Shown: positions 1 to 64,000 of the stretch, piece by piece
Layout of the letters: the number at the start of each line of letters is the position of its first letter
How positions within the stretch are numbered: position 1 is the stretch's first letter
From: Escallonia rubra
Lineage: Eukaryota; Streptophyta; Magnoliopsida; Escalloniales; Escalloniaceae
Direction: 5' to 3'
Assembly (NCBI GenBank): GCA_033065855.1
Contig: JAVXUO010002752.1
Span: forward strand, 28,013-92,012
Length of the DNA stretch: 64,000 bases
Position numbers and translations under genes: made by a program
The notes under the pieces: model-generated
Told to the model about the DNA's origin: nothing
Databases searched by the model: none
Seen by the model: only the letters and a program-made list of their open reading frames with translations

Positions 1-462
1 CACTACAAAGACAGCGACGGGCTCGTAGAGTAGATATTAGATAATGAGGTTTTACGGCCTTATGCCCTTGTATAATAATTTCGGGCCTATTGGGAATTAA
101 CAATCTTATCAAATTACGGCGACAATTTACATTAGCGTGATGTGCAGCTAACCAATCCATGTTGAGGATTACATCGAAGTCCCCTAGATCTAAGGGTATG
201 AGATATTAGTGTAAAAGGTTTGATCAGAGACTTGAATCAGACATTCCTTATATATCTTAGCGGAGAGAAGGGAAGTGCCACTTGGTATATTCACAGTGAG
301 TATGGCATCAAGTGTCTGACAGGGTTTCTTCAGTTTATTAGCGAATGCTAACAAAAGAAAAGAGTGGGTAGCACCCGAGTCAAACAAGACAAGCTTATGA
401 GAGTAGACATGAAAAGTACATGTCACCACATTTTCGGATCTTATGGCTTCTTTTAAATCCAT
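1..462 (-). pseudogene. Ty3/gypsy retropepsin (aspartic protease) fossil
   Basis: The minus-strand translation of 190-462 contains the active-site motif DSGATHSF, in the usual setting of a gypsy protease that follows gag. The stretch to the window start continues with residues resembling DFDVILNMDWLAAHHA, the conserved C-terminal block of plant chromovirus proteases (usually ..DVILGMDWL..H). The family cleaves the element polyprotein in the virus-like particle. Part of a degenerate element; not expected to be functional. Confidence 0.75.
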
Positions 463-515
463 AGTGTTTGCACGACCTACTGCTCACGGCTTTCCTTCTA
501 TGGCCATTGCCTTTT

Positions 516-1927
516 TGTGACATCCCCAGCCGAAGTAACGTCACCGGAACTGAGCTGATTGTACAGTTGTAATTTTGTTAAAAATAACAATCAGCATCAA
601 AATACTATGCGATTTTAGACACTGAAGTGTTCAGCTGCATAAGATCCCCATAAAATTTTCAGAATAAAATATTTTTAAAATTTGAAACCCTATTTCAAGG
701 ATAAAAATATTTAACTTGCTTAGCAAAAGCAAACTCAGAAAAATCCCAAAAATTTACAGATTTTAGATCCTTTTAAAAAAACTGGGGTTTTTCTTTTGTG
801 TTTGGCCAAATTCTAGCTTAAAACTGTGTGTCAAAAATAAAGTTGAAAAATAATAAAAGAACAAGACTTTTAGTGATAATAACAGTCACTATTCACCTTC
901 TAATGGATCAAAATACACACTTTTTCACCCCACCTACATACCTGTGTTTTTGTTGGTTCTGCACTCCCAGATCTCCTTCTCAACACATTTTCACCACCTT
1001 AATTTTCATACATTTTTCACTCTTACTCTTCAAGCAGTTCACATCTCACATTAACACACTTTAATTTACCTCACAAACATACTCATGGCACACACACCCA
1101 CACACCCACACCCACACACACACACACACGCACGCACACGTACAACACTTACACACTGCCATAGCACACCGCACTCACTTCCACCTTTGTTTTCTCCTCA
1201 CACACACATGCATATTATGCACACACATATAATTCAACCTATAATTCCATTTCATGCCCCCTTAATCTACTTTAATTTCACTTATTTCCCACTTATTTAA
1301 TACCACAACTTCATTTAACACGAAATCAAATAACAATTTAATCCAATTCAGCCATGATTTACCTTAAACACACCAAAACACCAAGAAAAATAAATGCTGG
1401 TTTTAACCTTACTTTGAAGATCCATAACTTCTTCGATTATCCATAAAAACACCTTTTGTTTCTTGAAATTTCTTCCTTTCTCTTTCTTCTATAACTTCTC
1501 AGTTCTGTTTTTCACAAAATTATGCCTGGATTTTCTTCAATTTCCCCCCTCAAACAGCTGCTCCATACACTGAAGGCTGATTTTTGCCTGACTTTGATGG
1601 TCGATAACTTCTTTAATTCTTCACCTAATTGCCCTTTGTTTCTTTAATTTTCTTCCTCTCCCTTCCCTCTATAACTTCTCAGTTAAAAACTTCCCGAAAT
1701 TTTCTATGGATTTCCCGCAATTCTCCCTCAAATAGCTGCTCTTAAATACCCCTTCAAGTCCAGCTCATTCTCCACTTAACTTCACATGCACACATTCCAC
1801 CTCTTGAGAATTTGAGGTATCATTCCCTTATGTATGTGGCCGTCTTTGGCAGCCACAAAATCATGCAATGTTTTTTTAATTAAACAATAATATTTCTAAT
1901 TCAAAATTTTTAATCAAGGATATTACA
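516..1927 (-). repeat. Tekay-family LTR inserted in the gag-protease interval
   Basis: Starts TGTGACATCCCCAGCC and ends ..ATATTACA, so on the minus strand it reads TGTAATAT..GTCACA. The start matches the LTR starts at 3870 and 46040, and the interior (from the block ending in AATCGGCATC-like sequence through the CA-rich tract) aligns with both. It is a shorter version of the same LTR. It lies between the zinc knuckle and protease of the host element, so it is a later insertion, probably a solo LTR. The flanks CTTTT and CGTTC are only a weak match to a 5-bp target duplication. Confidence 0.7.
1085..1137. repeat. (CA)n microsatellite inside LTR
   Basis: CA-dinucleotide and near-CA tract. An equivalent tract occurs at the corresponding place of the sister LTR (26.37-26.57 kb), and a GT tract on the opposite strand lies in the plus-strand LTR at 35.57-35.61 kb, so it is an ancestral part of this LTR family. 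Confidence 0.7.
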
Positions 1928-1979
1928 CGTTCCTGGGGACACTCCTTTGTGTTATATCTCGGTTGTTGGCATTCGTAAC

Positions 1980-2924
1980 AAACTCATTGATTTAGCCTGC
2001 TTTCGCTCGCTCGGTGGCCTTGCTTGCCACACTTAAAACAAGCTTTTGTTACTTTTACACAGTTTGTGCTCTCATATCTTACTCCACACCAACGAAATTC
2101 TTGTATTCTCCCCTTTGTTCCGAACCTTGTCTGGATTTTCCCTCATGAGCCCTCCTTTTAAATTTTTTCCCGTTGTCCTTACTCTTGTCTTGATTTCTGC
2201 TCCTCTTTTCCCCATGTTCCCTTCTCTCCTCCCACACCTCCTGGCTTTTGGCTTCCACTAGCAGTGCCTTCTCCACTGACTCTACAAATGTTCATTATTC
2301 TCCTTAAGGGTTGTCTTAAACCCTCCTCAAATTGGCTAGCCTTCCAGTCCTCCGTTGTTACCAGATGAGGAGCAAAGCATGCAAATTAACCAAAATCTCG
2401 GATGTACTCCTCCACAATTTTGTCCTTTTGCTTTAATCCAAGAAAGTTAGTTTGTAACTTCATATGTACACATAAAGAAAATACTTCTCGTGAAATAGCT
2501 GTTTAAATCGACTCCACTTGACATAAGCCCGATTAGTTCTCCTCCTTTCCTCCACCTGCCTTTGTACATCCCACCAATAACTTGCCGCCCCTCTCAGCAT
2601 ATGCATAAAAAACACCACTTTTTTATGCTTCCCACACCTTGATATTTCAAATGCCTTCTCCATTTCCTTTATCCAAGTGACTTTCCTAATAGTATCACTT
2701 CCTCCATGAAACTCGCTAGTACGAGCATCTTCGATGTCTTGAAACTTACACTCTTTCTTCTCCATAATTGTTATCGTTGTAGTAGCAACTGCCGGTTGTG
2801 CTGCTGGTGTTGCTACAACTTCCCATAAGAGCTTTACAAGTTCTCTTCTTAAGTCTTCTCTATTAATTTTGGCCCTATTGATCTTGTTCCCTACATTTGC
2901 ATCTTCGGTGTAGGCCAAAGACAC
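1980..2924 (-). pseudogene. Ty3/gypsy gag fossil (capsid domain and zinc knuckle)
   Basis: Between 2924 and 2460 the minus strand encodes a retrotransposon gag domain: the block RGAASYWWDVQRQ followed by WSRFKQLFHEKYF is the classical plant gypsy capsid signature. Near 2000-2040 the minus strand reads CFKCGKQGH, a CCHC nucleocapsid knuckle. The N-terminal part (KKECKFQDIEDARTSEFHGG) is recognisably homologous to the gag remnant at 31.8-32.0 kb on the plus strand, linking the two elements. Gag would form the particle core and bind the element RNA. Fossil with several breaks. Confidence 0.75.
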
Positions 2925-3279
2925 GTCAGTGTGGGGTGCTTCTTGATGGAGGTCTTTCTCTTATCTTTCAAGTGTAGAGACCGCACAATTTTGCAGATTA
3001 CGAACCATTCTGAAAATAAAATAATGAAGTCTTATGCTCACATAAAACCAACACAGTCTGATAAAGTAACAACATTAGAATATGATATATTTTAGGTCAT
3101 AATTATTGCATATTTACAACAATAGATTTACTTCCAAACATACAACTTTTTAACCTTATCGAAACCATATCGTTCCTTAAATAACTTCGCACTCCAATAA
3201 TCCTCGTTTAGAAGCATCTGCCGCCTCTCACTAGAATGGCCTTACCGGGAGGGCAATTGCAGACTACCGATTGTATTTT

Positions 3280-3675
3280 CTAGATGACCCACATGCTGGC
3301 ATCCATTGTGTCTTCCATCATTCTATACACATGTTTCTTTTCTTTGACACACTTTGTCTCCATTTTCTCCATTACTCTATTGCTCTTATTATTAAGAGAT
3401 TCTAACTGATTTATTAGTTCATCCCTTTCGCCAGAGACTTTTATATACTTCCGCCTCCAATAATTCATAACTTTTTTTCCAGACCTCTCACTCGGTCCTT
3501 CCTCCCTCACCTGGAGGTCGACATGATAAAGGTGTTCAACCTCCATCTCCTCCATTTTAGAGCCTTGTAAGTCTATTATCACTGGCTCCTCGTCCAAATC
3601 CACCATGTCCTCCTCAAACTCATCTGGGTCTAGCATATCCAACATGTTATCTTCGAACCACCCTCTCACGTTCAC
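3280..3675 (-). pseudogene. Acidic leader ORF upstream of gag
   Basis: About 130 residues, very acidic at the start (DPDEFEEDMVDLDEEP) and then basic and coiled-coil-like. The plus-strand element has a matching acidic ORF in the same place before gag (31059-31277), so it is a shared part of this family, probably the N-terminal part of the gag polyprotein or a small leader protein. No domain recognised and no function known to me. Confidence 0.5.
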
Positions 3676-3852
3676 TGGTGCCCCGTCATTTCCTGCATTA
3701 CTAACAGAGTTGCAATTCTTATAAAACAGTTATGCCTTGGTTAGTCCAGGCTTATACATCTAATTTACACCATTACATTCTTCCTCCTAATTCTCTCGTT
3801 GGAACTTTAGCACTCTTTTAGACACCTCAATAATCTACATAATCATATAATC

Positions 3853-3867
3853 TAAGCTCTGAGACCA
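3853..3867 (-). promoter_or_regulatory. Primer binding site next to the LTR
   Basis: Minus-strand TGGTCTCAGAGCTTA begins two bases from the LTR edge and resembles the TGGTATCAGAGC site used by many plant chromoviruses for initiator methionine tRNA, with one difference in the core. It fixes the LTR boundary at 3870 and shows that the 5' LTR lies on the right, i.e. the element runs on the minus strand. Confidence 0.7.
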
Positions 3868-3869
3868 CT

Positions 3870-5559
3870 TGTGACACCCTCAACCCAAGTGACATCATCG
3901 GAGCTGAGATGTCTATCTTATCAACTTCATAACCTCGGTTACAATACAAAGCTACTACAACATTTAGATCACAAAGGGACACCACAAAATGCGTTTTTAC
4001 AAAAATTCCTTAAGAGTACACAACATACTAAAGGTGGAAATACGTAAAACTTAATATAACCTAGTATTTAAACTAGAACTCGTACCATCATGAAGACACT
4101 TCCCTCACTATATCTCACTACAACGTCTCTTTACCTTTACTAGAGGGTTCACCCCGTTCAGACCTAGTACCTAAAACACAACATATAAGGAATAAGCACA
4201 AATCGCCCAGTAAGTGGAGTATAACGCACAACACATAAGGGAATATCGAAGAATCGATTACGAATTCTCAGTGATGATAAAAAAATATAGAAGGTCAAAG
4301 AACAGTGTCTGCAATCATCTTGATATATTACCTTTGTTCAAACTGAGAGTCTTCAACCCCAGTAGAACATCATTTTTGCCACTTGAATAGGGATATAACA
4401 GACACAAAATGCATATGCGATGCAGGAAAATAATAATACAAAAGGTACTTATTAGAACATAAATAGTAAATTCAACAATATCACTGAAAATCAATAGTAA
4501 TGTTGACTTGACTCGACAAGACACGACAAACTTTGACGTCTTTTTCTCCTCTTACAAATGACACAATTTCTACCAGCAATCCTCTTTTTGATGCTCCGTT
4601 TAACGGGGTGTTCATCTCAGTTTCACATGACTTAAAAGGAGACAATTTTCATTAGAGAAAAGCAGACTTATCGAGTAATTTAGCTATAAGTCCTCAACAA
4701 CCTATCCCAACTTCATCAACGGAGCGGACTAAGGGAAATTATTATACCTTAAATCCTCAACAGTATAACTCAAATAAGAAGTACCGCATCATACGATCAA
4801 CCAGTATTCAAACATTACAATAGGATTTCAATGTAAACATCATCAACATGGCATGCTATACGAAACAATGAATAGCATATTGGAACCGCACTATCCTTAC
4901 TTGTTTAGCTTTTAGCCAAAGGATTCCTCGCTTAAGGTTTTGAACAAGTGAAATTACCTATTCAAACAAAATATTACTTGTTATATAACCTTAAAATACA
5001 TATGCACACTCTACCTTACCCTTTCCCACTTGTTTGATTACAACTTTGTGTTATGGCTAGTCCATTTAACCGGATGTGCCCTAGCCCTTACAAATGCATT
5101 AACGAAAACATTATCTTTTCGGAACCTATTTACATATAAATTTATCACTTCCTATGATCTCTACTACTTAATTATGAGTTTTCACTAATTTGCCACTAGG
5201 TGTGGAAAATTATCAAAACACCCCTAGGCATAACTAAAATTACCAAAACTCCCCCTAATGACTCATGAACCAACAAACACCAAAAAATAACTCAAAACAT
5301 AATTTTTTAAGCAATCTAAATCGATTGTTAGATTAAAAATCCCTTCGGAAAATTTTTGCTCAAAATCCCTATCCGGATATCCAAATCGAGCACTAAGAGG
5401 CTAATTTTGTTGAAAATAGCAATCGGCATCAAAATGCCATGAAATTTTAAACACTGAAGTGTCTCAATGACATAAGGTTCTCCATAAAAGTTTTAGACAA
5501 AAATAGCTTGATTTGATATATTTAGTAATTTGAGAACCCCATTATAAACACCCTATTTG
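3870..5559 (-). repeat. 5' LTR of the minus-strand Tekay element, first half
   Basis: Starts TGTGACACCCTCAACCC next to the primer site. The interior aligns with the LTR from 46040 (for example the shared block ending GCAATCGGCATCAAAATGCC) and, reverse-complemented, with the plus-strand LTRs at 29.0-30.8 and 37.9-39.7 kb (shared block on TTGAGGACTTA..TTAGTCCGC). The LTR stops at 5559 where the Tat element is inserted and resumes at 25999. Confidence 0.8.
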
Positions 5560-5635
5560 TGTAGGCAATTTTATTAAATAAATAGTGGTATTTATTATTA
5601 ATTAGAGTGCATGATTGAGTCTAGGCTTTGTAATA

Positions 5636-6006
5636 CTCCCTCCGTCCCAAAAAAACTGATCATATTTCCTTTTTGGGACGTCCCAAAAAAATTGATCACT
5701 TCCAAATTATGAAAGATTTTGTAAGTATTTTTACATATTTACCTTTTTTATACTTTTTTATTCTATTTCTCTCACCACATTTAATTCTCTACCAACTCAT
5801 TTTCTCTCTCCTGGCCCACCACTTTACACTTTTTTATTCTATTTCTCTCTCCACATTTAACATTCTACCAACCAATTTTTTCTCTCATGGCCCACTCTCT
5901 TCCCCCTCTCTCTAAAGGGTAAAATGGAAAAGATACATAATATATAACTTAAATTCTTAATATACATGCAAAGTCAAATGAATCACTCTTTTAGGGACGG
6001 AGTGAG
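5636..6006. mobile_element. Stowaway-type MITE (Tc1/mariner)
   Basis: 371 bp with terminal inverted repeats CTCCCTCCGTCCC (5636) and GGGACGGAGTGAG (ending 6006), one mismatch between them, flanked by TA on both sides (5634-5635 and 6007-6008). It is missing from the sister 3' LTR, which reads through with an empty TA-containing site near 24810, so it inserted after the retrotransposon. A second CGTCCCAAAAAAATTGATCA copy follows the left end. It has no coding capacity and would depend on a mariner transposase in trans. Confidence 0.88.
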
Positions 6007-6452
6007 TATTATTTAGTTAATTAATTTAATCCAGTCCAGTCGCATGACAAGTCCAAGTCCAAGTCTAGTCCATCAGTCTAGTCCAACTGCATTAGTCCAG
6101 TCCGCTCCAGGGTATAGATTATTCTAATTAACGTAGTTTGTCTAGATGGATTGAGCAAATAATCCATGATTTATCCTAGACGTAGGGATCAAATCAATTT
6201 ATTTTTTGTTTAGGAAATGACTTATCCCGAATCTAGTAAATCCTCTTTGTGATTTCAGAGATAATTACAGAAAATGGGAACAGATAATGCCTCAAAATTC
6301 AGGACAATCATTTTAATTAATGGGATGAACCAGCCGATTTTCGGCTAACCTGCCGGTTAGTTGACTTTTGTTAATCTATGATTTTATCATTTATTCTGAC
6401 TTATTTTCAGCCATGCAGATTGACAATCTTATTAGATTCTACGACCCTGAGC

Positions 6453-6464
6453 AATATAAAAAGG
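6453..6464 (+). promoter_or_regulatory. Probable LTR TATA box
   Basis: AATATAAAAAGG lies about 0.7 kb before the 5' LTR end, in the position expected for the element promoter. The 3' LTR has the weaker CTACAAAAAGG at the matching site (about 25268). Inferred from motif and position only. Confidence 0.45.
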
Positions 6465-7173
6465 GTTCTTGGCCTTCATTTTTACGGTTCTAAAATCTCT
6501 AAGAGTTTATTCTCTTTAGAGCTTTTGTGCCATTTCTTTGAGAAGTGACATACAATCTCTCTCAAGAGTCTTAGCCATTCAAATCACTCATAAAACGTAT
6601 TTTTTATCTTTGCATCGTGGATCCCACGGAGAACATCTCCGAGTCGTCAAGGCAGGTTATATCGCGAGGTAAACTTTACTAGCTTTTCTGGGGTAGAAAA
6701 TCATATAGACTGTCTTGCCTCCCTGTGATCGCATTTCATTTCAAAAACAACAAAAAAGAGTCTTTTTACCTTTTCTTTGTTTAAAGTCTAAGATTGAAAT
6801 GTAGATTACTCCCCATAGGACCAAAGTCGAATACGACAGTTTTGATTCCGATTAGTCCGATCAGATGTCGTGTTTAAGCCAATAAAAATAAAATCAACTT
6901 AGGGTAACTTTTATCATGTCTTACATGCTATGTGTTCTTAAGGCCAAAAATCATTAAAAACGAAGTAGACACCGAAAAGGCGCGGCGGGTGCCTAACACC
7001 TTCCCGTTACGTAACTTAGTCCCTGAACCCCTCTCTTGATTTCAATAGACTAGTTGTTCTTTTCGACACTTTATATCATTTCTTGGTTCTTATTTTCCCT
7101 TTTTTCCAAATTAAATAAGATGGAGACTCCATTAAAATCCTGAGGGGATTTTTTCAGAGGGGGTTCTTTATAG

Positions 7174-7191
7174 TGGCGACTCCGCTGGGGA
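7174..7191 (+). promoter_or_regulatory. Primer binding site, tRNA-Arg type
   Basis: TGGCGACTCCGCTGGGGA is the complement of a plant tRNA-Arg 3' end (acceptor strand CGGAGTC, discriminator G, CCA). It lies about 14 bases after the LTR end. The same 18 bases are found, on the minus strand, next to the LTR of the GC-rich Tat element (62409-62426). Tat/Ogre elements are known to use this kind of primer. Confidence 0.8.
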
Positions 7192-8380
7192 TTAAAAAAA
7201 CACTAACAGGAGTAGACTTGAAAAGTTTTTCTTGATTTTTGGCCTTGTTGTATTTTTTTTTGTATTTTATGGCATGTACAATATGTATAACTGTGGAATT
7301 TGCTCTTTTATTTCCATACCTACACACGGGCACGTGTCACCCCGACCCACCTATTCGAGAGTGACAATTAAAGCCCTTGGTCCTCATGGGCTCAAGGCGA
7401 TCTCTCGATTGAGCTCTAAACTCGATTGCCTTGTACTAAAGATTCATTCTGGTTTCTTGGTATATTAAACAACTTGTGTATGTACTGGTGATCGTCCATT
7501 ATTAACTTCCTTGTTACGGGCGGGAGGTAAATAGTACAGTCGAGCCGATAAGAATGACCTTTACACCGGTGTTGTAAAGAAAAAACTCATACCTGGACCA
7601 CTCAGTGTTCTGCCCTTTGGTGACAATACCTGTTTTGGCTTATGACATGTTGGCTGGGAAACCACCAACACTCTATGAGCTAAACTGGTAATTTTGAAAG
7701 GGGGGGGGGGGACTTTGACTAAACTTTTGGTTATCCGCGTTCTTAACCGGACGGTAGTCAGTATGTACATTATTTTAAAAAATTCGAAACTAGCTAGTTC
7801 ATACCCTGATCCAACCCACTGACCAACTAGCCGGTTATCCTCTCGAATGACCGGACAGTTAGTCAGAAACCTTATCCTCTAGAAAATTTCCAAAAATTAT
7901 TCAGAAAAATACCTAAGCCCACTAACCAACTGACTAGTTATCTATCAAGATGACCGGACGGTAAGTACGAAACCTCATCCTCCTGAAAATTACCAGGAAA
8001 AATCTTCAGAAAATTACCCTAGCCTTATTGACCAACCGATTGGTTTTCTGCTTGATAACCAGACGGTTAGTCAGTCCTTTTTCCAAAAACCTAAAAAAAC
8101 GCCCCAAAAACCAGAAATATTTCTTTCACCCTTATTATGGTGTGAGCCAGCTAGCTCGATATTCTGTGGAATGTATAGTTAAATTTTTAACAAACTGTAA
8201 TTTACAGTTAAGGCTAAGCGTGGTTTGTATCGAGACTCATCCAGAAAGCTCTCACAAACTCCAAAGGCCAAAAAAATTCCACAGATCTCCGATTTGGTCC
8301 ATATTATCAGTGAACTTCATAAGTATTTTCATAATTGTTTCACTGCCCTAACCGAGTAATAATCTTGAACCGCCGAGGAA
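7192..8380 (+). other. Untranslated leader of the Tat element
   Basis: About 1.2 kb between primer site and gag with no plausible coding region; short open frames here have no recognisable content. It contains a three-unit tandem repeat (7805-8075). Confidence 0.55.
7805..8075 (+). repeat. About 105-bp tandem repeat, three units
   Basis: Three diverged units start near 7821, 7924 and 8030, each opening with a GACCAAC(C/T)-type block, containing TGACCGGACGGTTAGTC-like sequence and ending in AAAATT-rich spacer. The same short motif (GACCAACCGGCCAGTTTT) recurs at 20.34-20.46 kb and 23.46-23.62 kb in the 3' part of the element. Confidence 0.65.
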
Positions 8381-9470
8381 TTGGATAACCTCAAGAGGAG
8401 AGGTAAGAGAGAACCGGAAGAAGAGGGAAAAATGGATGACAAGAAGAAAGGTCCGGAGTTTGATTGGATTTATGAGTCCAAGGAAGAAAAATAAAACCTC
8501 CTGCCATACCAGAATGGAAGGACAAGTTAGCCGCACTCGAGTCTCTGATTGCTAGGATGAAGAGAGTCGATGACCCTCTAGACATCAGTGCTCTAACCAT
8601 GAACCCTGAGGATAGACTATCCCTTAAGTTCAAAATGCCGGTTATGGATAAGTTTAACGGGGCCACAGATCCCAAAATTCATGTGAAGATTTACATGCGA
8701 GTTTTAACCCCATATGTGGTGAATCAAAATAAATTGATATAGTTATTCCACCGCACTCTCACCGGAGCCGCCTATCGATGGTTCCTTACTTTGAATGAAG
8801 CCAAGTCCGCACTTGGGAAGAATGTGTGAGAGAGTTTGTAAAATAGTATCAATACAATGCCGACCTCGATATCACCCGTGGAGATTTGGAAACCACGAAG
8901 CAAGAGCCGAGAGAGTCTGTTTTAGCTTTCATCATGAGGTGGAGGAATAAGGTAGCTCAAACTGTGAATCGTCCAACCAAGGAAGAGCAAGTGAACATCA
9001 TTAGGAGCAACTTGCTTCCAGCCTATCGCGATTATATCTTTGGCCACTACCACACGTTGTTCAAGGTTCTCATGGGATCTTTCATACAGATAGAAAATGC
9101 CATCAACAAGGGAATCATCTATCGCGAGTCAAAGCCATCAGGGTATACCGAGCTAACTCAAGAAGTTCTAATGTCCAGCCTAAACCAGCAATAGCCAACA
9201 ATGTCAACATCGTACAAGCACCTCAGGCAGTGACATGGGAATCCACTATGGAGCCTATGAGAAAATTTATACCATGGAATGCACCACTCCTCAAAGTCTC
9301 TGAACAGTTGTCGATGAGAGGAATGATGTCTAAGCTATCGCACACCCCCATGCCAGCGGTGATACCCAATGGATATGATGCATAAGCATTTTGTGACTAT
9401 CACCAAGGAAATTATCACTCCAAAGATATATGCATCACCCTCCGACACGCCATAAAAAACCGCATCGACA
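8380..9470 (+). pseudogene. Tat-lineage gag fossil
   Basis: Blocks LKFKMPVMDKFNGATDPKIH (8620-8680) and ESVLAFIMRWRNKVAQTVNR (about 8914-8973) are the capsid-domain signatures of Tat-lineage gag. A Tat-type knuckle CDYHQGNYHSKDIC (CX2HX4HX4C pattern) follows near 9400-9440, equivalent to CPFHQALGHPLKNC in the younger Tat element. Structural protein of the particle. Fossil with several breaks. Confidence 0.75.
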
Positions 9471-9601
9471 AAGGCAAAGTTTCCCCTCCGATTAAACCGA
9501 ATGTCCGAAGAGAACCCTTACTGCCTCATAGGGTTAAAAGCATTGATAGCAGCCAACAAGTTATGGATCCGACCATTTTTATTGTTCCAGCCAGCTAGAC
9601 A

Positions 9602-10640
9602 GTGTGGAAGTCAGTGCCAACATATGATTTTATGCTACAGTTTTGCGATGTAATTACTTTGGAAGAATTGATGGAAGGAAAGGCCTTCAGTATTGAGGAA
9701 GAATATGATGGAGAGATCGGATTTATATTTCGACCTAGTGTCGAGGTATCCCACCTAACTCGACCAGCCCGAGTGTACCAGACCCCACCTCAGCTAGCCA
9801 CATCTGACCCATTGTGTTCTCAAGACCCTCCAGATGATGAAGTCCTTAAACTGTTGAAGAAAACCCAATCCAACATTTGCATATGGGGATTGTTATCCAC
9901 CTCATACTCTCACTGCCAAGCCCTCATCAAACTTTTCAATAGAGCCCAAATACCAATTCAGACCCAACCTGAAGACCTATCCCAAGTGCTAGGGGCTATA
10001 CATTATAAAAACGTCCTCACCTTTTTCGAGTCAGATTTGCCCAAATCAGGACCAAGCCACAGTGACCCACTCCATATTACTATGCGAGCACTTGATAAGA
10101 TGGTTCCACTAATCCTCATTGACAATGGTTATGTTCTAAATATTTGTCCCTACGCAATGTCCAAAGCCCTCAGCATCAACCCATCAGTGTTCACCCCTTC
10201 CAACCAATTCGTTCGAGCCTACGATAACACCTGGAGGGAAGTGATTGGTGCAGTGAAGCTCTCAATACTGTGTCTCAATGACTATGGGTACTGCTACCTT
10301 TGAGGTTGAGTTTCAGATGATGGACATACCCGCCGCCTTCAATCTTTGTTGGGAAGACCTTGGATACACTTTGTGGGTGCACTCCCTTTTACACTGCACC
10401 AGAAGGTCAAGTTTGTGTTGAATAATGTTGTTTTCACCATAATTGGGGATTCACAGTTGCCTCAGATTGGACAAGTCAATGAGGACAGTGTTCGAGTGCC
10501 GCGTGATTCTTTAGATATTCTGCTTAGTGGATTCAGGATGGATCACCTGGTTCTGTGTCTTGAGTATGATCAAGTTTGTCACAGTGAAAACTTCATCACC
10601 TTTGACCCTACAGCAGTAGGACAATGCTCCCCATATTGAG
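9602..10640 (+). pseudogene. Tat-lineage protease region fossil
   Basis: The first half (9602-10050) is a poorly conserved linker between gag and protease. From about 10080 the block LDKMVPLILIDNGYVLNI corresponds to the retropepsin active-site strand, and LLGRPWIHFVGALPFTLHQK (10343-10404) is the conserved C-terminal LLGRPW block of Tat proteases; the younger element has SFHLLLGRPWIHVNKAVPST at the same place. Fossil. Confidence 0.7.
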
Positions 10641-11440
10641 GAAATTCTACGACTTTCCCAGAAAAGGCTTAAGCCAAAACTGTCAATGAATTTCCAGCTT
10701 CCCAAATATGGAAAACAAGAAAGACCAGTTCACCCTTAGGCTATAAGCCAACTAGAAAAAGAGAAGAATGAAGTTATCCGGAAGCTCGCCCAGGCCAAGA
10801 AGGACAAGGAAAGAAAGAAGGGCATAAGCATAACCAAGATCCCTACTATCAACGGACGCTTCATTAAAGAATGAGAGAATAGGCCCTTTTATGGATTTTC
10901 AGATCCAGTTTACAGTGCTGAGACCGGGAAGCAAATCAAAGGATGGGAGATATTCTATGGCTACGAGTGGGTCGAAGAGGAAGAACTGATAGTGCAAACC
11001 AAGCGGCATACCAAAGGAGTCTCAGATTGGATGGATTTGATGGAGTTAGAAGTAATGACAACCTGCTTCACTGATATGCTTATCTCAGTGTTTATCTATG
11101 AAATGGACGACCATATCATAAACTTAGCATGTTTAATCATTCCAGCACGGGGCGACATGTAGAATTGGATGATTGAATATGGACCGCTGACTGTGGGAGA
11201 GGTTACCAAAGGAAGTCCTGCTGCCAAAGATAATTCAGAATCGGAAGACTTGGATGCTTATATCACATTAGCCAGTCTAAATTTACTTACCTACGATGTT
11301 TTCTAGACTACCTGATTGATAATACGAATCTTGATTTTGATTACCCATTACTTGCTGATATAGGTTATGATGAATTAATCAACTCGGTTAATGATGAATA
11401 GTCACACCTAATGGAACCGGAATAGAAAAAAATATTTAAA
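10641..11440 (+). pseudogene. Protease-RT linker of pol, eroded
   Basis: Low-identity stretch between protease and RT. Basic and acidic segments are visible (for example GREIERNEVIRKL-like text near 10760) but no domain. Its position and strand make it the polyprotein linker that precedes RT in Tat elements. Confidence 0.45.
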
Positions 11441-11444
11441 AGAA

Positions 11445-12350
11445 ATGATAAAAGAAATTGAAAATCAGGAATCTAGTCGTGTCAAGCCAGTGGCTAAGGA
11501 AGCAACCAAAATCAATATAGGCTCCCCTGAAAATGTAAAAGAAACCAAAATAGGGGCTAGTCTTGATGAAAAAGAAAGAGAAGAGATCACTGAATTCCTT
11601 AGGAAACTTATCAATGTATTTGCTCGGTCATATAGTGACATACCCAGTACAGACCTATTGATCATGGAGCACCACCTACCTATCCTACCTGAAGCCAAAC
11701 TTGTCAAGCAGAAACTCTATAAGTTGCGACCAGAGTGGTCCCTCAAAGTTAAGGAGGAAGTGATGAAGTTACTCCATATTTAGCTAGCCAACATCGTAAC
11801 ATTCATAAACCTTCCGGTCAAGTCAAGATGTATGTTGACTACCGAGACCTAAACCAAGCTTCTCCCAAAGATGATTTCCCTTTACCCATCATCGACCTGA
11901 TCGCAGACAACACATCGGAGCATGAGTTGGTATCCTTCGTAGATTATTTTGCGGGGTACAACTACATAAAGATGGCTCTTGAGGATCAAGAAAAGGCAGC
12001 CTTCACAACCCCTTGGGGTACCTTTTGCTACATAGTGATGCCTTTCAGCTTGAAGAATGCTGGGGCTACCTACCAGCATGCCGCTACCACCATGTTCCAT
12101 GATATGATCCATAAGGAGGTGGAAGTGTACGTTGATGACATGATCATCAAGTCTAGGAAGAGGGAAAAGAAAGTATTTTGAGAGGTTGAGGCAGTACAAC
12201 GTTAGGTTAAACCCAGAGAAGTATGTGTTTGACATGACAGTCGATAAGTTACTAGGTTTTATGGTGAGGAAATATGGGATAGAGGTAGACCCAGCCAAAA
12301 TCAAAACCACAATCGAGATGCTCCCAACCAAGATGGAGAAAGAGATATGA
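11445..12350 (+). pseudogene. Ty3/gypsy reverse transcriptase fossil (Tat lineage)
   Basis: Clear RT landmarks in order: MYVDYRDLNQASPKDDFPLP (11828 on), FVDYFAGYNYIKMA, TPWGTFCYIVMPFSLKNAGA, and the catalytic YVDD at 12128-12139 followed by MIIKSR. Each block matches the younger Tat element (58260-59225, minus). The enzyme copies element RNA to DNA in the particle. Fossil with several breaks. Confidence 0.85.
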
Positions 12351-12386
12351 TGATTCTTGGGTAGAATGCAATAAATTAGCTGGTTT

Positions 12387-13340
12387 ATGTCCCAGCTAAC
12401 CATTATCTCTGAGCCTGTGTTCAAACAATTAAAGAATGATTTGAGCAAAGAGTGGAACCCCTTGTGCCAAGAAGCCTTCGACAAAATCAAGCAATACCTT
12501 AAAAATTCCCAAGTCCTAAGCCCGCCAATACCCGGTAACCCTTTGCTGTTATACCTAACTGTGACCAGTACTACAGCTGGAGCCATGCTAGCCCAGTATT
12601 TGGACAATTCATTGCTTGAAAGGGCTATATACTATGTGAGTAAGAAGTTAACCCAAGGGGAGGCAAATTATTCAGCCTTAAAGAAAGCATGTGTATCGGT
12701 GGTTTGGGTAATGCAAAGATTGTGACATTCTGTGTCAACGTATCCCATCAGATTGTTGGTCAAAATAGACAACATGAAGTACTGGTTTGAGAAGCATTTC
12801 CTATCTAACGACACAACCAAGTGGCTTTTATTGTTGTTCAAATTTTATATCACTTAAGTCACATAGGAGTCGATCAAAGGAAATGAGGTGTCCGACTTAT
12901 TAGCCAATTAGCCGACGAAAGATACCAGTCGAGAGGAGGCGAGGTTCCTAGACAAAAGAGTATGCATTGTTGAATCAGAAATGAGGTGGGAGTTGTACTT
13001 TGACGGAGTAACAAACAATAGGGGTTTTGGAGTAGTGATATTGCTGATCTCACCAGACGGAGCCCGTTCACCCAAAGTCATCAAGTTGACTTTTGACGGT
13101 ATTAACAACAATGTTGAATATGAAGTTTGTATCATCGGATTAGAGATGGCCTTAAACTTAGGAGTTCTGGAGATTATAGTGTATGAAGATTCAACATTGA
13201 TCATATAATAAATTGAGGGTATGTGGAGAATTAGAGATGAACGTCTACAAGCATATCATGCCCATTTGGAGATATTGTGGATCGGTTTGAAGACGTGGAA
13301 TTCCATTACCTACCCCGAGTTAAGAATAACTTTGTCGATG
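12387..13340 (+). pseudogene. RNase H and second (archaeal-type) RNase H fossils
   Basis: 12460-12725 is the gypsy RNase H connected to RT (LLLYLTVTSTTAGAMLAQ, then YYVSKKLTQGEANYSALKK). 12981-13350 is a second RNase H (MRWELYFDGVTNNRGFGVV.. ..NNNVEYEVCIIGLEMALNLG), the archaeal-type domain that is diagnostic of the Tat lineage. The family removes RNA from RNA-DNA hybrids. Fossil. Confidence 0.8.
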
Positions 13341-13559
13341 CCCTAGCATCCCTTCCGTCGATGGTTGATATGCCCGAAGGACATGATATAGAACCATTTG
13401 TGATACTGAAGAGGAATAGATCAGCCTATTGTTTCGTGATAGCACCCGCTAAAGAAGATGGAGTGGTAGAGCCTTGGTACATCGATATACAGAATCTTAT
13501 CCGAGACGAAAAAATATCCGAAAGGGTATTATGTGAAAAAACGAGTAGCTTTGAGAAGA

Positions 13560-14703
13560 TGGCAAGCACAGTTTATCATATGTGACTAGAGACTGTATAA
13601 GAGACATTACAATGGAAAGCACCTCTTGTATGTAACCGAGAGAGAAAGTAGTCAAATTATGGAAGATGTACATGCCGGAGAATGTGGACCACACATGAAT
13701 GGGTGGATGCTAGCTAAGAAAGTCCTCCTTCATGGATACTATTGGAGTACTATGGAGCAAGACTTTGTCGTGTATGTGAAGAGGTGTCACAAAGGTCATG
13801 TGTATGCCAACTTGCAACACCTACCTTCCCAAGAGTTATATAACATGACCTTCCCTTGGCTGTTCTCAGTTTGGGGAATAGATGTGATAGGGAAGATCAG
13901 TCCTAAGGCGTCTAACGGACACGAATTCATACTGGTGGCCATAGATTACTTCACAAACTGGGTGGAAGCCACTTCGTATGCTGTGCTTAATACCAGAAAG
14001 GTTGTTCAGTTTATCCGAAACAACATTATTTGCCGATATGGAAAGCCCCGGGAGTTGATTCTAAACAACGGGCTACATTTTGAAGGAGAAGTCACAGACC
14101 TAGCTGAGGAGTATGGTATTATCCAACATCGCTCGTCACCGTATCGTCGACAACCCTTTGGGTTTATTAAGGCCGCCAACAAAAACATCAAAAGCATGCT
14201 GAGTAAAATGACGGATTCTTATAAGAGTTGCCCGGATAAGCTCCCTTACGCTCTCTAGGGCTAAAGGACATCAGTGAGGACATTAGCCGGGGCTACCCCA
14301 TATTCGTTAGTATACGGCATGGAGGTCTTACTCCTAGTAGAATTGGAAGTCAGCTCTCTTAGTGTGATGGCCGAGGAAGATTGGGTGAGACATAGATTTA
14401 AGGAATTGGCGCTAGCAGATGAGAAAAGGTTGAAGGCGCTATATCACATTCATGGTTACCAGAAGTGGATTGCCTGAGCCTTTAACAAGCGAATGAAGGG
14501 CGCGGGTTAATAGAAGGAGATCTGGTGTTAAAGGAGAACATTGAACAAATTTGGAAGCCGGGAAGAAAGTTTGAACCCACTGGTCAGGTCTCTATATGAT
14601 CAAGCAAATCCTGATTGAGGGTGCATCATTGTTAGTCAATTTAGATGGAATTGAAATGTCACAGTTAGTAAATCTAGATCGACTAAAGAAATATTATGCT
14701 TGA
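13560..14703 (+). pseudogene. Tat-lineage integrase fossil
   Basis: Zinc-binding N-terminal part around 13660-13840, catalytic core with WGIDVIGKISPKASNGHEFI and VAIDYFTNWVEATSY (13870-13980), then IICRYGKPRELILNNG and the region corresponding to the glutamate block near 14150-14200. The polyprotein ends ..LDRLKKYYA at 14701, almost the same ending as the younger Tat element (YLKKYYA). Integrase inserts the cDNA into host chromosomes. Fossil with several breaks. Confidence 0.82.
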
Positions 14704-15060
14704 GCGAAGTTTTGTCATTGAACTACGAATGACATGATCCTCCATAAGAAAACATTTCAGCACACGCAAATTGATGTAACACATAGATGGAGGTATGTAG
14801 GCAGCCCTTAAAGTTACCTTGAGTGCGATCAAAATCTTAAAATAAAATTCTTATTCCACTAGCTAAAGCACTGGCTACGTTCTTGAGGAAAATAAAAATG
14901 TCCGCTAGGGCGAAAACCCTGTAAAGCCTAGGAAAAAGTTAGAGAAAAGGAGAAAAATGAAAAATGTTAGGAGAAAAAAAGAGAAAAAGTCCCGCAAGGA
15001 TGAAAACACTGCAAAGGGCGGCCGAGGCAAAAGTTAAGGCAAGAAAATTCTAAGTCCTAT
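14704..15060 (+). other. Spacer between pol and antisense gene
   Basis: A/G-rich non-coding stretch with short repeated phrases of the type CCGCTAGGGCGAAAACCCTG and CCCGCAAGGATGAAAACACTG (near 14900 and 14990). Such text after the integrase stop is common in Tat elements. No gene seen. Confidence 0.5.
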
Positions 15061-16687
15061 TAGCAACCTATGGGATGTCCATTAAAATCATTTTCATCTT
15101 CTTCATAGCTGAACTGTCTTCGTCATTTATGATTGACCTCCATGTCTCCATATCTTTCTTGTAAGCGACCTCTGAGACACCGGAATCACATCTTCCAATT
15201 CTTCCACGTGAAAAGCCGGTCCTTGATCCACCTTTCCCTTTGTCTTTATTACCCTTCCAATCAACTGACCTTTGAGATAAGCATCCATGTCAGCTTCTTG
15301 ATTTCGAGTAGCTTTGATAGTTAGATTCCTCTTTGGTGGCTTTTCCTTAAGCAGGAAGGAAGGGTGTCTCCAGGCTCATCCATATGTAAAGACCGTATCG
15401 GAATCCCATTAGCATCAAACTTTTCTTCAAACAAATAGGAACAAATCCAAGACCACCTAATCCAAGTGACACAAACTTCGCCTTCAGCCGGAAGGTGATA
15501 GAAACTTTATATTATGCTCTGAAAAGACTTCTTAGAATTAGACACCTCTGGGCCCAACCTGATAGCAACACGAGCTTCCTCCTTGGCTTGCTCCAAAGAT
15601 TTTCTCTCACAAGCACTTGGTAAGTCATAGTTCAACTCCACCCTCAATTTGTTGTCCAAAGCTAACACATTTTCCCGAATACATGTCCAAAGCTCACATA
15701 TATAGGCATTAGACAACAACGGAGCAACTTGTTCTATACTGGTAAGGAAAGGTCTAATTTGAATGGAACTATGAGTATAAGGAGAAGAGCCCTAACCTCA
15801 CAAGACAACCTTGATTATGGAAGGACTAAGGTCTTGTTTGTAATACCCCGAACCTAGGCTTAACCGGTCATTCTTACTTTAGCAACAGTTTCTAAGAGTG
15901 ATGTTCTTTTGAGTTTTTAGCGACGAATTTGGGGAGCATTATAATGGTGATCTTTAGCGACAATTTTAGAATCATAAGAAAAAATTAACGGTAACAGATA
16001 TTATTGATATTGATTAATGTCGTTGGCAAGGATTAGCGTTAACTGGTATTTTTCTAGAAACCTTTAGCGACAATTTTATACCTATAGTTTGCGTCGATAT
16101 TCTATTGGCAGCTTTAGTTATGAATTAGTGTAGCGGGGTTAAGTAATAACCCGTTAAATTCTTTTAATATGAAATCTTTCATAAATAATTATGATGGACA
16201 TTTTTGCAACCATAAAAGTGCCGAATAGAATTTAAAGGACTCGGATATAGTTAGGGGGGGATTTGTTGTAATTATGCAATTTAGGGTTATACACATATAT
16301 GTGCATAAGCATGAGAGAGCAGCCGCATCTAAATTTCCGTTTCTTCTGGAGCTTGACTGCGCGAGAAGGGATACCGGGATAGAGGAAGAAAGCTTGGCCA
16401 GAGATTTTTCCGGCGAAACCTTCCCGTAAGCTTTCTGCCTTACCTCCAAAATCATCTATTCTTGGGATATTTAACGTAGTTTACGACTGTTGTGGGAATA
16501 TAAGTGTGGATATATGGGTTATATATGTAAGTAGATGATGTGCGAATCTGTGTAAGTGTGCGTGTGTCATATGTATAATAGGTTGAGTTTCGGCCGGTTG
16601 CAAGATGGAAATGGGGACTGACGTGGTTCGATGTGCCGTGGATGATGGATACGGCATGGGGATGGCGGGTGATAAAGAGAGAGACCA

Positions 16688-17465
16688 CTGCCGGCGGGAG
16701 CGGCGTGGCTTGGGTGAGAAGGAAAACCCCACTGCCGTGGGGCAGTGAGTGTGGGCGGTGCTTGCGGGTGTGTTGGCGGCAGAAGTGGGCTATGAGATTT
16801 GGGTTTTGGCAGGAGAAATCATGCTACTGCCGTGGGGCAGTAGCTGTGATAAAGATTAGGGATTAGATAATGGGTTTTTGTGGGAATAAGGTGGAGGAAG
16901 AAAAGGTACAGTGCTTCTATATAGATCAAAGGTATGTAAAAATGTGTATGTTGGACTAGAGGTATTATGTGTGTGTAAATCGCAAGGAAGTGAACTAGTG
17001 AAATTTGGATGGGAAGACAAGCTACTGCCGTGAGGCAGTAGCTTTAATGGAGGTGAGTTATAATTTGTATGCATGTGAGTTTTGAGGGTATGGAGTTTTG
17101 AGGGCAGAGAGGAGTTGTAATGGGCTTAGGTGAGGAGTTACAGTAGGCGTGAAATTTAGACATGAGTTTAAATTATATATGTGAGTTTTGAGTGTGAAAG
17201 CTGTGGATGGATATAATCATGTGTGGGTGAACTGGGAGTGCACAAGAAAGGAATGGCCAACTGGGTAAGAGATGAAGCTGGCGTTGCTTTGAAGGAATTG
17301 TGGGAGCTCAGCTCATGTATATGGATTTGGTGAGAGAGAAGATGGAAAACTAATGGGTAATGCATGCTTACATATATATGTATTCATGAATTGGGTGAGT
17401 CTTGGAGATGAAGAAGAAGAAGAAGATTTGACAGAGAAGTGGATGGCCCACTGCCGTGAGAAGTG
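16688..17465 (+). repeat. Repeated short palindromes in the solo LTR
   Basis: The palindrome ACTGCCGTGGGGCAGT occurs at 16730-16747 and 16823-16844 (extended to CTACTGCC..GGCAGTAG), with a near-identical copy (centre GTGA) at 17021-17042; related half-sites lie near 16686 and 17447. Each can form an 8-9 bp stem with a 4-base loop. Confidence 0.7.
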
Positions 17466-18459
17466 AAGAAGAGAAAGTACTTTAAGAGGAGGAAGAACAA
17501 TTGTTCTAAGAAATTAACTAAAAAAAAAAAAAACAAATGTCGTGAAAGGGGACTATTTATTAACAGCTCCTTTTCGAAGATTTTAAATACATCTAGAACT
17601 TTATTTGGTTAAAATCTAAAAGAGTAACTTATATTATTTTTGCAAGATTTACACACAGGAAAAATTTTAGATTTTTTCTGAGCTTAGGAAGCATGCTAAC
17701 TAATTTTATTCGTTCAAGAGATTTCGGTGTATTTTAAAGTAGTAAATTAAGTTATTAAATTATGATAATTTTATAATAGTCTTATATAGCTATGATAATG
17801 TATATTCCAGAGTTTTAAAAGTTTTGAAAGTCGTTTGCTATTTTTAGCGTTCTTAGCAGTGTAGCGCTCGAACGGATATAACGTAACGCTTAATTGTCAC
17901 GATAGTTAGTAAATTATTTCTAAGGACCTCTTCTGAATAGATTCAGACAAAGTGCAAATATGTAATTAATTCTAATGACTCTTTTAGGTTATATCTAGGT
18001 GGATAAGGTACTTTAGGCATTGGGGGCAAATAGGTAATTATACATAGGTCAGGAGACGGTTGGGTAAAATATTACTCATCTAAAAGAAAACTAATACCTA
18101 ATACTTAGGTGTGCTCGAGCGTTAATGAATGACATTTGTATGATTTGTTATTTAGGTTTTAATAGTCAAGAGTTAGGGCCGGCATTTGAGCAAATACCTG
18201 AAGCGGATTTTGAGCGAGGTAAGTACTCCTGCCATATTCCTCCGTATACCCTATTTTCTGTTTATGTATATGTATAAATGAATTGTTCCAATTAGAAGTT
18301 TTAAAGCCTTTTACATGATACTGCTTTTGTGTAAATTGTTTGATGAGAAAATGCATAAAAAATGCCATGGAATGTTTTCTATGAGTAGTGTTTTAAAGTT
18401 GGCTTATGTTGGATGAGACGGTATTTCTGCCTTGGTTGTTGTGCCCCATATCTACGGGA

Positions 18460-18690
18460 GAAAGTTGGATTGTTGGGTCCTGGTCAACGAGACGATACGT
18501 TGACGCACAGTACTGTTTCTCGTGGTGCGCCATTGCGTCCACACCAATATGTATCCCGGACGAAGGAGGGATTGTGTGCCCTAATCAGAGGGGCGCATAC
18601 CCTGACCAAATAATGTTCATCCCAGGTGGAGTAGGGATTGTGGGCCCTAGTCAGGGGGGAACGTACGCTGACCGCAACATACCCATGTTA
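18460..18690 (+). repeat. Short direct repeats near the end of the solo LTR
   Basis: GGGATTGTG(T/G)GCCCTA followed by a TCAG-(A)GGGG-CGTA(C)-CTGACC-like block occurs at 18568 and 18634 (66 bp apart), with a more diverged unit at about 18466. These GC-rich repeats are seen in many chromovirus LTRs; their role is unknown. Confidence 0.55.
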
Positions 18691-20719
18691 TGATGAACTG
18701 TGATAGTTGTTAATAAGCCTACTTGATGTCATACTTTGCTTCTGAGAATCTTGGATGAATTGCTTTCAAAAAGTCTATATATGTATAGTATCTCTTGTGA
18801 AAATGTTTACCAGTTTTAAATTGAAGAAAATCGTGGCATATTTCATGTTTTATGAATCCCAAAACTATTTTAGGGATATGGTATGTGTACTTACTGGGCC
18901 TTAAGCTCACCCTTTTTTATAAATGTTTTCAGGTGAACACCTAGATGAACCTCAATGCTATGAGGGTAATGAAAATGAAGTCGCGGGAGATGCTCATTAG
19001 GACGTTTGTTTAAGCCCTCGAGAAATTTTAGAACCGCCAGTTATTTATTTGAATTGTCCGCCGCTTAATTTTTGGAGGTTTCTTTAAAATAAATGCTATC
19101 GGTCTCTATGGAGGTTTTCAGTAGAGATGATTTGGGAAAAAGTTGTAAGGACATCTTTAGAAATTCATGTTATGATGTTAGTTAATGTATGATTTTAGAA
19201 TTGTGTACAGGTTTTAGTGAGTAAGGCCTAGCAGAGCCCTAAGTTGGAGTCTTTTGGGTCTGCGGCCGGTCACGTGCCTAGCTCGCGGCCCTGCCCGTGG
19301 GTTCGGGTCGTGACATTGTTCCTCGATAAACTCACTATAGACTTTTAGGATTACCTGCTCATAATCAAACTGCCTCAGGATCCGGCAAGCAAAGTAGAAG
19401 GATGTATAATGCAATCCTAGGAGATAAACACATGGATATTCAGTTGTTCTCAAAAAAGACCCATGTGCTCTTTGCCATTTACGGTACCAACGGATATCTT
19501 TGGACTCTCGTACATAGAATAAACGGTCCAAAGTCTATGCCCGAACGACCTTCAAAGATTAAAAGTTGAGAACGGAAAGCATTGGGGCTATACCCTACTA
19601 CAGCAGGTTTGGCTATCAGGCCCAGATGGTCCAGCAACCACATGTAGAAAAGCAAAAAACTACCTCCGAAGGGGATGCTGGGATCTTTATGATCATCGGT
19701 GATATCAAGTAAAGTTTCAGCTACCACTAATGGGATCAAGGTTTTACCTCTGGTGGACACTTGAAGTAGAATGTTAACCAGCCTCATGTTAGCAACCCCA
19801 GGACCAAAAAAGGTGAGATATTTGGATACCAGGCATAGTGTCAGGGCAGCCACCGGATAATGGGCATACTGTTGATCAGGACCAGTCAGCTTGGTAGAAA
19901 AGTATTCTCTCAAGGGAGACATCACCCCGAATGAAAGTTCAAGCACACTCCTTTTTTATCTTCAATAAGGTCTTGAGAATATCTTCGCGAACCACCATAC
20001 TTCTCAAGCTCATCGCATATTTTAGGTTGAATCGTCTGTCTCAGTGGATCAATTCAATCTTGTTAAAAGAGTTTGCTAATGCATGGAATTGGAGCTTGAA
20101 GATCATGGGATCATCTTCGAAAGCCATTGGGAGTTGTGGAAGAGAATAATAGTCGAATATCATTCCAAAGGGATGAGTCTTGAATATATAGTCAGATAGC
20201 TCTAAGTTGTATAGGGTTATAAGTAAAAAAAAATCGGAAAAACCGGATGGTTTTTTACTAACCAGACGATTTTCCTGTTGGATTTGAACATTTGATAGTT
20301 CATCTTTCTGACCAACAGTCCAATTTCCCAAGAAAATTTAATTTTCTTCTGACTAACTGGCCGGCTTTGATTGAAAATTTGGTTTTAGCTCTGACCAACT
20401 GCCCAAATTTGCCTTAAACTTGGATTTAGACTTTGACCAACCAGCCAGTTCTCTGCAAAAGATATTTTTGGTCTCAGAGTCTGTGAAATATTACAGAGTT
20501 TGCTTACTTTGAGGCCAAACCCTGTACCTATCAATCATCAAACTCTAGCTTAAAATTTTCTTCCATTTTAACCCAGTCCTCCTTCTTTCCGTGCATGTGT
20601 GTGAGCATAAAGATTGAGTATATATTAGCATATGAATCAACTAAGTAGCCGTCAACTAAAAAACACACTAAAAAAAGTGTTTAGTTACATTTCATTAAAT
20701 GTTTGAAATCAAGTGCTCT

Positions 20720-21974
20720 AACATATAGGTCTACTCTAGACCTGACCTAAGAGCTAGGCAACATCCATCTTCAAGGCCTCTTCTGGGACCTCCTGGGCCT
20801 GGGCACCTTCTCTCGGCTGGACTACGAGGCCTCATTAGCTTCCCCCTCAGCCTCATTATTAGGCTCCTCCTCAGCCTCTGCTTTGGTTTCTTATGTGTTT
20901 GTTTCTTCCTCATCACCCTCTACATTGTCCTCTTCCTTAGCAGGTCGGGATGACTTTTGCTTTGGCCGCGATGGAGGGCCTGGAACCTTTATCTTGCTCT
21001 CGGAGGTCACTTCTTTGCCTTTGGAGTTGGCTCCAGTTTAGTCTTATTCCCTATCTTTGGGTCACAGCCATACTGTTCACATGTTTACCCTTCAAAACAA
21101 GAGGAGTTGCCCTAGGGGTGGCAGCGGCAGCAGTAGTAGGGGCTGGGGGCTCAGCAGAGCTCAGCTAGCCACTTGATCCACCTCTCGAAGGTGGCACCAA
21201 GGTGTAGGAGTAAGAGCCTCGGTAGCCTCCTTCGAAGATCCATACACGGACATCACATCCCGGTAGTGGAACACCATACCATTTAGGCTATGGATCATCT
21301 TGTAGGCATCTCTAAGTAGTGAACTTGAGATCTATATCAAGAAAAGACACAGAGTTAAAATCTAGCAGGAATAAATAATAATGGAAATATAAATTCGAGT
21401 ATAGAGATTACCCGTGTGGATCCTAGTCAGCTCATTGAGCCCGTACACCTCAGAGTCTTTCTTCGACCCAGGAATCGGCTCCAGCTCCTCGGTCTTCCCT
21501 CTAGGGTAGCCGGTACCCTCCATGGAGGGAATATGATACCCTTAGCCACGTCAGCCTCCTTCTTGCCCTTCCCTTTCTTCTCTCGAGCTACCTTCTCCCT
21601 TTGTATCTTCTTCAGCCACTCTGAGGATAAGAAAGGTGACAAATCTTCTCTCATGAATGCCTCATAGGTTCGAGGATCATTCGGCCGTCGTTGGGAAGAC
21701 ACCGGAATCCCCCTAAGTAGACTCTACTTCAGCCCCCTATTCAGCTCAGCCGTGTGGTACATCTCCTCAAGAGAGGCAGTCAGAATCCTAAAACCAACGG
21801 CATCCTAATGGTGCTGAGGAGGCATCCTGATGGTGCTGAGGAAGCACCCTATCGTCTAGGTAAAACTCCTTTTGCGAGGGCCCCACTAACAAAACATGGC
21901 CCCGGGTGCGGGCCGACTCTTCAGCATAGTACTCCCCTTTCTTCCACCACCGAGATAGAGACTCCTAAAATATA

Positions 21975-22005
<31 letters not shown>

Positions 22006-23228
22006 ATTCGATAAGCATGTATGGGAGAAAATTCCTTACCGGGCACTCTCTCAACCCGTTGAAGCTATCTCGGTGCACAAACTTCGAGACCCTATCCCTC
22101 TCATCTCTATAGTTCCACCGGCTCATCGCCGATGTAGTCTCGCCAGTATATGCCTCCCCCAGGCGAGGGGCACGAGAGCCGAGGACCTTGAAGGCCCAAA
22201 TCTATGAGATCGCAAGGCCATATGTGAGAAATATGTCTAGAATATGCATGAAATAACTAGACAATAACCAGAGAACATAGACATACCTCCTAGACATCAC
22301 AAAATACCATGAAGCTAAGGGATTGCTTCTGAAATACAACACCCAAATACTGGTATAGATAACCTAGAATGGTAGTACCGTAGTTAGAATTCCTACCAAA
22401 GCCTGAAGGCACCAAAGCTGGACGAAGTCATCCCCATTGCTAAACAGGGTCTCCCCTCAAGTGTACAACAAATACCCCCTAATGAACAGATCAACCACCG
22501 CGGGCTCCACCCCCTCCAAGTTCATGTCCATAGTGAGCACGGATGGTACCCAAGAGTATCGAACCACCCTTCTCGTAGGATGGTTCGTAGCTGAGCAGAC
22601 AGACCATGAGGCCCTGATCTTTATCGAGATCATGGGTCAAGGTAGGGGCCTCCCTTGAGAACGAACACCCATGATGTTCGTAAAGTTGAACAGGGTGACT
22701 GTGGCCTCCTTCAACGGCATACAAAAGGTGTTGGTGGAATCCCACCAATGCCTGTCAAGACACAAAAGGTATCTTTTGCTTCGGGTTGACGTGTGCAAGC
22801 CATCCAAAAGGGGCAGAAACCTATGACGGCTACTATATCCTTAATGCCGGGAGGGGGGGGGGGGATTCTTGCCCACCACTTTCTCAAAAAAATTAGGGGA
22901 GCCCTACATCGTATATTCATGTGGAGGGGATGAAAAATCACAAAGCAAAGAGAAAGCCTCGAGGAACCATCCAGTTCATAAGGGAATTGCGTGAGAAACC
23001 TAATACGTGGGTCTTACCGTGCACGGGCATGGTGTGCGTGTGAGGCAAGGTGAAATAGTGTGTGTGAGGAGGAACAATTCAAGCAAAACCTACCTCTTCC
23101 GTGAAAAAGAGATCGCTAAGATGTGTGCCTTGCTCTGAGGTAAGCAAGGAATAATCATCCGAGGAATTGGGTAATCTTTCCCAATCTGGGTCCTCCTTCA
23201 TGTCCCTTGCGAGTTCTAACGTACTCAT
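20720..23228 (-). pseudogene. First antisense gene fossil of the Tat element (plant mobile domain type)
   Basis: Minus-strand gene remnant starting at ATG 23228. The first exon (23228-23094, 45 codons) runs from MSTLELARDMKEDPDWERLP to ..FFTEE and is followed directly by a GTAGGT donor. Later blocks are typical of plant mobile domain (PF10536-like) proteins: WWDSTNTFCMPLKEATVTLF (about 22750-22690) and LLYTWGETLFSNGDD (about 22470-22430). A downstream exon-like block (21702-21427) has RRPNDPRTYEAFMREDLSPF, and 21170-20720 is Lys/Glu/Ala-rich. A homologous, rearranged copy lies at 43.4-46.0 kb. PMD proteins of the host are nuclear and linked to gene and transposon silencing. Fossil; the exon count is uncertain. 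Confidence 0.6.
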
Positions 23229-24039
23229 CCATAATTCAGCTAGATTGATAGAATTCAAGGAAGATTGATTGTACTTATAGGCTAGGGGTGTGATTAGGTC
23301 AAGGATGCATGATCTAAGAATCCTAGAGAGAAGAAATCTGAAAGAAATTAGGGTTGATTTGAATTAAAAGTGTTGGATAAAAACTCTAAATTCGTGTACA
23401 AAACTGGGTCGCTAAAACAACTTGTTTGTCATTTAAGTTGGTCAATTCGACTGACCCGATTCTTAGATTTTCAAAAAACCCAAAGTCACTGACTAACAGG
23501 CCAGTTTTTGTGCCAAAAATTCATAATTTTTCAAAACTTTCTAACTAATAGGCTAGTTTTCAATCCCAAATTTTAAAATTTTCAAGTCTCTCATAGGTTC
23601 TGACCAACCGGCCAGTTTTCAAACCTCTTTTTCCATTAAAAAAAAGAATAATTTTTTTTATAACAGAATACATATTTGTGTGCTTATATGTCTGTACCAT
23701 CAACATAATTTGTTGTGCTTGCCTGCCTACGATTTTTGCATCATACATGTTCCTCCGTCCAAGGGCGTTATTGTCCATCTTTTGTGTGCATGCATGCATG
23801 CCTGCCTATGCATGTGTCTGACATCCCATCCTTGGGTTAGTTCATGACCTAGATTTTTTTCAACTCTTTTGCTCTGTTCAAAGGTTCTTGTATAGTGTAA
23901 GGCCAATGAAAATTCCGCGTTTGTTGTCAATCGTAATAGTATCCTCATATCAAGTGAATTGATTTTTTCATACTTAGCGACCAACTGCTTTTGAGCATTG
24001 TTGGCTCCAGCTATTAGTCAAACTTTTACTTTGTCTGTC
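23229..24039. other. Tat 3' region spacer
   Basis: No coding signal. 23455-23625 carries three copies of the (GACC)AAC(C/A)GGCCAGTTTT motif also found in the leader repeats at 7.8-8.07 kb and at 20.34-20.46 kb. Short open frames on either strand look random. Confidence 0.5.
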
Positions 24040-24475
24040 GACCCTTTCAAATCAATTTAAGGGCTCTAGCAATGGTCAAAATTATTTTCATCTTATCTAT
24101 CGACTATTCAAATCGATTTGAAGGCTCTGACAATAGACAAGAATTTTCTTCGGTATATCGTCTGTCAACCCTTTCAAGTCGATTTGGGGGCTCCAGAAAC
24201 AGACATGTTTGTTATTTCTTTTACATGTCTAGACAACCCTTTCAAATCGATTTGGTGGCTCCGACAACAGACAAGAATTTTCTTCGGTATATCATTCATC
24301 GACCCTTTCAGATCGATTTCAAGGCTCCGACAGCAGACATGTTGGTTATTTCTTTTACATGTCAAAATGACCCTTTCAAATTGATTTGAGGGCTCCGACA
24401 TCTAGATATGGGTTTTTTTTGTCAACCATTAAAATCGATTTGGTGGCTCCGGCAACAGGCAAAATCTTCCTTTGT
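24040..24475 (+). repeat. About 66-bp tandem array in the Tat 3' region, seven units
   Basis: Units open with CCCTTTCAAATCGATTTG(G) and continue with GGCTCCGACAACAGACA; starts near 24043, 24105, 24169, 24238, 24304, 24372 and 24432, spaced 60-69 bp. Two longer alternating variants (one with ATTTTCTTCGGTATATC, one with TTATTTCTTTTACATGTC) suggest a higher-order dimer. Tandem arrays in the 3' untranslated region of Tat/Ogre elements are known to seed satellite DNA. Confidence 0.8.
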
Positions 24476-24732
24476 AATATATTGTTCGACGACCAATCGT
24501 TGTTGTTGTTGGCTCCGGCTTAGGATAATATATGTATTTCATCGAACATATTGGTCTGATTCCTCCTTGGAGGATACGTAGGAAGCCTGTATAGGTCCGA
24601 CCCTATATCTATGTGAGGCTTTGAATTTTTCTTTGAGTCACGTGGTCTTTTTCCATGTTTTTACTATGAAAATGAGTTACTCCTTTTTTCGATGATGTTC
24701 GCCCGAGAGTGAACTTCATCCCCGAGGGGCTC

Positions 24733-25998
24733 TGTAGACACCCAAGGTGATAATAGTGGGCTTTATAATTCATTAGAATGCATTATTGAGACTATGCTTA
24801 GTAATGTGATTTAGTTTATTAATTTTGTCCAGTCCAGTCCAAGTCCAAGTCCAAGTCTAGTCCATCAGTCCAGTCTAATTGTATTAGCCCAATGTATTTG
24901 TGTCAAGTCCATTCCAAGGTCTAGATTATTCTAACTGATGTAGTTTTTCTAGATAGCTTGGGGAAATAAGCCACGATTTATCCTTGATATAGAGATCAAA
25001 TTAATTTGTTTTTTGGTTAGGAAATGACTTGTCCCAAATTTGGTACATCCTATTTGTGACTTCAGAGATAATTACCGAAAATAGGGGCAAAAAATGCCTC
25101 AAAATTCAGGAAAATCATTTTTAATGAATGGGGTGAACTGGCCGGTTTTCAACTTACTAATCGGTTAGTTGACTTTTCTTAATATGCGATTTTATCACTT
25201 ATTCTGACTTATCTCCAGCCTTGCAGATTGGCATTGCCAATCTTATCAGATTCTGCGACCCTAAGCACTACAAAAAGGATCTTGGCCTTCATTTTTTAAG
25301 GGTCTGAAATCTCTAAGAGCTAATTCTCTTTAGAGCTTATGTGCCATTTATTTGTGAAGTGATATATTATCTCTCTCGAGAAGTCTAGTAATTCAAATCA
25401 CTCATAAAACATTTTTTACTCTTTGAATTGTGGATCCTACAAAGAACATCTCCGAGTCGTCAAGGCAAGCTACAGCGCGAGGAAATCTTTACTAGCTTTC
25501 TTGAGTAGAAGATCAAATAGATCGTCTCTCCTCCCTGTGATCGTATTTCATCTAAAAAACAATTAAAATAGTCTTATTTTCCTTTTCTTTGTCTAAAGTC
25601 TAAGGTCGAAATGTAGATTACTCCATGTAGGACCAAAGTCAAACTACGGCGGTTTTGGTTCAGGTTAGTTTGATTGGATACATAAACAATTCGACCTCTA
25701 ATGTCAAGTTCAAGCCAATAAAAAAAACTTAGGGTAAGTTTTATTATGTTTTACAAGTTATGTGTTTTTAAAGTCAAACTTCATTAGAAACGAAGTTGAA
25801 ACCGAAAGGGTGCGGCGGGTGCCTAACACCTTCCCATTACGTAATTTAGTCCCCGAACCCGTCTCCCGGTTTCAATAAACTAGTCGTTCTTTTGGAGACT
25901 TTAAAGTCATTTCTTGATTTTTTTTTATTTTCCCATTTTTTTCAAATTAAATAAGATTGGGACTCCATTAAAATCCTGAGGGGAATTTTTTCGAGACA
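24733..25998 (+). repeat. 3' LTR of the Tat element
   Basis: 1266 bp from TGTAGACACCCAAGG to ..TCGAGACA, partner of the LTR at 5560. It lacks the Stowaway MITE. It is followed by GTTTG, which matches ATTTG before the 5' LTR in four of five bases. The GAGGGGCTC just before it is a poor polypurine tract. Confidence 0.85.
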
Positions 25999-26532
25999 GT
26001 TTGCCATAACCATTTTGCGAATAAAATTATTTGGCATCGTTTTCGAACTTGGAAAAATCTCATAAAGTCCCTCATTGTAGATACTTCTAAAAATAATAGG
26101 GGTTTCTCTTTTGTGTTTGGCCGAACTCAAGGTTAAAATTGCTTTTAAAAATAACATTTAAGAGGTTTAAAAAGTAATGACCTTTAGCGACGATTACATT
26201 CACTATTCCTAAGCTAATGGATCAACCACACACTATTTTCACATTACACACGCACTCCAGCGGTTCTCTTGCTACTACAGTCCCATAATTACTCCGCATT
26301 ACACTCACACAACCTTAAACACTACACACTCACATACACTCTTCACGCACTACCACACCTCACATATACACACCTTCACTCACACACACACACACATACA
26401 CATACACATACACACATTGCTTACCCCACTGATTTTCCTTTCTATACATCTTCACACATACAATGGAGTTGCTATACTCCATAGCAACTTTGAATCACCA
26501 ACACACACCCACACACACACGCACCCCTCCTG

Positions 26533-26576
<44 letters not shown>

Positions 26577-26828
26577 AGTCACTCTGCTGCACTCACACAC
26601 ACTTGCACAATTTGTTCGCACACATATACACAGAATTCACCTTCGAATTCCCTGCTTTAAACTTCTTTTGTTCACTGTCACATACATACATAAAACTCTT
26701 AAACACATTGCACTGCTAACACGCATAATAGCAGCACATTACACACTTGCAAACACATCTTCTACCTTTCACACACCAATTTACACCCTCAGACACTGAA
26801 TTCCCCCTAAATTTCCAATTATCACCTT
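25999..26828 (-). repeat. 5' LTR of the minus-strand Tekay element, second half
   Basis: Continuation of the LTR interrupted at 5559. From about 26095 it matches the other copies (GGGGTTTCTCTTTTGTGTTT, then AATGACCTTTAGCGACGATTA, against 783 on and 47818 on). It includes a CA-rich tract and fades out near 26828, where a Ty1/copia remnant begins; the true LTR end is not present. Confidence 0.75.
26370..26575. repeat. (CA)n microsatellite tracts in the LTR
   Basis: Two long CA runs (around 26383-26412 and 26537-26572) plus broken CA text. Open frames across it (His/Thr-rich) are artefacts of the repeat. Confidence 0.8.
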
Positions 26829-26830
26829 TT

Positions 26831-27515
26831 CAACTAGAGAAGTTGAATTTGTTGCTGCAATAACTTGTGCTTGTTAATCTATTTGACTGAGGCAAATTCT
26901 TGAAAAGTTATAGTTCAAGCAATTATGAGCTACTATAGTTTTTTTAGACAATGAATCAGCCATCAAACTCTCCACGAATCCTATGCTACACGATAGAAGC
27001 AAACATATTGATGTGAAGTATTATTTTCTAAGAGATCTCAGCATTAATGGAACAATTGATTTGAAGTATTGCCAAAGTGAAGCTCAACTGGCTGTTATAT
27101 TCACTAAACCTCTCAAATTTCTTCTCTTCCAAAATCTAAGAAGGTTGTTGAACATGCGCACCTTGGAGAATTCTAATTGAAGAAGGAGTTACACACATAT
27201 AAACTGAAGCTTAAAAGTTTACAGTTTAAGGGAGGGATTGTTGAATAATTTTTGCATGTTTATTTTTACTAAGTCAAATATATCCTAGCCTTTGGGAAGT
27301 TTTTATTAGTGCTTTGTAGAAGATGATCATGTAGCCTTAGTGCTGTGCAGAACATGGTCATGTAGCCTATCTTTTAGCTGGTAGTTTTTGCATGATTTCT
27401 ATTGGATATAAGCCTATAAAAGGGCTGTAGGTTCTCTCAATAAATGAGTACCCTGAAGAACGATATCTTCTCATTCTCTCTTATGCTTTTACTTATGTTT
27501 TGCCATTGGGTTATC
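26831..27515 (+). mobile_element. Ty1/copia retrotransposon 3' end (RNase H tail plus LTR start)
   Basis: 26831-27178 encodes the end of a copia RNase H: FLDNESAIKLSTNPMLHDRS, KHIDVKYYFLRDL and AVIFTKPLKF, with the typical C-terminal stop just beyond. A purine run TAAGGGAGGGAT (27225-27237) precedes the LTR start TGTTGAATAATT at 27239. The LTR has a TATA box CTATAAAAGG (27414-27423) and AATAAATGAG downstream. The LTR end is not clear (about 27515), and nothing upstream of the RNase H tail remains. Fossil. Confidence 0.8.
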
Positions 27516-27649
27516 ATGTACGGTGGTAAGAGGTCCCCAAGGACGGTGATGGGAGTAGCTGCTATCTAGGTGGAGTGATTAGACAAGTACCGTTATTATC
27601 TAAGTTTGAGAGTTAGTTCTCACACCGCTTTGATGTGGCCATACTTAAT

Positions 27650-28850
27650 TGCCTTCCTATGCTTAGAGTGAAAGGCTTCTTTCGTACAAAGCTGATCCAT
27701 GCTTAGTAAAAGACGCATAAGGCATTATTGGAGATTTTGATAGTTACAAGGAGAAATAAGAAGGGAGCTACTTGCATGGCGAAGAATTATTATAAAGAGA
27801 GAGGCGGAGAAAGTGGCGGAGAAGAATGAACCGAAGGAGTTCCATATCGGTCTAAAGTATAGCAATAAAGCTTACCAATTGGAGGCATTTTTGGCAATTT
27901 TCTTATCCAAGTTAGTGACTCTTATCTTGCCCTTTGAAATATTTTAAAATTTCATCCTTGTAGATAGGTGTTTGAGCGCATAATAGAGGATGGTTCGGAT
28001 TAGAGACTATTCCTCTTGGCTATTCGTATAGCAAATGATTGAGATTTAGTCTTGGGTAGATGAACTTAAGCACCCTATACTACATATTATTAGACCAATT
28101 TGCTAATGACATGAGACTAGTGTCCACTTATATATATGAGATATTCCTGTAGAGATACTTGTATAAGAGTTTTGAGGGGTACAACCCTGACAGGCTGTCC
28201 TCGAGAGTGCTTTTGACCAGCAAGAGTGAGCATCGGAGCAACATGGTGTAGACAAGTAATGACATGGTGACAAGAAGAGAGAGATAGAGAGCCCCGTGAT
28301 GAAGGTGATTGATCATAGAAAGGGAACTATCTCCCATCCTTATCTTTGATGAGCGCTACTTTTGGGGTTCCCTTGCATGCTCTGAGTATAATGTTTGAAA
28401 TAGATCTCTCTGTTGGTGGTTCTCTTGTTACTACAAAGGTGTTGTTGTTGATGGACACTTCCTTATTGTGTTTGCCTATTCTGATGGACAAGAGTAGTAT
28501 GCCAGCATAAACCAGGTTTTATGTGTGATGAGTAGCCCAAACCATTTTGTTATGGCTTACAAAGGCACCTTTGGTTATGGTAAGGGATGGATTGTTACTC
28601 CATGTATGAGCATCCCAGTGCTTGATCATGCCAAAAAGTGGCCTGTCCTAGACGATTTTGGACTATAACTGGAGCTTTCTTTTCTATAATAAAGAGTTAC
28701 AGAAGGTGGTGGAGGCATGCAAGGTCGTACTTCGGGACTACTTACTATGGCTTCATTAAGATCAGTGTCCTTTTTAATTACGTGGTTCAGTGCCGCATGT
28801 GTGCTCGTGAATGGCTGGTCTCGTGACCCTCAAGGATACACAGCCTAGGG
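27650..28850 (+). pseudogene. Spliced plant mobile domain gene fossil
   Basis: Plus-strand remnant whose blocks parallel the intact PMD gene at 51163-55300. SNKAYQLEAFLAIFLSK (about 27850-27910) matches HKDERYEMVAFLAMYLSR, and it is followed by a GTTAGTGAC donor-like site. After CATCCTTGTAG (acceptor, about 27964) come residues equivalent to the start of exon 2 (VFE..EDG) and then LLDQFANDM and RYLYKSFEGY, matching RLDQFVNDV and RYLYECFPDY. Later KGTFGYG corresponds to SRTFGYD. The intron appears to sit in the same place. Many breaks. It was probably the antisense gene of a Tat element now lost around it, but no LTRs or pol adjoin it, so a host-gene copy is possible. Confidence 0.65.
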
Positions 28851-29031
28851 GGATGAGCAACGAGGGTAAAGGCCAATTATAAGATGAGAGTGGGAGATAG
28901 AATGCGGCTAGGTTATCTACGTGTGTCTTGAGGTTACCCTTTTCTCTTTATGTCAGGATGGACGATGTAACTATTTTTGGCTACGTTGTGAGAAATAAGG
29001 CAATTGAATAAGACTATTTTGAATAGTCATT
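28851..29031. other. Unassigned stretch
   Basis: AT-rich sequence between the PMD fossil and the beginning of homology to the Tekay LTR. I see nothing recognisable. Confidence 0.4.
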
Positions 29032-30803
29032 GGCCAATAAGGTAAGGACAGTGCGGTTCTAATATGGTAATTCATTATTTTGATTAACATGCCATTTTGA
29101 TGACGTTTATGTTAAACTCTTGTTATGATTGAACACTAGTAGTCATTGTGACCGGTGTTCATTTATTTAAATTATGATATTGAGGACTTAAGGTAGAATA
29201 ATTTTTCTTAGTCCACCTCGTTGATAAAATTTAGTAAGGGTAATGCGTGCTCTAGTATGCTATGATTCGGTTCGATTAGCAAACATGTCTGACGTTGGTG
29301 AGGATGTTGGGTAGGGATTGTTGCGTGGTTGTTATGAGATGTCAGAAATTATTGATTACCAACGTTTCTTCTAGTTAAGAACGTTGTTGACTACTTATGG
29401 TCAAGTTTCTCCCAAGTCCGCCCTGTCCTTGATGATAATATGGTAGAGATTGTTGTGAGAAGTCGGCAATTATTGACAACCGACGTTTCTTCTAATTAAG
29501 AACGCTTTTGAGGACTTGTGGTCATGTTTTTCCCGAGTCCGCCCTATCGTTAATTGATGAAGTTATGTAGAGATTGTTGCGCAGTTGTTGTGAGATGTCA
29601 GAGATTATTAATTACCGATATTTCTGTTAGTTGAGAACATTGTTGAGGACTTGTGATTAAATTTCTCCCGAGTCCGTCCTATTGATGATGCTTATGTTGA
29701 ACCCCTGTTGTTATGTATGAAACACCAGTTGATCTTTTGACCCGATATCTCGTGTTTGGATTTTTCTATTGAGGACATAAGGTGGAATAATTTTTCCTTA
29801 GTCCGCCCAGTTGATGAAGCCTTGTTGTTTTAGCTGTAACGCGATTAGGGACAAACACTCTTTCTAATTTCCCTTCTTGAGGACAATGTCTCTTTTGATT
29901 ATTTGAGACTGAGATGAACATCCCATATAATGTGACATCAAAATGAGGAGGATGGCCTGTGTAACATGATCACTGGCCAAAAAGGATGTATGGAGCGCGA
30001 GTTGAGTATGTTGTGTCTAGTCGAGTCTACTCTATCGTGTTTGAATTGCATTGCATTTGATTTTATTTTGATATGAATGATATTAAGGACTTATATTTCA
30101 CTTATGTTTACCTTTACCTTTGCATTTCATTGATGTTTACTTTTGTGATTCTTGATTTAGTGTTCACTTGCATAGTCAGCCAGAGTCTTGTCCATGAGGA
30201 GGTGGCAATAATGTTGTTCTGTTGGGTCTTGAAGCCGCTTAGTCTAACGAAAGAAAAATATGGTTTGACAAATTACGTTGATGCTGAAATTTATTGTAAA
30301 CTCTAGATTCATTATTATCATTGAGATGATTATTATTCCTCCAAGACCTTCAAATAACTTGTACATGATACTGCTCGTGTTGTCTTTACTAAGCGATATG
30401 CGCTCATTCCTTATGTTGTGTTGGACAGATTATAAGATTGACCAATGAGAACCTTCTAGGAAGGGGGGCAAGGAAACAAGCTAGAAAATTTGAGCTAGGT
30501 GCTAAGTTGAGCGAGGTGAGGCAAGCTAGAAATGGTAAGACAAAGATTGAGCTGCGGGATACGTTGACAGGAGCTACCCGACTACAGTCGTGTATTACGT
30601 TGAAAATGTACATGTGGTTTAAAGACTTGAAAGTCTTCCACTGCAGTATGATGTATGTTTGTAAAAACATTGTAAGGCACAATTTGGAGCGTCTATTAAT
30701 TATGTATGAAGGTGTAGTTGCTATGTATTCTACACATGATTACGATTGTGATTATGATCGATAACTCAGCCTGGTGATGTCACCAAGGTTGCGGGTGTCG
30801 TAA
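29032..30803 (+). repeat. 5' LTR (partial) of the plus-strand Tekay element
   Basis: Matches 37928-39696 of the 3' LTR from GGCCAAT onward and ends GCGGGTGTCGTAA before the primer site. Contains three diverged units of about 120-135 bp (near 29346, 29467 and 29602), each with AATTATTGA..CC, TTAAGAACG and CGAGTCCGCCCT blocks. Confidence 0.75.
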
Positions 30804-30804
30804 G

Positions 30805-30817
30805 TTGGTNTCAGACC
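30805..30817 (+). promoter_or_regulatory. Primer binding site, initiator-Met-like
   Basis: TTGGTNTCAGACC directly after the LTR end corresponds to the TGGTATCAGAGC-type site of chromoviruses. One base (30810) is unresolved in the assembly. Confidence 0.6.
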
Positions 30818-31058
30818 TTAAGCCAATGATTATGTAGACTTTAGAAGTGTCTGATGGAACACCTAAGTTGTTGACGAGAGGATTCGAAGAAGAATTTCAG
30901 TAATTTTGCTGAACTATGGTGGTAGCTGAGGGATGTGGGCCGAGGTTGGTTAAGGCATATATATGATGACCTCAGCATTCCTGCTATGGATGCAGGAAAT
31001 GGAAGAAAAGCTGGTTGACTTAGATTTGGAAATGTAGTTTAATGATGACAAGTTTGAG

Positions 31059-32760
31059 GTGTCGAATCACAAAAAGAGCCCTGACAAGTATGTAGATGAG
31101 ATGGAATTAATATTGAAAGAACTGGATGAAGGTCCAGTAGGAAGTGAATTAGAAGGACCTCTAGGGATGACGGACGAGGTTGAGCACTTTTATTGTTTAA
31201 ACTGTGAATGGAGGAATGAGGATCCGAGGGTGAGAATGAGTAGAGTTTTGATGAAATTTTGGAGGAAAAGGGGATGAAGGGACAAGTTAGTTCGAGTCCC
31301 TAACTAACAGTATTAACTAAACAATAGACAAGCTGAAAGTTGAATGTGAAGACAAGAAGTGAGTATCGAATTAGATATTAATGGAGACTTTGTACGCCAG
31401 TATACAGGTTGTTTGCAAAATACAACAGGTTGTTTGTGATTGCCTGCCTCATAGGGCTTTAACAAAGAACATGCAACAATTGATTTTAAGTGAGAGTCAT
31501 TAAAGCCTGAAATTGTTGAAGGAGCGTTATGACTTTTCCTAGATTAACGGTCGTACGAGCGGGGTTGGAGTCCGTTTTCATGATCGGACCTATGGTTGTT
31601 ATTGAGAAGGAGAATAGTATTAAGGAACAAGTACCGTTTAAATACTATTGTAGAAAGAGGTCGTGTAACGACGAAAATCATTAGCTGTTTGAACATAAAA
31701 CTTGTTATTATGGTGCATAATTTTAAAAAAAAATACTCTTTCCTTAGAAAGACGAGAGAGGTTCCTAATCGAGAAGGACACTCAATGGAAGTGATTTTGA
31801 TGAATGTCGAGGATGTAAGTGGAAGGGATAATAAGGGAGCTGCATTAGGTCAAAAAGACCTTAAGAAAAAGCTAGTAGGACTTCTACAAAAAGTTGTGGG
31901 AGCTCTACTGGTACAACCGGTGTCTGCTGCTACGATAGCCTTGGTAAAAGAAAAAAAGGAATGTAGATCTCAAAATTTTCAGAATGCCCGCCCGAGTAAA
32001 ATCTCATGGGAGGGAAATGGTCCAGTGTGGACAACTACGTGAATTTGAAAGATGGAGAAGGTAGTGAGGTAACACGATGTGGGGAAGCCATCAGACGATG
32101 ATTTTCGCAAAAAGGGGGTTACAACTGATTAGAAGGATGGGCGTAAACAAGTTGAGGACAATAAGAGGACCTATCGAGCCTATATTACTTAGAATAAGTT
32201 TAGGTAACATGTTGATGATAAGTATTTTGTGCTTAAATTGCAGCGTAAGTTAGAGACATGTTTCTCGTGTTAAAGTAGAAGGATAAAAATGTAGAAAAGT
32301 AGAAGGATAGTAACTTATTTTGCCTCGTCAAGTGATGATAGAAAAATTGAGAGGCGAAAAAAATTGAGAAGGTTTTGAAAATAATCCTTAAAAAGACAAG
32401 TAAGGAGGTTCTAATGGGAAATTGCTACTGAGTGATGGAGGCAAGGAATAAAAAAAATATGTGAGGAAAGAAGGGAGTATGGACGGAAAAGAGGTAGAAT
32501 CCAGGTTTGAAACTGGAGAAGTGGAAGGAAATGTAAGAAGATAGCAGATGAAGAACAGTCCGAACAAAGTTCAGAACAAAGAGGAAGAAATAGAGAATGT
32601 AGATGGTGCGGATTAAGGCACGAGGGTATGGACTATGTTAAGGCAATTGAAGCATGTCTTACATATGAAAGCAAGACACTGAGATAATGTGCAAGATGAA
32701 TCAAAGGGGTTGTTTCAGATGTTAACAACCAGGGCACATTGTAATAAAGTGGCTCAAATG
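31059..32760 (+). pseudogene. Tekay gag fossil with acidic leader
   Basis: 31059-31277 is the acidic leader (MELILKELDEGPVGSELEG), homologous to 3280-3675 on the minus strand. 31760-32040 matches the gag N-terminal region of the other element (KEKKECRSQNFQNARPSK). Remnants of the capsid block follow near 32160-32230 (RTYRAYIT..KYF), and CFRC..PGH near 32710-32735 is the zinc knuckle. Fossil with many breaks. Confidence 0.65.
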
Positions 32761-33500
32761 AGGGTGATGGTCATTGAAAGCCAAAAAAAAATGGGGTTTA
32801 TAAGACTATGTATCGATTATTGGAAGTTGAATAAGGTGACGGTCAGGAATAAATATTCATTGCCTAATATAGATGACATATTGATCAGTTGGGGTAGAGG
32901 GTGCTAAGTGTTTTCTTTATGAGGTTTACCTTAGAACACGTCATCACCGGTTAAGGATAAAAAAAAAGGATGTTGTAAAGACTGTCTTGAAAAACAGAGA
33001 CAAGCATTATGAATTTTTTGTGATACCATATGGATTAATGAATGCCCATATGGCATTTATGAATTTGATGAATCAAGTCTTTTGAGAGCACTTGATCATT
33101 GTGTCGTCACCTTATTGGTAACCTTATGAATGGTACTAAAAGCAAAGAAGAACTTGTGCAATGGTTAGTGTTGGAAAATCTTAAGAGAGCCTAAGTTGTA
33201 TGTCAAATTCAAGAAATGTGAATTGTGACAGAAAAATCTCAATTTATGGGGTTGATGTGAAAGAACATTAGGGTTCCGAGAAAAGTTGAAAAGGTGACAA
33301 ATGGGTAAATGTCGAACATCGGCATTTGAGATTAGTAGCATCCTAAGCTCAATCAGAGGCACATGAGAGTTATTGACAATGTTTCTAAGATGCCCTTTTG
33401 GGAAAACCGACTGCGATGATTACTAAGCCAAGAGTTACCATTGAGGATTTGAACAGGCTCGAAATCAAAGTTCGAGTTAAGAAGAAAACGAAGTATGCGA
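32760..33500 (+). pseudogene. Tekay reverse transcriptase fossil
   Basis: [20 protein letters not shown] followed by PNIDDI (32800-32885) is the RT palm block of plant chromoviruses, and YEFFVIPYGLMNAHMAFMNL (33008-33067) is the block that precedes the catalytic motif. The remainder is badly eroded and the RNase H is hardly readable. Confidence 0.75.
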
Positions 33501-33639
33501 CCAACACTTTTTGATCAACTTAAGGAAGCTTAAGGTCAAGACAAAAGGATGTTTGAAGTTCATCGGAGATTTAAAGGGAACGAAAAGGGAAATTTTTTAT
33601 TCTGATAAGGAAGATAATTAGGAATATGAAGGTCAGATG

Positions 33640-34880
33640 TAGGTTTTGCCCAATGATAAATTGAGAAAAGAAATTATTAAGGTACTCACAGTCCGAAGTA
33701 CTGATTCACTCAAGGGAAATGGAAATGTACCGTGAGTTACGTCAAAATTTTTGGTAACCTAGCATGAAGAGGAATATATCAGGATTTCTATCCCGATATT
33801 TGACCTGCCAACAGGTAAAGGCAGATCAAAAGAAGATTGTCAGACATTTGCAACCATTCGATGCACCTGAGTAGAAATGAGAACACATTATGATGAATTT
33901 TTTGTCAAGATTACCACGAACAACTAATCGATGCACGTCTATCTGGGTTGTAGTGGATAGGTTGACTAAGACGGCCATGTTTGTTCCTATCCGAGAAGGG
34001 TACTCTATTGGACGACTTGCCTGAATTTATATTAAAGAGGTGGTGAGTTGTTATGGAGTGCAAGTAGCCATTGTGTCCGACAGAGACGCAAGGTTCACCC
34101 CAAGATATTGGAAAAGTCTTCAAGAAGAAATAAGCACGAAGTTAACCATGGGTACGACCTTTGACCCTCGGACGAATGGCCAATCAGAACATGTGATATA
34201 GATATTGGAAGACATGTTGAGGGTCTGCATTATTTATTTTGGCAGAGCATGGGATGAACAGTTACCTTTAACTGAATTTTCCAGTAACAATGATGATCAG
34301 TTAAGCACAGAAATGGCTCCAACGAAGTGTTGTATGGCCGAACATGTCACACGCCTATTTGTTGGGATATGTTGGGGGAACGAAGATTGTTTTGCATGAA
34401 AACAGTGCAAAGAAATAGAAGACAAGGTGACGATTATCGGAGAGAGAAATCATACTGAGTAGAACCGACAGAAAAGCTATGCTGACGAGGGGCGAAGAAC
34501 ATTAGAGGTTGAGGTAGGTAATACTACTAAAAGGGTCACCGTGGAAAGGAATTATGTGATTCGGAAAGTGGGAAAGGATAAGTCCAAAGTTCATTAGACC
34601 ATTTTAAAATCCTGTCTAAGATTGAGATGGTAGCTTGCAGGCTCGATTTACCACCAAAATTGAGCCAATTGCCTAACATTTGACGTTTCAATGCTAAGAA
34701 AGTATGTTCCCAATCCTACACATGGGATCCAGTTGGAACATGTTGAAGTTCGAGATAATCTCTCGTACTAGGAGGCACCGATAAAGGTGGTTGATAAAGA
34801 GGAACATGTATTGCGTTCCAAAGTAATGCCGATGATCAAAGTTGTTTGGGAGAAATCATACGGTAGAGGAAGCCACTGGC
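33640..34880 (+). pseudogene. Tekay integrase and chromodomain-like tail fossil
   Basis: Integrase core blocks in order: WVVVDRLTKTAMFVPIREGY (33949 on), YGVQVAIVSDRDARFTPRYW (34055 on) and FDPRTNGQSE (34161 on), carrying the D, D and E of the catalytic triad. Around 34740-34850 VRDNLSY..APIKVVDKEE and KVMPMIKVVWEKS correspond to the C-terminal chromodomain region of Tekay/Del integrases, which targets insertion to heterochromatin. Fossil. Confidence 0.75.
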
Positions 34881-34963
34881 GAACCTGAGGCATTAATACG
34901 GTAACAATATCCGCCATGGTTTGCAGGATAAGGTTTGTCCCTATTTCAAGGATGAAATTTTAC

Positions 34964-34976
34964 TTAAGGGGGGGAG
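34964..34976 (+). promoter_or_regulatory. Polypurine tract
   Basis: TTAAGGGGGGGAG a few bases before the 3' LTR, typical primer for plus-strand DNA synthesis in chromoviruses. Confidence 0.7.
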
Positions 34977-34982
34977 CGATGA

Positions 34983-37900
34983 TGTAATACCTTAAGAAGG
35001 GAGGATATAATACCCTAATTATGAGTTAGATCAATTAAGGGCGTAAAATTTTATCGATAGCATTATTTCTATCGATAATCAAGTATTAGAAATGAAAATG
35101 AGGGGCTTTGGGGCCAAAATACAATTTTATAAAAGTTATGGGGTCAAAGTGTAATTATAAAAAAGTTAAGGGGTTGAATTGCAATTTTAAAATTTTTTGA
35201 TTAGTGGCATGAAGAGGTGTCATGAGGGGGAGGAAATTTTGAAGACAATTGGGCACCTCCTACTTAAAAGGAGGTGACTAAGTACATGAAAACATTATAA
35301 ATGAATTTGTGTAATTAAAAAGAGGAAAAGAAAAAGAAAGAAAAGAACGGAAGAAAGAAAAAAAAAAGAGGAAAAAAAAAACCCAGATCGACAGAGAGAA
35401 GAAACAGGGGAAGAAAGGAAGAAGAAAAGAGAAAGAAGAAAGGAAGAAAGAAAAGAAAAGGAGGAAGAAAAATCTACAAGCCCTAGGGTAATCTCTCTCT
35501 CCATGTAATTAGGGCTTCAATTGAATTTAAAACTATGTCGTGTTCATGGGGTGTTAGTACCCAGCCGTGAGTGTGTGTGTGTGTGTGTGTGGTGTGTGTG
35601 TATTATGGGTGTGGGAGGATGAAAGGGAGGGGAAGGCCAGCTATGGGGGCTGCCAAAGGGGGGTGGGGTATGTATGAGAGGTGTGCGTGTGTTGTATGTG
35701 ATGAGTGTAGTGTTGTTAAAGGTGCAGGCGCACCTAAGGCGCAAAAGGTCCCTGGAGCCTAGGTGCAAGGCGCAGGCGCGCGCCTTTTCGAAGAGAGGCG
35801 CAATATTAAAATAAATAAAAAAATAAAAATAATAATACACAAAAACAATAAATTACAGCTCATGCAGTAGAAGACTAAACTCCAAAGTCACCAACATGAC
35901 CAATCATTTTATCCAACTCCAAGTTCGTGATATTCACGGAATCCATAGCTGTTTATATCTCAATCTTCTAGAGATAAATTACAGAATACAGTAGCAATCA
36001 AAGTCAAATTAATTCAGAAAGAAACACATGCCCAGTAACCTAAAACTGGCATACAATCCGAGCAAATCCATATGGGCCAACAACCGCCAACAGTCCAACA
36101 CTTGAAGGGGAAAAAGAACAGAGCACGAGACATAATAAATTGAGCACATGAACATGGAGCAAAAGCTTACCCAAGAGAGACCAGCAATGGTGAAGAGGAC
36201 CAGCAATTGACCAGCAGAGCAGCTGCTTCAATTGACCAGCGGGTAGCGGAGCAGCAGGGTGAACTGGCGAAGAGGACCAGCAATGGCGGTGGCTGAACTT
36301 TGAAGCAGCGCTAGCGACTGGAGCAGCTGAAGGCCGGCGAAGAGGGGAGATGCGACGGCGACGACCGGAGTTGACAGGTTATGCGATGACCGACAGTGAC
36401 GGGTTATGCGACGATCGGAGCAACAGATGGAAGAGTGGCGACTGGCGAGGTGAGAGTGTGAGACTGTGAGAGAGCTTTGGTCGCGATTCGTGAATCAGCT
36501 GATTTGGGGGTTTTTATGTTAAAGAGAAATCGATGGCCCACGTGAAGCCACGAAGTCAAATCGAACGGCTACAAGAGGTCGCCTGGCTTTGCGCCTCCAC
36601 CACCGCTGCGCGCCTGGCGCCCAGGTGCCTAGGCTCACTAGGCGCGCGCCTTCTTGAACGCGTTGCGCCTAGGCCTAGGCGAGGCGCTAAGTGCGAGCCT
36701 AGCCGCGCCTTGAGCCTAGGCGCGCTTTTTATAACACTGGATGAGTGTGTGTTATATGCTAGCTGTGTGAGTGGAGAAGCACACTGCTGCCACTACAACA
36801 GTGTTGCTGTGTGGAGTGTGTGTATTTTGTGGTACAAAGGTGTATGGGGGTGGGTTGTGAGGAAGAAAAGGTGTAGGGGGAATGGGTGGGGTGGTTTGCT
36901 GTGAGTGGGGGGAGGCTATGTGCGTGAGATGGGGTGAAGGAGCAGGAGGGGGCAGAAGCAACAGTTGTTGTGCTCTGCTATGTTGATTCATGTTGATGAT
37001 GAACAGTGATTGCAAGTGTCGCTAAAGGTAGCAAGGCTATAAAGATTCCACTGTTTGAATTTTTAAAAATAGTTTAAGGCAAATTTGGATAAAGTCCAAA
37101 AAGAAAATCTAATTATTTTTATGAAACCTACAATATGGAAACATTTTAGATTTTTTCGAGGTCGAGAAGAAGGTTAAATGACGTGGTCATTGTAAAACTT
37201 CACGGTGAATTTTAAAATAGGAAACCAATGCTGTTTTGCGTAAAGAATTTATGAGGACCTTAAAATGGTGAGATGCTTCAATTTATGAAGTTTTGGGACA
37301 TTTCGAAGCCGATAGCTATTTTTAGCGGAACCGGCTTCCGATCGCTCTGGTTAATTGTCGGTTAGGAAATTTTGAGCAAAAAATTCCCAAAGGGCTTTTT
37401 AGTCTGAAAAATGAATGTAGATGCTTAAGAATATGTTTTAAACTGGTTTTGGGTGTTTTGGTAATTTTACCCAGGGGATGTTCTGGTAATTTCCCTATAA
37501 ATTTTTTGAAGGACTTTTTGGTCCGAAAATGGATGTAGAACATCTAAAAATTTGTTTTGAAGCGGTTTTGGGGTGTTGGTGGCGTAATGGCCATCCGAGG
37601 TATTTTGGTAATTTGCCATGTTGGCGCTAAAGTTTTAGGAACGCGCGTTATTAAGCGTTCGAAGTGGCAGGAAATGAGGAATGGTGTTTATACGCCTAAA
37701 ATGAGGGAGTTTCTATTGTGGATGTATCGATAAGGCTAGGCTAAGGATCTGGCTATCAGATTGGAATAACTAGCCCTCTTAAGACGCTATGAACGGTTAA
37801 ATGGGAAATGGTAGAATAAAATGTGCATTTATGTTTCAAATGGTGTCTGACGAGTAAGGTCTTATTTGATTGGGAGATCCTGCTTGTTGTAATCAAAGGT

Positions 37901-39696
37901 TGCGAGTTGATAACCTCTTCGGCCAAAGGCCAATCAGGTAAGGACAATGCGGTTCTAGTATGGTAATTCATTGTTTCGGTTAGCATGTCATGTTGATGAC
38001 GTTTATGTGAAACTCATGTCATTATGATTGGATGCCTATAGACATTGTAACCGGTACTCTTTTATTTGAATTATGCTGTTGAGGACTTAACGTAGAATAA
38101 TTTCTCTTAGTCCGCCTCGTTGATGAAGTTTAGTAAGGGTAATGCGTGTTCTAGTATGCTATGATTCAGTTCGATAAGCATACCTGACGTTGGTGATGAT
38201 GTTGCGTAAGGGCTATTGTGTGGTTGTTGTGAGATGTCAGAAATTATTGATAGCCGATATTTCTCTTATTTAAGAACGTTGTTGAGGACTTATAGTCAAG
38301 TTTCTCCCGATTCCGCCCTGTCATTGATGATAATATGGTCGAGATTATTGTGTGATTGTTGTGAGAAGTCGGCAATTATTGACAACGACGTTTCTTCTAA
38401 TAAAGAACGCTGCTCAGGACTTGTGGTCATGTTTTTTTCGAGTCTGCCGTGTCGTTGATTGATGATGTTATGAAAAGATTTTATGTTGTTGTAGTGGGAT
38501 GTCGGCAATTATTGATGACTGATATTTCTCTTAGTTAAGAATGTTGTTGAGGACTTGAGATTAAATTTCTCCCGAGTTCGCCCTGTTGATGATGCTTGTG
38601 TTGAATTCATGTCGTTGCGTTGAAACATCGGTTGATGTTTTGACCCGATATCTCTTCTTTGGGTTGTGCTGTTGAGGACATAAAGTAGAATAATTTCCCC
38701 TTAGTCTGTCCCATTGATGAAGTCATATTGTTTTAGCTATAACGCGGTTAGGGGTAAACACTCTTTGTGAGTTCTCTTCTTGATGATAGCATCTCTTTTG
38801 ATTATCTGAGACTGAGATGAACATCATGTATAATGGGACATCAAAATGAGGAGGATGGCCTGGTAAATATGATCACTGCAGAAAAAAAGGAAGTATGGCG
38901 CTCGAGTCAAGTCTGTCGTGTCTGGTCGAGTCTATTGTGTCGTGTTTTGAGTTGCTATGCATTTGATTTTATTTTGATATCAATGATTTTAATGACTTCT
39001 ATGTCACTGATGTTTGCCTTTGCATTTTGTTGATGTTTACTTTTGAAATTCTTTATTTTGTGTTCACTTGCATAGTCAGTCAGTCTTGTCCTTGAGGAGG
39101 TGGCAATAATGTTGTTCTGTTGGGCCTTGAAGCCGCTCAGTCTAACGAAAGAAAAATCCTTTGACAAATTACTTTGATGTTGAAAATTATTGTAAACTCT
39201 TGATTCATAGTTATCGTTGAGATGATTATTATTCCTCTGAGACCTTCGAATCACTTGTACACGATACTCCTCGTGTTATCTTTACTGGGCGATTTGCGCT
39301 CATTTCTTATGTTGTGTTGTGCATATTATAATATTGACCAAGGGAAACCCTCTAGGAATGGAAAGGAAACAAGCTAGAAAAGTTGAGCAAGGTGATCAGT
39401 TGAGCGAGGTGAGACAAGCTATAAATGGTAAGACAAAGATTGAGCTGCGGGGTACATTGAGAGGAGCTACACATACAGTCATGTATTACTTTGTTATGTA
39501 TATGTTGTTTAAGGACAAGAAAGTCTTCCGCTGTAGTCTCATGTATGTTTGTAAGAAAAATTTTGTAAGGACACAATTTTGAGCGTCTATTAATGATGTA
39601 TGAAGGTGTAGTTGCTCTTTATTCTGCTCAGGGTTGTGATTGTGATTATGATCGATAACTCAGCTCAATGATGTCACAAGGGTTGCGGGTGTCGCA
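34983..39696 (+). repeat. 3' LTR of the plus-strand Tekay element
   Basis: Starts TGTAATACCTTAAG after the polypurine tract and ends ..GCGGGTGTCGCA. It contains the hAT element 35708-36739, so its native length is about 3.7 kb. A GT-rich tract lies at 35567-35610, and the 120-bp-type repeats recur at about 38240-38600. Short translated stretches inside are not genes. Confidence 0.8.
35708..36739. mobile_element. Non-autonomous hAT-type DNA transposon
   Basis: 1032 bp with inverted ends: left TAGTGTTGTTAAAGG, right (reverse complement) CAGTGTTATAAAAAG, both running into GGCGC/CCTAGGCGC-rich subterminal sequence. It is flanked by a perfect 8-bp duplication GATGAGTG (35700-35707 and 36740-36747), the hAT signature. 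The subterminal GC-rich repeats (GGCGCGCGCC, GCCTAGGCGC) occur at both ends and are probable transposase binding regions. The interior has no transposase. Open frames across it are incidental. Confidence 0.85.
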
Positions 39697-40680
39697 CTAG
39701 CTGCATTTTGAGGTTAGTCACAAAAGAGGGATCTTGAAAGTGAGGGACCTCAAGGATGGGGGAAAGAAATCCTAGGGGCCAATGCCCCTCGAGGAATTAC
39801 TGAAGTATTAACTCAGAAGTGCTTGCCTCACATTTTGTCTATCTTTTAATCAATTATTCATGGTAGGTCAAGGCCCAACCCTTAGACCATTGGATCCTAG
39901 TCAACTTATTGGTCTTTGAATTTTTTGTCTTTTCAACTTGGTCTACGTACGCCAGGTCACCCCTGTGGACCACCCTCAAAATTTTCCCCCAAGTGACCTG
40001 AAAGGTCCCCGCCCTCAAGCGACTTTCGAGGTCGCCATTCCTGGAGTGTTACTTGCATTTGGTTCCAACAGTGGCATGATCGCCTTATGGCAGTAAGTGG
40101 GGGGATCCACTCAATGTTTATCACAAAGCGTTCATGTTGTCTTTCATTTATGCAACGCGTAGTGATTTGGTTACTCTGCCAAAAGTCTTTTTTAGCAGCC
40201 TTTTTTTTAGGCGCACATAATTCAAATTGCCCTAACTTCTGTCTCTTGGTTTATTTTATTGTTATTAGTGTGGAGGAGAGAGATAATCTTAAGACACGTT
40301 TATCCCTTTTTTCTCTTTTCTCCACCAGTCCTTTACTCCTGCAACTTCCCTTTTCCTTCTTTTTCAAGGTCTTCTTCTCCCTTAAAATCAATAGCTTTTG
40401 CCCCATAATTATGTTCTATTTCATCCAAAACCATGGTTTCCTATAAGAAACCTTTTGTTCTTCTTGGTGGCAAGAATGTCCCACTTGTGCCAGCCATGGA
40501 CGAGTGACAGTGTGCCTCTTCTTTTGGCGAGGATGACCAGTTTTGGTAGGTGGCCAACTCTTATTTGTTGGTGGATGTGCCTCTAAGGAAGCGCATCTTT
40601 GTGTGACCTTCCATTCATTTGGTGATTGGAATTCCTCCACGACACTGACTTCCCTGTTTTAAACTCAAGTGTGGCGATTT
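39697..40680. other. Unassigned sequence, possibly the 5' leader of the next PMD fossil
   Basis: No coding homology. 40290-40400 is strikingly pyrimidine-rich (CTTTTCTCCACCAGTCC and similar), as in plant 5' leaders, and lies upstream of the plus-strand PMD fossil. The GCATTTGGTTCCAACAGTGG near 40055 looks like a retroelement LTR/primer-site junction but I cannot pair it with an LTR. Confidence 0.35.
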
Positions 40681-43300
40681 CCCCTTTTTGATGACTCATT
40701 TTTTTAGCCTTGCACCTTGTTCAAGTGCAAAACTTCAACCAGAAGAGGTAGGGTCAACTGTGGAATGTTTCATATTACACTGTGAAGGTGAACAACTCTA
40801 GTTGGTCTGTTACTACTTCACTAACTTTGATCTTATTGATAAGGATAGTTTACTGGGTGAGGTGGCAAGCCTCACTGCTGATTGCGCTCATAACTTGGCT
40901 ATGTTTATTGCACTATGGTTCACTCATTACATTTTGTAGCGTGGTCTAAGAGGGGAGGATACCAAGATTTTTCCAGTTGCTCCTGCCCTTTTGAGGAGTA
41001 AAAGTTTGTCCATTGCTCCCATGTTTCTAGGGAGCTTGTTCATGAAGCTAGATATGTTATGGGATGGCTTTCGGTGCTTAAGGGGTATGACATTGCTCCT
41101 TAAAATGAATTGTTTGTGAGGTTGGCTAATGGATGCTTTCGGAAATGAAAGAAGGAAGTTTCCTAATTTTAAGCCATCGTTGGTTTCGCCCCTAGAGGCT
41201 TGAGCCTACCTTGGACTTGGTTGCGAATTTACTTTCAGACCTTATAGCTCACCCTCCAAATGTTTCACGACTTTAGTACTTCTTGAGAAGCTGGGAGTAA
41301 ATGATCTTTTGCTCTATAGCCATGCGTGGCAGCAAACGCGTTATTTGAGCTTTACTACCCTTACCCTTGTTGCTTGCCATCCTAAACTCAATTCAGCATT
41401 GGATTTTTCGTTTCAAACCTCACAGGGTTCTGAGGCAGTTTGGTTATGATTAGTGTGTAGTGGCGTTTAACGCCTTGTATCAATGTTATGATGAAAGATT
41501 AGTGAGATTTCTAACCTTGAATCATTTTAAGGTCACATATGGGCGATTCAACATTGATTTTGTCTCATTAAGTTACACTGGTAGAATGAGCGCTTTGAGT
41601 TTTTGAATTTTGGAGGGAACAATGGACAATCTCTTTGCCTTTGTCACTTCGACCGCAAAGATGTGCATTTCTCTGGTGATATTGCCTTATGATGAAATAT
41701 TGAGGGTGGCCCCAAATAGGGACGCTTCCTTTTGAGGTTCTTATACATTGAGGCTGAACAGACTTCAAAGTTGAAATTTGGTGCCCTGTTAAGAGTCCTT
41801 CCGAGGTGGCCATAGTTATTGCCCCTTCTATCTCAGCATCTCAAGCTTGAAGATTTCGAATCACCAAATCAACTAAGTGGTGCAACTTGAGCATTTTTTC
41901 TTGTTCGGTCTAGCATGAACCTATAATATTGAGCTATACTTATACTTGAAGCTTTGCATATTATCTTTCTTTTAAGTGTTGGTATAACTCTTTTGCTTTC
42001 ACCTTGCTCGGGTGGTTAAGCCTTCTGTTTTGGCCAATAAAATTACTATTCGTGCTAAAATCCCTAAAAATATCCTTGGAGGATTACACCCATTCATGCT
42101 TCTACCAAGGTTCTTGATGCATTCAAGGACATTCCTCTCAGAGGTAACAACTTTGACTTTCTCTTCCAAACTGGAAATTAGTCTGACTGTGAGCGTGGTT
42201 ATTTCTTTTTTTAAGGGATAATGGTGAGGGTACCAAAGGGGTTAATGACCTCGATGCTGAGAAATTTGAGGAGCCTCTGGCGGCAAAAGCTATTAAGTTT
42301 GATGATGTTGAGTCTGAGGAAAAGCCCTGGCATGTAAACAGTTGAAGGGTGCTCAAACGTCTATGAGGTTGGTTGCTGAGAAGGTTTCTCGCCAGGTTTA
42401 GGTTCTTGAAGGCACTAGGTAGATAGGCTCCAAAAAGCTATAAAATGATGAAGAGCCAGAGGTAGGATTGAGGCTGAGAAGCTGGCGAGCGAGAGTTTGG
42501 CAACCAAGAGCTTGTATAAGGAAGGGACCCAAACCCAAGAGGGGGTTGGGGCGGAGCCTAATGTTGGAGTTAAAGAGATTGGTTGGACTTTTTGGGCCAT
42601 TAAAATGCATGAGGTTTGAGGTGACCAGATTATGAGTCAAGAGGGTCATAAACAAGAGGGCATGGCCACTGAGGGCAACACCGAGGTCGGTGTTGAGGCA
42701 GTTGTTGAAGGGGTCGAGGCAGCTTGTGAAAGCGCTCAAGTTTCGTGCACAAATTAACCTCAGTGCAAAGGAGTGAGGTTCATTTTCACCTACCACCCTC
42801 GAATACTGCCTTTAATGCTTCAGATGGTAGTGTTCCACAATCTTCTTCCATCAGTGTCGGGTGACGAGAGATGTCACTTTTGGGATCTGGGAAGGTAAGT
42901 CTATCCACGTCACTGAAATGCCTATTCTCTAGCAGGTGAAGGTCGACCATCCTACCACTTTTTCTGTCTTTCATAGGTTTGTGACTTGGAATCATTGGGA
43001 GTTCTTCATTCTACTGTGCAAGATGTCACGGTTGGGAATTTGGCATGCCACCCGAAGGTACTTGACTTTGCTTTGGATATGACCAAATGTTAATGGTTGC
43101 CATCTTGAGTGGTCATTTTCAAGGCTTGAGAATGTGAAGCTGCTGATCACTTATAATGCTCAGCACAACGCTCTTCGTGCTCAAGTAAAAGAGGCTTAGG
43201 CTACTTTGGCTAGGCTATCCAGGAGGAGAATGCCCTGAAGCTTGAAGTTGTTTAGGTTACTAGTGGCGAGCTTCTCAAGCTTGAGGAGCCATTTTTTCAT
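40680..43300 (+). pseudogene. Plant mobile domain gene fossil, third type
   Basis: Plus strand. NLAMFIALWFTHYIL and APALLRSKSLSIAPMFLGSL, then FMKLDMLWDGF (about 40890-41080), parallel AFLAMYLSRFVFEG, IPLAIRMAQGKRVGLAPVYL and SRLDQFVNDV of the intact gene, here apparently without the intron. FKPHRVLRQFGYDQ-like residues near 41415-41455 are the conserved R-x-x-R-x-F-G-x-D block of PMD proteins. 42200-43300 is Glu/Ala/Lys-rich and may be a coiled-coil tail. Fossil with many breaks. No identifiable gag-pol remains beside it. Confidence 0.55.
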
Positions 43301-43379
43301 AGATTGTTACCTGCATTTTCTTTCCCATCTGAGGGTTCTGGTATCTATACTTGGAGGAGTTGGAGCTCACCCGATGTCA

Positions 43380-44500
43380 GGCATTATTAGAGGGGTATTC
43401 CCAATAGAAGTTCAATTTGGGCGAGCCGGTGCTATTCCAGCACCACGTGGATGTCGTGCCTTGGATCCCGACTGCTCCACCTGCAGAGATGTATAAGACG
43501 TGAATTTTGGATCCAGGTTTGTGCCAGAGTTTTCTGAGGGGATAAAAGTATCATCCTTGAGGTGGCCAAACGATCTTCTGACGTATGGGGCGTTCATCCA
43601 GGAGGATATGTATCCTTCCTTGACAGCTGAGTGGGAAAGGAAGACTCAGCGTGCCCGGACGACGAGAAAAAAGTAAAAGGAAGGCTAAGGAAGAGGTGAG
43701 CACGGAAGGCATCACTTTCCCTTCCTGAATTGTACCTGTTTTGCAAAGAGGGAAAGGTCCCAAGACCGAGATAATCCCTAGGCCTAAGAGGGATGATGAC
43801 GTGCTAGGGTTAAAGGAGTTGGCCAGCTGAAGACAGTAATCTCTCTACTATTTACCTTTTTATTTCTTTTTTTTCACATTGTCATGACTCTAATCGTGTA
43901 CATCTTGTTTGCTGGTTTTGAGCGGATAATTGAGAGATGCTTACCGGATGATTCACAACCTGAAGGATATAATACCGACTCTCCTTAACATTCTGGAGGT
44001 TAATGGGCCACTTGGAGAAGCTACAGATACGACTATGCGTAGACCTTCTATGCTGGCATCGGGTGGCAGATCGAACTCCGGATTGCGTTAAAGTTCTCCG
44101 AACTCTACAGAAGCTACTAGTAAAACTTCGACAAAGGGAACACCACTTGCCCAAAAAGGAAGTAGAAAGAAAATAAGGACCATGAGTTGGGTTGCCCTAA
44201 GGCCCACTTGTAAATAGGATTCAGCTCCAAAGAAAGAGAAGGAGATCCCGAGCATAACCAAGGATAAAGCTCCAGCCCCCTCATAGTCCAAGGGCAAGGA
44301 GAAACTACCAATTCGCCAATCCACTCGAGTACAGACTTTTCTCTACAAGACTTATGGAATCCGAATGTGATGAGCGAGCCCATGATGCTAGATTATTTCT
44401 CTGAACCCAACGACGAGGAGTTTGAAGAAGAATGGAAAGAGGATGCATCGGGCTCCACAAATTGTGAACCAAGCTTGAAGAGATCAAAGAGAAAGTGAGG
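43380..44500 (+). pseudogene. C-terminal fragment of a PMD-type antisense gene
   Basis: RWPNDLLTYGAFIQEDMYPS (from 43560) matches RRPNDPRTYEAFMREDLSPF in the minus-strand antisense gene at 21702-21427. It is followed by a Lys/Arg-rich stretch and ends acidic then basic (DEEFEEEWKEDASG..LKRSKRK) near 44497, a plausible nuclear-type tail. Fossil. Confidence 0.55.
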
Positions 44501-46034
44501 CCGATGTATTAGCCTTAGGGGTCTTAGCCTAGGAGCTTACTAAGAGCTCACTATGTTTAGTGAAAAATTGAATGAGTCACTTACCGGGCATTGCGTTAGC
44601 CCATCGAAGCTATCTCAGTAGGCCGCCACGGTGGCCTTTACCCATTCATCTCAAAATTTTCACATGTACATCGTTGACTCAGTCTCTCTGATGTGCCCCT
44701 CACCCAATCATGGAGCCTGCGATCTTAGGACCTCGAAGGCCCCAACATGTGAACCAAGATAACATGTGATCAGTATGTCTAAATGCATGTATGAGAATAA
44801 TTAGAAAAGAACCAAAAGAGCATAGACATACCCCCCAAATATCATAATATTCCATGAAGCTTAGAAATTGCCCTAGGGACACTGCACTGATAGAATGATA
44901 CAGATAAGCCAAAGCGGGGAGTTGTACTCCCCTATCTCTCTCACCTCCTCGAATGTCCATCGGTACCATAGTTGCACGGAGTCATCACCGTTGCGGAACA
45001 AGGTCTCCCCCAAGACATAGAGTAGAAACCCCCAACGTACTGATCAATCGTCGAGCCATTGGCCCCCTCTAAAGTCATATCCTCGTAGTGTGCACAAAAG
45101 GTACCCAACAAGTCGACCGACAACTCTTAGTCATTTTCCCTTTTGCTCCTTTTGTGATGTGAGTTCTTTATTCGGTTTCGTGCTCCCTTGAAACTACTTT
45201 GGTGGATCTGGATATTTGTTATTCTATTGTATATTGTTTTCCCTTGAAATTACCGTTTGACTTTATAAATGAAACTAAGGCATTGTTGTAGTGGAATCTC
45301 AAAGAGAAGCGGTTTGGTGCATCTGTGGGACCATATCGGGAGAGCTTCAATAACCCCATTCAGCATCCAGTAACGTTCTCTCTTGAATTCACCTAATTGT
45401 TTACTTTCTTTTTTGAGACTCACTTCATTCTTTCATGAATCATTGTCGAAATGGCAGGGGGACGGCTCAAAGCCAAGTTACCGAACCATGAGGTCTTGGT
45501 CCTTGTCGAGATCATATGCCCATGGGATAGCCCTCCCTCAAACACGACTATGGGTCGCCGCATGCAATCAGTCTAGGAAAAACTCGAAACCTATATTGGC
45601 TATCCCAACACCTACAGATTAGGGTATCTTGGCCCACCATTCTGTAACCAAATTTGGGGAGCCCCTACATCGCATGTTCGTGGGGGGGGGGGGGGGGGAT
45701 GCAAAATAAAGAAAAAAGGGAAGAATATCAATGAGCCTTCCAGTTTGTGCATGGAATGCATGAAACAATAGCATGGGTGGGCCCTACTTTGCATAGGGAT
45801 GAATTGTGTATGAAAAAGTGTGAATTAGTGTGTGTAATTGGAGAGAATTCGTGGAAAATGTACCTCATCTGCAAAAAAATGCTTGCTTCAGTGGACTCCT
45901 TGATCCAGAGTCAATAGCGAATGATCATTCGTCTAATTCGTCGATTGGAAGTGCAAAATTTGGCCAATTTTGCGACCTTCCTTCATGTCATCTTCTAATT
46001 TGTATAAAATCCATAGTTCTCATAAATTAAGTGA
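44501..46034 (-). pseudogene. N-terminal fragment of a PMD-type antisense gene, opposite orientation
   Basis: Plus-strand text of 44580-45010 and 45610-46000 aligns with 22030-22450 and 22830-23230, including the CATAGACATACC block, the poly-G run and the GGGGAGCCC(C)TACATCG block, so the gene reads on the minus strand. IDQYVGGF.. near 45050 matches the PMD block VVDLFIRGYLLYTWGETLF. It points toward the fragment at 43380-44500. 45130-45370 has no counterpart and may be an insertion. Fossil. Confidence 0.5.
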
Positions 46035-46039
46035 GAATA

Positions 46040-48646
46040 TGTGACACCCCCAGCCCAAGTAATGTCACCGGAGTTGAGATGTCAATCCTATCAACATCAC
46101 AACCTTGAATATAATATAAAGCTACTACAACATCTGATTTACAAAGGAACGTCACAAAATATCGCCTTACAAAAGTTTTCCTTTCAAAGTACACATAATA
46201 CTGCAACAAAAACTGTACAACTTTAATACAACTTAATAATTACACCCAAATTCGCACCATCATGGTGACACATCTCTCACAGAACTTCAACATAATTTCT
46301 CTTTACCTTTACCAGAGGTCTCTCCTCGTTCAAACCTAGTATTTAAAAAAATACATCAGATAAAGAATGAACGCAAATCACCCAGTAAGGATAATACGAG
46401 GAGTACAATGCACAACCCTTTCGGATATATCTAAGAATCGATTATGAATTCTCAACTAAGGCAATGAATTTAAGTATGCCAAGAACAAACTTCTGCAATC
46501 ACCTTGATACATCACCTTTGTTCAGACTGAGCGGCTTAAGCCCAATAAAACATCATTATTTTCACTTGGACAGACTCATGGACTATGTATATTCAATCCA
46601 AGAGAAAACATTAAAGCAAGTAATCATCAAGAGAATATTAAGATAATAAAATCAGCAATATCAACTGAAATCAATTGCAATGCATGCTCGACTTGACACA
46701 ACGCGACAGGCTCTAGCGTGTTTCATCCTTTTTGTCAGTTACTTTATTTTTCACTGACGCCAGTTACTTCACTTCACTGGTCCTTCCCTTATTGATGCCC
46801 CATCATACGGGGTGTTCATCACAGTCACGCATAAATTAGAAGAGATATTTTTAATCGAAGGAACATACTTAAAGAGTATTTCGATCATAAGTTCTCAATA
46901 ACATATCAAGCTCATCAACGGGCAGATTAAGGAAATTTATTCTACCTTAAGTCCTCAATAGCATACGTCAACAAGAAGTACCGGTCATAAAATCAACCGG
47001 TGTTCAAGCATAATAATAGGAGTTCAACATAAGCATCATCAACATGGTATGCTAAACGAAACAATGAATAGCATAACGAAACTGCAATATCCTTACTTGT
47101 TTGGCTTTATAGCCGATGAACTCTTCACTTCCAAATTTTTCCAACAAACGGAATTACCTATTCAAACAAAATCGTTCTTGTTAGACATCCTTAAGATACA
47201 AACAAACACACACCCAACCTTACCCCTTCCCGTTGATCTGCTTACAACTTATTACGACTAATCCGTTAACCGGATTTGCCCTAACCCATAAAAGTGCATC
47301 AATTGCACTACCGTCCTTCTTGAATCTATTTTAACTCAAATTTCTCATTTTTATGTTTTTTGCTGCTTAACCACGAGTTTCCATAAAATTCATCATTGGG
47401 TGTGGGAAATTACCAAAACACTTTCGGGCATAATTAAAATTACCTAAACACCCCCTCCCTGCTCTTGCACCAATAAACACTCTAATTTCACACAAAATAT
47501 CTCTTTGAAACAATATAAACTAATCTTTAGACTGAAAAGTCATTCAGTGAAATTTTTCGCTCCAAAATCCTATCTGAATAACCAAACTGAGCGCTAGGGA
47601 ACCGATTTTGTTAAATTAACAATCGGCATCAAATGTCATGAAATTTTAGGCACTAGAGTGTCTCAGCTGCATAAGATCCCCATAAAATTTTCATATTAAA
47701 ATAACCTGATTTCGTATTTTTTAAAATTTGAAACCCTATAGATAAAAACATTTAATATCCTTAGCAAACTCAGAAAAATCCAAAAAATTCACAAATTGTA
47801 AATCTTTTAAAAAACAGGGGATTTCTCTTTTGTGTTTGGCGAAATTATGACTTAAAGTTATGTTTCAATAGTAAAGTTTGAAAATGATAAAAGAATAAGA
47901 CTTTTAGTGACAATTACAATCACTATTCACCTGCCTTAAGATCAAAGCACATGCTTCATCACCTCCAACACACCCACCTGCATTTTTTCTGGGATTTGCA
48001 GTCCCATAATTACCTCCTCAACCCATTTAAACCACTACTCACACTCTTCACAACCTCCACACCTCACATAACACACACCCTAATTTCTACCAGTTACTCA
48101 CCAATTACATAGAAACATACCCCTTCAGCCACGAAACACACTCCTGCTACTCTCCATGCACACACTTGCACATTATGCACACACACTCACTGTTTCGTCA
48201 TAGCACACACTAAGTTTTTCACCCTTAACACTGTAATTCCACTCCACTTCCCTATATTTACCCAACAATTGCATTTAACATGAAATCAAATCAAAATATA
48301 ATCATTTTAGCCTTAATTTCCCTCAAGAACACACACCAAAACATCAAGAACACACACAATAAAGGCTAGTTTTTACCTTATTTTGAAGACCTGTAACTTA
48401 TTTAATTCTCCACGAAAATGCCTTCTGTTTCTTGTAACTTCTCTCTTTCTCTTCCTTCTGTAACTTCTCTATTCAGCCGTTCACGAAATTCTGCTTGGAT
48501 TTTCCCCGATTTTCCCCTCAAACAGTTGTTCCACACACTAAAGGCTAATTTTTGCCTAACTTTGGGGGTCGACAACTTCTTCAATTCTTCACCAAATTGT
48601 CCTCTGTTTCTTGCATTTTCTTCCTCTCCTTTTCCTCTATAACTTC
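46040..48646 (-). repeat. Tekay-family LTR, interrupted by the young Tat element
   Basis: Starts TGTGACACCCCCAGCCC and follows the same order of blocks as the LTR at 3870-5559 plus 25999-26828 and the LTR at 516-1927. It stops at 48646, in the CTATAACTTCT block that continues in the copy at 1670-1681, because the GC-rich Tat element is inserted there; the rest should lie beyond the right window edge. The native length would be about 2.85 kb. Solo LTR or element end cannot be decided here. Confidence 0.78.
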
Positions 48647-48984
48647 TGTTGATGCCGAAAGAGGGTCCTTTGCCACGTCGAGGTGCCACAAGGGATGCAG
48701 TCTGAGTTGGCTTCCACGTAGGCAGAGTGGGAGACAGCAGGGATGACGTAAGGGCTGAGAGCAAGGCTCCTCAGGCAGGTCACGAGGGCTGGCAGTGTCG
48801 CGCAGGCAGGGTGACGACGAACAGGGTCAGCAGTCGACAGTATGTGTCAAGAGTGCAACGCCGAGGGCTCGAAGTCGTAAGCTCAAGTGTCTTTCTCTCA
48901 CTAGAAATCCAGAGAGAATAGGTTTTAGAGAGAAAGTAAAAATGGCAAATGAGGCAGAAGTCCTTGAATAAGCTCCAGAATCCA

Positions 48985-48994
48985 CTATATATAG
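48985..48994 (-). promoter_or_regulatory. LTR TATA box (3' LTR copy)
   Basis: Palindromic CTATATATAG, about 340 bp from the LTR end facing the primer site, conserved in the 5' LTR at 62769-62778. On the minus strand it would start the genomic transcript of the element about 30 bp further left. Confidence 0.6.
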
Positions 48995-49524
48995 GCACAA
49001 GTATGCGCGTGTCATCAGCTGACACGTGTCGTCCTGTGGGAGTGACACGTCGCCGTATAGGGTCCCGCAGTCTTGATTGTCCGTCGAATTACCGGTCCCC
49101 GTGTTCGTGTCGTCCTGCCCTTGCAGCGTCCCTCTGCCTGTCTGAGGAGACTGACCACACTGCGGTAGCATGGTCAGAGTAGCCCGTTGCCCCAGCCTCC
49201 AGTCCAAGCCCTTACTGAATCCCACGGGATGCGTCAAGAGACGCGCCGAGATCCTGACAGCGGTGAGGGTTACCCCTGCAGCCAACTGCCAGGCGTGCTG
49301 GACACGATGCCCTCCGCAGACCTGCTCCCGTCCCGGAGTGGCTCGCGGTTCATTGCCCTGGCGGTGTCGATGATTGATGGAAACATCAGCGTACATGCTC
49401 ATAACTCGATACTTAGAGTCCGTGGCGGTGGGTCCTCGTGACGGGGCACTATGAGCGGAGCCCCCTGAAGCTCGTCGGGTGATTGTGCCGGCGATGGCCT
49501 TAGGGTCGTGAGCTCATTCCTGTT

Positions 49525-49655
49525 ATGAAGGCCGGAGCCTTCGGTTGATTGTGTCAGCGAGGGCCGGAGCCCGTCGATTGATTGTGCTGGCGAAGGCCGG
49601 AGCCTCCGATTGATTGTGCGTGCGAGGGCCGGAGCCCCCGGCTGATTGTGTTGGC
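49525..49655 (-). repeat. 32-33 bp tandem repeat in the LTR, four units
   Basis: Units with GGCCGGAGCC and GATTGTG start at 49531, 49563, 49596 and 49628. The 5' LTR has the same four units at 63315-63440. Confidence 0.75.
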
Positions 49656-49760
49656 GATAATGGGCGTCGCGCATCTACTAGCGATGAGTGAGCGTTGCTG
49701 AATGAGTTGAGTGGGGTGATGGCAGTGGTGAGCAGGTCCCCTCCCCCCCTCAAGGACAAA

Positions 49761-49975
49761 GGTGGCCGACCCCCTTACCAGAGGGGTGGCCGACCCTCTC
49801 AGCAAAGGGGTGGCCGACCCCCTCACCAAAGGGGTGGCCGACCCCCTCAGCAATGGGGTGGCCGACCCCCTCACCAAAGGGGTGGCCGACCCCTTCAGCA
49901 ATGGGGTGGCCGACCCCCTCAGCAATGGGGTGGCCGACCCCCTTCTCAGGGGTGTGGCCGACCCCTCGGGGGGCG
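49761..49975 (-). repeat. 24-bp minisatellite in the 3' LTR, nine units
   Basis: Nine units of exactly 24 bp sharing GGTGGCCGACCCC. Because 24 is a multiple of three, several frames on both strands stay open (for example repeated GVADPLTK), producing spurious ORFs. The variant order (CACCAAA versus CAGCAAT units) differs from the 5' LTR array. Confidence 0.88.
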
Positions 49976-50344
49976 GGTACCTTCGATCGTCGTCTGAGTG
50001 CTTGCGGCGCGGAGCGCTTTGACCGAGCGATGATGATGTTTAAGTATCGGAGCGTTTTCACTGAGGAATGATGTTGAGCAAGTTCGACTAGCGAGCGTGT
50101 GACGTGTCGTGCCACTGGAGCCTTTTAGCGGGCCCTGGGGTGTGGTCCGCGGGTGACGTGTCGTGTCACTGGGGTCTCTTAGCGGGCCCCGGGATACGGT
50201 CCGGATAGGTTGTGAACATAAGCCCCCTGCGTGTGGGGTGCGCGGAGGGGCAACCCGAGCGGGCGCCGCACGCATAAACGATGTAAACGATGTTGGATGT
50301 ACTGGGTATGGTCGTCGCTCAGTGCGAGAGCCCGTTACGAGGGC

Positions 50345-50900
50345 CGGAGCCCCCTGTTGAGAGCCCATCCCGGATGCGAGGGCCGGAGCCCCGTCGGGTG
50401 ATTGAGACGGTGATGGCTATAAGATTGAGAGCCCATCCCAGATGCGAGGGCCGGAGCCCCGTCGCGTGATAGAGACGGCGATGGCTAGAATCTTGAGAGC
50501 CCTATCCCGGGTGCGAGGGCCGGAGCCCCGTCGGGTGATTGAGACGGCGATGGCTATAAGCTTGAGAGCCCATCCCGGATGCGAGGGCCTGAGCCCCGTC
50601 GGGTGATTGAGACGGCGATGGCTATAAGGTTGAGAGCCCATCCCGGATGCGAGGGCCGGAGCCCCGTCGCGTGATTGAGACGGCGATGGCTATAAGCTTG
50701 AGAGCCCATCCCGGATGCGAGGGCCTGAGCCCCGTCGGGTGATTGAGACGGCGATGGCTATAAGGTTGAGAGCCCATCCCGGATGCGAGGGCCGGAGCCC
50801 CGTCGCGTGATTGAGACGGCGATGGCTATAAGCTTGAGAGCCCATCCCGGATGCGAGGGCCTGAGCCCCGTCGGGTGATTGAGACGGCGATGGAGCCCCC
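50345..50900 (-). repeat. 68-bp tandem repeat in the 3' LTR, eight units
   Basis: Units beginning GAGAGCCCATCCCGGATGCG recur at about 50360, 50428, 50496, 50564, 50632, 50700, 50768 and 50836 with near-perfect identity, alternating between a GGCCGGAG and a GGCCTGAG version in the later units. The matching part of the 5' LTR is outside the window. Confidence 0.88.
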
Positions 50901-51031
50901 TGTTGATTGTGTCGACGGGGGTTTGAGAGCTGTGAGTTCGTACTGTCGCGGGGGGTCGTAGTGCCGGAGCACGCGGAGTGCGTCAAAGATGCGTCCCGGA
51001 GGAGGTGTCGATTCCCGCGGGATGCTGCACG

Positions 51032-51046
51032 TTTTTTTTTTTTTTT
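51032..51046 (-). promoter_or_regulatory. Probable polypurine tract (A15 on the minus strand)
   Basis: Fifteen T on the plus strand two bases inside the 3' LTR edge; on the element strand this is an all-A run next to the LTR. The position fits a polypurine tract, but an all-A tract is atypical, so the call is tentative. Confidence 0.4.
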
Positions 51047-51056
51047 GGCCCACCTC

Positions 51057-51065
51057 TATAAATAG
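51057..51065 (+). promoter_or_regulatory. TATA box of the antisense PMD gene
   Basis: TATAAATAG on the plus strand 28 bp inside the 3' LTR boundary and 98 bp before the first ATG downstream (51163). Spacing, strand and a purine-rich leader without any ATG in between fit a core promoter for the PMD gene, independent of the LTR promoter, which faces the other way. Confidence 0.6.
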
Positions 51066-51162
51066 GGAAAAAAAGGGGGGAGAGGGGATTGGAAAGAATC
51101 ATTCCTCATTTGAAAAAAAGGTTAAGAGAAAAGAGGTTGAGAGAGAAAAAAATTGAGAGGAG

Positions 51163-54100
51163 ATGGTGAGAGAGGGAAAGCAACTGGCCGATGGGGGTCG
51201 GCGGCGGTGGAGAGAAAGAAAGAAGAGGGGAAGGGGGAGGGAGGGAAGAACGAGGGGAAAGGGGAGGGGGGTCGGCCAATCGAGGGGGGTCGGCCAATCG
51301 AAGGGCGTCGGCCCACACGGGAGAGAGGAGAGAAGGGAGGGAAGGAAGGGAGGAGAGGGAAGGGGGGTCGGCCACGCGAGAGGGGTCGGCCGGGAGCAGG
51401 GGGGAGTCGGGGGATGCTTCTTCGGGGGGAAGAGGAAGAGAAGGGAGGAGAGAAGAAAAGGGGTCGCCAGCAAGCGGTGCATCGGCGCCGAAGGCGTCAG
51501 GATCTGGAGGGAGATCGGCGGGGGAAGGTGGGTCGGAAGCTGGAGGGAAGTCATCGGGGGCAGGGGGTCGGGAGCTTTGGGGAAGTCGGTGGGGGCAGGG
51601 GGGTCGGAAGCTGGTGGAACGTCGGCGGGGGCAGGGGGGTCGGGAGCTGGGGGGAAGTCGGCGGCAGGGGGGTCGGGAGCTGGGGGGAAGTCGGCGGCAG
51701 GGGGGTCGGCGGGGCCAAGAGCCACGGGCAAGGTCACGCCCGCCGAGCCGGTGCCCGTTCTGAAAAAGTTGATGCAGCAAATGTGGGTAAAACCACGAGG
51801 TGGGGCAGCGAGCGCGGCGCGGCCACCGCGAAACGTGACGACGGAACCGGTGCCGCCCCCGCCAACAGATGAAGCCGAAGCTGTGGGTGGTGGTGAGACG
51901 GGAGTGCCACTTTCATTTGATGATGCGTCGGTGAGGATGTACGATCCCGATCCGGATAAGTCGGTCACGCCATTGAGAGTGAAAGGGGTAGTACCGGCCG
52001 TGCCTCGCCGGGAGTTGTGGAGGGAGCTGGCCATCCGGGTAGCGGATGGTGCGTTCACAGTGCCATGGAGTGGTGCGTCGATGAGGGAGGAGCCACGGAT
52101 GCCGTCACCATATGTGCGGGCTCCTAGCTGGGAGGATGCGCCCGTGCCGTCACCGAGGTATGTGGCGGGGTTGTTGGTGGAGCGTGCGGATATACCTTGG
52201 GCACCCGTGGTGTTCAAGGGTCACGGAGCGATGCCGATCGGGTGGGACTTCTGGTGTGATCATATGATGGAGGTGCCGAGGTGGGCGGCTTTATTGGATG
52301 TGTTAGGGTTGGTGCCGGCGATCGACATTACGGCGAGGGGGGTGGAGCTTTACAGAGACACGCTTGGGATGACTTTGCTGTTGTCGCGATGGAGCACTCA
52401 GACACATACCTTTGTGACTGAGTTCGGAGAGATTGGGCCGACGCTGCTAGATGTGATGATGTTGACGGGGTTGCCGATGCATGGAGAGTTGGACGCACGT
52501 GTGACGCGGCTGACTAATGATGAGCGGGTGTTGCAGACGCAGCTGATTGATATTTTGGCGGAGACGAAGCAGCATCGGAAGGCGACATATAGCGGGTGGC
52601 TCCGATTGTTCTATGGCACGCCGCAGGTGAGGTCGGGGCAGAAGTTGGGCAATGCGGCTCATTTTGTGATGGGGCCGTATCACAAGGACGAGCGGTACGA
52701 GATGGTGGCCTTTTTGGCGATGTACTTGTCGAGGTAAGTATGATGCGTTCCGTTGTCTGTATGTTCATAGATGTGATGAGGATTGAGGTTGTATATAATG
52801 TGTTGACGTGTTGTTTTGTTTTTGCAGGTTCGTGTTTGAAGGGACGCCGGAGGATGGCATATCCGCGAAGGTGATTCCCCTGGCGATTCGGATGGCGCAG
52901 GGGAAGCGTGTTGGGCTAGCTCCCGTGTATCTGGGCACCATGTACTCGCGATTGGATCAGTTCGTGAACGATGTGAAGAGGTCGCACGGGCGGTACCAAG
53001 TGGCGACCTACGTGGATTGGATGTTTCTGCAGCGGTACTTGTATGAGTGCTTTCCAGACTATCGTCCGACAGGATATCCGCTCGAGCATCCAGCACCGAG
53101 GACGAGGACAGTGATGCACAGCGGCAGATCGCGGGAAGTGGCACTGTGGTGCAGCGGGGCGCGGGCATGTGCATGGGCGGGCATCAAGAGGCCGGAGTGT
53201 CCATTGTTGCGGTTGATAGATGTAAGGGAGGCATGCGTAGTACGACCGTATAGAGAGATGCATGCGTCATACGGAGTACCCCCCTGGTTGCACGGACAGA
53301 AGATGACGATAGACTTGACCAGGAGGGGGGTTTTGCCACCGGCGGACGTTGTGCTCTTGGTGGCATACTTTCCAGGTTGGCTGCCAGTGATGACGGATGA
53401 TGGCGCGAAGCCTGCAGAGAACCTTTATTACGTGGCTCGGTATTGCCCGGACCGGTTGTCGCGGACATTTGGTTATGACTTGGAGCCGCCATGTGGGTAT
53501 CGTAGCCCGTGGAGTGTGACGACCGCCTTCGGATACACGCGGGATGACAGAGTTCGTGAGTGGCCGGCACCGGTGGTAGCGTGGAGGAGGCCTGGGAGAG
53601 CATTAGTGGGGGCGGTGACGGCGGAGTATGCACAGTGGTGGGAGCGCTTGCGTGCGGTCTGGGCGGAGTGGTTGTCACAGCCATCGGGGACACGACGACT
53701 GGTTGACGTGTATGCCTGTGACCGGGCATTGAGCTTGGTATCGATGACAGCGGCGAGGCAGGCCGGTATGCTGGTGTTAGTGACGGGGAGTGCGGTTGTG
53801 AGTTCGGAGAGGGATCCCGATGAGGAGGGCGAGGAGTCCGAGGAGGAGACTCCAGAGGAGGACCATGGGGAGGAGCCAGTGGTGGCGGTACTGCGGGCGC
53901 CCGGGGCCGGCAAGGGGCCCTTGTCGTTATTGCGAGCTGGTATGATGGAGGGGGCTCGTCAGGCGAGCGCGGGTTCTTCAGACTTGCAATTGACAGGATC
54001 GAAGAAGCCGCGAGAGGCGTCGGAGGAGCCAGTTGTTGAGGTAGGTCGAACCATGGCCGCTTTTGATTAAATCTCGTTTTGCTTGTGTTTGTTGTTGTTT

Positions 54101-55300
54101 TTTTTTTTTGTTATCATAAAAAATATGCTAACGGTTGCTTTTGGATAGGGGTATGGTGGACAGGCGGTGAAAAGCGGCAGCGATGTACATGTAGCGGTTG
54201 AGACGGAGGCGGTGAGAGCAACTGAGGTTGATGAGCCAGCAGGCGGGGATGAGCCGGTAGCGTTTGGCGTGTCGGGGGCCGTGGCCAGTGGCGGGGTGTG
54301 TCCACCACCAGATGGCGAGGAGGGGGCGAATGATGTGTATGGTGGCTTGGTCGACGAGTCGTTGATGTTCGATGCCAGTGGCTACTGGTGGACAGGCGTG
54401 GCGACAGAGGCCGCGGCGGTTGAGCGGGGGGATTTGACGGAGTTGGAGCCTGTAGTGGCGGTTCCGATTCAGAAGGTAGAGATCCCGGTGCAGCCGGTGC
54501 AGGCTGTTGTGGTGGCGTCGTCAGGGTCGGCCGTTGAGGCGAGTGCGACGTTGATGGCGATGCACTCGATGACCGTCGGTGCACAGGCAGCCGGAGAGGT
54601 ACGTGAGAGGCCTGTGATGGCGTCGAGTGGCACAGCGGGCGGAGAGGCGAGTAGGGGGTCGTCGAGTGGTCAGGCTGACGTGGTACTATGGGAGAACCTT
54701 CAGCTACCTTCGGAGACAGTGCGCCGGTTAGAGATGGTGAAGGCGGCGTATCCGCAGACGTTTGCGGGGGTGGACTTGGAGAACCCGGTGCTGCAGAGAT
54801 GGGTGTATTCAGGTTTTGTGGAGTGGCTGCTTCCGTTTGCGAGTGTTCCTGCGGCGGGCTGGACGACGGGGTTTATTGAGCGGTCGCTGAGAGAGTTCGC
54901 GACGTTCACTTCTTTGGGTGTGCAGCTAGATTGGTTGGCCAAGTTCCTTAGGTCGAGGAGCGAGGGTGGTGGTGTGGGCGAGAGGATGACCTTGGTACGT
55001 ATGGAGGAGATGCTGCTTGAGAGGCGCCGCCAAAGGTTAGAGGTGGAACGATCAGAGATCAACGGCGAGTTGGTCGTGATTGACAGAGAGGTGGCGGAGA
55101 TAGAGAGGCAGCTGTCGGATTTGCAGAGACGTCTGAGTGATCTTCAGAGGCGGCGGACGGATGTGGAGGTACGAGAGGCTGAGCGTTTGAGGCGGCAGGC
55201 TGAGTTCGAGGCGGAGCGGTCGGCGCTGCAGGTTCAGCGTCAGGCATTGCAGGCGTTTAGCGCTCACCCGGTAGCCGTTTTGTTATCTAGCTTCCGATAG
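51163..55300 (+). CDS. Plant mobile domain protein, three exons, antisense in the Tat element
   Basis: Exons 51163-52733, 52828-54040 and 54149-55300, joined by two short introns with GTAAGT..TTTTGCAG and GTAGGT..GGATAG ends; all junctions keep frame, giving about 1311 residues. The start is the first ATG after the TATA box (context GAGATGG). Residues 1-230 are Gly/Arg-rich and low in complexity. About 345-800 is a plant mobile domain: WDFWCDHMMEVPRWAALLDV, STQTHTFVTEFGEIGPTLLD, AFLAMYLSRFVFEGTPEDG, SRTFGYDLEPP. An acidic patch follows near 854 (DEEGEESEEETPEED), and residues 1208-1298 form a strong coiled coil (QLSDLQRRLSDLQRRR). It converges with pol, leaving 436 bp between the stops. Cellular PMD proteins (MAIN/MAIL1) are nuclear and act in silencing and genome stability; the role of this element-borne copy is unknown. 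The N-terminal reading is the least certain part. If intron 2 is retained the protein ends at 54070. Confidence 0.75.
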
Positions 55301-55736
55301 GTTTATCATAGACTTGTTGTCTAGGGAGTGCCCGATAGTGGCCAAAGACGTTTTATGTATGCATAGACATCTATTTTGCTGGTACATGAAGCGTGATTGC
55401 ATGTTGTTTTGTTAACACTGTCGTGGATGCATGGTATAGTCGTTTGTATATTGCGATTGTGCGTTGCGTCTGTTGGATGTCGGTCTGTGTCCCCCCCCCC
55501 CATTTTCTCCTCTTTTTTTTTTTGTAATCGAGGACAAATACTTGATAACCAGAAATGAAATATAACAGTAAAGGCCAAGTAGGGAGTGAAAAGATTGTAT
55601 ATTGATAGTGCGTAGATCAAGGAAGTATCTTTACATAAAAAAAGAACTCGTAACAAGGAACAAAAGTACATGCTAGTGCATGTGCGTACATACACAAAAG
55701 GTCGGGTCGTTGGGGGGGGGACATGCCGCAAGCTGA
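55301..55736. other. Convergent intergenic gap between PMD gene and pol
   Basis: No gene. Contains a C10/T10 stretch near 55491-55522 and AT-rich text. It must hold the 3' end of the PMD transcript (plus strand); no convincing polyadenylation signal was pinned down. Confidence 0.45.
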
Positions 55737-58247
55737 TCATGCATAGTACTTCTTCAGATAGCGACCATTGACAGGGGCGGTAAGTTGCCCGTCGTCTGGA
55801 TTGAGCAAGAGGTACGAACCATTGTTCCTGGCAGTATGTATTTCGAATGGCCCCTCCCAGTTAGGTGTAAATTTAGGAGCTGACAAATTGGCCCGTACAT
55901 GCTTGGCGGCTTGGAGGACAAGGTCGCCTGCTGCGAAGGAGCGAGGTTTGACGGTCTTCCCGTAGGCTTTGACAAGCTTCTCATGATATGCTTTCATTCG
56001 TCGCATGGCAGTAGCTCTCTTTTCATCAAGGCTCTCAAGTGCCACCATTCTGGTTTCCTCTTCCCCGAGGCCACTGCTGAGGTATAGACGCGCCGAGGCG
56101 ACTGCGATTTCGGCCGGCACTACACATTCGTCCCCGTAGACGAGGGAGAAGGGTGTGGCCTTCGTAGCTGTGTGTCTGGAAGTTCTGTAGGCCCAGAGGG
56201 CATGACTTAGCTTTTCGGACCAAGAGTTGCTTGCGTCATGGACCATGCGCGACAAAACGCGCAACAGCGTTTTGTTAGAGGCTTCAGCCTGACCGTTGCC
56301 TTGTGGATAATAAGGAGTCGACGTGGCATGATTGATATCGTCTGCTTCCATAAGAGTCCGAACATCCCGATTGATGAATGGCGTGCCGTTGTCGGAGATA
56401 ATACATCGGGGGATGCCGAAGCGACATATGATGTGGTCACGTAAAAAGTTGGCGATGGCGCCCCCCGTGGCTCTTCGCAGAGGTATGGCTTCGACCCATT
56501 TTGTGAAACGTTCCGTTGCGACCATGATCCAAATGTGACCTTTTGACGGTGGATGTATGGGGCCGATAAGGTCGAGAGCCCAAGAGTGGAATGGCCAAGG
56601 GGCCGCAATCATACGTAGGTCGGATGCTGGCATGTGTATTCTATCTGCATGTCTCTGGCAGGGTTGACAGTGTCGTACATGGGAGATTGCGTCGTATTCC
56701 ATAGTCGGCCAGTAGTACCCCAGCCTGAGTAGTTCTGCATACAACTTCTGAGAGCCTTGATGTTCGCCACAAGCACCATTGTGCACTTCGTTGATCACCT
56801 CGACTGCTTGGGCACCCTGCAAGCATCGTAGGGTGCGTCCCGAAAATCCCTTGCGAAATAATTCGCCTTCCGTCTCGAAGTACTTGACCGACTTGCGTTT
56901 GATAGAGCGTGCCGAGCTGTGGTCAGAGGGTAGCAGTCCGTGGGACAGATATTGCAGGAAGGGCTGGCGCCAGTCACCCTCAATGTTGGCGACGAGAGCT
57001 TCCGTACGGTCTGGGGCATATAGGCATTCTGAGCAACCCTGTTGTACATCTGAAGCATCCTTGGCCATGGACGGCCAAAAGAGACCCATTCGCTGGAGAC
57101 GACGGTATAGTGGCGGTCCGTCGAGGCCGCAACACTTTTGATGCCCATATTGCAGTTTGTGCTTTGCTTCTGTCGGGGCCAAACATCGTGCCAGAGTGCC
57201 TCCGGGACATCGCTTGTACAGGATGTCTCCTAACATGAAGAATTCTGTAAGAGTGGAGATGGAAGCGAGTGATGGTGTTCTAAGCTGGTCGATGATCGGC
57301 TGCCTCCAATCATCGGTCGTAGCGTCCGTTGGTACCAAGTCCAACGTCGTGCACGGTGCCGCCCTTTTGATAATGGTTAGCACATGTTGTTCACCGTCAA
57401 TGTCTATTTTTGACGCGATCGTGGCTAAGCTGTCCGCATGTCGGTTGTGGCTTCTGCTGTGATGCTCGTATTGGACACGGCCAAGCTGCCCCTCCAAGTG
57501 TTGTACTAAGGTACGATAAGGTGCCAAGGCTGGTTCCCTGACTGCAAACTCCCCATCGGCCTGCTTCATGATTAGGTTCGAGTCTCCCTTTATATGCAAT
57601 GATTTAGCCCCCATGCTAACAGCTAGCATGAGGCCGATGACGAGGGCCTCGTACTCGGCTTCATTGTTAGATACCGGGAATGCAAGTTTGAAGGATAGGG
57701 ACGTGGTAACACCCTCTGGATTCCGTAGGACAATGCCGGCACCTCCTTGCCGGATGGGAGCTCCATTAGGGTCTTTGCTAGTGGCTGAGCCGTCGAACTC
57801 AAGTGTCCACAATTCATCAACATCAGAGGTCAGGGCCGTCTCTTCTCCAGGTAATTGATGTGAGGTTGGTTCACATTGTTGACGTGGGAAGAAGGCCAAG
57901 AGGTCTGCAAGTGCTTGGCTTCGCAAAGCCGTAGGATTCTTGATGGATAGGCCGAATTCGGCCAGCAGCAGTAACCAGCGAGTAAGTCGGCCAGACAGGG
58001 CGGGACGAGTGAGCATGTATCGTAATGGATCAGCCTTGGTGACGAGCATAATCTGGTGCGACAAGAAATAGTGTCTGAATTTCTGCGAGGCGTAGACCAA
58101 GGCGAAACAATGCTTCTCAAGCTCAGAATAATTGGCCTCGGGTCCTCTAATTGACCGACTGAGATAATAAACCGGACGTTCCACTCCGTCCACTTCTTGA
58201 GCGAGTAACGCCCCTATAGATCTGGGTGTGGAAGTTAGGTAAAGCAA
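55737..58247 (-). CDS. Tat-lineage pol, C-terminal part: RNase H, archaeal-type RNase H, integrase
   Basis: Minus strand, about 836 residues. Residues 1-110: gypsy RNase H (LYLTSTPRSIGALLAQ, YYLSRSIRGPEANYSELEKH). About 140-280: second RNase H (LWTLEFDGSATS.., NNEAEYEALVIGLMLAVSMG, KGDSNLIMKQ), diagnostic of the Tat lineage. About 480-760: integrase with zinc-binding HHCC (HNGACGEHQG..CQPCQRH), WALDLIGPIHPPSKGH, IISDNGTPF and GQAEASNKTL carrying D, D and E. It ends NGRYLKKYYA, as does the older Tat element. The product would process hybrid RNA and integrate cDNA. It belongs to an element that looks nearly whole. Confidence 0.9.
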   Translation of the reverse strand: MLYLTSTPRSIGALLAQEVDGVERPVYYLSRSIRGPEANYSELEKHCFALVYASQKFRHYFLSHQIMLVTKADPLRYMLTRPALSGRLTRWLLLLAEFGLSIKNPTALRSQALADLLAFFPRQQCEPTSHQLPGEETALTSDVDELWTLEFDGSATSKDPNGAPIRQGGAGIVLRNPEGVTTSLSFKLAFPVSNNEAEYEALVIGLMLAVSMGAKSLHIKGDSNLIMKQADGEFAVREPALAPYRTLVQHLEGQLGRVQYEHHSRSHNRHADSLATIASKIDIDGEQHVLTIIKRAAPCTTLDLVPTDATTDDWRQPIIDQLRTPSLASISTLTEFFMLGDILYKRCPGGTLARCLAPTEAKHKLQYGHQKCCGLDGPPLYRRLQRMGLFWPSMAKDASDVQQGCSECLYAPDRTEALVANIEGDWRQPFLQYLSHGLLPSDHSSARSIKRKSVKYFETEGELFRKGFSGRTLRCLQGAQAVEVINEVHNGACGEHQGSQKLYAELLRLGYYWPTMEYDAISHVRHCQPCQRHADRIHMPASDLRMIAAPWPFHSWALDLIGPIHPPSKGHIWIMVATERFTKWVEAIPLRRATGGAIANFLRDHIICRFGIPRCIISDNGTPFINRDVRTLMEADDINHATSTPYYPQGNGQAEASNKTLLRVLSRMVHDASNSWSEKLSHALWAYRTSRHTATKATPFSLVYGDECVVPAEIAVASARLYLSSGLGEEETRMVALESLDEKRATAMRRMKAYHEKLVKAYGKTVKPRSFAAGDLVLQAAKHVRANLSAPKFTPNWEGPFEIHTARNNGSYLLLNPDDGQLTAPVNGRYLKKYYA

Positions 58248-58259
58248 GAGTGGTAGGCC

Positions 58260-59225
58260 TCATTGCGGAACGGCCATGGTCTGCGGTGACATGAGGACCG
58301 CCTTGATTTGTTCGAATGCTTGTTCTTGGGGCGCACCCCAACTCCACGGTGCGCTCTTGCGCGTCAAGTGCTGGAAGGGCGCGATGAGTTCGGCCAAGGC
58401 AGGGATAAATCTGCGGAGATAAGAAACCTTGCCAAGGAAACTTTTTAACTGCTTGGTGTTCCTGGGCGGTGGCATCTCTCGGATAGAGGCGGCCTTGGAG
58501 GGGTCAACGTCGATACCCTGTCGACTGACCAGGAAGCCGAGGAATTTGCCAGAGGAGACTCCAAAGGCACACTTGAGCGGGTTCATCCGCATGTTGTATT
58601 GACGGCATCGGTCAAAGACTGCCCGAAGGTCCGCAAGATGGTCACTTTCCTTCTTAGACTTGATAATGAGGTCGTCAACATAGTCTTCCACTGTACGGTG
58701 TATCATATCGTGAAAGATGGCTGTCATGGCTCTCTGATAGGTGGCACCCGCGTTTTTGAGACCAAAAGGCATGACCTTCCAACAAAAGTTACCCATCGGG
58801 GTCCGCAAAGGGGTCTTGGCAGAGTTATCTGGGTTCATTCGAATCTGGTTGTAGCCGGCGAAGCCGTCCATGAAGGATAGGGTCTCGTGTCCGGCGGCAG
58901 CCTCCGTGAGCATATCAATATTGGGCAGTGGGAACTCGTCTTTAGGGCATGCCTTATTCAAATCGCGGAAGTCAATACAAATGCGAACTTGTCCATTTTT
59001 CTTTTGCACAGGAACAACATTGGCCAACCAGATAGGATGAGTGATGGGTTCGATAAAGCCAGCCTGCAGAAGTCGTTCGATCTCTTGCTTGATTTTTATT
59101 TCAAGTTCGGGGCGAAATGATCGCGTATGCTGTCGAACTGGGCTGAACCCGTTGGTGATGTTGAGATGGTGTGTTACCAAGGCAGGGTCTAATCCGGGCA
59201 TTTCATTGTAACTCCATGCCAACAC
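58260..59225 (-). CDS. Tat-lineage reverse transcriptase
   Basis: Minus strand, about 320 residues. Order of blocks: TRSFRPELEIKIKQEIERLL, then VRICIDFRDLNKACPKDEFP, FMDGFAGYNQIRM, WKVMPFGLKNAGATYQRAM, and catalytic YVDD at 58671-58682 followed by LIIKSKKESDHL; thumb region PPPRNTKQLKSFLGKVSYLR. RT copies element RNA into DNA inside the particle. It lies directly before the RNase H-integrase part and after the protease region. Confidence 0.92.
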   Translation of the reverse strand: MLAWSYNEMPGLDPALVTHHLNITNGFSPVRQHTRSFRPELEIKIKQEIERLLQAGFIEPITHPIWLANVVPVQKKNGQVRICIDFRDLNKACPKDEFPLPNIDMLTEAAAGHETLSFMDGFAGYNQIRMNPDNSAKTPLRTPMGNFCWKVMPFGLKNAGATYQRAMTAIFHDMIHRTVEDYVDDLIIKSKKESDHLADLRAVFDRCRQYNMRMNPLKCAFGVSSGKFLGFLVSRQGIDVDPSKAASIREMPPPRNTKQLKSFLGKVSYLRRFIPALAELIAPFQHLTRKSAPWSWGAPQEQAFEQIKAVLMSPQTMAVPQ

Positions 59226-59501
59226 GTCGCGATATTCGCGGAGGAGGGTAACCAGTTCCTCTCTTCGGCCTGGGGCGAGTTTCGTGCCAATGTAGGTCAG
59301 TCGAGGTCTCTCGCCCGAATCAGCCAGGTTAATTTCTTCAAGATCTTCGGCCTGCGGTCGCGGGCCGTCTTCATAGCAGGGGGGTGCAGCGCCCGGGGTA
59401 AGCTCGTGATCTGGCGGACAATGTTCGGCCGTGCAACACCATTCTGTCTCCGTCGGTGGGCAGTGGTCGAGGCAGTCGGGTCGCGGCCCCCCCGGACACC
59501 G

Positions 59502-60323
59502 TCATAACTGGTAGATGACCCTTCCGTCCTGGATGACGTGCTGGAAGGTGGTCTCAAACTTGGGCTTTTTGGGCTTGGGGGATGAAGGCGGGGAAATGAT
59601 AGGGGCATCAGATGGTGATGTGGAGGTTGATGCCTTGCTCTTGCTGTTTTTCTTGGACTTGGACTTGGATTTGGGTGGCTTGTTCCCACACAGCTCATCC
59701 CAATCTGGCAGCTTGGTGGAGTGGATGTGAGTGGCATTCTCATTATCTGCAGCAAGTTCGGTGAAGAAGGAGGCCTCGGCAAAATAAGACTCGGCGCACT
59801 CGAAAGGGGCCTTGGTTGCGGGGATGGTTACTGCTACCTCATGTCCCGCAGGACCGGCCACCAGTTTCACACACTGGTGGTACGTCGAGGGAACAGCCTT
59901 GTTGACATGGATCCAAGGTCGCCCAAGTAGGAGGTGGAAAGAAGACTCGCTATCTATCACATGGAAAGTGGTGTCACGCCGGACAGTTCCGACCATTAGG
60001 TCGACAGTGATGTGGCCGAGAGTGGACTGGGGGCCCTGCCCAAAGCCAGTGATTTTGATGGGGTCCCGAATGATCTTTCTTGGCGGTATACCGGCCCGCT
60101 GCAAAGTAATGAGGGGGATGATGTTGATTGAGGCGCCGCAATCTACCAAGGCGCGGCGGAAGCCGGTGCCGTTGACAGTGCATTCAAGGTATAGTGGCCG
60201 GTTATGGTGCTCAACGGTAGGTGAGTCCTCATCTGAAAATATAAATGCGGTGGAAGGGACATGTCTGAGCTCAGCCTGGGCGGTGAAGCACTCGGGTCCG
60301 AGGCCGGTGGTGACCTCGATCAA
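59502..60323 (-). CDS. Tat-lineage retropepsin region
   Basis: Minus strand, about 273 residues. The block RRALVDCGASINIIPLITLQ holds the catalytic Asp in D-C-G-A-S (instead of the common DSGA), followed by ITGFGQGPQSTLGHITVDLM and the C-terminal SSFHLLLGRPWIHVNKAVPS. The C-terminal 60 residues are Lys/Ser/Pro-rich linker. It would cut the gag-pol polyprotein. 59226-59501 continues as poorly conserved linker toward RT. Confidence 0.85.
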   Translation of the reverse strand: MIEVTTGLGPECFTAQAELRHVPSTAFIFSDEDSPTVEHHNRPLYLECTVNGTGFRRALVDCGASINIIPLITLQRAGIPPRKIIRDPIKITGFGQGPQSTLGHITVDLMVGTVRRDTTFHVIDSESSFHLLLGRPWIHVNKAVPSTYHQCVKLVAGPAGHEVAVTIPATKAPFECAESYFAEASFFTELAADNENATHIHSTKLPDWDELCGNKPPKSKSKSKKNSKSKASTSTSPSDAPIISPPSSPKPKKPKFETTFQHVIQDGRVIYQL

Positions 60324-62241
60324 GCAATTGAGAGATAGGTCCGCGCCGCGGGTGAAAACCCCATTTCATCGAAGAAGCCTTTGATCTTCGTCATTTGGCC
60401 AGCCGAGGACACTGGCTGGGGGGTAGGAGGTATGTGTGCTGTGATCAAAGGCGAGACTTCCATAGAAGCTTCGGGGGCGAGCGGCTCGACGTGGTCGGTG
60501 GTAACCATGAGCACCTGGTGCTCGCGGTTGTCGTTGCCATGGTTTGGGTATGGTTCTTTCCTCACATCATTGTTCTTCCGCAGTTGTAGCTCGCCTGACG
60601 CGACTTTTCTTGCAAAGATGGCCCGCAACGCATTGCAATTCTTGAGAGGATGACCGAGGGCCTGGTGGAAGGGACAGTAGTTGGGCCTGGTTCTTTCCTC
60701 GTCCGTGATGGGGACCCGCACAGGTGGTAAGTGGAAGTTGTTGTCGTTGACAACCCATTCTGTCAATAGATCATTCACCGTATTTAAATCGCACGGAAAG
60801 GCAGGTGGAGTCTCCTGTTGTCGCCGCTTGTCTGGTTGTTGGTCCCTGTCCGGGAGCTGGCGTTTAAAGCCAGTGTAATTACTGATGTTGTTGTTGTTAC
60901 TGTTGTTGCTGCCGGTGCTGGTGCCGCCGCGCTGGGTACCGGGTGGGGCTGCTGAGGCTACCAGTGCATTCTGTGGCCGAGGCCTCCACGGCTTGACAGG
61001 CCCGACCGTCTCGTAAGTACGTCTTGGCGTCTCTTTGAGATGTCCCCATGATCTCAATTGTAAGTTCTCGAGGTGCACCCGGTACACGTTGTTCATATTC
61101 TTGATGCATATGGGTACCAGCGTCTCATCCTTACTGAAATCCGTGCACTCGAGGCACTTAAGATGAAAGCGATGTACATATTTGGTCAAGTCTTCGCCGG
61201 GGGCTTGGCGAATGCCGGCGATGTCCACTACGGTGACACGCTCAGCTTCGTAGTGGAATTTGTCCATGAAGAGTTGGACCATTTCATGCCATGAATGGAC
61301 TGTCCCCGCAGGGATCTGGTGGTACCAAGTGTAGGCCAAGCCTGTAAGGGACTTGTGGAATTCTCTCAACTTCAAGCTGTCTCCCGGTCCATACTGCTCT
61401 AATGAGCCTGCAAATCTCGTCAAATGCTCACGGGCGTTGCCCTCGCGCCCGTTGAAGAGCACAAAGACTGGTTGTTTATACTTGAACGGATAGGGAGTGA
61501 TGGCTATCTCGTCAGCATATGGCGCGTGGCTTGTCAATCGACTCGATGAGTCGGGTGCGGACTGCTGTGACAGCCGGCGAAGAAGCGCGTCAAAGTCAGC
61601 CTTTGAAACATCGTGGGGAGGTGGCTCGTCCTGGCTGATCCAAGTTTGGTGGCCGGCCGTTGCTGCGCGAGCCCCGGAGTCCCCGGATGGTATAACTTGA
61701 CGGGCTGGAGCGACTGAAGGGCGATACATGGCGGGTGCTGATGCGGGCAGGTGGAGGGTGGCATGGGCGGTCGGACGAGACATATCCACCACTTGGCCTG
61801 TCATTTGGTGCTGCTCCATCAAGTAGGGGTTAGGCTTCATCTCATTGGACGCGTAAGCCTCAGAAGAGCTTCTGGCTGGAAGTTGTTGAGGCGCCATAGT
61901 AGAGAGACTTGTTGTACTAATGGCCCAAGATCTGGCTGCTGCCTGCGTGGGGGCAGCACGGGACGGGGCGCGTCGGCCACGGGAGGCGAAGATGTCGCGA
62001 GTCCTATCGCCAGGGGCCTGGAGGGTTGAGGTGGCAGTGGTCGTGACACCGGCGCCTGGGTAGCGTCAGGGGACGGCTCAGGTCCTGTAGGCTGGACCGG
62101 CAGCATAATCTGTTGCGAGGCCATCGCTTGTATGGATTTTTGCATTTCCAATATGGCGGCCATGAGTGAAGCTTGAGAATCTTGTATGCTGGCTATGGTG
62201 GGGGTGAACTGTTGGATGGCCGCGTTGACTGCCACTTGCAC
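60320..62241 (-). CDS. Tat-lineage gag
   Basis: Minus strand. The N-terminal part (62241-61840) has a short helix-rich segment (SIQDSQASLMAAILEMQKSI) and a Pro-rich linker. The capsid domain lies near 61490-61060 (REHLTRFAGSLEQYGPGDSL, LTGLAYTWYHQIPAGTVHSW, FMDKFHYEAERVTVVDIAGI). A Tat-type knuckle CPFHQALGHPLKNC is near 60660-60620. Polar, Gln/Asn-rich text lies between. Gag packages element RNA. Part of a nearly whole element with few breaks. Confidence 0.82.
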
Positions 62242-62408
62242 GTCAGGTGTGGGAGGGTCTTGGGGCGCACAGCGCGAGTCCCTTCTTCGTCGTCAGCGTG
62301 ATGTCCCTCGCGGCGGGTGGGGCTGCGGCCCTGGCTGGTTGCCCCGGTAACTTTCCGTTGTACATGCATGGTTGCTAGGATGTGGCAGACTGCAACACGA
62401 TGTTCACC

Positions 62409-62426
62409 TCCCCAGCGGAGTCGCCA
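62409..62426 (-). promoter_or_regulatory. Primer binding site, tRNA-Arg type
   Basis: Minus strand TGGCGACTCCGCTGGGGA, two bases from the LTR edge at 62429. Identical over 18 bases to the primer site of the older Tat element (7174-7191). It shows the element runs right to left and that the right LTR is the 5' one. Confidence 0.9.
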
Positions 62427-62768
62427 AATGTTGATGCCGAAAGAGGGTCCTTTGCCACGTCGAGGTGCCACAAGGGATGCAGTCTGAGTTGGCTTCCAAG
62501 TAGGCAGAGTGGGAGACAGCAGGGATGACGTAAGGGCTGAGAGCAAGGCTCCTCAGGCAGGTCACGAGGGCTGGCAGTGTCGCGCAGGCAGGGTGACGAC
62601 GAACAGGGTCAGCAGTCGACAGTCTGTGTCAAGAGTGCAACGCCGAGAGCTCGAAGTCGTAAGCTCAAGTGTCTTTCTCTCACTAGAAATCCAGAGAGAA
62701 TAGGTTTTAGAGAGAGAAAGTAAAAATGGCAAATGAGGCAGCCGTCCTTGAATAAGCTCCAGAATCCA

Positions 62769-62778
62769 CTATATATAG
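62769..62778 (-). promoter_or_regulatory. LTR TATA box (5' LTR, the active copy)
   Basis: CTATATATAG, as in the 3' LTR. From here the genomic RNA would start about 30 bp to the left, giving an R-U5 of about 310 bp before the primer site. Confidence 0.6.
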
Positions 62779-63540
62779 GCACAAATATGCGCGTGTCATC
62801 AGCTGACACGTGTCGTCCTGTGGGAGTGACACGTCGCCGTATAGGGTCCCGCAGTCTTGATTGTCCGTCGAATTGCCGGTCCCCGTGTTCGTGTCGTCCT
62901 GCCCTTGCAGCGTCCCTCTGCCTGTCTGAGGAGACTGACCACACTGCGGTAGCATGGTCAGAGTAGCCCGTTGCCCCAGCCTCCAGTCCAAGCCCTTACT
63001 GAATCCCACGGGATGCGTCAAGAGACGCGCCGAGATCCTGACAGCGGTGAGGGTTGCCCCTGCAGCCAACTGCCAGGCGTGCTGGACACGATGCCCTCCG
63101 AAGACCTGCTCCCGTCCCGGAGTGGCTCGCGGTTCATTGCCCTGACGGTGTCGATGATTGATGGAAACATCAGCGTACATGCTCATAACTCGATACTTAG
63201 AGTCCGTGGCGGTGGGTCCTCGTGCTGGGGCACTACGAGCGGAGCCCCCAGAAGCTCGTCGGGTGATTGTGCCGGCGATGGCCTTAGGGTCGTGAGCTCA
63301 TTCCTGTTGCGAAGGCCGGAGCCTCCGGTTGATTGTGTCTGCGAGGGCCGGAGCCCGTCGATTGATTGTGCTGGCGAAGGCCGGAGCCTCCGATTGATTG
63401 TGCGTGCGAGGGCCGGAGCCCCCGGCTGATTGTGTTGGCGATAATGGGCGTCGCGCATCTACTAGCGATGAGTGAGCGTTGCTGAATGAGTTGAGTGGGG
63501 TGATGGCAGTGGAGTGGCCCCCTCCCCCGCAAGGACAAAG

Positions 63541-63755
63541 GTGGCCGACCCCCTTACCAGAGGGGTGGCCGACCCCCTCAGCAAAGGGGTGGCCGACCCC
63601 CTCACCAAAGGGGTGGCCGACCCCCTCACCAAAGGGGTGGCCGACCCCCTCAGCAATGGGGTGGCCGACCCCCTCAGCAATGGGGTGGCCGACTCCCTAG
63701 CAAAAGGGATGGCCGACCCCCTTCTCAGGGGTGTGGCCGACCCCTCGGGGGGGAG
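63541..63755 (-). repeat. 24-bp minisatellite in the 5' LTR, nine units
   Basis: Same unit as at 49761-49975 and the same copy number, but variant units occur in a different order and one late unit (GACTCCCTAGCAAAAGGGAT) is unique to this LTR. Confidence 0.85.
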
Positions 63756-64000
63756 TGTACCTTCGATCGTCGTCTGAGTGCTTGCGGCGCGGAGCGCTTT
63801 GACCGAGCGATGATGATGTTTAAGTATCGGAGCGTTTTCACTGAGGAATGATGTTGAGCAAGTTCGACTACCGAGCGTGTGACGTGCCGTGCCACTGGAG
63901 CCTTTTAGCGGGCCCTGGGGTGCGGTCCGCGGGTGACGTGTCGTGTCACTGGGGTCTCTTAGCGGGCCCCGAGATACGGTCTGGATAGGTTGTGAACAAC

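What the first reader, a model, noticed from the sequence alone, without database searches (positions are those of the whole stretch)
51163..55300. Intact, spliced plant mobile domain gene carried antisense by a young Tat retrotransposon
The gene keeps one reading frame across three exons with canonical splice ends, contains recognisable PMD blocks, an acidic patch and a C-terminal coiled coil, and sits between pol and the 3' LTR on the opposite strand. An open frame of about 1311 codons with introns in a retrotransposon that is young but not new suggests selection or recent origin. Known: Tat elements can carry extra antisense ORFs; cellular MAIN/MAIL1 PMD proteins take part in silencing transposable elements. 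Inference: the element may use a PMD mimic to interfere with host silencing or to act as an accessory factor for its own replication.
Basis: partly seen in the sequence, partly recalled or inferred. Interest (0 to 1): 0.85.

Follow-up and report, generated by a model that had tools for sequence, protein, structure and literature searches.

The report
Plant jumping gene's antisense PMD gene
A plant retrotransposon carries, on its opposite strand, a well-preserved gene with introns for a plant mobile domain protein; this is a good example of something already described in many plants rather than a new kind of thing.

Summary
The gene (51163-52733, 52828-54040, 54149-55300, + strand) keeps one frame of 1311 codons. 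A stretch spliced across intron 1 matches Pfam PF10536 (PMD) at E 8.6e-34 (117.7 bits), against 51.1 and 43 bits for the two exons apart. It lies antisense between pol and the 3' LTR of a Tat-lineage Ty3/Gypsy element on the minus strand (48647-63998). The LTRs differ at 21 of 1122 sites outside repeats, about 0.7-1.5 My at recalled rates. The gene has the window's only TATAAATA, 106 bp before its ATG, T-rich introns and a long predicted C-terminal helix. The element's pol frame holds in-frame stops, so this copy is probably not autonomous. Published work already reports PMD in 57% of Ogre elements, PMD clades found only in Gypsy elements, antisense accessory genes with their own promoter, and the counter-silencing idea. 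The open frame alone does not show selection: simulated neutral decay leaves it open with P of 0.01-0.23. Verdict: new member of a known kind. Its function is unproven, most likely a nuclear accessory factor; interference with MAIN/MAIL1 is possible but untested.

The parts
48647..50218 (-). 3' LTR of the Tat-lineage element (element lies on the minus strand)
   Evidence: pairs with 62429-63998, TG..CA ends
50357..50893 (.). 68-bp tandem array, 7.9 copies, between the 3' LTR and the PMD gene
51057..51064 (+). TATAAATA, only copy on either strand of the window; putative promoter of the antisense gene
51163..52733 (+). exon 1: repeat-rich N-terminus (51163-51709), then linker and first third of the PMD profile
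52734..52827 (+). intron 1, GT..AG, T-rich, splits the PMD between profile positions 118 and 120
52828..54040 (+). exon 2: further PMD and acidic patch
54041..54148 (+). intron 2, GT..AG, T-rich; supported by frame and composition only
54149..55300 (+). exon 3: low-confidence first half, then helices and a long C-terminal coiled coil; stop codon
55737..58259 (-). pol: RNase H, additional RNase H, integrase
58260..59501 (-). pol: reverse transcriptase, ends at an in-frame stop
59502..60365 (-). protease frame, ends at an in-frame stop
60320..62065 (-). gag frame (Retrotrans_gag match within 60323-61897)
62429..63998 (-). 5' LTR; a PBS-like stretch beginning TGG starts 2 nt inside it

Best explanation
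This is the antisense accessory gene of a Tat-lineage (Ogre/Retand group, Ogre-like by its cargo) Ty3/Gypsy retrotransposon, of the PMD type already known from such elements. Shown: one open frame over three exons, PMD profile match across intron 1, antisense position between pol and the 3' LTR, predicted C-terminal helix. Inferred: it is transcribed by its own TATA promoter near 51057, independently of the LTR, and spliced. Its introns survive retrotransposition because the element's genomic RNA carries them in reverse complement, where the splice signals do not work. The protein then acts in the nucleus as an accessory factor, with the coiled coil making oligomers and the PMD contacting chromatin or transcription partners, to favour the element's expression or integration. 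This copy's own pol is interrupted, so any product would act in trans for intact relatives or have no use.
For: PF10536 at 8.6e-34 across the splice. Dual RNase H in the order RT-RH-aRH-INT, which PMC6317226 section 13 gives for Ogre and Retand. The same section reports PMD in 57% of Ogre elements. PMC5418596 (passages) reports PMD-A1/A2 clades encoded only by Gypsy elements. Own promoter, ubiquitous antisense transcription and a nuclear product are reported for the Grande antisense gene (PMC7264820, parts 1 and 2 of 3). Single TATAAATA 106 bp before the ATG. A decayed PMD at 27777-28525 has 56 nt between the motifs that flank intron 1 here, in an AT-rich stretch, so the intron looks inherited. 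68-bp array next to the 3' LTR, like arrays described for Retand (PMC11963269, abstract and passages).
Against: No transcript, localisation or partner was tested. Ogre membership was not tested by a tree. Intactness is compatible with neutral decay. A second PMD relic (40880-41053, E 0.002 only) has no insert at this place, so the intron is not universal. Exon 2 alone gave no usable structure model (mean pLDDT 30.5).
Confidence: 0.6

Rival explanations
1. The protein is a counter-silencing factor: it mimics or poisons the host PMD complex (MAIN/MAIL1 with PP7L) and relieves silencing of the element.
For: Host PMD proteins silence transposons and interact with PP7L (PMC7156037, passages; PMC5418596, passages); the PMD is shared; the proposal is in print (PMC8616336 section 16, passages).
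Against: The PMD-A proteins of Gypsy elements fall in clades apart from MAIN/MAIL1 (PMD-C) (PMC5418596), and nothing here tests binding. The function of the PMD is described as unknown.
Confidence: 0.2
2. Passenger: the gene had a use in ancestral elements but this copy is a decaying relic whose open frame is luck.
For: P(open) under neutral decay is 0.01-0.23 depending on indel rate, and 0.03-0.30 if the repeat N-terminus is ignored; the pol frame already has in-frame stops.
Against: PMDs persist in many angiosperm Gypsy elements in print (PMC6317226, PMC5418596), which suggests function at the family level.
Confidence: 0.17
3. The antisense transcript matters as RNA: it pairs with the genomic RNA, making dsRNA that regulates the element.
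For: The gene and gag-pol are convergent; discussed for such genes in PMC7264820 part 2.
Against: Does not explain the kept reading frame, PMD profile and coiled coil.
Confidence: 0.03

Closest known systems
PMD-carrying Ogre elements (Tat lineage), PMC6317226
   Same: Tat element with dual RNase H, extra gene with PF10536
   Different: The Ogre intron between its two polyprotein ORFs was not shown here: protease, RT and RNase H-integrase share one frame parted by stops. Whether introns in the PMD gene are described was not settled (searches listed 2 and 8 papers, most not opened for this).
PMD-A1/A2 proteins of Gypsy elements, PMC5418596
   Same: retrotransposon-borne PMD
Grande gene23 and Retand antisense ORFs (TRP28, PF04195), PMC7264820 and PMC11963269
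   Same: antisense, between pol and 3' LTR, tandem arrays nearby (Retand), own promoter (Grande)
   Different: Retand ORFs carry TRP28; no PF04195 match in the three exons here at E up to 1
MAIN/MAIL1 (PMD-C), PMC7156037
   Same: PMD
   Different: host genes, placed in print in another PMD clade than the Gypsy-encoded ones; not compared directly here

Membership tests
PMD (PF10536) | profile match above the curated cut-off | tested here: met
   117.7 bits against 34.9 for the spliced stretch; 51.1 and 43 for single exons
Tat lineage of Ty3/Gypsy | two RNase H domains | tested here: met
   RT_RNaseH at 3-98, RVT_3 at 166-276, integrase parts at 482-648 of the pol stretch; criterion from PMC6317226 section 13
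Ogre/Retand group | additional RNase H between RNase H and integrase | tested here: met
   criterion from PMC6317226 section 13
Ogre | RT tree position; PBS type | not tested
   no reference set at hand; a PBS-like TGG stretch follows the 5' LTR, its tRNA was not identified
Retand | antisense TRP28 (PF04195), 97% of clusters in PMC11963269 | tested here: not met
   no PF04195 match in any of the three exons at E up to 1; other frames of the pol-3' LTR stretch were not scanned
PMD-A clade | place in a PMD tree | not testable with these tools
   no plant PMD set held; viral contigs and genome contigs gave no relative
counter-silencing protein | relief of silencing or binding to MAIN/MAIL1/PP7L | not testable with these tools
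   needs experiment

The most novel reading that the evidence does not exclude
Tat elements keep a full intron-bearing PMD gene in antisense precisely so that introns and own promoter survive retrotransposition, and its coiled-coil PMD protein binds or displaces the host MAIN/MAIL1-PP7L complex to unsilence the element.
Probability: 0.12. Interest if true: 0.75.

Novelty: new member of a known kind. Interest (0 to 1): 0.25.

Why it matters
As a single locus it adds one well-preserved example. If transcribed, its gene model (two introns, TATA box, PMD plus long coiled coil) gives a concrete construct for asking whether retrotransposon PMD proteins act on the host silencing pathway whose host members are related to them, a question that the papers seen here leave open.

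Tried and rejected
Searching the host genome failed because none is held. Viral contigs (40 stretches matched a pattern) and genome contigs (116 stretches) gave no relative of exon 2 by tblastn, so there is no dN/dS and no alignment for folding. No PDB chain matched exon 2 at E up to 1; exons 1 and 3 were not searched there. Exon 2 alone folded to nothing usable, so no fold search was made. Pieces of the two PMD relics gave no Pfam match at E up to 1 (0 of 4 pieces); they rest on tblastn to the gene (E 2.35e-7 and 0.002; 3.5e-6 and 0.003 with exon 2 and filtering), and low-complexity noise also reached 0.002. Rejected: a chance frame. Thought unlikely, not excluded by a tree: a recently captured host gene. 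No claim is made that anything here is absent from print: searched an open-access library only, and most listed papers were not opened. PMC11728184 was looked at by passages and holds no mention of PMD. Steinbauerova et al. 2011 was not seen (not held) and is known here through citations in PMC9289625 and PMC5418596; Gomez-Orte et al. 2013 was not seen either and is cited through PMC7264820.

Full report
What is there. The two LTRs are 48647-50218 and 62429-63998 (TG..CA), 97.0% identical over the whole length by blastn. The five bases left of the 3' LTR read ACTTC, and the two bases of the window that remain after the 5' LTR are AC, which fits a 5-bp target duplication but cannot be completed. 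The element runs on the minus strand: gag, protease, RT, RNase H, additional RNase H, integrase, then a 5.5-kb stretch up to the 3' LTR with the + strand PMD gene and a 68-bp tandem array. The domain order and second RNase H place it in the Tat lineage, Ogre/Retand group, by the criteria of PMC6317226 (section 13 read in full).

The gene. One frame of 1311 codons results from the proposed splicing. In exon 1 the PMD profile match ends at position 118, in exon 2 it begins at 120; in the spliced stretch the best piece covers 8-195 across the junction and the score is 117.7 bits, against 51.1 and 43 bits for the exons alone. This is what a correct intron would give; other nearby splice sites were not scored. 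Introns are T-rich and GC-poor, exons GC-rich; 0, 2, 0 and 0 of 1000 Markov sequences matched the open lengths of whole exon 1, exon 1 core, exon 2 and exon 3. The start codon is preceded by an in-frame TGA and by the only TATAAATA of the window, 106 bp upstream. The C-terminal helix (exon 3 residues 276-372) is predicted with block pLDDT 81-98 over residues 291-370, although no alignment was given; the first 185 residues of exon 3 are below 50. Four weak Pfam matches of exon 3 all lie below their cut-offs; the best is named a coiled-coil region.

The weak part. The first 182 or so codons are mostly tandem repeats. The 11-mer GGGGTCGGCCA occurs 3 times in exon 1 (+) and 16 times in the two LTR arrays (-) and nowhere else in the window, so this segment and the LTR arrays share a repeat motif. 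PMC6317226 left open frames in tandem repeats out of its counts because such stretches tend to lack stops (passage).

State of the copy. The LTRs differ at 21 of 1122 sites once the repeat stretch 49527-49976 is left out; K2P 0.019, or 0.7-1.5 My at 1.3e-8 and 6.5e-9 per site and year (rates recalled). The protease, RT and RNase H-integrase stretches lie in one frame parted by in-frame stops at 59504-59502 and 58262-58260. The first may belong to the family's normal expression strategy; the second parts RT from RNase H. The gag frame may also change near its start, which was not settled. In a simulation of neutral decay at the LTR-derived rate (80% of indels assumed to shift the frame), the PMD frame stays open with P 0.23 without indels, 0.048 at the indel rate seen outside repeats between the LTRs (one event) and 0.0125 at twice that; without the repeat N-terminus 0.30, 0.09 and 0.03. 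This is weak evidence at best for selection after insertion.

Relatives in the window. A decayed PMD lies at 27777-28525 (+) (E 2.35e-7 for its two best pieces, 0.02 for a third). Its motifs corresponding to either side of intron 1 end at 27911 and begin at 27968, leaving 56 nt; the stretch 27912-27975 is 70% AT. So the intron appears shared and old. A further PMD fragment at 40880-41053 (E 0.002, as weak as some noise in the same search) reads through that place with one stop and no insert. None of four pieces of these relics matched Pfam on its own.

What is known. PMD in 57% of Ogre elements (PMC6317226, section 13). PMD first found in MULEs, later in Gypsy elements; PMD-A1/A2 clades Gypsy-only, MAIN/MAIL1 in PMD-C; anti-silencing use suggested for MULE PMDs (PMC5418596, passages). 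[quoted passage not shown] PMD is said to occur only in angiosperms, and TE PMDs are suggested as a counter-silencing strategy (PMC8616336, passages). PMD is the most frequent extra domain in another survey of plant LTR elements (PMC9289625, passages). Antisense ORFs between pol and 3' LTR were found in all recently active Retand elements of one survey, mostly with TRP28, and about half have tandem arrays there (PMC11963269, abstract and passages). In Grande the antisense gene has its own promoter and a nuclear product (PMC7264820, parts 1 and 2 of 3).

Mechanism. Best reading: a nuclear accessory protein made from the element's own antisense promoter. The antisense position explains how introns persist through reverse transcription: in the genomic RNA they are reverse complements and are not spliced (inference from general knowledge of splicing). 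What the protein does is not shown. Counter-silencing is the most attractive specific idea, and is not original to this finding.

Verdict. It is a new member of a known kind, with interest 0.25.

Noticed in passing
window 27777-28525 (+): Decayed second PMD copy with about 56 nt, AT-rich, where intron 1 of the main gene lies.
   Followed up: partly
window 40880-41053 (+): Further short PMD fragment (E 0.002 only) that lacks an insert at the intron 1 place.
   Followed up: partly
window 51264-51403; 49761-49965; 63540-63744: The repeat N-terminus of exon 1 shares the 11-mer GGGGTCGGCCA with the 24-bp LTR arrays, in opposite orientation.
   Followed up: partly
window 11616-14700 (+): Tat-like pol remnant, flanked at 6011-7158 and 24809-25996 by a repeat pair of 81% identity that could be its LTRs.
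   Followed up: no
window 29032-30800 and 37928-39694: Direct repeat pair of 84% identity enclosing weak pol matches at 32770-34321; perhaps another old LTR element.
   Followed up: no
window 572-5548 and 46040-48035: Three direct-repeat matches of 74-77% identity between the window's two ends (572-997, 3870-4385, 4580-5548 with 47605-48035, 46040-46568, 46785-47746).
   Followed up: no
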